In this document: positions 1 through 38,593 of the stretch, piece after piece | How positions within the stretch are numbered: position 1 is the first letter of the stretch | Layout: every line of letters starts with the position of its first letter | DNA from: a virus | IMG/VR virus record: IMGVR_UViG_3300036827_000358 | Location: 1-38,593 of that record | DNA: 38,593 nucleotides | Direction: 5' to 3' (one strand) | Position numbers and translations under genes: made by a program | Notes under the pieces: model-generated | Told to the model about the DNA's origin: nothing | Database searches by the model: none | What the model saw: only the letters and a program-made list of their open reading frames with translations

Positions 1-708
1 TTGAGGCGAGCGCATCCGTTTATCGGCAAGACGCACGACGAGCTCGACGGCCGTCGCTGGAAGGGTGGCCGCGCGAAGGGCCTGGGGCCGTCCGAGCACC
101 TACTGGACGTGCTGAAGGCGAAGCAGACCAGCCCGGACGGCAAGGTCTATTACCACCGGACGATAACCTACAGGTGGATTCGGTCGCTTATCCCGAATCC
201 CCCACCCAAGCGCACGTTAGAGCGCTGGATGGCCACCTTGATCGAGCGCGGCGAGATCGCGTCTTCGCGCCGGCGGGAGGGATTCAAGCTGCGGCTGGTG
301 AATTCGCGGAAATGGGCCACGCAGCTTTCGCTATTCGCGCCGCCGGCGGTGCGTGTGTTTCCGTCGGTACGCGATCGAGACCGCGAGACGCTGCGGCCTG
401 TGGAAAAAGTTGTGGATAACCGGAATCGAGAGTCGCCAAAAGTGGCGGATCAGATCCGCCACAAATGGCGGACAAAAGAAGTTAGAGAACCCATCGTAGA
501 AACAAGCAACACCCGCGCGCACAAACCGCGCGCGATCTCCCACGGCCAGAAAATGGCTGCGCGGCGGATCCTGGGCGAAATTGACCGGATTTGCGAAGTC
601 TATGCCGGCGCGTTTGATCCCGCCGAGCTGGCGCGGCGCGATCAGAGGCTCGAGCTGCTCTATTCAGATCTCCGAATGACGGGCTGGCAAGAGGAAAGGG
701 CAGGCTGA
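1..708 (+). CDS. Helix-turn-helix protein, possible replication initiator or organiser (5' end may be cut)
   Basis: 235 codons reading from a TTG at base 1, so the true start could lie upstream. Residues about 55-105 look like a winged helix-turn-helix: an aromatic/arginine helix (TYRWIRSLIP), a second helix (RTLERWMATLIERGEI) and a basic wing (SSRRREGFKLRL). Just after it, residues 108-112 are QLSLF, the classic pentapeptide by which bacterial proteins bind the beta sliding clamp. The rest is basic and looks disordered. Phage replication organisers and primase loaders often combine a winged helix with such tails, so a replication role is an inference. A transcription factor is the alternative. 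The gene ends in a TGATG overlap with the next one and heads a coupled operon. Confidence 0.65.
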   Translation: MRRAHPFIGKTHDELDGRRWKGGRAKGLGPSEHLLDVLKAKQTSPDGKVYYHRTITYRWIRSLIPNPPPKRTLERWMATLIERGEIASSRRREGFKLRLVNSRKWATQLSLFAPPAVRVFPSVRDRDRETLRPVEKVVDNRNRESPKVADQIRHKWRTKEVREPIVETSNTRAHKPRAISHGQKMAARRILGEIDRICEVYAGAFDPAELARRDQRLELLYSDLRMTGWQEERAG

Positions 709-920
709 TGCTGAAAATCTCAATCCGCGCGACCGCGAAGTGCCGGAGGCATCCGAATTTCAATCCGATGCACGGCGAAGCGGCCATTAAAGGCGGATGC
801 CCCGCGTGCCGCGAAATCATGGATCTCTGGATCCTAGCGCGCGCCGCGGCCAAATCACTCGCGGAGCGCGTTGACCAACTCGCCGCGGACCACAACGTCG
901 AAACGGAGTGGCATGACTAA
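708..920 (+). CDS. Small zinc-finger-like protein
   Basis: 70 residues. An N-terminal Cys/His pair (CRRHP, residues 12-16) and a CPAC pair (residues 31-34) could hold one zinc ion. A helical C-terminal half follows, ending acidic. The ATG overlaps the upstream stop as TGATG, which implies translational coupling. I do not recognise the family. Small zinc-knuckle proteins of this kind are common in phage early operons, and their targets are usually unknown. Confidence 0.7.
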   Translation: MLKISIRATAKCRRHPNFNPMHGEAAIKGGCPACREIMDLWILARAAAKSLAERVDQLAADHNVETEWHD

Positions 921-1221
921 ACCGGGAGGCTGGCAACACGAAGGCGTGAAGTGGCCGGCCACGATCAGTGAGGTTGAGGCGGCCGGCTATCGCCATACGG
1001 GCGCGTTCAAAGAATGCCACTGCGGCGGGACGTTCCTGTGGTTCATCACTCCGGCGTTGAAGTGGATCCCGTTATCGGCGATGAAGGATTCGCGGCTCAT
1101 TCCGCATCACGCGATCTGCGAGCTCGTGAAAGAGTTTCGCGCGGCCAACAAAAAGCACGAGCTGAGGGCGCGCGGCGAGAAGCCGGCCCAGCTTGCCATG
1201 GGCTTCGAGAGGAAAACATGA
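913..1221 (+). CDS. Conserved-looking small phage protein of unknown function
   Basis: 102 residues from the ATG at 913, which overlaps the preceding stop (918-920). A longer in-frame ATG at 871 adds 14 low-complexity residues and is less likely. The protein has a CHCGG motif near residues 35-39 followed by FLWF, then a basic helical C-terminus ending near QLAMGF. Only two cysteines are seen, so it may bind metal as a dimer or not at all. It is followed by an ATGA overlap with the next gene. Function is unknown. Confidence 0.7.
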   Translation: MTKPGGWQHEGVKWPATISEVEAAGYRHTGAFKECHCGGTFLWFITPALKWIPLSAMKDSRLIPHHAICELVKEFRAANKKHELRARGEKPAQLAMGFERKT

Positions 1222-1490
1222 GCGACGTGATCGTTTGCGGATTCTGGGCCAGCCGCGCGCCGTTTCTTCCAGCGACGCGAGCGCGATGCTCGACTTGTCC
1301 GGAGGAAATCGCGGTGATCTCCCGCGAGCTGCTCGCGGCCGGGACGCTGATTTGCCCGGGCTGCTTCCTGCGCCTAGGCCGCGCGCATTTGCTTCGCGCC
1401 GCCGATCCGGCCGCGGTCGAGATCGTAATGGGAATTGCGCAGCTCATGGTCGACAACCGCAAACGGCTCGCCGCGATCGCGGCGGGTTAG
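1218..1490 (+). CDS. Small protein with two cysteine pairs (zinc-ribbon-like)
   Basis: 90 residues from the ATG at 1218, inside an ATGA overlap with the previous stop. An upstream in-frame extension exists but runs through the previous gene, so I rejected it. CSTC (about residues 24-27) and CPGC (about 47-50) lie roughly 20 residues apart, the spacing of a treble-clef or zinc-ribbon fold. A helical tail follows. This is one of several paired-cysteine proteins in this operon. Function is unknown. Confidence 0.7.
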   Translation: MSDVIVCGFWASRAPFLPATRARCSTCPEEIAVISRELLAAGTLICPGCFLRLGRAHLLRAADPAAVEIVMGIAQLMVDNRKRLAAIAAG

Positions 1491-1502
1491 GAGGCATTGA
1501 GA

Positions 1503-1901
1503 ATGGGCAGATCAGGTTACAGCGATAGTTGCGAAGGCTGGGCTTTGATTCGTTGGCGCGGTGCCGTTGCGAGTGCGATCCGCGGAAAGCGCGGGCAGGC
1601 TTTTTTGCATGAGATGGCGGGCGCACTTGACGCAATGTCTGAAAAGTCCCTAATTGCCGAGGAATTGGAACACGGAGGGGAGGTCTGCGCTCTCGGTGCT
1701 GTTGGCAAGGCTCGCGGAATCGACATGAAAACTGTTGACCCGAAAGAATATTACTCTGTTGCCGATTTGTTCGGAATTAACTCCAAGCTCGCACAGGAAA
1801 TCATGTACGAGAACGACGAAGGCGCGTGGCAAGAGACTCCCGAGCAGAGATGGCAGCGCGTTCGTAAGTGGGTACAGCGGCAGATCGCCGCGCCGCAGTA
1901 G
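1503..1901 (+). CDS. Conserved phage protein, unknown function
   Basis: 132 residues from the ATG at 1503, which has an AGGAGG ribosome site at 1489-1494 with ideal spacing. A TTG six bases upstream is the alternative. From memory, the pattern WALIRWRGAV followed by AIRGKRGQ, ALDAM, LIAEELE and CALGAVG is shared with a widespread family of uncharacterised proteins from soil and proteobacterial phages, often annotated only as hypothetical. The C-terminal part (YENDEGAWQETPEQRWQR) is also typical of it. Base composition is visibly more AT-rich than its neighbours, which suggests recent acquisition. I cannot assign a function. Confidence 0.85.
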   Translation: MGRSGYSDSCEGWALIRWRGAVASAIRGKRGQAFLHEMAGALDAMSEKSLIAEELEHGGEVCALGAVGKARGIDMKTVDPKEYYSVADLFGINSKLAQEIMYENDEGAWQETPEQRWQRVRKWVQRQIAAPQ

Positions 1902-2102
1902 ATGGAGGTTCAAGTGAAAGTGCATATCCGGGACTATCGGGACGTCAGCGGCGATCCTCCTGACAGCGTTTTGTATCGTTTCCATGCCGCCGAAAAGCTA
2001 CGCGAGCAACGGCGGCGACGCTGGCGGACGGCGAGGACCTTCGCCGCGTGGATCTGGTGCGGCCTGATCATAAGCTACCTCTGCTGGCTGGCCCTGAAAT
2101 GA
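1902..2102 (+). CDS. Small single-pass membrane protein
   Basis: 66 residues. It starts with ATG directly after the previous stop and ends in an ATGA overlap with the ATPase gene. A basic region (residues about 34-44, rich in arginine) precedes a hydrophobic segment (about 48-65, FAAWIWCGLIISYLCWLAL) that runs almost to the C-terminus. By the positive-inside rule the N-terminus would be cytoplasmic. No family is recognised. Its tight linkage to the ATPase may mean that it tethers something to the membrane, but that is only suggested by position. Confidence 0.65.
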   Translation: MEVQVKVHIRDYRDVSGDPPDSVLYRFHAAEKLREQRRRRWRTARTFAAWIWCGLIISYLCWLALK

Positions 2103-4000
2103 GCAAGATCGTCATTGGAAAATCCGGCAGCCGCAACGTGGCGCTCGACGTCGATGCGCTGCTGCGGACGCGCATGCTCGTCCAGGCGAATAGCGGTAAG
2201 GGAAAATCGTGGCTATTGCGCCGAATCGCCGAGCAGCTCTTCGGGAAAATCCAGGTGATCATCATCGATCCTGAGGGCGAATTCGCCACGCTGCGCGAGA
2301 AATTCGGCTACGTGCTGGTGGGCAAAGGCGGAGAGACGCCGGCGGATCCAAGATCGGCTGCTCTCGTAGCGCACAAACTCCTCGAGCTGCGCGCATCTGC
2401 CGTCTGCGATCTCTATGAGATGAAGCCCTTCGCGCGCCACGAATGGGTGCAGAAATTCTGCGATGCGCTGATCGATGCGCCGAAAAATCTCTGGCATCCA
2501 TGCGTGGTAATCGTGGATGAGGCTCACGGCTATGCTCCAGAGAAAGGATCTGGAGAATCCGCAGCTTCGGAAGCCATGATCGCGCTGGGCACGCGTGGCC
2601 GAAAACGTGGTTTCGCGCTCATCGCCGCAACTCAGAGACTGGGTAAATTACGAAAAGATCTCGCGGCCGAGCTGCTGAACGTGCTGATCGGCGGCACGTT
2701 CATCGATATTGATCGCAAGCGCGCGGCCGATGCGCTCGGCGTCTACGGCAAGGACCAGCATCAATTTTTCGACGAGATCAAAGTGATGGAGCGCGGCACG
2801 TTCTTCGCGCTCGGCCCGGCGATTTCGAACGAGCGGATTCTAGTGAAAGTCGGGCCAGTCGAAACCACGCACCCCGAGGCGGGCAGCGCGAGGCACGCTG
2901 CAGAGCCTCCGCCGGCGCCGGAAAAAGTGAAGGCCATGCTGCCGAAGCTGGCCGATCTGCCCAAAAGCGCGGAGGAAAAAGCCAAGACGGAGGCGGAGCT
3001 TCGCCGCGAGATCCGCGAGCTCAAGGCCAGCTTGCGCCAGCAGCCGAAGCCTCCGGTGCCGCAGAAGCAGGAAATTCGCGTGGCCGATCCGCGCGCGATC
3101 GAGCGAGCCATCGCCCCGCTGCGCGAGGCCCTGGAGGCTGCGATGAAGATACTCGTCAAAGTTCAGGTGCTGAATACCAAGGGCTCGAAGATCAGCGATG
3201 ACGAAATTCGGAAGGCCCTCGAGGCGACGGTCCGCGACGTGCGGCGACTGGCCGCGGGGAAAATAGATGCGCGAGCCAAGGAACTTGATCACCTGAGAGT
3301 CGAATGCGGACGCCTGATCAAGCGCATCGAGCAGATCTCTGGCAAGCAAAGCCGAATTTCCATTGACGCGACGGCCGCCATCAGCGGAGCGCAGCCGATA
3401 AAAGTTTCGGGCGAGGAAATCCACAGGAAAGGATCTGCTCTGGAAAGTAAAGATACGCAGGCGAAAAGCAGCCATCCTCGCCCGGAAGTTTCTCACGCGG
3501 AATCGAATGGCGATAGCGAGCTCACCGGCCCGCAGCGCCGCATCTTGAAAGCCATAGCGGAATTCGAGGCCATCGGACGGACACAGATCTCGAAAGCATG
3601 GATCGCAGCGCGCTCGGGCGCGAGCTACACATCCAGCAGCTACGGAAACAACCTGGGATTTCTGCGAAGTTCCGGATATATCGCCTATCCGGGTCCGGAC
3701 CAGGTTGCGCTCACCGATAAAGGGCGGGAATCGGCGGGCGCAATCGAGCCGCCCTCCAGTTCCGAGGAGATGCTGAAAAGCTGCCTCGATCTCCTCTCGT
3801 CACCGCAGCAAAAAATCCTGCAAACGGCTTACGAGCGATACCCGACTCCGCTGGCCAAGGACGAGCTCGCCGAGCTCGTGGGCGTGAGCGCAGGATCGAG
3901 CTCTTACGGCAACAATCTCGGAGCTCTGCGATCGGCCGGCATGATCGAATATTCGGGGCCGGGGCAAGTGAAAGCCGCGGATTGGTTGTTTCTCGAATGA
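2099..4000 (+). CDS. HerA/FtsK-type ATPase (DUF87-like) with duplicated winged-helix C-terminus
   Basis: 633 residues from the ATG at 2099, in an ATGA overlap with the previous stop. Residues 1-255 form the motor: Walker A at about 30-37 (ANSGKGKS), a following IIIDPEGEF strand, Walker B at 136-143 (VVIVDEAH, with D140 and E141), and ATQR at 177-180. This matches HerA/VirB4-like ATPases that pump DNA. Residues about 265-420 are linker and coiled coil. Residues about 475-633 hold two tandem winged-helix-like units, each ending in the near-identical SSYGNNLGxLRSxG, a Y, then GPxQV (about 513-536 and 601-624). The role is probably DNA translocation or remodelling in replication or recombination. 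It is the only large enzyme of the early region. Confidence 0.85.
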   Translation: MSKIVIGKSGSRNVALDVDALLRTRMLVQANSGKGKSWLLRRIAEQLFGKIQVIIIDPEGEFATLREKFGYVLVGKGGETPADPRSAALVAHKLLELRASAVCDLYEMKPFARHEWVQKFCDALIDAPKNLWHPCVVIVDEAHGYAPEKGSGESAASEAMIALGTRGRKRGFALIAATQRLGKLRKDLAAELLNVLIGGTFIDIDRKRAADALGVYGKDQHQFFDEIKVMERGTFFALGPAISNERILVKVGPVETTHPEAGSARHAAEPPPAPEKVKAMLPKLADLPKSAEEKAKTEAELRREIRELKASLRQQPKPPVPQKQEIRVADPRAIERAIAPLREALEAAMKILVKVQVLNTKGSKISDDEIRKALEATVRDVRRLAAGKIDARAKELDHLRVECGRLIKRIEQISGKQSRISIDATAAISGAQPIKVSGEEIHRKGSALESKDTQAKSSHPRPEVSHAESNGDSELTGPQRRILKAIAEFEAIGRTQISKAWIAARSGASYTSSSYGNNLGFLRSSGYIAYPGPDQVALTDKGRESAGAIEPPSSSEEMLKSCLDLLSSPQQKILQTAYERYPTPLAKDELAELVGVSAGSSSYGNNLGALRSAGMIEYSGPGQVKAADWLFLE

Positions 4001-4209
4001 GCGCCACTTACGAAAACGCGCTCCAACAGGTCAAGGGCGAGCTGGAGATGCTTAAGCTTCGCGAAACGGCTGTTTTCGAAGCGATCAAGAGAATGGAGAC
4101 TGCCCTTGAAGAGTATCAACGTCAGAAAATATCCATCAGCGGAGAACTCTCACGCCTTCACCGTTTGAGAGATTCGCTCGAGGTTGCGGTGCGGAGCTCC
4201 GAACCGTGA
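3997..4209 (+). CDS. Small coiled-coil protein
   Basis: 70 residues from the ATG at 3997, which overlaps the ATPase stop as ATGA. A second ATG five codons upstream lies inside the ATPase gene and is less likely. Almost the whole chain is predicted-looking helix with heptad hydrophobics (LEMLKLRETAVFEAIKRM), so it is probably a dimeric coiled coil. Coupling to the ATPase gene suggests a partner or regulator of that motor. No family is recognised. Confidence 0.7.
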   Translation: MSATYENALQQVKGELEMLKLRETAVFEAIKRMETALEEYQRQKISISGELSRLHRLRDSLEVAVRSSEP

Positions 4210-4415
4210 TCGGCGCGGAAAAACGCGATGCGAGGCCGCGGATCGGCGATCGCGTGAAGCTCACCGGCGGCCATCGGTTCGCCGGCTACACAGCAATATA
4301 CCTCGGGGATAAGCCGTTTCCGTTTGGCGGCAAGCGCCCCTGGGTGCGCCTAGAGAGCGGAACCTGCGAGGAATGCTACGTCTCCGATCCCGAGACGCAA
4401 ATGAGGAAGCTCTGA
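4206..4415 (+). CDS. Small protein with an SH3-like beta barrel appearance
   Basis: 69 residues from a GTG that overlaps the upstream stop (GTGA). The stretch RIGDRVKLTGGHRFAGYTA, then IYLG and WVRLESG, resembles the short beta strands of KOW/SH3-like barrels used in nucleic-acid or protein binding. This is a guess from strand pattern only. It ends in TGATG with the next gene. Function is unknown. Confidence 0.6.
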   Translation: MIGAEKRDARPRIGDRVKLTGGHRFAGYTAIYLGDKPFPFGGKRPWVRLESGTCEECYVSDPETQMRKL

Positions 4416-4621
4416 TGAAAATCCTAAAATGCCCACATTGCGATTGGGATTCGCAGCGAGCTTGGAAACGATTCCGTATCAGGAAAGGCTACACGGCCAA
4501 ATGGCGCGGTGCTTCCGAAGCGTTGCGGTGCCACCTTGAGATACACGGCATTTTCCGTTCTGCTCATCGTGCGGCGAAAGCCGAGTTGTACCAACTAAAT
4601 CGCGAAGCCGGGCGATCATGA
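4415..4621 (+). CDS. Small C2H2-like zinc-finger protein
   Basis: 68 residues from the ATG at 4415 (TGATG overlap). An upstream in-frame start inside the previous gene was rejected. It begins MKILKCPHCDW, giving a CPHC pair at residues 6-9, and carries a Cys and His residues near 38-43 (CHLEIH), the spacing expected for a single classical zinc finger. The rest is basic, consistent with nucleic-acid binding. It ends with an ATGA overlap. Confidence 0.65.
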   Translation: MKILKCPHCDWDSQRAWKRFRIRKGYTAKWRGASEALRCHLEIHGIFRSAHRAAKAELYQLNREAGRS

Positions 4622-4971
4622 ACCGGCTTTGGTGGGCCACGCTGAATCCAGGATCGCCGCGCTATCGAATCTGGCGCGAGATTCTCGACCAGGATGAAGT
4701 TCCGATCAAGCATTACGCGCCGGCGAAAGCCACGCTCGGAGTTCCGATGACTGAGCGCGCCGTGGGAACGCCTGTGATGGAAGAAAACGTTGAAGTGTAC
4801 GCGCTGGACCTTCAGGAGCTGGGCAGCGCGCAGATCAGAAGGCTGGCAGCGTTCGTTAGCGAGAAATTCAGTACGCCGGTGGACCAGGTAGAAGCGACGA
4901 TTAGGATCGAAGGCTTTCCGATTCGCGCTGAGGACGTGATCGTGGCCTTCAGCATGCGAGCGTTCCTATGA
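4618..4971 (+). CDS. Hypothetical protein
   Basis: 117 residues from an ATG in an ATGA overlap with the upstream stop. The N-terminal half is polar. The C-terminal half alternates helix and strand (LGSAQIRRLAAFVSEKF, then a strand around IRIEGFPIRAEDVIVAF). There are no cysteines and no motif that I recognise. It is translationally coupled on both sides, so it is a real member of the operon, but function cannot be called. Confidence 0.65.
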   Translation: MNRLWWATLNPGSPRYRIWREILDQDEVPIKHYAPAKATLGVPMTERAVGTPVMEENVEVYALDLQELGSAQIRRLAAFVSEKFSTPVDQVEATIRIEGFPIRAEDVIVAFSMRAFL

Positions 4972-5153
4972 TGGCGAATGCGTTCAGTCCCGACCGCTAT
5001 CAGGTTTGGCCGATCGACGGACTGTCGCCATACCGCTTCAAAGTGATCGACACCGAGAAGCACGGGAAAATATGCGCCCGCTGCTCGACCGCGGAGCTCG
5101 CCGCCGACATCGCTAAGCAGTTGAACGAGAAAGGCCACGTCGAAACCATATGA
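4968..5153 (+). CDS. Small hypothetical protein
   Basis: 61 residues starting with two consecutive ATG codons. The first overlaps the previous stop (ATGA). The pattern RYQVWPIDGLSPYRFKVIDT, then a strand, then a helix (STAELAADIAKQLNEKG) suggests a tiny alpha/beta fold. Two cysteines lie close together (CARC) but have no partner pair. It ends in ATGA with the next gene. Function is unknown. Confidence 0.6.
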   Translation: MMANAFSPDRYQVWPIDGLSPYRFKVIDTEKHGKICARCSTAELAADIAKQLNEKGHVETI

Positions 5154-5353
5154 GCGGACGTCCGGAGCTGCGGCAAATCCTCGATCAGATCAGCGAGATA
5201 TTCTGCATCGGCTGCGGCTGCAGCGATTACGCGCCTTGCGAAGGCGGATGCTCATGGGCCGCGACGGATCCCGAGACTGGCGTGGGAATCTGTTCGAATT
5301 GCGCCGCGAAGCCGCTCGAGGAGCTGCTCAGTGAAATGCCCACGCTGCAATAG
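5150..5353 (+). CDS. Small cysteine-rich zinc-binding protein
   Basis: 67 residues from an ATG in an ATGA overlap. A helical N-terminus is followed by a dense cysteine cluster: CIGCGC, then PCEGGCSW, then a DPETG turn and CSNC. That gives six or more cysteines over about 40 residues, enough for one or two zinc sites. Very similar short proteins with a GCSW and a D-G-CSxC pattern recur in phage genomes as hypothetical proteins, to my recollection. Function is unknown. Confidence 0.75.
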   Translation: MSGRPELRQILDQISEIFCIGCGCSDYAPCEGGCSWAATDPETGVGICSNCAAKPLEELLSEMPTLQ

Positions 5354-5498
5354 CTGGCTCCGTGAGATCGAACCCAGCGCGATTTTCCTGCGCCACTTCA
5401 TTTGCGATGAGTGCTGGAGCTGCTGGCGGCTGGAATCGAGCCTTTCGAAAACCTGTCCGTTAGTACAGGTGCTGTCCTTTCGTCCAGGATGTAACTAG
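5331..5498 (+). CDS. Micro zinc-ribbon protein
   Basis: 55 codons from a GTG at 5331, overlapping the end of the previous gene by 23 bases. The translation begins MKCPRCNSW (Cys pair 1) and continues through a hydrophobic strand (AIFLRHFICDECWSCW) that supplies a CDEC pair about 25 residues later, the spacing of a zinc ribbon. Start codon and overlap fit the operon style, but there is no strong ribosome site. It is the last gene before a roughly 160-base gap. Identity beyond a metal-binding micro-protein is unknown. Confidence 0.5.
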   Translation: MKCPRCNSWLREIEPSAIFLRHFICDECWSCWRLESSLSKTCPLVQVLSFRPGCN

Positions 5499-5565
5499 CT
5501 GGAAACGCGCCACTTTTCTTTTCCTCTCGGTTTTACGCGGAATCCCGCATATTCTCAGAGCACAG

Positions 5566-5606
5566 CTCCCACGCTCGAGGACGTCCTCCAGGTCCATCTC
5601 TGGGAG
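5566..5606 (+). repeat. Intergenic hairpin region with a perfect 12-base palindrome
   Basis: In the gap 5499-5655, bases 5577-5588 read GAGGACGTCCTC, a perfect palindrome. It is nested between outer arms CTCCCA (5566-5571) and TGGGAG (5601-5606). The first 13 bases (5566-5578) match 12 of 13 positions of the conserved hairpin element at 20560-20602, so this may be a decayed relative. It could be a protein-binding site or an RNA hairpin between the early operon and the next gene. The remainder of the gap shows nothing convincing. Confidence 0.35.
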
Positions 5607-5655
5607 GCTCAATTCGACGCGCGGGTGCGCCCTCACGATAGAATTTCCCCACTGA

Positions 5656-6075
5656 ATGGCTTCCAAGACGATTTGCTCCGTCCCGCCAGGATGGACGCTA
5701 GACGATCACGCGCGCCACACCTGTTTCGATGGAAGCCATTCCCACCTTTCGTTTGCCGAAATAAATAAACGCGAAAAAACGGACGTCGTTTGCTGGCTCC
5801 GCCGGGCCACCAGCCGCGCGGAAAAAAGCGTGGTGCAAATTCATCTGCTCGAGCGGCGAGACGATTCCTGGGCCGGGCGCCAGTTATCCACCTACTCAAT
5901 GCCTGGCGAACCGATGAACAAAGGGCTTTCGTTTCGGCTGGGACCATACCTCGCCAAACATGTCCGCCAGAACCATTCCTGGGCCGTGGTGATGTTTTCG
6001 CAGATCAATCGGCCGCGGGCGCAACGCGAATCCGCGATTCTCGAAGAAGGAGCACTCGAATGTTTGCCATCGTAA
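5656..6075 (+). CDS. Hypothetical protein
   Basis: 139 residues. No good ribosome site precedes the ATG, but this frame gives a protein with mixed composition, whereas the overlapping frame gives arginine/proline-rich nonsense until the next gene begins. The N-terminus has a CSVPPGW, DDHARHTCFDG and SHSHLSF run with three to four histidines and two cysteines. The middle is beta-like. It overlaps the start of the next gene by 16 bases. No family is recognised. Confidence 0.5.
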   Translation: MASKTICSVPPGWTLDDHARHTCFDGSHSHLSFAEINKREKTDVVCWLRRATSRAEKSVVQIHLLERRDDSWAGRQLSTYSMPGEPMNKGLSFRLGPYLAKHVRQNHSWAVVMFSQINRPRAQRESAILEEGALECLPS

Positions 6076-6347
6076 CGATCTTTGCCCTGATTATGCTGCA
6101 TCCTCTGGCGGTGCTGATCGCGCTGCTGGTCTTCCCGCATGTTGTGACGCTGGTGCTTTGGTTCTTATTCATCTTCGCCCTCGGCATTCTGGTCGGCTTT
6201 CTATTCCGCGCAGCGATTGCTAGCGAGGTCTCGAAGCTGTCGCTCTCGACGATCATCGCGCGACTCGAGAACCTGGCGAAAGAAGACGCGGAACGGATTC
6301 GCGAGGAAGTCAGCTCGTTCGCAGCATCGCTCCGCAAGCATCTATGA
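6060..6347 (+). CDS. Two-pass inner-membrane protein with C-terminal helix
   Basis: 95 residues from the ATG at 6060, which has AAGGAG at 6047-6052 with 7-base spacing. The in-frame extension upstream has no coding character. Residues 2-24 and 27-50 are strongly hydrophobic and probably form a helical hairpin with a short turn. Residues 52-95 are a charged amphipathic helix (LENLAKEDAERIREEVSSF), probably cytoplasmic. The size and topology would suit a holin or membrane anchor, but the position upstream of packaging genes rather than next to a lysin leaves this open. Confidence 0.7.
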   Translation: MFAIVTIFALIMLHPLAVLIALLVFPHVVTLVLWFLFIFALGILVGFLFRAAIASEVSKLSLSTIIARLENLAKEDAERIREEVSSFAASLRKHL

Positions 6348-6384
6348 GCACGTTATTCTGTAACAGCCGAGCGTGGGAGCGAGA

Positions 6385-6801
6385 ATGCCACGGTCCGCAC
6401 AGCGAGTTTGTTGCGTCTGCAAGGCGGCGTGCAGCGGCCGCGTCTGCGAGAAGCATGCCAGCCAGGATCCGGAACGCGAGCGCGATCGATGGCGCGGATC
6501 CGCAGCCAGCCGCGGCTACGGCCGCCGGCACGAGGCCTGGCGCAAGCTCATCCTGCATCGCGATCCGTTGTGCAAGATTGCTCACTTTTGCGGCGGCTTG
6601 TCTCCTTCTACCGTGGCCGATCACATCATTCAACTTCGCGCCGGCGGCGATTGGAGCCTGGAGAACGGGCAGGGCGCGTGCGAGCCGTGCCACAACTGGA
6701 AGCGTGCGATGGAGTCGCGGCAGGGGGATAGGGGGGTCGAATCTCTGGAGGCCCTCCGCTGCGGACCGCGCAGCAGCCCCAAACACACACCCGCGAAATA
6801 A
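6385..6801 (+). CDS. HNH endonuclease (packaging-associated)
   Basis: 138 residues from the ATG at 6385 (GGGAG five bases upstream; a GTG four codons earlier is the alternative). Features are a basic RGYGRRHEAWRKL helix (about 43-55), a CKIAHFC pair (C63, C69), the ADH motif (D79, H80) that begins the beta-beta-alpha metal fold, an asparagine at about 94, a CEPC pair (C99, C102) and a final H103-N-W-K helix. This is the standard phage HNH layout with a structural zinc. In HK97-type phages an HNH protein encoded beside the terminase genes is needed for DNA cutting during packaging. The position about 1.2 kb before the terminase genes fits that. Confidence 0.9.
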   Translation: MPRSAQRVCCVCKAACSGRVCEKHASQDPERERDRWRGSAASRGYGRRHEAWRKLILHRDPLCKIAHFCGGLSPSTVADHIIQLRAGGDWSLENGQGACEPCHNWKRAMESRQGDRGVESLEALRCGPRSSPKHTPAK

Positions 6802-6815
6802 AATTTTCGCGTTTT
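6792..6815 (+). terminator. Candidate intrinsic terminator after the HNH gene
   Basis: CGCGAAA (6792-6798) pairs with TTTCGCG (6805-6811) around a six-base loop containing the HNH stop codon. It is followed by TTTT and a second T run a few bases later. The stem is short (7 pairs) but the T-rich 3' side is typical of intrinsic termination. It would separate early from late transcription or modulate read-through. Confidence 0.45.
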
Positions 6816-6837
6816 AATCATTTTTCGACTTTCGAAA

Positions 6838-7272
6838 ATGGCGACCGCAGCCCGAACGAGACGAAAGCTTCTCGATCAGCAGCGCGTCACCGAATTCGCG
6901 GAATTCCGCGCGCTCAAATCGAAAATCGAGAAGTGGCTGGAAGGCTGCCGCGATAAATTCCTGGAGCAATTCGCGGAAGGCTACGTTTGCCCCACCGACG
7001 GCCCGTTCCTACTATCACTCGAGACGGGCAGCCGGTCGAAGATCGACTGGAAACAGGAATTCTTCTGCCGCCTGAAAGCGGATTTTGAATCTGGCGGCAG
7101 CCCCTGCGATGTTGCCGAGCAGCTCGCGACGGTGAAGATGGCGGAGATGGAACGCCTGGCCGGCTGCGACAAATTTAAGAAGATCGTTCCAAAGCCGAAT
7201 CCGAGCTACGCCGGCAAGATAATGCGCGCGATCGTGAAGAAGCTCGATTCGCGGAGCTCCCGTGGGTTCTGA
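6838..7272 (+). CDS. Hypothetical protein, helical
   Basis: 144 residues. The ATG follows an A-rich leader (TCGAAA) instead of a clear Shine-Dalgarno. The chain is mostly charged helices (RALKSKIEKWLEGCRDKFLEQ, then WKQEFFCRLKADFE) with four cysteines scattered and no obvious zinc pattern. It ends four bases before the DUF5675 gene. I do not recognise a family. Its place between HNH and terminase genes would also suit a small packaging accessory, but there is no motif to support that. Confidence 0.65.
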   Translation: MATAARTRRKLLDQQRVTEFAEFRALKSKIEKWLEGCRDKFLEQFAEGYVCPTDGPFLLSLETGSRSKIDWKQEFFCRLKADFESGGSPCDVAEQLATVKMAEMERLAGCDKFKKIVPKPNPSYAGKIMRAIVKKLDSRSSRGF

Positions 7273-7275
7273 CAA

Positions 7276-7671
7276 GTGCTGCTAACCGTGAAGCGGATCC
7301 ACGCGACGCCGGAATCTACTCGGGGCGAAATGCTCATCGACGGCGTATTCGAATGCTACACGCTCGAGCCGCGGATGGATCGATCGCAAGGTAAGCCATA
7401 CGCCGTTCCCGCCGGCACTTATCCCTATACGGTGGCTCCGAGCCTGCATTTCGGCCGTAACGTAATTCGCATCGCCGGCATTCCTGGATTCGACAACATC
7501 GAAGTGCACCCGGGAAATTTTCCCGCCGATACTCATGGGTGTTGCATCGTGGGATCCACCGAGGCCGAGAACTATGTCGGACACAGCGATGCGGAGTTCA
7601 ACGATCTGCTAAGCAAAATCGTTCCGGTGGGCCGCATTCAATACGTCGATCCGGAGCCTTCTGATGCGTAA
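7276..7671 (+). CDS. DUF5675 family protein
   Basis: 131 residues from GTG. The whole sequence follows the DUF5675 pattern as I know it: LLTVKRI at the start, FECYTLEP near residue 26, AVPAGTYPY near 44, a short loop, GFDNIEVHPGN near 73-83, DTHGCCIVG near 87-95, and a C-terminal helix with F-N-x-L. The H-PGN and HGC(C)I motifs recall the catalytic His/Cys of L,D-transpeptidase-like folds, so action on peptidoglycan is possible but unproven for this family. It is the closest thing to a soluble cell-wall enzyme outside the tail module. It overlaps the next gene by 8 bases. Confidence 0.85.
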   Translation: MLLTVKRIHATPESTRGEMLIDGVFECYTLEPRMDRSQGKPYAVPAGTYPYTVAPSLHFGRNVIRIAGIPGFDNIEVHPGNFPADTHGCCIVGSTEAENYVGHSDAEFNDLLSKIVPVGRIQYVDPEPSDA

Positions 7672-7984
7672 CTCCCGAGGCAAGCCGCGCCTGGTTCGCC
7701 AGGTGACGATAAAAATATTCGCGCCCGAGAATCGCGGCTTTCACAAACAGATCATCCTCGCCGGTAATGGCAGGACTTTCACGGAGGAGGGGATCCAGAA
7801 GCTCCTCGAAGCCAAGGCCGAAGAAATCGAAAAGCGCATGCCTGGCCACGAATACCGCCTGGTCGAGCTGGCAGACAAGGCGAGCTTCAATTTCGTTTGG
7901 GTAGGAAAAACCGAGGAGCGCATGCGGGCCGAAGACGCGGCGACGGACCTCTGCGCGGCATTGGGACCTTCCGCCAGTGCCTAG
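7664..7984 (+). CDS. Hypothetical protein before terminase
   Basis: 106 residues from an ATG inside the end of the DUF5675 gene. A basic N-terminus leads to a strand-helix-strand pattern (VTIKIFAPENRGF, TEEGIQKLLEAKAEEIEKR, then YRLVELADKASFNFVWVG), a compact alpha/beta fold of about 80 residues. It overlaps the terminase small subunit start by 8 bases. No recognised family. Confidence 0.7.
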   Translation: MRNSRGKPRLVRQVTIKIFAPENRGFHKQIILAGNGRTFTEEGIQKLLEAKAEEIEKRMPGHEYRLVELADKASFNFVWVGKTEERMRAEDAATDLCAALGPSASA

Positions 7985-8501
7985 AGGATCGGGACGCCGG
8001 CCGTTGCCGACGGCCGTCAAGAAGGTTCGAGGGAATCCCGGCAAACGCCCGCTCAACGAGAAAGAGCCAATCGCGCCGGCTGGCGATCCGGTGATGCCGC
8101 AGGATCTTCCAAGGGCCGCGCAACAGGAATGGAAGCGGATCCTTCCGGAGCTCCGCGAGATGCGCGTACTCAGCACCGTCGATCGTGCGGCGCTCGGAGC
8201 CTACTGCCACGCATATGCGCGCTGGTTCCAAGCGGAGCGCGAAATCAAGCTGCTCGGCATCGTGGTGCGCGAGCCGATTCTCGTCCACGGCATTGCCACC
8301 AGGTACGTTCGCTATAAAAAGAATCCGGCGGTCACGATCAGTGAAAAAGCGATGCAATTGATGAAAGCGTTCCTGGTGGAATTCGGCATGACGCCGAGTT
8401 CGCGCTCGCGTCTCTCAGTCTCCGATGACGGCAAAAACAAGCCGGTCGATCCGGCGGAGCGCTACTTCGCCCCCGAGCGACCCGGTCAGCGAATACAGTG
8501 A
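7977..8501 (+). CDS. Terminase small subunit, P27 family
   Basis: 174 residues from GTG. The N-terminus (RRPLPTAVKKVRGNPGKRPL) is the hallmark of the P27/terminase_4 family, followed by MPQDLPRAAQQEWKRI and a helical core (LSTVDRAALGAYCHAYARW) that recognises viral DNA and oligomerises. Further on, KNPAVTISEKAMQLMKAF and FGMTPSSRSRL are also family signatures. It binds packaging sites and regulates the large subunit. It overlaps the large terminase gene by 77 bases if the upstream ATG of that gene is used. Confidence 0.93.
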   Translation: MPRGSGRRPLPTAVKKVRGNPGKRPLNEKEPIAPAGDPVMPQDLPRAAQQEWKRILPELREMRVLSTVDRAALGAYCHAYARWFQAEREIKLLGIVVREPILVHGIATRYVRYKKNPAVTISEKAMQLMKAFLVEFGMTPSSRSRLSVSDDGKNKPVDPAERYFAPERPGQRIQ

Positions 8502-10206
8502 AGCGGCCACTTCCGGGAAAATCGTTGCCGGTCCGCTGGTCCGCCTGGCGTGCGAGCGCCATCTTCGCGATCTTCGCGATGGTCCTAAGCGCGGGCTTCG
8601 CTGGGACCCGATTGCCGCGAATCGCATCCTCGGATTCTTTTCCGATGTGCTCTGCCTGGCCGAAGGCGAATTCTCCGGCCAGCCTTTCCTCCTGCAGCCC
8701 TGGCAACAGTTCATTGTCGGATCGCTTTTTGGATGGAAGGGCGAGGACGGCTTCCGCCGCTTTCGTAACGCCTACGTTGAGGTCGGCAAAGGGAACGGCA
8801 AGAGCCCGATGGCTGCCGGCATCGGACTTTACATGCTGTGCGCCGATGGCGAGGCCTCCGCGGAGTGCTATTCGGCCGCGACCACTAAGGATCAGGCCAG
8901 TATCCTCTTCCGCGATGCGGCTCGCATGGTCGAAGCATCGCCGGCGCTTCGGTCGCGTATCGCCTCCTCGGGCGGGACCAAAGTTCAAAATCTTGCCCAC
9001 ATTTCCAGCGGATCCTTCTTTCGCCCGGTTTCATCCGAGCATCGCGGGCTCGACGGGAAGCGCGTCCACTTCGCGGCGATTGACGAGCTGCACGAACATC
9101 CGTCCTCTATCGTCGTCGACAAGATGCGCGCCGGAACTAAGGGGCGCCGCCAGGCCTTGGTCTTCCGTATCACCAATTCCGGTTTCGACCGCGCCACGGT
9201 CTGCTTCGCCGAGCACGAATACTCGCGAAAGCTTGTGGAGCGGCAGCGCGAGGACGACTCCTGGTTCTCCTACGTTTGCGGCCTGGACGAGGCCGATGAG
9301 TGGACCGACGAGCGCGTCTGGCCGAAAGCGAATCCAAATCTCGGCGTCTCGATCCCGGTCAAATATTTGCGCGAGCAGGTCACTGAAGCGCAGGGAATGC
9401 CTTCGAAGCAGAACATCGTCAAGCGGCTCAATTTCTGTGTGTGGACCAATCAGGAAAACGCGGCCATCCGCATCGAGGATTGGAACGCTTGCGCTTCTCC
9501 GGACGGCTCGGAAGTCACCGATCCGCGATCTCTCGTTGACCAGATGCGCGAGCAGCTCCGCGGCCGCCATTGTTTCCTCGGCCTGGACCTCTCATCCTCG
9601 AACGATCTCACGGCCGCGGTCAAAGTTTTCCCTCCCGAATCGGAGGGCCAGCCATATATCGCCCTCGCCGATTTCTGGCTTCCCGAGGAAAACATCAAGG
9701 CCCGAATGGCTGAGGCGCGCGCCCCTTATGACCTCTGGGTACGCGACGGCTGGATTCGCACCACGCCCGGAGACGTCATCGATTACAGATCGATCGAGGC
9801 CGTCATCCTGGAGGATTGCGAGTTTTTCGACGTCCGGGAGATCGCTTTCGATCCTTACCTGGCCACCAGCGTTTCCAACGATCTTCAGGCTGCCGGCATC
9901 GCCCCGGAGCGCCTGGTGAAATTTTTGCAGCGCTTCGAAATGTTCGCGCAGCCTACCAAAGAGCTGCTCGACGTGTTGATTCCGAAACGCATGTTCGCTC
10001 ATCTGGGCAATCCGGTCCTTTCTTTTAACGCCGGCAATCTAATCGTGCTCGAGAACAATAACGGCGATCGCCGGCCGGTGAAGAAGCGCGACTACGGCAA
10101 GGTGGACGGCCTCGTAGCGGCTCTGATTGGGTTGGGTCGCTGTATATCGAACGGCTCAGATGGAGCGTCGGCCTATACCGCGGAACGTGGAGCGCTCTTC
10201 GTATGA
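8425..10206 (+). CDS. terL: Terminase large subunit
   Basis: 593 residues. The ATPase part has WQQFIVGSLFGWK, then EVGKGNGKSPMAAG with Walker A at 121-127, and FAAIDELHEH with Walker B D220/E221. The nuclease part has GLDLSSSNDLTA (D388), IAFDPY (D476) and KVDGLVAAL (D561), consistent with a RuvC-like metal triad. This is the motor and headful or site-specific nuclease that fills the prohead. The family resembles HK97-type terminase_1 proteins. The ATG at 8425 lies inside the small subunit gene. The first conserved segment begins near residue 36, so the exact start is uncertain. It overlaps the portal start by 4 bases. Confidence 0.95.
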   Translation: MTAKTSRSIRRSATSPPSDPVSEYSEAATSGKIVAGPLVRLACERHLRDLRDGPKRGLRWDPIAANRILGFFSDVLCLAEGEFSGQPFLLQPWQQFIVGSLFGWKGEDGFRRFRNAYVEVGKGNGKSPMAAGIGLYMLCADGEASAECYSAATTKDQASILFRDAARMVEASPALRSRIASSGGTKVQNLAHISSGSFFRPVSSEHRGLDGKRVHFAAIDELHEHPSSIVVDKMRAGTKGRRQALVFRITNSGFDRATVCFAEHEYSRKLVERQREDDSWFSYVCGLDEADEWTDERVWPKANPNLGVSIPVKYLREQVTEAQGMPSKQNIVKRLNFCVWTNQENAAIRIEDWNACASPDGSEVTDPRSLVDQMREQLRGRHCFLGLDLSSSNDLTAAVKVFPPESEGQPYIALADFWLPEENIKARMAEARAPYDLWVRDGWIRTTPGDVIDYRSIEAVILEDCEFFDVREIAFDPYLATSVSNDLQAAGIAPERLVKFLQRFEMFAQPTKELLDVLIPKRMFAHLGNPVLSFNAGNLIVLENNNGDRRPVKKRDYGKVDGLVAALIGLGRCISNGSDGASAYTAERGALFV

Positions 10207-11954
10207 GTCGAGTTTCGCGGCCAGGCGTGCTCCGGAGGGCAGCTTGGAGCATAAAAAACGCCTGGGCCGTAACCACTGGAGGCGGATCCGCGCTTCCGCC
10301 CTGGGACGATTACTGGTATTCGCGGCCGGGATGGGATTCCGCCGCCGGCATGGCCGTCACGCCGGAAACGGCGATGCGCCTGGCCGCGGTTTATTCCTGC
10401 ACGCGCGTGGCTTCGGAAACGCTCGCCTCGCTGCCGCTGATTCTTTATCGCCGCCTCCCCAATGGCGGAAAAGAGCGCGCCATCGATCATCCGCTCTATC
10501 GCGTGCTGCACGACACGCCGAACCAATGGCAAACCAGCATGGAATTCGTCGAGATGATGCAGGCGCATCTCGAGCTGCGGGGCAACGCCTTCGCCCATAT
10601 CATTCCCGGACCGCGCGGCGCGATCGATCAGCTCGTCCCGCTGCACCCGGACCTGGTCCAGGTCTACCGGCTGCCGAATGGCAAGCTGAAGTATCAGGTG
10701 CGCTCGCGTTTCTCCGGTGAGGTCAATTGGTACCTGCAGGAGGAAATCTTCCATCTTCGCGGGCTGTCGTCCGACGGCCTGGTGGGCCTCAGCCCCATCG
10801 CCCTTCAGCGCGAAACCGTGGGCACAGGCCTGGGCATGCAGGATTATGCCGCGCGATTCTTCGCCAACGATGCCACGGCAACGGCCTGGATCAAGCATCC
10901 CGCAAAATTTAAGGACGACGCGGCGCGCGCCAAGTTTCAAGAGAACTGGCGCAAATCGCAGACCGCGGAAAACCGCTTTAAGACTCCCGTCCTCGAGGAC
11001 GGCCTGGAGCTGAAGTCAATCGGGATCTCGAATAAAGATTCGCAGTTTCTCGAAGCCACCGCTGCCAAGGCCGTGGAGATCTGCGGAATGTATCGCGTGC
11101 CTCCGCACAAAATTGGGATGCTCGATCGCAGCACTCACAGCAACATAGAAAACCAGAATATCGAGTGGGTCGTCGATGGCGTGCGTCCGCGCGCGGTGCG
11201 CTGGGAACGGCGCGTGAATACCGATCTGATCGATCCGCTGAATGAAGTGCTGGGCGGCGATTACTTCGCGGAATTTCTGATCGATGGGCTGCTCCGCGGA
11301 GATCTGAAGAGCCGCATGGACGCCTATGCCGTCGCCCGGCAATGGGGCCTGATCAATCCGAATGGTGTTGCGCGCCTGGAAAATTGGGAGCCGATCGCGG
11401 AAGAGGATGGCGGCGATGATTACTGGCGCCCGGTCAACATGGCCGTGGTCGGCGCTCCCATGCCGGCCGGCGCCCTTCCAGGACAGCCGATCGGAGCCGA
11501 GCCGGAGCCGAAAAACGACGCGCCGGACCCTCCGCCTCCCCCGGAATCCGACGAGCCGGCCGATGACGAGGGCGAGGATGCTCCAGCGAAGAAAAAGGCA
11601 GAAGCGGATCGCCGCCTTCTCGAGCTGTTCGCAAAGGAAGCCGCCGGCCGCGTAGTGCGCAAGGAAATCTCCGCGCTTCGCAAAATGTTGAGCCGGGATC
11701 CCGATTCTTTTAACGAGCGCGCCGAGGCTTTCTATGCCGGCCACGCCTCACTCGTCGCTCAAACGATGTGCATTTCGCCGGCGGCGGCCGTGCGATACGC
11801 GCGCGGCAATTTCGAATTGATCTGCGAGCTGGCGGAGCCGGCGGAGAAAAGCTCAGCTCTCGATTGGATCGAAGATACGGCGCCGGAGGGGCTCGCGGTG
11901 CTCGCGCTGAAGGCCAAAATAAAGCGCCCGGCGCTCCAGGAGAGAACGGCATGA
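10203..11954 (+). CDS. Portal protein, HK97 type, with C-terminal extension
   Basis: 583 residues. It has the hallmark portal segments: MRLAAVYSCTRVASETLASL (about 59-78), a HPLYRVLHDTPN stretch, ELRGNAFAHI, then YAARFFANDATATAW and SKDSQFLEA-like motifs ahead of GMYRVPPHKIGM and IDPLNE. The portal forms the dodecameric DNA channel at one vertex. Family members are usually about 400-450 residues. Here a proline- and acid-rich linker (about 432-470) leads into an extra helical domain of about 110 residues (residues 470-583). That extension could recruit the downstream protease or act as a scaffold. It overlaps the protease start by 4 bases. Confidence 0.93.
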   Translation: MSRVSRPGVLRRAAWSIKNAWAVTTGGGSALPPWDDYWYSRPGWDSAAGMAVTPETAMRLAAVYSCTRVASETLASLPLILYRRLPNGGKERAIDHPLYRVLHDTPNQWQTSMEFVEMMQAHLELRGNAFAHIIPGPRGAIDQLVPLHPDLVQVYRLPNGKLKYQVRSRFSGEVNWYLQEEIFHLRGLSSDGLVGLSPIALQRETVGTGLGMQDYAARFFANDATATAWIKHPAKFKDDAARAKFQENWRKSQTAENRFKTPVLEDGLELKSIGISNKDSQFLEATAAKAVEICGMYRVPPHKIGMLDRSTHSNIENQNIEWVVDGVRPRAVRWERRVNTDLIDPLNEVLGGDYFAEFLIDGLLRGDLKSRMDAYAVARQWGLINPNGVARLENWEPIAEEDGGDDYWRPVNMAVVGAPMPAGALPGQPIGAEPEPKNDAPDPPPPPESDEPADDEGEDAPAKKKAEADRRLLELFAKEAAGRVVRKEISALRKMLSRDPDSFNERAEAFYAGHASLVAQTMCISPAAAVRYARGNFELICELAEPAEKSSALDWIEDTAPEGLAVLALKAKIKRPALQERTA

Positions 11955-13057
11955 AATATGAGCATATTGTCGCCGAGGTTTTTCGCAAGCCATGGGCCAT
12001 CCTTCCAGAAAAGCTCCATGTGATCGCGCAGCTCGTAGCATTGCGAGCTTCGGGCGCCAGGCTCGGCGAAGCTGAAATCCGCGCGCGCCTGGAGGAGGCC
12101 GCCCTCGCGGCCGGCCCGCGGAACGCGCAGCAAAGCTTCGGCGCCGTCGCCCTGATCCCGATTCGGGGGGTTATCACCCGCCGCGCGAATTTGATGAGCC
12201 AATTTTCGGGCGGCACTTCGGTGGAAAAGCTGACGGCGCAATTTCGCTCCGCAGTGGCCGATTCGGGAGTGAAGGCCATCCTCTTCGATGTCGATAGCCC
12301 GGGCGGAACCGTGGAGGGCATTCCGGAGCTGGCCGAAGAGATCTACAAATCGCGATCGCAGAAAAAGAGCGTGGCCATCGCGAACGGAATAGCGGCGAGC
12401 GCGGCCTACTGGCTCGCCTCGGCCGCCGGCGAGATGGTGGTGATTCCCAGCGGCCTGGTCGGCTCGATCGGAGTGTTCACCGAGCATGAAGATTTCTCGA
12501 AAGCGCTGGAGCAGGCGGGCATAAAAACCACGCTGATTTTCGCGGGGAAATTCAAAGTGGATGGCAACGATATCGAGCCGCTGAGCGAAAGCGCCCGCAA
12601 AGATATGCAGGGCAAGGTGGACGCTTTTTACACGATGTTCGTGAAGAGCGTGGCGCGCGGCCGGCGAGTTTCTCAAGATGAAGTGCGCGCAGGATTCGGG
12701 CAAGGTCACATGGTTCTCGCCGCCGATGCCCTGAAGGAAGGAATGGTCGACCGCGTGGCCACCATGGACGAGACTCTCGCCCGCCTCGGAGTGAACGAAG
12801 CAAATCCGCCGCGAATGGCCGCGGCATCTGGCGACGCCGAAGTCCGCGCCGATATAGGTGACGACGATCCACTGGACGAACAAGATTGCGGCTGTATGTG
12901 CGGCAACTGCGCCGCCGAAAATTGCGAGGCCTGCAGCAACGAGGCCTGCGCCGACGGAGCGTGCGCGGCGAGCGGGTGTCCGATGCAGGAACAGGCTAAG
13001 GCCAAAGCCAGCGCACTCGATATCGAGCGGCGCCGGCGCGAGCTGGATCTGCTCTAG
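11951..13057 (+). CDS. Prohead protease, S49 (SppA/ClpP-like) family, with cysteine-rich tail
   Basis: 368 residues from the ATG at 11951 (ATGA overlap with the portal stop). An upstream in-frame extension inside the portal gene was rejected. The crotonase-like fold is shown by ALIPIRGVIT (about 67-76), LFDVDSPGGTVEG (111-123), NGIAASAAYW with the nucleophile S150, GSIGVFTEHED (171-181) and FAGKFKVDG with the general-base lysine at 200 or 202. It trims scaffold and capsid proteins in the prohead. Residues 313-343 carry nine cysteines (CGCMCGNC, CEAC, then spaced Cys). This is unusual for a phage protease and might bind metal. A charged helix ends the protein. Confidence 0.92.
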   Translation: MKYEHIVAEVFRKPWAILPEKLHVIAQLVALRASGARLGEAEIRARLEEAALAAGPRNAQQSFGAVALIPIRGVITRRANLMSQFSGGTSVEKLTAQFRSAVADSGVKAILFDVDSPGGTVEGIPELAEEIYKSRSQKKSVAIANGIAASAAYWLASAAGEMVVIPSGLVGSIGVFTEHEDFSKALEQAGIKTTLIFAGKFKVDGNDIEPLSESARKDMQGKVDAFYTMFVKSVARGRRVSQDEVRAGFGQGHMVLAADALKEGMVDRVATMDETLARLGVNEANPPRMAAASGDAEVRADIGDDDPLDEQDCGCMCGNCAAENCEACSNEACADGACAASGCPMQEQAKAKASALDIERRRRELDLL

Positions 13058-13058
13058 G

Positions 13059-13100
13059 ACAGGGCTCCCAGGTCGACGGTTAGTCGAGCCTGGGAGATCA
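13059..13100 (-). repeat. Conserved hairpin element, copy 1 (before major capsid gene)
   Basis: CTCCCAGGTCGAC (13065-13077) pairs with GTCGAGCCTGGGAG (13083-13096) with one bulged G, giving 13 pairs around a 5-base loop. The 42 bases are the near-exact reverse complement of 20560-20602: 20 and 18 identical bases flank a changed loop. It begins two bases after the protease stop and about 160 bases before the capsid ATG. No T run follows, so it is not an intrinsic terminator. RNA stabilisation, processing or partial attenuation are possible roles. The strand given is relative to copy 2. Confidence 0.8.
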
Positions 13101-13218
13101 GACTTCCGGCCGCCGACGCGGCCAGTTCCAAAAACAGCAAAGAACGCCGCCACGGTAAGCGTCCGACGACGCCGAGGAGCGGAGGCCTGCGCTGAACGCT
13201 AAACCAGGAGAACGTGAA

Positions 13219-14520
13219 ATGTCGAACATTAAGGCGTTACGGCAACGCGAAGCGGAGTCGAAGAAAAAGCTCCGCGCGATGCTGGATAAAGCCGCGGCGG
13301 AAAACCGCGGCCTGAACAAAGACGAACAGGATGAGTACGACAAAGAGCTCGAGGTCTACGCAGTGAATAGCCGCACGCTCGAGCGCGAAGGTCAGCTCCT
13401 CGAAATGGAACGTCGCACCGATCCGGTCGACGATCAGAACGAACGAGCGGCCGCGGCGGCTGGAGCTCCGGTCCAGAAGCGCGGTTTTGAAACCCTCGGC
13501 GAGCAATTGAAGGCCGTGGTGAAGTATGAGAAGAGCAAGGGGTCCGTCCGCGATCCGCGGCTTTTCGCGGGACCGGCCGGGCTGGATGAAATCGCTCCCT
13601 CAGAGGGCGGGTTCCTGGTGCAGAAGGATTTCTCGGCCGAGCTATTCAAGCGGATGTATGAGACCGGGCAAATCGTCAGCCAGTGCCGGAGGATCCCGAT
13701 CTCGGGGAATTCCAACGGCATCAAGATCAACGCGATCGATGAAGATTCGCGGGCAGACGGATCCCGGTGGGGCGGCGTCGTGGCCTACTGGATGAATGAA
13801 GCGGGCTCGCTCACAGCGAGCAAGCCGAAGTTCCGCCAAATCCAAATGCAGCTCCAGAAGCTCGGAGCCATCTGTTACGCCACCGATGAGATGCTGGAAG
13901 ATGCGGCCGCTCTCGAATCGGTGATCCAGGAAGCCTTCCCCGAAGAGATGGTGTTCAAAGTCGAGGACGCTATCCTGAATGGAACGGGCGCAGGCCAACT
14001 GCTCGGGATCTTGAATAGCGGCGCCGTGATCCAGCAGGCCAAGGATTCCGGCGACTCCGGAGCGGTCCTCACCACCAAGGACGTTTTGGCGATGTGGAAC
14101 CGCCTCTGGGTTCCCAGCCGCAAGAACGCCGTGTGGCTTGCGGACGTCAGCGTCGAACCTCAGCTCTACCAATTGGTTTTGGGAGCTCCGTCCCTGGGCC
14201 AGATCCTGCTCTATACGCCGCCCGGCAATAACGGAAACAAGACCGCGATGCTGATGGGCCGGCCCGTGATCTTCCACGAGCACGGCGCCGTCCTCGGTAC
14301 TCCCGGAGACATCGTGCTGGCCGATCTGAGCCAGTACCTGATGATCGACAAGAACGGCATCCGCCAGGATTACTCGATCCACGTGAACTTCCTCACCGAC
14401 GAAGGCGTATTCAGATTTATTTATAGATGCGATGGCCAAACGTGGTGGAAAAAACCTCTTACGCCGAAAAGTGGTGGATCCACGCTTTCTCCGTTCATCA
14501 GCCTGGCAACACGCTCATAG
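13219..14520 (+). CDS. Major capsid protein, HK97 fold
   Basis: 433 residues with AGGAGA ahead of the ATG. Residues 1-110 are a charged coiled-coil delta region that serves as built-in scaffold and is normally removed by the protease. The shell domain starts near the PSEGGFLV motif (about 130-138). E-loop and P-domain signatures follow: WMNEAGSLTASKPKFRQI, KLGAICYATDEMLEDA, then the A-domain VPSRKNAVWLAD, GRPVIFHEH and GDIVLADLSQYLMIDK. Cleavage probably lies between about residues 100 and 125, but I cannot fix the site. It is flanked by hairpins on both sides, which fits very high expression. Confidence 0.95.
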   Translation: MSNIKALRQREAESKKKLRAMLDKAAAENRGLNKDEQDEYDKELEVYAVNSRTLEREGQLLEMERRTDPVDDQNERAAAAAGAPVQKRGFETLGEQLKAVVKYEKSKGSVRDPRLFAGPAGLDEIAPSEGGFLVQKDFSAELFKRMYETGQIVSQCRRIPISGNSNGIKINAIDEDSRADGSRWGGVVAYWMNEAGSLTASKPKFRQIQMQLQKLGAICYATDEMLEDAAALESVIQEAFPEEMVFKVEDAILNGTGAGQLLGILNSGAVIQQAKDSGDSGAVLTTKDVLAMWNRLWVPSRKNAVWLADVSVEPQLYQLVLGAPSLGQILLYTPPGNNGNKTAMLMGRPVIFHEHGAVLGTPGDIVLADLSQYLMIDKNGIRQDYSIHVNFLTDEGVFRFIYRCDGQTWWKKPLTPKSGGSTLSPFISLATRS

Positions 14521-14534
14521 TTTCACGACGGTCC

Positions 14535-14563
14535 CGAGGAGCCTCCCTAAATGAGGGTCCTCG
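14535..14563 (+). promoter_or_regulatory. Hairpin between major capsid and next gene
   Basis: CGAGGA (14535-14540) pairs with TCCTCG (14558-14563), and inside it CCCT pairs with AGGG across a 5-base loop with a 4-base bulge. There is no T run. An mRNA processing or stability hairpin after the capsid gene is the likeliest role. Confidence 0.45.
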
Positions 14564-14590
14564 CAAAAATCTTAGAGAAGGAGAACCCAA

Positions 14591-15061
14591 ATGAAGGGAT
14601 TTGTACTCGCAGAAGAAGGACACGTCGTGCAGGTCACCGCTCCCGTGGATATCACGGGCGGCGCCACCGGCCAGGCGTTTTCGATGAAGAAGTATCAGCA
14701 CGCCAGCATCCTGGTTCTCGTCGGCGTCTCGGCCGCGGCCTGGACGAAAATCATCGTGAACCAGTGTGTCGATCACACCGGGGCGACACCTGTGGCGATT
14801 CCGTTCAGCATCTACAAGGCGGAAACCGCCGCGGGCGACGTGTTGGGAGCTCGTACGGCCGTCGCTGCCGCCGGCTACACGCCTTCGGCCAATGACGGGA
14901 TTTTCTACGTCATCGAGCTGGATGCCAATGAGCTGGCCGATGGATCGCCGTACGTCCAGGTGCAGCTCACCAACGGGTCGAATAGCGTGATCGCCGCGAT
15001 CGTCGCCGTATTGAGCGGCGCGCGCTTCGCCGAAACGCAAAGCCCGACGGAAATCACCTAA
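14591..15061 (+). CDS. Probable head-associated (decoration-like) protein
   Basis: 156 residues with GAAGGAGA ahead of the ATG. The sequence is beta-rich, small and non-charged (ASILVLVGVSAAAWTKIIV, then a strand pair around VAIPFSIYKAET, and FYVIELDANELADG), which suits a beta-sandwich. It follows the major capsid gene directly and ends at a strong terminator, so it is probably a structural protein made in quantity, such as a head decoration. Several phages encode an anonymous protein of this size here. No family name is certain. Confidence 0.7.
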   Translation: MKGFVLAEEGHVVQVTAPVDITGGATGQAFSMKKYQHASILVLVGVSAAAWTKIIVNQCVDHTGATPVAIPFSIYKAETAAGDVLGARTAVAAAGYTPSANDGIFYVIELDANELADGSPYVQVQLTNGSNSVIAAIVAVLSGARFAETQSPTEIT

Positions 15062-15068
15062 CCCCCAC

Positions 15069-15102
15069 GGGCGGCGAGGCAACTCGCCGCCCTCGTCTTT
15101 TT
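15069..15102 (+). terminator. Intrinsic terminator
   Basis: GGGCGGCGAG (15069-15078) pairs perfectly with CTCGCCGCCC (15083-15092) around a GCAA tetraloop, followed by TCGTCTTTTT. Ten GC-rich pairs plus a T tract make a textbook rho-independent terminator. It sits eight bases after the previous stop and about 17 bases before the next ATG, so capsid transcripts would largely end here. Confidence 0.85.
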
Positions 15103-15118
15103 CCGAAAGGATCCGAAG

Positions 15119-15343
15119 ATGAAGATTCACTTGCTGGAGGACGTCAAGCATCGCGGGCACCGGGGCGACATTGTCGACGTTCCCGATGAAGTCGCCATGG
15201 ATTTGGAAAAGCATGGTCACGCAGCTTTTGTGCCCGACGAGCCCGAAGCGGCTGTCGACCAGGGCGAACCGGAAGCATCGGGGGATCCCCAGGACGAGGA
15301 GCATTCCCGTCATCCCAAAGCGAAAGCCAAAAAAGCGAAGTAA
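15119..15343 (+). CDS. Small head/neck-region protein with L9-like N-terminus
   Basis: 74 residues with AAAGGA upstream. The first 38 residues (MKIHLLEDVKHRG, then GDIVDVPDEVAMDL) match the pattern of short phage proteins resembling the N-terminal RNA-binding fold of ribosomal protein L9 (LLEDV, G-x-GD-V-V-DV). The C-terminal half is acidic, then lysine-rich (KAKAKKAK), and looks disordered. Such proteins commonly sit between capsid and connector genes in siphoviruses. Function is not established. Confidence 0.7.
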   Translation: MKIHLLEDVKHRGHRGDIVDVPDEVAMDLEKHGHAAFVPDEPEAAVDQGEPEASGDPQDEEHSRHPKAKAKKAK

Positions 15344-15386
15344 CCCCAGTTCCGGGAGGCTCGCCTAGCTCTCTCGGATGCAAGGC

Positions 15387-15419
15387 GGAAGCGGGCTTTC
15401 TGAGAGGGGGCCCGCTTCC
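15387..15419 (+). terminator. Strong hairpin, weak terminator
   Basis: GGAAGCGGGC (15387-15396) pairs perfectly with GCCCGCTTCC (15410-15419) around a 13-base loop and is followed by an AT-rich stretch (TAAAATATTTAG) rather than a T run. A second small palindrome, GGGAAAAT then ATTTTCCC (15433-15449), follows. Together they form a structured spacer in the gap 15344-15469. Confidence 0.55.
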
Positions 15420-15469
15420 TAAAATATTTAGAGGGAAAATCATTTTCCCCCATTGACTCGGAGGCCATT

Positions 15470-15670
15470 TTGTTCGTGCGACTCAAGACCGGGCGGGACG
15501 CCGGCCAAATCGTGGAGATGAAATTCGAGGATGCGAAAGCCATGCTCCTCGATGGCCGCGCCGATCCGGCGTATTCGGATGCTTCCGAGGTAACCGCTCC
15601 GATCGCGGAAGAGATTCCGGCGCCTCAAAAGCACGCTGCAAATCCGCCGCGGCGAAAGAAAGCGAGATAG
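15470..15670 (+). CDS. Small hypothetical protein
   Basis: 66 residues from a TTG with GGAGG at 15460-15464. A GTG two codons later is an alternative. MFVRLKTGRDAGQIVEM and FEDAKAMLLDGRA resemble a compact beta-alpha unit found in short phage head proteins. The tail is proline- and lysine-rich (RRKKAR). It lies between capsid and accessory genes, and function is unknown. Confidence 0.65.
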   Translation: MFVRLKTGRDAGQIVEMKFEDAKAMLLDGRADPAYSDASEVTAPIAEEIPAPQKHAANPPRRKKAR

Positions 15671-15674
15671 TTCA

Positions 15675-15983
15675 ATGAAGGGCATCGGCACAACCTGTTC
15701 GGCTCCCGCGCAAACCGCGGTGAGCAATTCGGCCTCGAAGGTGCTTTCCGCCAATGGTTCGCGTGCGGAGCTGATTGTCGTGAATACCGGCACCGTTCCC
15801 GTGTTTCTCGGCTTCGGCCCTGCCCAGCCCAGTGCCACGGCCTATCACGTGGCGCTGGCGCCGTGTTCGAGCGCGAACGATGGCACCGGGGGAAGCTTCG
15901 TCTGCGATTGGTGGGAAGGCGATGTCTATGCGATCGCGCCCGCGGGCGGGGGAACCATCTGCATCGGGGAGCTGAGCGAATGA
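15675..15983 (+). CDS. Small beta-sandwich-like protein
   Basis: 102 residues. Strands dominate: SRAELIVVNTGTVPVFLGFG at about 29-48, ATAYHVALAPCSS, then a short loop and DVYAIAPAGGGTICIGE. The pattern of N-TG-x-V-x-V-x-G followed by glycine-rich turns is common in small phage virion proteins that decorate heads or tails. It overlaps the start of the signal-peptide protein by 4 bases, which couples their translation. It has four cysteines, which is unusual for a cytoplasmic phage protein. Confidence 0.6.
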   Translation: MKGIGTTCSAPAQTAVSNSASKVLSANGSRAELIVVNTGTVPVFLGFGPAQPSATAYHVALAPCSSANDGTGGSFVCDWWEGDVYAIAPAGGGTICIGELSE

Positions 15984-17740
15984 AAAAATACGCGCTGATC
16001 GGCAGTCTCGCGTTTTTGCTCGCAGCCGCCGCCGCGTTCGGGCAAGGCCCTTCGCGGATTCAGAATGGGGGCAAGAGCGGCGGACTGAGTTCGACTTACG
16101 CGCTGCCCTTTGGAACCGATACGGGCACGGCAAACGACTTTTCCGTTAATCTCAGCCCTGCCCTCCCAGCTATCGCAGCCACTCCCACTTTAGTCAACGA
16201 TTGCGGGGATACGGCCGCGCGAAGCAGTTGCTCTTATTCGCAGCATTTTAAGGGCGACATCATCATCGTGTTTGTATCGACGAACACATCAACCGTTCCA
16301 GTAATCGGATTGACGAATACCTTGGGCTATTCCTGGCTGCCCGTCAGCGGCGGGTGTTCGGCGGCGGGAGTCAGTTGGACACAGATGTTTTACGCTTACG
16401 TCCCGGCTACCACTCCTGCTTCGGATACGTTCACCGCAACCAGCTCAACGGGGGCGGGAGTGTTGCAAATGTCCGCCGCCGAATATTCCGGGGTTGCCCA
16501 GACCAGCCCCATCGATGGCACGGGAGGCTGCGCTTCAGGGTCAGGCGCGGGCACATTCACGACAGCATCATTCACCGGAACCGTTGGCGATCTAGCGGTT
16601 GCCGGAGGCGGCTCACTTTTCGGCCAACCGACGATTGGATCAGGATTCACCGCTGCCGTGGCCGGCGGTACCAATGGTCTGCTGGAGCAGAAAATCGCGG
16701 CCGGTACCAGCATTACGGCGTCGATGGTGAATCCCTCCGGAACCATCGTCATCCAGACCGTCGCCATCAAAGCCGGAACCATCAATCAATTCGGCCAGAG
16801 TTTCACGTTCACCGCCGCCCATTCTAATACTGGGCTGTCAAGCATGACGGTCAACGGAGTGCCGAGCATGCTTCGCCTGGAAATCTATCCGAGCGCTTCT
16901 ATGACGGGCGGAGAAATCGTTGCCGGCAACACGTATCAGCTCACCAACGACGGTGCGGAGTGGTTGCTCGCGGGTGGTTTCACTCCCGGGGTTTCGCCTC
17001 CGACCGGAGGGGCGCTGAACCTAGCTGGATCGTATCTGATTGGTGCGGCGGCTGGTTCAACTTCTCCAAATCTTACATTGCTATCATCTCCGGGGAATTC
17101 GGCCGTTGATTCCAGAAATATGCTGTCGTTTGTTTGCGGGCAAAACGTGGGAGGAACCGGATGCGGCGGTCTTTCCGCATCATTTGGGATGGACCACGAC
17201 AGCGTGTTTATATTTTCGGGAACTCTCGCGATGTATGCGTTCGTCCGGCCGCTAGAGATTTTTGGTGCAACTTCGGTGTTTAGCCAAAGTGCATCGCCCG
17301 ACTTTAGAGTCCAGCCGAATCAGACGCGGGGCGCCACTGACAACGCGATTCTAGTGCAGCGTCCCACGGTGGGAAGCGATGGAGCGACGATTTTTCAGAT
17401 CGATTCCTTGACCGGCAAGATCGAAGATACCGCCACGCATTGTGCGTCCTCCGCTTCCCCAGCCGTCTGCGGTTCGGCGTGGACTGGCTTCATCGTCGTG
17501 CCCGCAGGAATGAGCATTCAGACGGTGAACACGACGGCGCTAGACGCAAACAGCAAGATAATTTTCCAAGTGGACGACACGATTGGTACGCCACTCGGAG
17601 TCAGTTGCGATACGACGCCTGCCGATTTATTCGGCGGCTTTGCGGTCACGGGTCGCACGCCAGGAACAAGTTTCACGTTCACTTCGGCTATAACGCCGAG
17701 CACGAATCCTCTGTGCATCAGCTATCACCTAGAGGACTGA
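15980..17740 (+). CDS. Secreted, fibre-like protein with signal peptide and inserted beta domain
   Basis: 586 residues from the ATG at 15980 (ATGA overlap, GGGGA upstream). A classic signal peptide heads it: MKKYAL, a hydrophobic core to about residue 19 and AFGQ as a likely cleavage region. Residues about 45-69 and 268-334 match the tail-fibre module of the 31528 gene (DTGTANxxxVxLSP, AHxNTGxSxxxVNG, TGGExxAG). Between them lies an inserted roughly 195-residue beta domain (GDIIIVFVSTN, SAAEYSGV, GDLAVAGGG). The rest is beta-rich with cysteine pairs. It may be exported to the host surface, for adhesion or superinfection exclusion, rather than being a virion part. It lies between head and connector genes, a common accessory slot. 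Confidence 0.75.
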   Translation: MKKYALIGSLAFLLAAAAAFGQGPSRIQNGGKSGGLSSTYALPFGTDTGTANDFSVNLSPALPAIAATPTLVNDCGDTAARSSCSYSQHFKGDIIIVFVSTNTSTVPVIGLTNTLGYSWLPVSGGCSAAGVSWTQMFYAYVPATTPASDTFTATSSTGAGVLQMSAAEYSGVAQTSPIDGTGGCASGSGAGTFTTASFTGTVGDLAVAGGGSLFGQPTIGSGFTAAVAGGTNGLLEQKIAAGTSITASMVNPSGTIVIQTVAIKAGTINQFGQSFTFTAAHSNTGLSSMTVNGVPSMLRLEIYPSASMTGGEIVAGNTYQLTNDGAEWLLAGGFTPGVSPPTGGALNLAGSYLIGAAAGSTSPNLTLLSSPGNSAVDSRNMLSFVCGQNVGGTGCGGLSASFGMDHDSVFIFSGTLAMYAFVRPLEIFGATSVFSQSASPDFRVQPNQTRGATDNAILVQRPTVGSDGATIFQIDSLTGKIEDTATHCASSASPAVCGSAWTGFIVVPAGMSIQTVNTTALDANSKIIFQVDDTIGTPLGVSCDTTPADLFGGFAVTGRTPGTSFTFTSAITPSTNPLCISYHLED

Positions 17741-17744
17741 GCGC

Positions 17745-17987
17745 ATGACGAAATTCCTCCGCGAAGTGTTCAGCGAAGAGGGGCAGGGCAGCTTCTCGCG
17801 CGTCGCTTCGGGCCTGCACGTCGTCGCCGGCCTGGCCTGGGTATCGCATTTTGTCTGGCACACGCACGTGCTGCCGGATGCCGCCACGATGGCGGGGCTT
17901 TCCGCTTTCGTGGTCGCTCCCTATGGCGCGAACAAATTCGCGAACGCATTCGGCGCGCGCGGCGGGAACCAGGGCGCCTCACAATGA
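17745..17987 (+). CDS. Small two-helix membrane protein (holin-like)
   Basis: 80 residues with AGAGGA eight bases before the ATG. Hydrophobic segments are about 19-38 and 47-63, with polar ends. The pattern SRVASGLHV, then LPDAATMAG and PYGANKF, is familiar from short phage membrane proteins encoded just before the connector gene in GC-rich hosts and often labelled holin-like or unknown. It overlaps the next gene by 4 bases. A holin role is plausible but not supported by a neighbouring lysin. Confidence 0.65.
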   Translation: MTKFLREVFSEEGQGSFSRVASGLHVVAGLAWVSHFVWHTHVLPDAATMAGLSAFVVAPYGANKFANAFGARGGNQGASQ

Positions 17988-18868
17988 GCTCGATCCAGGT
18001 GCAGACTCCTCCAGCGGCCGAGCCGGTGGATCTCGTCACGCTCAAGAACCATTTGCGCGTGACGATCACGAACGACGACGCGCTGATCAAGCTCTACCTG
18101 CAATCCGCGCGCGAGCTGGTGGAAAGCGAATCGGGGCGCAGCCTGGTGAACAAGCTCTATCGCCAGTCCCACGATCGCTTCCCGCGGCTGCACGATTGTG
18201 GCGATTTCGGCACCGGCTATTTCTACCAGGCTCCGCGTTACGCCCGCGGCCATCATTACGACGATCGTCAAGTGATCAAGCTTTTGCGCTGTCCGCTGGT
18301 GAGCGTCGAGAAGATCACCTACATCGACCTCAACGGCGCGGTGCAGACGCTGCTTCCCACCCCGGCGCTCTGGCAGCCGGATACCGAATACGAGCTCGGC
18401 GATCAATTCCAGGATCTGAACGGGAATTTGCAGGAAGTAACCGCCGTGGCCGAATCCGGTGAGGATGGAAGCTCCTCCAGCGGATCCACTGCTCCCGCAT
18501 GGGGAAACACTGTGGGCGCGATCACGAGCGCAGACGGCGACCTTACCGAGAAATGCATCGCCGTTCCGGCGCCGGCGGGAGATTTCCTGGTCGATTCGGA
18601 TTCCGAGCCGCCCCGCATTTACCCGAACTACGGCGCGTTCTGGCCGGCCACGCTGCGCGTGCCAAACGCGGTCCAGATTTTCCTCACCGCGGGCTACGGT
18701 GACGATGCTTCCTCCGCGCCGGCCACTCTGAAGGTCGCGATCATGCAATCCACCGGCGTGATGTATCAAAACCGCGAAGCCATGACGGCGGAGCAGCTCA
18801 GAGCCCTCGACTGGTACGACCGATTGATCTGGAGCGAGCGCGTGATCGATTACGCGCCGACCCGATAA
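17984..18868 (+). CDS. Head-tail connector (gp6-like) with an inserted domain
   Basis: 294 residues. The connector fold is seen at both ends: VDLVTLKNHLRVTITNDDALIK (as VTLKNHLRV and DDALIKLYL, about 18-40), LVESESGRSL, CPLVSVEKITY, then YPNYGAFWPATL, AVQIFLTAGYGD and VAIMQSTGVMY at the end. Usual family members are about 190-220 residues. Here residues about 129-195 form an extra insert (WQPDTEYELGD, DLNGNLQEVTAV, APAWGN). It closely resembles a stretch in the fibre-like protein encoded at 33968 (about residues 218-283 there). The connector joins portal and tail completion proteins. Confidence 0.88.
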   Translation: MSSIQVQTPPAAEPVDLVTLKNHLRVTITNDDALIKLYLQSARELVESESGRSLVNKLYRQSHDRFPRLHDCGDFGTGYFYQAPRYARGHHYDDRQVIKLLRCPLVSVEKITYIDLNGAVQTLLPTPALWQPDTEYELGDQFQDLNGNLQEVTAVAESGEDGSSSSGSTAPAWGNTVGAITSADGDLTEKCIAVPAPAGDFLVDSDSEPPRIYPNYGAFWPATLRVPNAVQIFLTAGYGDDASSAPATLKVAIMQSTGVMYQNREAMTAEQLRALDWYDRLIWSERVIDYAPTR

Positions 18869-18896
18869 GCAGTTTTCCGAAAAGGAGAAAGAACAA

Positions 18897-19268
18897 ATGG
18901 CACGAACCAACATCGCAAGCCAGATTCCCGTGGGGCCGTATCCCGCGGGCGGTGCGGTCGGGGCAGCCGCGCTCGACATCACCATGACGGCGGCCGACAC
19001 CAGCATGCACAACGAGGCCATTTTTAGCGGCCGGGATCTGCTGATCGTCCAGAACACGGATAGCGCGTCCCACAATCTCACGATCACTTCAGCGCCGGAC
19101 GAGCATGGCCGCTCGACGGATATCGCTACCTACGCGGTGGGCGCGGGAAAGATTTCCGTTTTCAGCTTCCGCAACGGTGCGGCCGGCTGGCAGCAGGCCG
19201 ATGGGCACATTTATTTCCAGGGGGACAGCGCGATGCTTTTCTTCGCCGTCCTCGCTTCGACCACCTAG
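18897..19268 (+). CDS. Small virion-associated protein, beta-rich
   Basis: 123 residues with AAAGGAGAAAG upstream, one of the best ribosome sites in the window, which suggests high expression. Strands and glycine turns dominate (LLIVQNTDSASHNLTITSA, then VGAGKISVFSF). The pattern resembles small decoration or neck proteins encoded between connector and adaptor genes. No family is certain. Confidence 0.65.
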   Translation: MARTNIASQIPVGPYPAGGAVGAAALDITMTAADTSMHNEAIFSGRDLLIVQNTDSASHNLTITSAPDEHGRSTDIATYAVGAGKISVFSFRNGAAGWQQADGHIYFQGDSAMLFFAVLASTT

Positions 19269-19273
19269 ACCCC

Positions 19274-19642
19274 GTGCAGGCCTCGACCACCATCGCGGCG
19301 GGCGAGCTCCGCCACCGCATCTCCATCCTCCGGATGAACGTCACCCAGGACTCGTTCGGAGGATGGCAGATCGGCGACGACAGCATTTTTTCGGCCGATG
19401 TGCCGGCCAAGATCGAGACGCTCACCGGCCGCGAGCTTTACGCGGCGCAGCAGAAGGTGAGCGAGGTGACGCACAAGATCACCATCCGCTGGCAGCCTGG
19501 AATCTTGGCCAAGATGAACGTGCTGTGGTCTGACGAAGGGAACCGCTTCTTCCAGATCGAGGACCGCCAGGATCCCGACGGCCGGCGAATCAGGCTAGAG
19601 CTCCTGTGCATCGAGCGGGACGATTCGGCGAGAAATGCCTGA
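19274..19642 (+). CDS. Head-tail adaptor (head-tail joining protein family)
   Basis: 122 residues from GTG. LRHRISILRMN (about 12-22), FGGWQ near 29-33, VPAKIETLTGRELYAAQQ (about 43-60), then KITIRWQPGI and a strand FFQIEDRQDPDGRRIRL are signatures of the phage_H_T_join family (SPP1 gp16-like stoppers). It closes the head after packaging and forms part of the neck. It overlaps the next gene by 8 bases. Confidence 0.9.
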   Translation: MQASTTIAAGELRHRISILRMNVTQDSFGGWQIGDDSIFSADVPAKIETLTGRELYAAQQKVSEVTHKITIRWQPGILAKMNVLWSDEGNRFFQIEDRQDPDGRRIRLELLCIERDDSARNA

Positions 19643-20102
19643 CACGGTAACTTTTTCAATCAGGGGCGTCGCGGAGCTCGCGACTGCCCTCGAATCGAAG
19701 CCGCCGATCGTTGCGCGCCAGATCATCCGCGAATCGCTGCGCAAGTCCGTTGAGCCCTGGCGCGAGGAAATGGCCGCGCGCGTGCGCCGCGGCTGGCACG
19801 TATTTTCCCGGACCAAGGTGAAGGGCCAGCGGCGCAGCTTTGCCGGCCGCTCGCGCGAGTTCGGGGTGATCGCAAAGAGCATCCTGATCAGGTCCCAGAT
19901 CGGCGCATCCGGATTCGATGGCGTGGCCTCCGTCTCGCCCAGCAAACGGGGATTCTGGGCCCGCTTCCTGGAGTTCCACACGCGCAAGATGCCGGCCTAT
20001 CCCTTCATCGTGCCGGCCTTCGAATCGCGAAAAGGCGACGTGCTGGCGGCCTATATCGCCGATCTGCGTTACCAGCTTCACAGGGAAATGGGCCTCTCGT
20101 GA
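19635..20102 (+). CDS. HK97 gp10-like tail completion protein
   Basis: 155 residues. It starts with FSIRGVAELATALES, the standard opening of the HK97 gp10 family, followed by ARQIIRESLRKS and a basic loop. WARFLEFHTRKMPAYPFIVPAF near 108-130 is the family signature (EFG/H-T, then PAxPFxxPA). It sits between the adaptor and the tail terminator and completes the head-tail interface. A basic middle may touch DNA or the tail. Confidence 0.92.
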   Translation: MPDTVTFSIRGVAELATALESKPPIVARQIIRESLRKSVEPWREEMAARVRRGWHVFSRTKVKGQRRSFAGRSREFGVIAKSILIRSQIGASGFDGVASVSPSKRGFWARFLEFHTRKMPAYPFIVPAFESRKGDVLAAYIADLRYQLHREMGLS

Positions 20103-20118
20103 AAGGGGCCTGGGGAAA

Positions 20119-20562
20119 TTGTTAGTTGAAGGATTGAACGCCCTGCTGCTGGCGGATGGGCCTACCGTCGCCCTGCTCGGGACGCCTGCCGCGCGCGGAG
20201 CCGCGGAGCCGGACGGGATTTCCACCACCGGAGTTTTCGCGGAGCAGGTTCCCGAAGGCGCGGTATTGCCGCTGATCGTCTTCGGCTACGCCTATGAAGA
20301 AAACGACATGACCATGGACGGGCCCTCGGTGATGACGCGGGCCCGAATCGAATACTCCGCTCAGGGCTCGACCTACGCGCAGGCCAAAAAGCTGGCGCGC
20401 GCGATGCGGAAATGCTTCGAGAATTTTACCGGCACGCTTTCCGATGGCAGCGAGGTCGATAGCGTCCGGCGCATCAACGAGCTCGATACGTTTCAGGACG
20501 CGCCCTTCTGCTACGTCACCTCGGTTGAATTTCGGGCGGATTATCGCGATCTCGGGACCTGA
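20119..20562 (+). CDS. Tail terminator-like protein (DUF3168/gp17-like)
   Basis: About 147 residues from a TTG at 20119 with AGGGG ten bases upstream. Longer in-frame starts lie inside the previous gene. LVEGLNALLLADGPTVALLG (1-20), then LPLIVFGYAYEENDMTMDG (about 53-71) and RARIEYSAQGSTYAQAKKLA (about 77-96) follow the DUF3168 pattern (phage tail terminators that cap the tube). VEFRADY near the end also fits. It overlaps no later gene: the hairpin element begins at its stop codon. Confidence 0.8.
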   Translation: MLVEGLNALLLADGPTVALLGTPAARGAAEPDGISTTGVFAEQVPEGAVLPLIVFGYAYEENDMTMDGPSVMTRARIEYSAQGSTYAQAKKLARAMRKCFENFTGTLSDGSEVDSVRRINELDTFQDAPFCYVTSVEFRADYRDLGT

Positions 20563-20602
20563 TCTCCCAGGCTCGACTAGGCCGTCGACCTGGGAGCCCT
20601 GT
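20560..20602 (+). repeat. Conserved hairpin element, copy 2 (before tail tube gene)
   Basis: CTCCCAGGCTCGAC (20564-20577) pairs with GTCGACCTGGGAG (20584-20596) with one bulged C and a 6-base loop. The 43 bases are the near-exact reverse complement of 13059-13100, including the bulge position. It includes the TGA of the tail terminator gene and lies about 95 bases before the tail tube ATG. A further short hairpin, TCCCGC (20645-20650) and GCGGGA (20654-20659), follows in the same gap. Confidence 0.8.
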
Positions 20603-20695
20603 TCCGCGCGCGCACGCTTCGCAGTGGCGCGCTCAAAAGTTTCGTCCCGCCGTGCGGGATGAAGTACCCACAAATCAAAGAAGAGGAGAAACAAC

Positions 20696-21115
20696 ATGAG
20701 TGCATCGTTTCTGCCGCGCGGGACTCAATTCATGCGATCGCCCGACGGCACCACCTATACCAAAATCGGCGAGGGAAAGAAGATCACCTTCTCGATCAAA
20801 GGCGATTTTCTGGACGCGACCAACATGGATACGCCCTCGGCCTATAAGGAATGGACCCCGGGAATGATCGATGGCGGCAGCGTGAAGGTCGACGCGAACT
20901 TCCTGAATTCCGACGCCGTCCAAAATGATTTCTTTGGCGATCTTTCCGCGCAGACGTTGCTCTCCTGGCGGGTGCAGCTCCCCAACACCCGCGGCAAATT
21001 CGAATTCCAGGGCTACGTCGAGAGCCTCGATCCGGATTTCGACGTCGAGAAGCTGGCCACGCACTCGATCAGCGTGAAGATCACCGGCCTGCTCACCTGG
21101 ACGCCGAACGTCTAA
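20696..21115 (+). CDS. Major tail tube protein
   Basis: 139 residues with AGAGGAGA upstream. LPRGTQFMRSPDGTTYTKI at the start, then DATNMDTPSAYKEWTPGMID (about 41-60) and VDANFLNSD are the signature of lambda-like or TP901-type tail tube proteins. The C-terminal strands (KFEFQGYVESLDP, HSISVKITG) complete the beta barrel. Hexameric rings of this protein stack to form the tube around the tape measure. The strong ribosome site and preceding hairpins fit very high expression. Confidence 0.92.
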   Translation: MSASFLPRGTQFMRSPDGTTYTKIGEGKKITFSIKGDFLDATNMDTPSAYKEWTPGMIDGGSVKVDANFLNSDAVQNDFFGDLSAQTLLSWRVQLPNTRGKFEFQGYVESLDPDFDVEKLATHSISVKITGLLTWTPNV

Positions 21116-21118
21116 AAG

Positions 21119-21136
21119 CTTCTCTCCCCAGAGAAG
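21119..21136 (+). promoter_or_regulatory. Hairpin after tail tube gene
   Basis: CTTCTCT (21119-21125) pairs with AGAGAAG (21130-21136) around CCCC, immediately after the stop. No T run follows. A second hairpin, CTCGCC (21195-21200) and GGCGAG (21206-21211), lies just before the next gene. They may reduce expression of the chaperones relative to the tube protein. Confidence 0.45.
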
Positions 21137-21225
21137 AAATCGGCGCCGCGGTCCGCCGGGAGCCCTTGGCCCCAAGTAGGCCGCCCTAATCTCTCTCGCC
21201 GGCAAGGCGAGCCGAGGAAACGACT

Positions 21226-21780
21226 ATGCCCGAAAAAAAATCGCCCCTGCAGCGCCGCATCTCGCCATCAGTTCCGTTAACGCTGGAACTCGATGATCGC
21301 AAGGTCACCTTCCGGCTTTCGTTCGATTACCTGACCCTGGCGCGGATCGAGGACCGGACCTTCGAGGAGACGGAGGGCCGCGTAAATCTCCGCCTGGTCG
21401 GCAACATCTTCGATCTCTGGCGCGAGCTCTCGTCCGCCGGTGTTCTCGGCGCCACGTTCTGGGCAGCTTTGCTGAATGAGCAGCCGGAATATGATTCCGA
21501 TCCTGGATACCGAGCGGCCGTCAGTTTCTTGTACGGGGAGAACGTGGAACTGGCGGCCGCCGCTCTGGCCGAGGCCTACCCGCTTTTCCTTTCCAAGGAC
21601 AAAGCGAAGCTCTTCCGCGACATGCTGAAAAAAGTCGACGCGGGAAAATCGGAGGAAGCTTCGGACCCTTCGAAGGACCAGGCGCAGCAAGCTCCGAAAT
21701 CGAGCTCGACTGGTCCAAGCTCTGGGCCATCGCCCGATACGATCTCGGAATCGGCAGCCTCCGCGAGTTCGGCGAGCTGA
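21226..21780 (+). CDS. Tail assembly chaperone, G product
   Basis: 184 residues with GAGGAAA upstream. VPLTLELDDRKVTFRLSFDYLTLARIEDRT is the usual strand-rich start of G-like chaperones (seen as VTFRLSFDYLTLARIED). A helical middle follows and the C-terminus is serine-rich and looks like filler (SSSTGPSSGPSPD), as expected where a second frame is being read. Normal termination gives this protein. A minority of ribosomes should shift at 21642-21648 and make the longer GT product. Its place between tail tube and tape measure is the standard chaperone position. The chaperone keeps the tape measure soluble during tail assembly. Confidence 0.9.
   Translation: MPEKKSPLQRRISPSVPLTLELDDRKVTFRLSFDYLTLARIEDRTFEETEGRVNLRLVGNIFDLWRELSSAGVLGATFWAALLNEQPEYDSDPGYRAAVSFLYGENVELAAAALAEAYPLFLSKDKAKLFRDMLKKVDAGKSEEASDPSKDQAQQAPKSSSTGPSSGPSPDTISESAASASSAS
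21642..21648 (+). other. Programmed -1 frameshift site (GGGAAAA)
   Basis: The heptamer G GGA AAA is in the right phase for -1 slippage in the G frame, where GGA is codon 140 and AAA codon 141. It is of the X XXY YYZ type and close to the GGGAAAG used by lambda G/GT. After slipping, reading continues from ATC at 21648 with no stop until 22046. Confidence 0.85.
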
Positions 21781-22046
21781 CCGAAGGGCAGTTCGAGGCG
21801 CTGCTCGATCGCGCCGAGGCGCGGCGCCGGCACGATGTGCTGTGCGCGGGGATCGTCGCGGCGGCCACCTATAACGTCTGGCGCGGCGAAGGCTCTCCGC
21901 CCATCACAGCCGCCGATTTCCTGCCCGACGAGCGCCCCGAAAAGAGCGAGGAAGAAATCGAAGCCGCGGCGGTCGCTTTCTTCGAAAAACTGTCCGCCTC
22001 TTCGCATCAGCAGCACCAGAGCAAGCTCGTCAAAACCGTAAACTGA
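21648..22046 (+). CDS. Tail assembly chaperone, T part (expressed as GT fusion)
   Basis: This frame has no good start of its own. Its translation after the slip begins IGGSFGPFEG and continues through IELDWSKLWAIARYDLGIG, FGELTEGQFEALLDRAEAR and YNVWRGEGSPPITAADFLP. These are typical T-domain segments, with a short helical EEIEAAAVAFFEKL end. Joined to residues 1-141 of G, the fusion would be about 273 residues. The T domain recruits tail tube subunits to the chaperone-bound tape measure. The tape measure gene starts two bases after its stop. Confidence 0.85.
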   Translation: MGGSFGPFEGPGAASSEIELDWSKLWAIARYDLGIGSLREFGELTEGQFEALLDRAEARRRHDVLCAGIVAAATYNVWRGEGSPPITAADFLPDERPEKSEEEIEAAAVAFFEKLSASSHQQHQSKLVKTVN

Positions 22047-22048
22047 AA

Positions 22049-25000
22049 ATGGCTCAATCCCTCGGCGAACTCTTCGTCAGCCTTCGAGCGGAGACGGGCG
22101 GATTCGTTTCCGCTCTTTCCAAGGCCGCGTACTCCGCGCAGCAAGCCTCCAAGCAAATTTCCCGCGACTTCGGCGATCTGCAGCGCATCGCCAGCCAAAC
22201 TTTCGGCGCCTTCGGCGATTTCAATCCGGCGATCAGCAAGCTGACTTTCGTGCTTCAAAGCGCCGGCGGCGCCGCGGCCAGCATGATGAAGGAATTGCGC
22301 GGCGTGGGCGGAGCGCTCGGTCCGATCGCCGCGCTCGCCGCCGGCGCCGCCGCCGGCCTTACCACCATCGGGATCGCCGCGATCGGTCTGGCGGCGCATA
22401 CCGCCGAAAGCGCGGCCAAGATGCACGAGCTCGCGCAATCCACCGGCGTTCCGATAAGCGCGCTCTCCGGCCTGAGTTTTGCCGCGAAAGCGGTGGGAGT
22501 TGATGTTGAAACTTTGGCGACCGGGCTCGAGCGCATGAGCAAATCGGCCTTTGCCGCTTCCGTAGCGCCCGCCGGAGCCACAAACGCCTATACGCGCCTG
22601 GGCGTTTCCATCCGCGATACATCCGGAAACCTTCGTCCCGCGCAAGATATTTTCGCCGATCTCGCGGACAAGTTCTCAAAAATGCCCGACGGCATCGAGA
22701 AGACGGCCGCGGCGATGCAGATCTTCGGCCGAGGCGGCGCCGCGCTGATCCCGGTGCTCAACGAGGGCAAAGCGCGCATCGCCGATTTCCTGGATTACGC
22801 CTCTCGAGTGGGAGCGATTCTCACCGGGCCGGCCGGCGAGGCTGCTCACGAATTCGAAATGAATCTGGCGAAAGTCTCGATCGCCGTGGATGGAGTCGAG
22901 AATCGCCTGATGGTCGCGCTTTTGCCGGCCCTCACGAATCTGGTCGAGCGCCTGGCGGATACTCCCGGACAGATGAATGCCCTCGTCGATACGGCCGTGA
23001 CTTTGGCAAAGGCTCTGATGAACGCGGCCGACGCTGCCATCTTCGCCGGCCGGACGATCGCCGCGTTCTGGGAGGCGACGGGCAAGGGAGGATGGTCGAA
23101 GCCCTGGGAAGCCTTCTCGACGGATACCTGGAAGAAATTTGCCGATGACGTCCGCGCGGCGAAGGCGGACATGGAGAAATTCGACGCGAATAACGTCCCG
23201 CCGGCAGCGACCCTGAAACCCGGAGACGCGACGGATTGGATGCTGCGCAATATGAAGGGGAAGGGAACGGGCGCCCCAGGAGCTCCGGGTGCCTCCGGAC
23301 GTCCGGACGTCGTCTCCGAAATGGTTTCCAAGCTGCAGGCGCAAGCCGCGGCGGAGCTCGAGCTCGCGGCGGCCACGGAAAAATCCATCGCGGCGAGCAC
23401 TCTCGCGAAGGCCGCGGCCGAAGCGGAAACTAAAATCGCCGAGACTCGCGCGCATCTGCTCGAGCAGGAAAAGGATCTTCGCGCGCAGCTCGCCGATGCG
23501 CAGCGTGATGAGGCTGCCGGCGTGGGCAGCGCGAGCGTGACGGGCGCGGGCGGTCCGGGCGTGCGCGCCGAAAAGCTCAAGGGCGAAATCGCCGGCGTGC
23601 AGCGCATGCTCGCGGAGCTGCAGAAAGACACTCCGCAAATTAAACAGCTCTACGCGGAAATCGCTTCAGGCGATTTCTTCGCAAAGACCGGCACCGAACT
23701 AAACGATTTCATCGTCAAGACCCGCGAGGAAGGCAATGCGGCGGCGGCCATGGCTAAAGCCTTCGCCCAGGGCGGCGACGCCGTCCAAAAAGCTTTCGAT
23801 GCGGCCAAGCTCGCGCCATTCGAGGAAAAACTGCGCACCATCAACGAGTTGATCAATAGGGAGAAAGCGGCCGGCATTCCGACTGGCACGGTTGGCACCG
23901 CTTCCCTGATTGGCAAGCTCTTCCCGAATCAGGAAGACGCACGCGATCGCATCGCAGCACAGCTCTCCGAGGCTACACAGGGAGTCGCCGACACTGAGGC
24001 CAAAAAAATAAACGAGGAGATTGGGAAGCAGACCAGGGCCCTTGCGCTAGAAGCTCAGGCATACGATCTCGTGGGCGCCGCCTCGCTAAAAAGCGCCGCA
24101 GCGCAACGCGAGGCAGCAGCGCAGGCGGCCGCCCTACGATACAGTGCGGAACATCCAGAAGCGACGCCTACTGAGCTGGGCCTCGTACGCCAAGCCGAAA
24201 ATGCCAAATTTGATGAGCAGCGGACGCAAACCATCGCGCAGGAGGCCGCGCAATTCGATCTGAATGCCTCTTACGCCCAGGAGCTCGAGAAACTGCAGGA
24301 GATCAAGGCGCTCCTCGCTTCGTCGGGGGAATCCACGCTCGCGATCGATACGAAAATCTATGAGACGCGCACCGCGCACCTGCTGGATTACCAGCGGCAA
24401 GTCTTCGACGCGCAAAACGCGGAGCTGCTCGGGAATGCGAAAATCTACGAAGCCGGCGTGCAGCTCACCGAAGAGTGGGACCGCGCCGCCCTGAGCGTGG
24501 GAACCATGGGCGAGAAATTCCGCGCGCTCGTGAATCAGATCCAGATCGAGGGCGCCACCTTTGGCGCGAAGATCTTCGAGACCTTTCAAAAGGGCCTCGA
24601 CGATGTTTCGGGGCAAATCGCGAAATTCGTGGTCACGGGCCGATCGAGCTTCCGCAGCCTGCTCGAGGGAATCACCGAGGAGCTGCTGAAGGCGCAAATC
24701 CAGTGGGGCTTCTCGAAGATCTTCCAGGGCTTCTTTGGGCCGCCTGGCGCGCGCGGCGGCACCGCCACCAATAACGCCCCGGGTGGTACACCAGGGACCT
24801 TCGCCGGACCGCTGGGCATCGGCGGCTCCCTGGGCGGAATCTTTGGGCTTGGCGGAAAGTCTGGCGGCGGTCCAGGCGCCGGCGGTCCAAACGGATCGTC
24901 CGGCTCGCCCTTCTACGTCATCATGACCGATTCCAGTGGCAATCCCTTTGGTGCGGGCAATGCGCTTCCAGTGGGCCCGGATAGCAGCTCGGGCGGAGGC

Positions 25001-25579
25001 GGAGGCCTCTTTGGCTCACTGGACAGCGGCGGCGGCGACACGAGCACCGGCGACACGAGTGGCGGCGGGGGCGGAGGTCTCGGCGGCTTCATGTCGCAAA
25101 TCTCCGGGGTGTTCTCGAAGGTCTTCAGCACCATATCGAGCGTGATCGGATCGATCGTGAGCTCGATCGGGTCGCTGGTCTCGACCGTCGGCGGCGGTAT
25201 CGCCAGCTTTTTCGGGGGATTCCTGGCCGGCGGAGGAGACGCGACCCCAGGACGCGCCTACGTGGTGGGCGAAAAGGGTCCGGAAATTTTCATGCCGGGC
25301 CAGGCTGGCCACGTGATTCCTTCTCTCCGCGGATTCCGCGCCGCGGGCGGATCGGTCCTCGCCAACAGTTCATACCTTGTGGGCGAAAATGGTCCCGAAG
25401 CTTTCATGCCGGATTCGGCTCCGGCCGCCAGCTCTTCGCGCGGCGCCGGGGGCGGCGGAGATTTCCATCTCCACCTGCACGGGGTGCAGGACGCCGATTC
25501 ATTAAACCGATCGAAGGCGCAGATCTACTCGGACATGCAGCAGCAGTGGGCCCAGGCGCACTACCGGAACCGCGGCTAA
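22049..25579 (+). CDS. Tape measure protein
   Basis: 1176 residues, the largest gene. The ATG follows an A-rich leader without a clear Shine-Dalgarno. The N-terminus is helical with a hydrophobic stretch at about 91-116. TGVPISALSGLSFAAKAVGV (about 140-159) and the following MPDGIEKTAAAMQIFGRGGAAL are typical of tape measures. Central coiled coils follow, then glycine-rich linkers (about 895-1010). The C-terminus has two copies of VGExGPExFMP (about 1070-1083 and 1111-1123), known from lambda-type tape measure ends. At roughly 0.15 nm per residue a tail near 175 nm is expected. It sets tail length and is ejected with DNA. Confidence 0.95.
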   Translation: MAQSLGELFVSLRAETGGFVSALSKAAYSAQQASKQISRDFGDLQRIASQTFGAFGDFNPAISKLTFVLQSAGGAAASMMKELRGVGGALGPIAALAAGAAAGLTTIGIAAIGLAAHTAESAAKMHELAQSTGVPISALSGLSFAAKAVGVDVETLATGLERMSKSAFAASVAPAGATNAYTRLGVSIRDTSGNLRPAQDIFADLADKFSKMPDGIEKTAAAMQIFGRGGAALIPVLNEGKARIADFLDYASRVGAILTGPAGEAAHEFEMNLAKVSIAVDGVENRLMVALLPALTNLVERLADTPGQMNALVDTAVTLAKALMNAADAAIFAGRTIAAFWEATGKGGWSKPWEAFSTDTWKKFADDVRAAKADMEKFDANNVPPAATLKPGDATDWMLRNMKGKGTGAPGAPGASGRPDVVSEMVSKLQAQAAAELELAAATEKSIAASTLAKAAAEAETKIAETRAHLLEQEKDLRAQLADAQRDEAAGVGSASVTGAGGPGVRAEKLKGEIAGVQRMLAELQKDTPQIKQLYAEIASGDFFAKTGTELNDFIVKTREEGNAAAAMAKAFAQGGDAVQKAFDAAKLAPFEEKLRTINELINREKAAGIPTGTVGTASLIGKLFPNQEDARDRIAAQLSEATQGVADTEAKKINEEIGKQTRALALEAQAYDLVGAASLKSAAAQREAAAQAAALRYSAEHPEATPTELGLVRQAENAKFDEQRTQTIAQEAAQFDLNASYAQELEKLQEIKALLASSGESTLAIDTKIYETRTAHLLDYQRQVFDAQNAELLGNAKIYEAGVQLTEEWDRAALSVGTMGEKFRALVNQIQIEGATFGAKIFETFQKGLDDVSGQIAKFVVTGRSSFRSLLEGITEELLKAQIQWGFSKIFQGFFGPPGARGGTATNNAPGGTPGTFAGPLGIGGSLGGIFGLGGKSGGGPGAGGPNGSSGSPFYVIMTDSSGNPFGAGNALPVGPDSSSGGGGGLFGSLDSGGGDTSTGDTSGGGGGGLGGFMSQISGVFSKVFSTISSVIGSIVSSIGSLVSTVGGGIASFFGGFLAGGGDATPGRAYVVGEKGPEIFMPGQAGHVIPSLRGFRAAGGSVLANSSYLVGENGPEAFMPDSAPAASSSRGAGGGGDFHLHLHGVQDADSLNRSKAQIYSDMQQQWAQAHYRNRG

Positions 25580-26311
25580 ATGCTCGATATCGAATTCCCC
25601 CGCACCATTTCCTACAAGGCCGTGGGAGGGCCGGCATTCTCGACCGTCGTCAACACCGGCCTTTCGGGCGCCGAGCAGCGCAATCAAAATTGGCAATTCT
25701 CGCGCGGCAAGTGGCGCGTCTCGCTGCAGACTCCGCCCGCGTTCGAGGCAAAGCGCCAACAGTTCATCGATTTGCTGATCGCGTTTTTTCTCAACGTCGC
25801 CGGCAAGGCCAATGCCTTCCGGCTCTACGATCATCTCGATAACGGCCCGCTGCTGAACGCGCCCATGGCCGTGGTGCCGGGCACTTCAAATCTTCAATGG
25901 CAGCTTCAGCGGCCGCGCACGCTGGCCGGCTACACCTACTATCAGGCGATCACCAAGCCGATTGTCAGCTACACGCTGCAGGATCAAGACGGCAACAATT
26001 CGGGCGGCGTGGCGATCGTCGATTACCAGGGGCACATTCTGCCGAATACGCTCGTTTCGATCTTGAACGGCAACCTGGCTGCTCTGCCAGGCCCTGGAAC
26101 CTGGGTCCTCGACGCCACCACGGGAATCGCGACTCTCGCCGTAGCGCCCTCGGTCACCCCGCCGCTCGCCAGTTTTCGATATCACTACCCGGTCCGGTTC
26201 GATGTGGATGAGCTCCCGCTGCAGGCAGAGCCTTCAGCAATCGGCGCGGGCCGGCCGGTGATCAGCCTGAATTCCGTTCCACTGATCGAAGTGCCGCCGC
26301 CGAACTTTTAA
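25580..26311 (+). CDS. DUF2460 family distal tail protein
   Basis: 243 residues, starting one base after the tape measure stop. FPRTISYKAVGGPAFSTVV (about 6-24), then the segment QNWQFSRGKWRVSL and a C-terminal VRFDVDELPLQ are the markers of DUF2460 (TIGR02217), the first of the distal tail or hub genes in the set DUF2460-DUF2163-NlpC-tip. It is probably the counterpart of the distal tail hub that attaches the baseplate to the tube. Confidence 0.92.
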   Translation: MLDIEFPRTISYKAVGGPAFSTVVNTGLSGAEQRNQNWQFSRGKWRVSLQTPPAFEAKRQQFIDLLIAFFLNVAGKANAFRLYDHLDNGPLLNAPMAVVPGTSNLQWQLQRPRTLAGYTYYQAITKPIVSYTLQDQDGNNSGGVAIVDYQGHILPNTLVSILNGNLAALPGPGTWVLDATTGIATLAVAPSVTPPLASFRYHYPVRFDVDELPLQAEPSAIGAGRPVISLNSVPLIEVPPPNF

Positions 26312-26315
26312 CGGT

Positions 26316-26363
26316 ATGAGCCTGAAATATATCCTCGGCGATATATCCTTTCAGAATCTATGA
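26316..26363 (+). other. Possible 15-codon leader ORF with direct repeat ATATATCCT
   Basis: A 15-codon ORF (MSLKYILGDISFQNL) starts at 26316 and its stop overlaps the ATG at 26360 as ATGA. It contains ATATATCCT twice, 14 bases apart, in an AT-rich patch. It could be a leader peptide, a binding site or chance. Confidence 0.25.
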
Positions 26364-26569
26364 ACCTGCCGCCCCGCGCGCTTCAGGCGCTCGTCGATCT
26401 GAAGGGTGAATTGCTCGCTTCCTCTTTCGCCTCAAATGAGCAAGAAAAATCGGAATCCACTGGAATTCGCGCCGAGCCCGAGCGCAGAACCCCGGAACGC
26501 CGGATGCGCCATGCGCGGCAGCGCAGCGTGAAATTTCAGCGCATGTGCCAGCTCCGGCATCACTTTTAA
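26360..26569 (+). CDS. Small basic hypothetical protein
   Basis: 69 residues, ATG without a clear ribosome site, preceded by the small leader ORF. A short helix (LPPRALQALVDLKGELLASS) leads into a charged, arginine- and glutamate-rich tail. It fills the gap between the DUF2460 and DUF2163 genes, which are normally adjacent. It could be a recent insertion or non-coding. Confidence 0.4.
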   Translation: MNLPPRALQALVDLKGELLASSFASNEQEKSESTGIRAEPERRTPERRMRHARQRSVKFQRMCQLRHHF

Positions 26570-26578
26570 CCTTGCCCC

Positions 26579-27559
26579 GTGAAAACGGCCTCAACCGCTC
26601 TTAAAGCTCACCTGCAGGGCAATCCCACCACTGTCGCGTTTCTTTGGAAGGTGAAGCGCGCCGACGGCGTGATCTTCGGCTTCACCAATTTCGATCGAGA
26701 TATCGCCTACGACGATCTCCTGGGAGACGGCTCGATCACCTACCTGGCGAAGACCGGCTTCATCAATACCGCGACGGCCAATAAATCGGACCTCTCCGTC
26801 GACAATTCCGAAGTCACGGCCTTCCTCGATTCGAGCGCCATCACGGCGGCGGATATTCGCGGCACGCGGTACGACGATGCGACCGTGACGATCATGGTCG
26901 TCAACTGGAACGATCTCACCATGGGCCACGCGATCCTGCGAATGGGCACGCTCGGCATCGTGAAGCTGCAGGATCCGGCGCGGGGCGTCTTCAGCGCGGA
27001 AATCCGCGGCCTCGCGGACCGGCTGCGAATCATGGTGGGCTCGAGCTTCGGCCCGCTGTGCCGCGCAGAATTCGGCAGCGGCCTGAACGGCATCGATATG
27101 AATTCGAAGTATCTCTGCCACATCGATGTGACCGCGCTGCAGCAGACCGTAGAAGTCAGCGTCGTCTACAGCCCCACAAAAATCGGAACGCCCAACTACG
27201 TAATGATGATTCCCGCAGGGCTTCCCGGCGCAGGCGGAGATCCGGTATCGGGGCACCCGGGATACGATTTTTTCAACGAGGGCTTGGTAACCTTCACCTC
27301 CGGCGTGCTCAACGGGATGAAATTCGAGATCAAGGATTACGAGGCCTCGACGGAGATGACCGATCCGCAGGTGATCGAGTTTTTCATGCCGCTGCCTTTC
27401 ACGCCGGCGCCCGGAGATACGTTCATCATCGAGCCCGGCTGCGACAAGACGCTCGGCCGCTGCCAGTTCTATAACAACGTGGTGAACTTCCGCGGCGAGC
27501 CGTTCATCCCCGGCATGGATATTTTCCTGGATTATCCCGGCGCGGGCCCGAATTCCTAA
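26579..27559 (+). CDS. DUF2163 family tail protein (with BR0599-like C-terminus)
   Basis: 326 residues from GTG. It has the DUF2163 opening: STALKAHLQGNPTTVAFLW (about 5-23), a G-FTNFDRDI and DSSAITAADI stretch, and GTRYDDATVTI. LGIVKLQDPARGVFSAEIRG is typical, as is the C-terminal cysteine pair region (C288, C295) with QFYNNVVNFRGEPFIPG. In the GTA and related phages this hub protein carries an iron-sulfur or metal site near those cysteines. It forms part of the tail tip hub. It is followed after two bases by the NlpC/P60 gene. Confidence 0.92.
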   Translation: MKTASTALKAHLQGNPTTVAFLWKVKRADGVIFGFTNFDRDIAYDDLLGDGSITYLAKTGFINTATANKSDLSVDNSEVTAFLDSSAITAADIRGTRYDDATVTIMVVNWNDLTMGHAILRMGTLGIVKLQDPARGVFSAEIRGLADRLRIMVGSSFGPLCRAEFGSGLNGIDMNSKYLCHIDVTALQQTVEVSVVYSPTKIGTPNYVMMIPAGLPGAGGDPVSGHPGYDFFNEGLVTFTSGVLNGMKFEIKDYEASTEMTDPQVIEFFMPLPFTPAPGDTFIIEPGCDKTLGRCQFYNNVVNFRGEPFIPGMDIFLDYPGAGPNS

Positions 27560-27561
27560 AA

Positions 27562-28008
27562 ATGGCATCGCGAACCGATATCGTCTCCGCCGCGCGCGGC
27601 TGGCTCGGCACTCCCTTTCGCCATCAGGGCCGCGTGAAGGGCCTGGGGCTTGATTGCGTGGGCCTGCCGATCATGGTGGCGCACGAGCTGGGCATCACGG
27701 CGAAAGATGGCCATGCGGTAGCGCCGATGGAATATTGCGATTATCCCGAGCAGCCCGTCGACGGCCGCGTGCTGCGGATCTGCCAGGAGCTGATGATCGA
27801 GACTTCGAAGCCCGCGCAGCCCGGCGATGTGCTCTGCTTTCGCGTCCCTTCGGTGCCCTGCCACGTTGCGATCGTCAGCGATTTATCGATCGCGTATCTC
27901 GGGATCATTCACGTGAATCGCTTCATCGGCCGCGTGGTGGAGCATCGCCTGGATCAAAAGTGGCGGCGCCGCATCGCGGCAGGATTCAACTTCGCCGGCG
28001 TTCTCTAA
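27562..28008 (+). CDS. NlpC/P60-type tail-tip peptidase
   Basis: 148 residues. The ATG has only an A-rich leader. RTDIVSAARGWLGTPFRHQG (4-23), then the catalytic GLDCVGL with C32, PGDVLCF (about 88-93), and PCHVAIV with H101, followed by GIIHVNR (H117) as a third candidate residue. This is the Cys/His peptidase used by tail tips to cut cell-wall peptides during DNA entry, as in the Rhodobacter-type GTA set. It lies between DUF2163 and the tip gene. It is the only clear wall-cutting enzyme in the window. Confidence 0.92.
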   Translation: MASRTDIVSAARGWLGTPFRHQGRVKGLGLDCVGLPIMVAHELGITAKDGHAVAPMEYCDYPEQPVDGRVLRICQELMIETSKPAQPGDVLCFRVPSVPCHVAIVSDLSIAYLGIIHVNRFIGRVVEHRLDQKWRRRIAAGFNFAGVL

Positions 28009-28020
28009 AAGAAAACCCAA

Positions 28021-31000
28021 ATGGCAATGATCGTGATTGGCGCGGTGGCCGTGGCCGCCGAAGTCAGCATGACCATCTACCAGCTTCTGAACCGCCCGAA
28101 GGCCAGGCCTCCGGTGCAGGACCTGCAAATTGCGAATGCCACCGAGGGCGCGCCGATCCCCTTCGGCTACGGCCTCGGAAGGATTGCCGGCAATCTGATC
28201 TGGACGAAGGGTCTGCGCTATCAGATCAAAAAAATTGGCGGCTCGATTTTCGGCGGCGGCGTGAAGACGTACATCTACTACGCCGATTTCGCCTTTGCAT
28301 TTTGCGAGGGGCCGGCGGAAGTTCTGCGGCTTTGGGGCGATTCAAAGCTGATCTGGACCTCGGCGACCGCGATCGCCGAATTCCCGCCCGAGGATTTCCC
28401 CGAATGGGATTCCACGGTCCTCTACAACATCGGCGATATCGTCACCTACCAAAATCTGGTCTGGCAATCGACGAACGAAAGCACCAACGTGGCGCCGGGC
28501 ACTCTCGATCCGGTCACGGGCCTAGCCGACTGGGTGCAGATGGGATCCACGCCCGAGTGGCTTTTCACGCAGCAATACAATCCCGGCGACGTGGTGACCT
28601 TCGAGGGTCAAATTTACGTCGCTCTTATCGCCAACATCGACGTGCCGCCCAGCTCGAGCCATGGCCCCAATGGCGATTGGAACGAGCTGAGCAACTACTA
28701 TCCGACGCCCACGAGTTATCCGGGCGACGAGAACCAGCTTCCCGATCCAACCATCCAGGGGAACGAGGGCGTTTCTTCCACTCCCGCGTTTCGCGGGCTC
28801 TGCTACACCGTCTTCGAGAATTTTCCGCTCGCGAATTTCGGAAACCGCATACCGTCGATCCGCGCGGAAGTGCGCATTAAGAATGCTCCCGCGAAGCAAA
28901 TAATCGACCTGATCGCGCAACCGCCGACCAGCCCGCTCGAAAATCCGCTTACCGAAGGTTTTCCGCGGAACAACGTGGCCGGCGATTACTTGATCGCCTT
29001 CGCGCGCACGCGGCCTGACAGCCAGCCGGCCGGAGGGTGGGATCCGGGCGCTATTTCCGATAGCGCCGGAAACACGTGGAACCTGGTGGGCTCGGGAAAT
29101 TCGGCATACGCCTGGTGGGCCCGCGCGGTGGGCGCCGATTCGGATCTCGTAACCTTCGCGAGTACCGGAGGCACGGGATTTCCCTACGATGGCGATCTCT
29201 ATTTGATTTCGCTCGGAACCATCTACCAGGAGTGGGCGGATCCGCATCAATTCGCCGGCCTCTACGCGGTGGGCACTATCGTTACCTACAAGAATCATTT
29301 GTATCAGGCCCTCACCAATATCGCGGGCTCGGGGAATCAGGGAGCTCCGGCGAGCTGGGTCCGATCGTCCACAATTCCGCCCGACGCGCCCAGCCTTTGG
29401 AATCCGATCCTCGATAATTTCGACGCCACTTTCTACAGCGGGTTTGCGAGCGGCTCCTCGGCCGGATCCGGCACGGTCACCGCCGGGCCGTACAGCGTCA
29501 CGTTTAGCACCACGGCTACTGCCTGGACCGCATATTTCTTCGTTCTGGTGGGCCCCGATCCGAGCGCGCCGCCGCGCAAAATCCTAATCATCAATTATGA
29601 CGACGGACTGCTTCGCGCCGTCACCATGCCCGACGGCTGGACGAAGGCTTTCCCGGATTACCAGGCTGGCGGATCGATCGTCTTCACGGAAAGCGACGAC
29701 GTGCTTCTTGCGGACGTGGTTGCGGACGTCACCCTGCGCACCGGTCTCGATTCGGGCGACGTCGATACGTCGCTTTTGACCGCGGCCAATGTGCAGCCGA
29801 GCAACGTGGTGGAAGGCTATATCGTCTCGCGGCCCACGCGCGCGGCCGAGATCATGAAGGTTTTGATGCAGGCCTATTTTTTCGATGGCTGCGAATCTTC
29901 CGGCCTGTTGCGCTTCGTCCCGCGCGGCTTGCCCGCGGCGCTCACGATCGCCGAGGGCGAGCTCGGGCTCATCGCCGACAAGGCGGAAGTGAAGCCGGAA
30001 GAAATCGGCCAGGAGCTCGATCTCCCTCAGTCCGTGCAAATCCAATTCAACGATCTCGGCCTGGCCTTCCAGCAGGGGAAGCAGCAGAAGGAACGGTCGA
30101 CGCGGGCGATTCAGACGAAGCAGGAAACAATCGTGCAGATGCCGATGACGATGGACGACGTGTGGGCGCGCCAGGTAGCCGAAAAAATACTGTGGACCTC
30201 CTGGATCGAGCGGCTTTCCTACGCTTTCAATCTGTGGCGCGCGTACTATTTGCTCCTCGATCCCACCGATGTGATCGATTTCGATTATGACAGCCAGGTG
30301 ATCACGGCGCGGATTACCGAAAACACGATCGGGCAGGGCCTCACATCGGCGCAAAAAGCGCTGCGCGAAAGCGCCTCCGCCTACACGGCATCAGACGCCC
30401 AGGGCGGCGGCAACCTGGGATTCACTCCCTCGCCGGTGCCCATTCTGGCGCCCACGCTCTTGATGCTTTTTGATATTCCGCTGCTGCGCGATTCCGATTC
30501 CAACCCCGGCAACACGGGGTATTACGCCGCGCTGACTTCGGCCCTTCCGGGCTGGCCGGGCGCGGAACTCGACCGCTCGCTCGATGACTCCGAATTTGAT
30601 CCCGTCGATAGCTCGGGTTCTCCGGTGGATTATGGCTTCACGACGAACGCGCTCGCGAATCCCGCCTCGCCTTTCGATTGGGACAACGTCAACACGCTGA
30701 CGGTGAAAATGTCGCAGGGAGGCCTGGCGAGCGATACCGCGGCGAACGTCCTGGCCGGCTCGAACATGCTGCTCATCGGCAACGATACGAATGGCTATGA
30801 AGTGGTTCAGTTCACCACCGCGGTCCTGAATATGGACGGCACCTACACGCTCAGCGGACTTCTGCGCGGCCGGCGCGGCACCGAATGGATGTGCGGATTC
30901 TGGGGCGATTTCTCGAACGGGCTTATGACGCACGCAATCGGCGATCGCGTGATCGTGGCCGATCCCGCCGAGCTCTTGCACGAAAAGGACAATCTCTCGG

Positions 31001-31494
31001 CGCTCAATCTGCTCTATTACTATCGCGGCGTCACCGACGGCCAGGACGTGGGCTCGGCGATCGACGTCCAGTTCACCAACACGGGCAACGATCTCAGGCC
31101 CTACGCTCCGGTGAAAGTGGGCGGCTTCTTCGATACACAGGGAAATCTAATCGTCACCTGGAACCGGCGCACCCGGATCGGCGGCGATGGCTGGGGCAAT
31201 CCGACCACCGGGCAAGAACCGCTCTCGGAAGACTCCGAGCTCTACGACGTGGAGATATTGAGCGGCTCAACCGTGGTGCGAACGGTGCGGGGATTGACAA
31301 CGCCGACCATGGTTTACACCGTGGCGATGATGACGGCCGACTTCGGCTCGCCGCCGGCATCCGTTACCGTGAACGTGTACCAGATTTCCGCGCAAGTGGG
31401 CAGGGGCTTCAAGGGCCACGGCGTCGCGCCTTCCTCCACTTACGCACCGGAAACTCTGCCGCCTTCCGGCGATTTCTACGTAAACGGCGCCTAG
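28021..31494 (+). CDS. Tail tip protein (gpJ/GTA-type TIM-barrel tip) with multiple inserted domains
   Basis: 1157 residues. Conserved pieces include GAPIPFGYGLGRIAGNLIW (about 43-61), YYADFAFAFCEGPAEVLRLW (86-105), QLPDPTIQGNEG (239-250), FRGLCYTVFENFPLANFGNR (257-276), then later GLLRFVPRG and a C-terminal fibronectin-like end. Several insertions split this core. Two Y-x-x-GD-xVxxxxxxY repeats are at about 126-173 and 179-221. A GDYLIAF beta domain is at about 320-398 and a third repeat at about 404-450. These inserts resemble carbohydrate-binding modules of the CBM5/12 type. The protein is probably the receptor-binding tip. Confidence 0.9.
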   Translation: MAMIVIGAVAVAAEVSMTIYQLLNRPKARPPVQDLQIANATEGAPIPFGYGLGRIAGNLIWTKGLRYQIKKIGGSIFGGGVKTYIYYADFAFAFCEGPAEVLRLWGDSKLIWTSATAIAEFPPEDFPEWDSTVLYNIGDIVTYQNLVWQSTNESTNVAPGTLDPVTGLADWVQMGSTPEWLFTQQYNPGDVVTFEGQIYVALIANIDVPPSSSHGPNGDWNELSNYYPTPTSYPGDENQLPDPTIQGNEGVSSTPAFRGLCYTVFENFPLANFGNRIPSIRAEVRIKNAPAKQIIDLIAQPPTSPLENPLTEGFPRNNVAGDYLIAFARTRPDSQPAGGWDPGAISDSAGNTWNLVGSGNSAYAWWARAVGADSDLVTFASTGGTGFPYDGDLYLISLGTIYQEWADPHQFAGLYAVGTIVTYKNHLYQALTNIAGSGNQGAPASWVRSSTIPPDAPSLWNPILDNFDATFYSGFASGSSAGSGTVTAGPYSVTFSTTATAWTAYFFVLVGPDPSAPPRKILIINYDDGLLRAVTMPDGWTKAFPDYQAGGSIVFTESDDVLLADVVADVTLRTGLDSGDVDTSLLTAANVQPSNVVEGYIVSRPTRAAEIMKVLMQAYFFDGCESSGLLRFVPRGLPAALTIAEGELGLIADKAEVKPEEIGQELDLPQSVQIQFNDLGLAFQQGKQQKERSTRAIQTKQETIVQMPMTMDDVWARQVAEKILWTSWIERLSYAFNLWRAYYLLLDPTDVIDFDYDSQVITARITENTIGQGLTSAQKALRESASAYTASDAQGGGNLGFTPSPVPILAPTLLMLFDIPLLRDSDSNPGNTGYYAALTSALPGWPGAELDRSLDDSEFDPVDSSGSPVDYGFTTNALANPASPFDWDNVNTLTVKMSQGGLASDTAANVLAGSNMLLIGNDTNGYEVVQFTTAVLNMDGTYTLSGLLRGRRGTEWMCGFWGDFSNGLMTHAIGDRVIVADPAELLHEKDNLSALNLLYYYRGVTDGQDVGSAIDVQFTNTGNDLRPYAPVKVGGFFDTQGNLIVTWNRRTRIGGDGWGNPTTGQEPLSEDSELYDVEILSGSTVVRTVRGLTTPTMVYTVAMMTADFGSPPASVTVNVYQISAQVGRGFKGHGVAPSSTYAPETLPPSGDFYVNGA

Positions 31495-31513
31495 CGCGAT
31501 ATGGAATCGCGCT
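31493..31513 (+). promoter_or_regulatory. Hairpin between tip and fibre genes
   Basis: AGCGCGAT (31493-31500) pairs perfectly with ATCGCGCT (31506-31513) across a 5-base loop. It overlaps the last two bases of the tip stop codon. An A-rich stretch follows, not T, so termination is unlikely on this strand. Confidence 0.5.
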
Positions 31514-31527
31514 CCTAAAAAAGACTC

Positions 31528-33744
31528 ATGCCTGTCACTCCCGGCGCATCTCCCACCGAGGTCAATCTCAACGCCACCGTTCCAGCCGCGCCCGCCGGCG
31601 AAACCAACGTGGAATGGCAGGCCGGCGATCCCTATCCCGATCCCAACTATCCCGAGAAATTCGTGCGCGACACTTCGGCCTACATGCCGAACATGGTGGG
31701 CGACTCGGGATCCGGAGGCGCGAGCGGCGCCGTTCCCGCTCCGGCCGCGGGCGATGCAGCCGCGGGGAAATTCCTTAAAGCGGACGGCACCTGGGAAGTC
31801 GCCGTCACGCCCGCCGAAATTCAGGATGAATCTTTCGTCTACGCCGCCGATACGGGCACGGCGAATGCTTACGCGGTCACACTCTCACCGGCGCCCACGC
31901 TCGTAGCCGGCAGCCTGGTGGTGGCGAAAATCGCCCATGCGAATACTGGCGCATCCACGCTGGCCGTGAACGGCGGCTCACCGGTTTCAATCCTAAAGGA
32001 ATCGTCGGGATCGCTCGTGGCGCTCACGGGCGGCGAGCTGAACGCCGGCCAGATTGTTTTCTTCGTTTACGACGGAACGAATTTCCAGCTCATCGGCGTA
32101 AGCGCGGGCGGGGGCGGCAGCTCACCACTCACTACTAAGGGCGATCTCTATACCCATGACTCCTCAGCGGACGCGCGCCTCGCCGTCGGATCGAATGGCC
32201 AGGTGCTCACCGCGGATTCGACGCAAACAACGGGATTGAAATGGGCGGCCGCGGCTTCGGGCTTCACGGCCGGCGGCGATCTTTCGGGATCCTCGAGCTC
32301 GCAGGAAGTGATCGGGATTCTGAATAAGCTCATCGACGCGAGCGCGCCCGCCGACGGGCAAATCATCCAGTACAGCTCGACGACGGGGAAGTGGGAGCTG
32401 CTGGTCGACCGTCCGATTTTTCCGGTGAGCGCCATTGCCGGCATGCCCAGCGCCGGCCAGCTCGTCTGCATCTATACGGCCGCGGCGTCGATGACGTTTC
32501 CGGCGAATTTCGCTTCGCCGAATTCCTACGGATCGCTCGGCGCGAATCCCACCGGAACCGCAACATACGCGATTTATAAAAACGGCACGCTGGTCGGCAA
32601 TGTGGCGATTTCCACGAGCGGCGTTTTCACCTTCACCACTGTCGGCGGAGCAAGCTTCAGCCTCAATGCCGGCGATCGGCTCACGATTGTCGCGCCGGGC
32701 GTGCAGGACGCGACGCTGGCGGACGTGGGCATTACGCTAGTGGGCACGCGCTCGGCCACGGTTCCTTCGACCGCGGTTCCTCCGATCTTCACATGGCGCG
32801 GGACTTATTCTGGAGCCACGGCCTATCAGCCGTTTGACGTCGTAGCGTTCACGGTTTCGAGCAAAGTGCAGAGCTACGTTTGCATTCTCGCGACCACCGG
32901 GAACGATCCATCGAACGCAACCTACTGGAGTTTGCTCGCGCAAGCGGGAGCGGACGGCGCCGCCGGCGGCGTGCAGATAGCGAGTGATCTGGGCGGAACG
33001 AATCTTGCGCCCACGGTGATCTCGACGCACCTTTCGAGTCCGCTTCCGGTGGCACAAGGCGGAAGCGGCGCGGCTTCGCTTGCGGCTCACGGAGTCGTAA
33101 TCGGCGAGGGGACCAGTGCTGTAGCTGTGAGCGGCGCCGGAACCGCCGGCCAGGTTCTGACTAGCAACGGCGCGAGCGCCGATCCGACCTTCCAGAACGC
33201 AGCAGGCGGAACGCCTTCGGGCACGCCAATCATCGCGGGGAATCGTTTCACCGCGGTGAATGCCAACTGGAACAGTTTCTCGATCTGGGCGCAGATGGCC
33301 GGAGACCGGCTCTCCTCGCTCCCCACGAGCTGGAAGGTCACTTTCGGATTTGTAGGCGGCACGGGCGCGAGCATCAACAAAGCCTACGTGCTGCGCACCG
33401 CGCGCGGGAAATTGGCCGTGATCGATTCGACGCAGATTCTTTTCAGCGGTTCCGGCTCGCACGTGGGAGCCTTCGGATTCACCGCCGCGATCGCCACTCC
33501 CGCCTTCGTGGTTTCCGACGCGATTAGCCTGGCGCTGGACAATCAACATGATTACTACCTGATGGCCTACTTCAATACGGATGGAACGTACAACACGACC
33601 CTAGCGATGGGACAGACCCTCGTTCCAGGCAGTGGATTGCCCGGGGCGTACGTTGCCGGCGATCAGACCGGAGTCAGCACGGTTAGCTGGCCGGGAAATC
33701 TAACCAACGGGGTCTCCGCGATCTGGGGAGCCGAGGTGGCCTGA
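31528..33744 (+). CDS. Tail fibre protein
   Basis: 738 residues. The N-terminus (about 1-95) is proline/glycine-rich. Residues 104-192 are a fibre module ([37 protein letters not shown]) that also occurs, split, in the signal-peptide protein. [21 protein letters not shown] and GQVLTADS (201-231) are the standard fibre repeat, repeated near 505-550 with [10 protein letters not shown]-x-x-FDVV module lies at about 421-470. The C-terminal region is beta-rich and probably forms the trimer head. Receptor binding is its likely role. It overlaps the next gene by one base. Confidence 0.85.
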
Positions 33745-33956
33745 TGGCTAACCGGATCACTCAGGTCCCGATCGAAGTCCCGATCATCGGCTCGCCGCAA
33801 GTGCGCCTGACGCAACTCGCCACCGAAGTGGTGGCCATGGGCTCGCCGAATATCAAGATGACGCAGTGCGCGATCGAGGTGGTAGTGCCGAACGTGCCAA
33901 ATACTGGGCCGCCGGGCGGTCCGTTGAACGCGATCATGGAATTCGTTTTGCCGTAG
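33744..33956 (+). CDS. Small protein of three 17-residue repeats
   Basis: 70 residues. Residues 4-20, 21-37 and 38-54 repeat with exact 17-residue period: R/K-x-TQ-x-x-x-EV-x-x-x-GSP-x-V. The third copy is diverged. Short alternating strands suggest a beta-solenoid or an extended strand. It is coupled to the fibre gene (its ATG overlaps the fibre TGA). I recall similar short repeat proteins beside phage fibre genes, but have no assigned function. Confidence 0.75.
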   Translation: MANRITQVPIEVPIIGSPQVRLTQLATEVVAMGSPNIKMTQCAIEVVVPNVPNTGPPGGPLNAIMEFVLP

Positions 33957-33967
33957 GAGGGTAAAAA

Positions 33968-35170
33968 GTGGCTCTGCTTTTCACGGATTCATTCGATCAC
34001 TATGCCAACTTGGCGCAGAAGTATGACCTCACCTCTGGGAATGCAACGGTATCGGCACCAGCGGCACGAACTGGCGCGCAGGGAATGATCACGGTAGACA
34101 TCGCTAACGTACAGAAGAACCTCTCGGTGAACGCGCAGACGCTGATCGTCGGCGTGGCGAGTTCCGTCCGAACTATAAACAACGAGTTTGGAGTATTCGC
34201 CTTCTTCGACGGGAGCACGATGCAAGGCCGCATCACCATCGATCCGACCGGGCACGTAAAGGCCTGGAGAGGCTCGAGCACTGTTTTGGGTACCTCCGCC
34301 AGCGCAATTAGCTTCGGGCCTTTTCACTACATCGAATGCAAGTACAAGGTCGATCCCTCGGCCGGCATCGTGGAGGTGAAAGTCGATGGCGTGGTGGTGC
34401 TATCGCTGACGAGCCAAAATACGCGATCTTCGTCGAACTCCTATTCGAATGGCGTCATCCTGGCCGCCCTCAGCACCGGCGCCGGCACTACGGTTTGGTG
34501 GGATGACTTCTATATTTGCGACGACACCACTTCGGCGGACAACACGTATCTTGGCGACGTGAAGATCCTCTGCTCGCTGCCCACCGCCAATGGCTCGACC
34601 AACAACTACACGAATGCGTGGGCTTCGTGGGCGGCCACAACGGTTATGGTCGTCGGCCAGCAGTACAAAGACGCGAACGGAAACATCCAGCGGGTCACCT
34701 CGGTGACGGGTGACGCGAAAACCGGCGGCTCGGCTCCGACCTGGGCCACCGCGGGCGGCTCCCCTACCACCGACAATCACGTGACGACAGTAGTGGTGGG
34801 CTCGGGCGCGAACCCCGGCGCGGCGAACTGGATGGCGGTGAGCGAGATCCCTCCGGACGATAGCAACTCCTATGTGACCGATGCCACGCCCGGCGATATC
34901 GATCGCTATACGTTTGCATCGGTGGCAGGTTCGCAAGTGAAGGCCGTGGTGGTGAACATGCGCGCCGACAAGGATGATTCGGGCACGCGAACAATTCGCG
35001 CCGCCTGCAAATCCGGATCCACAACAGCCGACAGCGGAACGGATCTGCCGCTGACGCTCGGTAGCTACGCGGATCTCCAGGGAATTTTCCCGACCGATCC
35101 GAATACCGGCATCGCCTGGACGATCAGCGGAGTTAACGCTGCCGAATTCGGAGTAAAGACCACCGCTTAA
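33968..35170 (+). CDS. Fibre-like/minor tail protein with an inserted domain
   Basis: 400 residues from GTG with TAGGAGGGT seven bases upstream. MALLFTDSFDHYANLAQKYD and a GRITIDPTGHVKAWRG stretch form a concanavalin-like beta-sandwich (about 1-185, ending VWWDDFYICDD). LGDVKI then NWMAVSEIPPDDSNSYVTDAT (about 287-306) belong to the family's second part. Between them, residues about 218-283 form an insert (GQQYKDANGNIQRVTSV, then GSAPTWA) closely resembling the insert in the connector. Function is presumed to be attachment to host or debris. Confidence 0.75.
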   Translation: MALLFTDSFDHYANLAQKYDLTSGNATVSAPAARTGAQGMITVDIANVQKNLSVNAQTLIVGVASSVRTINNEFGVFAFFDGSTMQGRITIDPTGHVKAWRGSSTVLGTSASAISFGPFHYIECKYKVDPSAGIVEVKVDGVVVLSLTSQNTRSSSNSYSNGVILAALSTGAGTTVWWDDFYICDDTTSADNTYLGDVKILCSLPTANGSTNNYTNAWASWAATTVMVVGQQYKDANGNIQRVTSVTGDAKTGGSAPTWATAGGSPTTDNHVTTVVVGSGANPGAANWMAVSEIPPDDSNSYVTDATPGDIDRYTFASVAGSQVKAVVVNMRADKDDSGTRTIRAACKSGSTTADSGTDLPLTLGSYADLQGIFPTDPNTGIAWTISGVNAAEFGVKTTA

Positions 35171-35216
35171 AACAATGGGGTCTGGGTTGATTCGAGACTG
35201 GAATTAAGGAGAAACC

Positions 35217-35594
35217 ATGTCCACACCGAATCTGGGAATCACGCACCTGGCGGCTTCGCAGAATCAGAAAGAAGTCACCGTCAACGCCGCGATGGATGCC
35301 TTCGATGGCGCGATCTCGGATGTCTTCTCGCAGCCTATGGCCGACGCGGATCAGACGCCCTCGAGCGCGAATGCTCTGACGCACGCGGTGATCGAATGCA
35401 CCGGAGCACTCACTGCGGACCGCCATCTGATCCTGCCCAATTCGAAAAAGCTTTACGGCGTGAACAATAAAACCACGGGCAGCCACAACATTATCGTGAA
35501 GACGGCGAGCTCGAGCGCCACCGTCTCGATCGCCGCCGGCGCGAAGTGGGTCTATTGCGACGGCGCGAACAATTTCACGCAGATTGGAAGTTAG
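35217..35594 (+). CDS. DUF2793-like tail protein
   Basis: 125 residues with AAGGAGA upstream. The start, PNLGITHLAASQNQKEVTVN (4-23) with AMDAFDGAI after it, matches the DUF2793 N-terminus (NLxLxxLAxSQxQKxVTxNxA). The rest is beta-rich (HLILPNSKKLYGVNNKTTG, then VKTASSSATVSIAAGAKW) and ends IGS. Family members are short fibre-associated phage proteins. Its role is probably in the tail tip or fibre. Confidence 0.75.
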   Translation: MSTPNLGITHLAASQNQKEVTVNAAMDAFDGAISDVFSQPMADADQTPSSANALTHAVIECTGALTADRHLILPNSKKLYGVNNKTTGSHNIIVKTASSSATVSIAAGAKWVYCDGANNFTQIGS

Positions 35595-35612
35595 ACTAGG
35601 CTCCGGGGCAAA

Positions 35613-35888
35613 GTGGCAAATCCGGAAAGCTCCGAAGCGGAATACCTTGCCCGGGCGGCCTATCGAACCTACCGCGAATGGACCGAGCCGGAAGAGCAGC
35701 TCCGCATTCGGCATTACGATCAGCTTGACGAGCCGACCAGGCGCGCGTGGCTCGAAGTGGCCATCGTGCTGTGGAATGAGATCCACACGAATACCAGGCC
35801 GCCGGTGCTGCCTTCCCAGCGTCCGCGCCGGCGACGCTTCGGAAAAGTTTCCGCCTTCACGCTGCTGAAAGACGAACCGAAAAAATAA
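35613..35888 (+). CDS. Hypothetical helical protein
   Basis: 91 residues from GTG, with a GGGG ribosome-like stretch upstream. Helices dominate (ESSEAEYLARAAYRTYREW, then PTRRAWLEVAIVLWNEIH) and the C-terminus is basic (RPRRRRFGK). No motif is recognised. It precedes the membrane-protein cluster. Confidence 0.65.
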   Translation: MANPESSEAEYLARAAYRTYREWTEPEEQLRIRHYDQLDEPTRRAWLEVAIVLWNEIHTNTRPPVLPSQRPRRRRFGKVSAFTLLKDEPKK

Positions 35889-35891
35889 GCC

Positions 35892-36107
35892 GTGCCTCAG
35901 CTCACCTGGCAATTTATCTCCTGGCTCGTTGGAGCAATCTTTTACGCCGGCATCACCTATGCCGTGATCCTTCAGTTGCGCAAAGACGTGAACGGAATCG
36001 GCCGCGTGATGCGCCGCGATCGCTGGAATCACATGCTCGCCGAAATGGTGCAGCTCGAGGATCGCGAAGACCGCCAGCGCCTGGCGGACTTGATGAGAGA
36101 GCAGTGA
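35892..36107 (+). CDS. Small single-pass membrane protein (lysis cassette candidate)
   Basis: 71 residues from GTG. Residues 10-28 are hydrophobic, followed by a long charged helix (RDRWNHMLAEMVQLEDRED). N-terminal membrane anchor with cytoplasmic helix. It precedes two further membrane proteins within 900 bases, like phage lysis cassettes with holin and spanin genes, but no family is recognised. Confidence 0.65.
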   Translation: MPQLTWQFISWLVGAIFYAGITYAVILQLRKDVNGIGRVMRRDRWNHMLAEMVQLEDREDRQRLADLMREQ

Positions 36108-36133
36108 CGGAAGGCGCGGAAAAGGAAAAGAAA

Positions 36134-36334
36134 ATGGATAGAACCTGGCGGGAATACGAAGACCTGGCGCGCGAGCGGCCGAAGCCGCCGATCGCGAATT
36201 ATCGGCCGCCAGCGGAGCCCGGCATCTTTGCGCAGATCTGCGAATGGATCGCGCGGCACTGGCTGCTCTATCTGCTGATCGTCACCGTCGGCATCGCCAG
36301 CGGATGCTTGCTGCTGGATTCGGTGCGCCGATGA
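36134..36334 (+). CDS. Small membrane protein (lysis cassette candidate)
   Basis: 66 residues from the ATG at 36134, which has AGGA seven bases upstream. The GTG at 36104, overlapping the previous stop, would add ten residues. A proline-rich soluble N-terminus leads into a hydrophobic stretch near residues 43-61 (WLLYLLIVTVGIASGC). Single-pass, ending close to the C-terminus. It is coupled to the next gene by ATGA. Confidence 0.6.
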   Translation: MDRTWREYEDLARERPKPPIANYRPPAEPGIFAQICEWIARHWLLYLLIVTVGIASGCLLLDSVRR

Positions 36335-37002
36335 CAACTGTGACGGCGGTGACAGCAATGACGCTTCGAGCGAAGCTTGAAATTGCAGCGGTGCTCCTGG
36401 CCCTGGCGGGAGCCGGGTTCGGGTTCCGGACCTGGCTCCAGGAGCATGACGATAAGCTGCGCGCGCAGGCCTCGATCGCCGCGGCCGAGAAATCTTCCGA
36501 TCAGGCGGCCGCGCAGATCAAGCAGCTCGTGGACGCGGACAAAGAACGCGACGCAAACAATGCCGCCGCGATGGCCAAGGTGGCCGCAGCCGCAGCCGCG
36601 CAGAAGACCCCGCAGCAAATCGTGAAGTGGATCCCGGAACAGATTCCCGGGCTGCCGCAGCCCATCCAATCCGCGATCCCGGCGGCAACGCCCGAGAATC
36701 CAAACCCGGCGGCGGAATTCACGGTGCCCCAGGCGGATCTCGACGCGCTGCGCGATCAGATTGCCACGTGCCAGAAAGACGTCCTGGCGCTCCCTGGCGC
36801 GCAGCAGGACCTAACCTCGTGCCAGGCCCAGGCAAAGCTGGCCGGACAGCAGCTCGCGGCCGCGGAGCAGGAGCGCGACGCTTACAAGATGGAGCTGAAG
36901 GGCGGCACATTCTGGTCTCGCGCGAAACGCGGCGCGAAATGGTTTTTCATCGGCGCAGCGATCGGCGTAGCGGCCGCCTGCGGTTCGGGACACTGCAAAT
37001 GA
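36331..37002 (+). CDS. Membrane-anchored coiled-coil protein (spanin-like candidate)
   Basis: 223 residues from the ATG at 36331 (ATGA overlap). N-terminal hydrophobic segment at about 17-33, then alanine-rich coiled coils (about 38-90 and 165-190) with a proline-rich middle (100-130), then a C-terminal hydrophobic patch (204-217) and two cysteines (C217, C222). The design recalls an inner-membrane spanin, with a membrane anchor and periplasmic coiled coil, and the position after fibre genes fits. The second hydrophobic end argues for a different role. Confidence 0.6.
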   Translation: MTTVTAVTAMTLRAKLEIAAVLLALAGAGFGFRTWLQEHDDKLRAQASIAAAEKSSDQAAAQIKQLVDADKERDANNAAAMAKVAAAAAAQKTPQQIVKWIPEQIPGLPQPIQSAIPAATPENPNPAAEFTVPQADLDALRDQIATCQKDVLALPGAQQDLTSCQAQAKLAGQQLAAAEQERDAYKMELKGGTFWSRAKRGAKWFFIGAAIGVAAACGSGHCK

Positions 37003-37043
37003 AACCTGGGAATTTCAAAGTTATATAAAATCTTAAAAATGCG

Positions 37044-37232
37044 ATGTCGAGGCCGAGCCAGCGATCGCAGAAAGTTCCGCGGGGCGCCGTGCCGCGCGCG
37101 GAGATCCCGAGCGGCGCCGATTGGGAAGCTCACTGCCGGCGGCTCGCTGAAAAGCGTCGCGCTCTCGGCCCCTTCATGCGCAAGCCTCGCGCCGTCGTTA
37201 GGCCCCTGCAGCTAGAGTTGCCGTTCGGGTAA
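37044..37232 (+). CDS. Small basic hypothetical protein
   Basis: 62 residues, ATG without a clear ribosome site after an AT-rich spacer. Basic throughout (RRLAEKRRALG, then RKPRAVVRP), ending LQLELPFG. That ending is reminiscent of a beta-clamp-binding tail (QLxLPF). It may be a small nucleic-acid-binding protein. No family is recognised. Confidence 0.5.
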   Translation: MSRPSQRSQKVPRGAVPRAEIPSGADWEAHCRRLAEKRRALGPFMRKPRAVVRPLQLELPFG

Positions 37233-37446
37233 CGTGTTACGCTCAACGCCAGGCCCGGCGCCGCAGGCAGGAGAACTGGCGCACAGTTTCGACCGGCGGT
37301 CTGGGGTGTTGCGAAAGGGAACTCCGCCGGGCCCATTTCGCTGGAACTGCGAAGAAATCGGGTAATATTCCCGCATGGTAGGCTACCGAGCAACAAGGCT
37401 AGGGGCCGCCGGCGCGGAGCGCAGAGGCGGCTCCGCCGTCTTCACC
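37233..37446 (+). promoter_or_regulatory. Non-coding gap, possible promoter region near 37350-37370
   Basis: About 210 bases without a supported gene, if the start at 37447 is right for the next gene. It holds a TAATAT stretch flanked by CGGG and CCCG near 37362-37372 that might be a -10 box, but I see no matching -35. GTAACGTGTTAC near 37229-37240 is an imperfect palindrome. No tRNA or attachment core could be recognised. Confidence 0.25.
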
Positions 37447-37653
37447 ATGACCGATCTGAGTGACACAGCCCGACTTTCGAGAGACGTTCTGCACGTTTCG
37501 ACAGATGGACTGCGCGTTATCGAGATCGACGGCGTGAGATATTCCGCAGAGATCTTCCGCACTTTCGCAGCTCCCGATCCAAAGAAGTACTACCAATTCG
37601 TTCGCGACGGCGAGACGGTGACCGTTACTCAGTTCCTTCTACCCGCCGAATAG
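37447..37653 (+). CDS. Hypothetical protein, alpha/beta
   Basis: 68 residues from the ATG at 37447. An upstream ATG at 37375 in the same frame would add 24 residues whose composition (RLGAAGAERRGGSA) looks non-coding, and neither start has a ribosome site. DTARLSRDVLHVSTDGLRVI and strands around EIDGVRYSAEIF suggest a small alpha/beta domain. VTVTQFLLP ends it. It precedes the recombinase by 31 bases. No family recognised. Confidence 0.5.
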   Translation: MTDLSDTARLSRDVLHVSTDGLRVIEIDGVRYSAEIFRTFAAPDPKKYYQFVRDGETVTVTQFLLPAE

Positions 37654-37684
37654 GAATTATCCCGCGCCTCCCCTTGTTTTCTGC

Positions 37685-38248
37685 ATGGAGCATCTCAGCC
37701 GCGAGCAGCTCGTCGCCGTGCTTCGCGAAGCCAAAGCTGCGCGTGAACGCGATTGGGTGCTGCTGCTGGTGGCATTCTGGCACGGCCTGCGCGCTAGCGA
37801 AGCCATCAATCTGACGCCGGAACATTTCGCGGACGGCTTCCTCACGGTGCAGCGCCTCAAAGGCTCGATGCGCACCACGCAGCCGCTCGTCGAGGACGAG
37901 AACGAGCTGCTCAACGAACGCGCAGCCATCGAAACGTGGCTTATAAGCCACAAAACCGAGAATGGCGGCGACGGACGGGGAAAGAAGCTCTTTCCCGTCT
38001 CCAGATTCCACTTCTACCGCCTAATGCGGCGCTACGGGCGCGCAGCGGGCCTGCCGCAGCATCTTTGCCATCCCCACGTGCTGAAGCACTCCATCGCCAT
38101 GCAATCGATCAGGGAGGCAGGAATAGAGAACGTCAGGCAGTACCTCGGCCATCGCTCGATCAGCTCGACGGGCGAGTACCTGAAGGTGAGCGACGAAGCG
38201 GCCAGCTCCGCGATCGCCGCGGCCGCCAGGCGGCCGCACTATTCCTAG
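37685..38248 (+). CDS. Minimal tyrosine recombinase/integrase
   Basis: 187 residues, so only the catalytic domain is present. No N-terminal arm- or core-binding domain is seen. Catalytic residues: R36 (HGLRASEA), K59 (RLKGS), H131 with K134 in the HxxR position (HVLKHS), H156 (LGHRS) and nucleophile Y165 (GEYLKVSD). The C-terminus continues with a short helix. Site-specific recombination, probably for integration or dimer resolution, is expected. The lysine at the usual second arginine is notable. No ribosome site is evident, so expression is presumably low or coupled. Confidence 0.9.
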   Translation: MEHLSREQLVAVLREAKAARERDWVLLLVAFWHGLRASEAINLTPEHFADGFLTVQRLKGSMRTTQPLVEDENELLNERAAIETWLISHKTENGGDGRGKKLFPVSRFHFYRLMRRYGRAAGLPQHLCHPHVLKHSIAMQSIREAGIENVRQYLGHRSISSTGEYLKVSDEAASSAIAAAARRPHYS

Positions 38249-38308
38249 TTTTGTGCGGGTGGACCAGGTGGGCGACCGTAACCGAAATCTAGTCCAGGCT
38301 AGAAAGTA

Positions 38309-38593
38309 ATGTGCGCTGCGAAGATCACGGAAATGGGTCCCGGGCCGACAGGAGGCCGGAACTACGTCTTCCACTGTCCAGGCTGCGGCTACGGGCATCC
38401 TTTCGAGGTTCCGCGTTGGAGCTGGAACGGCAGCTTCGAAAAACCGACTTTCACCCCTTCGCTTCTGTGCAACGGATTCGATCCGAAGTCCCGCTGCCAT
38501 TCCTTCGTCACCGACGGCCGGATACGGTTCCTCTCCGACTGCTGGCACGCACTCGCCGGCCAGACCGTCGACCTTCCCGATTGGGACGATTAG
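38309..38593 (+). CDS. DUF6527 family protein
   Basis: 94 residues ending at the window edge. Pattern: FHCPGCGYGH (CxxC near 23-26), WSWNGSFEKPTFTPSLL (about 37-53), CHSFVTDGRIRFLSDCWHAL (as CHSFV and DCWH, about 63-82) and AGQTVDLPDW. This matches DUF6527 as I know it, with conserved WNG, PSL, H-FV and DC-H motifs. Such genes are common in phages and often mis-annotated as ammonia monooxygenase. From memory, relatives also occur in bacterial ubiquitin-like gene clusters. Cysteine and histidine residues suggest a metal site. Confidence 0.85.
   Translation: MCAAKITEMGPGPTGGRNYVFHCPGCGYGHPFEVPRWSWNGSFEKPTFTPSLLCNGFDPKSRCHSFVTDGRIRFLSDCWHALAGQTVDLPDWDD

Follow-up and report, generated by a model that had tools for sequence, protein, structure and literature searches.

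A 38.6-kb siphophage record in IMG/VR (the window, analysed over its full 38,593 nucleotides) carries, between its capsid and connector genes, a gene for a 586-residue protein in which a predicted signal peptide precedes a tail-fibre module that is split by an inserted domain. We consider it probable that this gene is a moron encoding an exported, disulfide-bonded, fibre-derived protein of the cell surface or medium, with an exchangeable payload. The ORF (15980..17740, + strand; identified from the ORF call, module matches and Shine–Dalgarno sequence) runs from an ATG at 15980 to a stop at 17738–17740. A ribosome-binding site, GGGGAG, precedes the start, and the ATG overlaps the stop of the upstream gene (ATGA). 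The whole protein, used as a query, found no relative in IMG/VR or INPHARED and belongs to no Pfam or PHROG family. Around it the window encodes terminase, portal, protease, capsid, connector, tail, hub, fibre and integrase-like genes, and the host of this soil phage is probably a member of the Acidobacteriota. Elsewhere in the window, a 650-residue ORF (2048–4000) gives weak terminase-large-subunit/FtsK-like matches, the real terminase lying separately at 8425–10206; the hub/tail-tip protein (28021–31494) contains CBM_5_12 carbohydrate-binding repeats (PF02839) in three stretches; and an internal start in the ORF at 36244–37002 yields a signal/anchor-like N-terminus (MTLRAKLEIAAVLLALAGAGFGF), possibly that of a spanin-like lysis protein.

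The protein begins MKKYALIGSLAFLLAAAAAFGQGPSR, and its N-terminus (MKKYALIGSLAFLLAAAAAFG/QGPSR) displays an n-region with two lysines, an unbroken hydrophobic core and an A-F-G cleavage-like site. A home-made heuristic, which looks for this three-region arrangement and cleavage-like site as expected for Sec export, was positive on the protein and made no false calls among 331 genes of recognised cytoplasmic or virion function or 1310 shuffled N-termini, bearing out the textbook signal peptide described in an earlier note on this DNA. Among 75 other proteins with the same fibre module and a complete N-terminus, the heuristic found no signal peptide. The first cysteine of the protein is residue 75, which does not fit a lipobox of the Llp/Ltp lipoprotein type, and neither a lipobox cysteine nor a C-terminal membrane segment is present to act as a membrane anchor. 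The signal peptide (to approximately residue 21) and a linker, QGPSRIQNGGKSG, together form a leader (15980..16083, +; GC 62.5%) that is near-identical in a sister phage, L003, and whose pattern was matched in no viral contigs other than these two.

Behind the leader lies a DTGTAN tail-fibre module in two halves, at approximately residues 41–67 (16100..16180, +; placed by profile matches and AlphaFold2) and 271–333 (16790..16978, +; placed by profile matches, AlphaFold2 and Foldseek). The residues proposed earlier as halves of one fibre module, 45–69 and 268–334, are therefore right to within a few positions. The phage's own tail fibre (31528..33744, +; 738 residues; phrog_4900) contains the module unbroken at residues ~96–194, and has no signal peptide. 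Used as a query, this module gave two collinear matches in the 586-residue protein (E 3.7e-5). A profile built from five modules of reference phages, with the window's fibre left out, places model positions 10–35 on residues 43–68 and 38–93 on residues 275–331, so that the halves abut in the model and sit ~206 residues apart in the protein. When joined, they score 45.1 bits (E 1.5e-11) against this profile, for which the maximum of ~1,950 shuffles was 9.7, and 63.6 bits (E 3e-17) against a profile of 80 metagenomic modules (shuffle maximum 12.1); the suggested alignment with the fibre module thus holds from a model of other phages alone. The module is present whole and in order, phrog_4900 positions 246–323 being matched at E 0.0056, but an insert of ~203 residues and the signal peptide set the protein apart from the contiguous, signal-peptide-free form of that family. 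The module is widespread among tail fibres (295 phage records with a phrog_4900-type module), and none of 80 other DTGTAN proteins has an insert within it, two odd cases being severed by contig ends.

AlphaFold2, supplied with 55 module rows, folded the halves as one domain with block-mean pLDDT of ~76–97 in both and below 50 in the insert. This is supporting evidence rather than independent proof because the alignment itself sets the halves together and so favours it; the entire protein modelled without an alignment gave a pLDDT of 33 and no usable fold. The best PDB match of the folded halves in Foldseek was the Pa193 tail fibre/baseplate (9b45), accompanied by 18 viral models at E ≤ 1e-3, several of which are named tail or tail-fibre proteins. 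These matches may span the second half alone, since their columns include gaps, and the case for the junction does not rest on them. The module is ~36% identical to that of the phage's own fibre, no closer than to those of other phages, and third-position GC content (GC3) is 58% in the part of the gene behind the leader versus 73% in the fibre, so the module is not a recent copy from that fibre. The module is a piece of the fibre shaft or connector, and receptor binding is not known for it, which counts against a receptor-binding role of the protein.

The inserted domain (approximately residues 66/68–270; 16181..16789, +; delimited by the module boundaries and AlphaFold2) is rich in Ser, Thr and Gly and contains Cys 75, 84, 126 and 184. 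The earlier note had offered, as one alternative, that a host adhesin and a phage fibre share ancestry. This idea found no support, single-sequence searches (which are weak) having recovered no credible relative of the insert in 149 Acidobacteriota genomes or 72,556 plasmids. Two Acidobacteriota matches at E ~0.003 were rejected, the better one spanning genes in other frames and the other containing four stops, and a resemblance to standalone beta domains of the loci L009, L007 and L014 was not significant (hhalign 3% probability, BLASTP E 0.11). The C-terminal domain (17520..17740, +), with Cys 543 and 579, matches K1-lyase_C (PF24146), a C-terminal domain of phage tail spikes, at E 0.0019; at 19 bits against a curated cut-off of 27 this is sub-threshold and a lead only.

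The closest comparison is provided by L003 (IMGVR_UViG_3300036801_000149), which is ~92–98% identical to the window over most of the aligned region and 100% identical over 27778–31532, with a more diverged terminase region. Its contig ends exactly at the start of the window's fibre (31528–31532), as if the fibre varies in the population. Both phages share a three-gene block, yet only the first ~34–36 codons of the signal-peptide gene are common to them; beyond the leader the two passengers are unrelated, and identity resumes at the next gene, with flanks of 92–94%. The L003 passenger is Cys-rich and by eye resembles a beta-helical or tailspike-like protein (DDTTALQAAF), although searches of families, phages and PDB chains gave no match. 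GC3 is 58% in the window's passenger (16084..17740, +; GC 57%) and 45% in that of L003, versus 73–75% in the major capsid protein, portal, fibre and tape genes; unlike both passengers, the leader is not foreign in composition. The mature constant part amounts to ~15 residues, which is not enough for a docking domain, and the signal peptide therefore appears to be the part that recombination has kept. The gap between capsid and connector genes measures 2.9 kb in the window and L003 alone, and 0.25–0.8 kb in 27 other loci, which lack the 2.3-kb insert carrying the 586-residue gene. Besides this gene, the block contains a gene for a 102-residue beta protein with 4 Cys and no signal peptide (15675..15983, +; weak phrog_30212 match) and one for an 80-residue small membrane-type protein, holin-like by eye (17745..17987, +), whose 45% identical relative in L007 adjoins signal/beta proteins.

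The mature protein has 10 cysteines in neighbouring pairs (75/84, 126/184, 386/395, 488/497 and 543/579), three of them spaced by nine residues, and none lies within its fibre module. Even cysteine counts are the usual mark of exported disulfide-bonded proteins, and they were found in 19 of 24 Cys-containing signal-peptide proteins versus 112 of 256 other genes (p = 4e-4, an optimistic value as the counts take in related sequences). Disulfides in the exported protein are indirectly supported by these patterns. The idea in the earlier note of a captured fibre domain redirected to the envelope gains support, at the level of sequence, from the module, the signal peptide, the even cysteine count and the leader that the two sister phages share despite their different passengers.

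A signal peptide on a gene of the head/neck cluster had been called unusual; the signal peptide stands, but its rarity in this position has to be qualified, as the arrangement recurs in this phage clade. A capsid alignment was used to fetch 85 loci; five came from genomes, one of these five being an Acidobacteria MAG. Since the capsid model also matched in 6 of 396 Acidobacteriota genomes, Acidobacteriota are the likely, rather than proven, host group, and at least part of this soil clade's hosts probably belong there. By the heuristic, signal-peptide genes occur between the capsid and tape measure genes in 11 of 22 close relatives (~8 of 19 after removal of copies and one doubtful call) and in 5 of 35 distant ones. 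Calls on 14591-type genes (MKKYQHAS...) proved to be internal starts and were discarded, and that at L035 11604 is probably false. One connector-slot family of ~115 residues, tail/connector-type in character, is found with a signal peptide in L009, L015/L029/L030, L022, L024, L038 and L044 and without one in ten other loci; the window's own member (18897..19268, +) lacks it, while relatives in the same slot carry one. In the non-redundant set, 2 Cys are present in 5 of 7 exported-type members versus none of 9 unexported ones, which have 0 or 1 (Fisher p 0.005, kinship ignored). We dropped the notion of several independent gains of the signal peptide in this family, because the tree permits a single change of state.

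Several further loci display related arrangements. In L038 the C-terminus (957–1060) of a 1063-residue signal-peptide protein (14829–18020) is a connector-slot domain, and a second copy with a signal peptide lies at 13693–14118. A non-Acidobacteriota example, L019 (12876–16373; Desulfarculales MAG DBMI01000042.1), has three tandem signal-peptide ORFs after the capsid gene, the first with a classical tail-fibre motif (VSQADAEAGTST) and the last beta-helical by eye. Upstream of terminase, L031, L033, L035 and L036 encode signal-peptide proteins with a common start, QLQQSGGPGS, and even cysteine counts, three of which contain the repeat VTQPVSGTFWQATQPVSG; the searched part of these proteins had no match among INPHARED phages. 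In L014 an 834-residue ORF (12361–14865) has hydrophobic stretches at its N-terminus, as an anchor, and close to its C-terminus, together with repeated beta domains. As a tentative generalisation, in which we place somewhat less than even confidence, this soil clade may repeatedly add signal peptides to virion-type beta proteins, yielding exported, disulfide-bonded mimics of fibres or decoration proteins that are made beside the virion and have swappable payloads behind a constant leader.

The signal peptide, the retention of the leader with a new passenger, the slot proteins with and without signal peptides and the even cysteine counts together argue that export is real: the leader, cysteines and clade pattern all point to it, and export of the 586-residue protein is well supported in silico. 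We propose that a moron inserted between the capsid and head–tail-connector genes would be expressed late, and that the host Sec system would export its product and cleave the leader, with disulfides stabilising the protein in the periplasm or the extracellular space. The ectodomain would consist of phage fibre parts, namely a DTGTAN module with a second beta-rich domain in its loop and a tail-spike-like C-terminus, and would be exchanged by recombination behind the constant leader, as in L003. At the host surface the protein would most likely bind glycans or receptors, and the bound protein could prevent other virions or newly made progeny of the phage from attaching to the infected cell and its debris. 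The missing anchor counts against retention at the surface.

The main rival holds that this is a normal component of the virion, either a fibre or a capsid-decoration protein, and that its hydrophobic N-terminus plays no part in export and serves virion attachment or assembly. The location among head and connector genes would suit such a protein equally well, as would the fibre module and spike-like C-terminus, and a constant N-terminus with an exchangeable distal part is the usual pattern of tail fibres; homologous connector-slot proteins, moreover, occur without signal peptides. Tail fibres, however, normally join the virion inside the cytoplasm, and the N-terminus here possesses all three signal-peptide regions and a cleavage-like site, the like of which was seen in none of the 331 phage genes or 75 DTGTAN proteins. 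The even, paired cysteines also contrast with the 2 Cys in the 738 residues of the real fibre, and we judge a virion role improbable. A variant in which the protein is first exported and binds to virions later, during lysis or afterwards, supplying progeny with extra glycan-binding fibres, would account for signal peptide and virion-type modules together, and the connector-slot domain ending the 1063-residue L038 protein could be a virion-docking one. No virion-binding domain was recognised in the 586-residue protein, however, and no precedent for such decoration in tailed phages was found in open PMC papers, making this late attachment more doubtful still.

A lysogenic-conversion adhesin or matrix protein would instead benefit the host, through attachment or biofilm formation, and not the infection cycle. 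The integrase-like gene (37685–38248), the variable passengers of foreign composition and the precedent of PblB (PMC4508584) are all consistent with this, but the 586-residue gene lies on the strand of the late structural genes and is tightly packed among them, which points to expression during lytic growth, and we regard the adhesin as rather unlikely. A surface-acting binding protein is overall the most likely reading. Within it we favour decoy action or superinfection exclusion, followed by the lysogenic adhesin, with the decoy role taken by itself being conceivable but held with limited confidence. Blocking the adsorption of competing phages, as envisaged in the earlier note, is a possible role of this kind. 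If fibre parts are indeed sent to the host surface, this would represent a new control of adsorption, superinfection or host attachment in an almost unstudied group of soil phages, and the export idea lends itself to direct testing through the slot protein that exists both with and without a signal peptide.

The nearest relatives by sequence are the fibres of PB1-like Pseudomonas phages and other DTGTAN fibres (phrog_4900; Pa193 9b45; RR1-A; phiOH2), whose module can be aligned over its full length with residues 43–69 plus 271–332 but which differ, in the 75 and 80 examples checked, in lacking the signal peptide and the insert, respectively. PblB of Streptococcus prophages is a tail-fibre-like protein with a presumed role at the cell surface and, in its pneumococcal version, a putative signal peptide, and it is tied to tail morphogenesis (PMC4508584); compared through the literature alone, it differs from the window gene, which is a separate moron with an exchangeable payload. 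T5 Llp and Ltp are phage-encoded superinfection-exclusion lipoproteins acting at the envelope (PMC9586334, PMC3952083), Llp blocking both the receptor and adsorption to debris (PMC9586334), but they are small lipoproteins not derived from fibres, whereas the window protein is 586 residues long and has no lipobox. Finally, the swap of passengers behind one leader in near-identical phages resembles tail fibres and tailspikes with constant N-termini and exchanged distal domains, except that here the constant part is a signal peptide and not a virion-docking domain.
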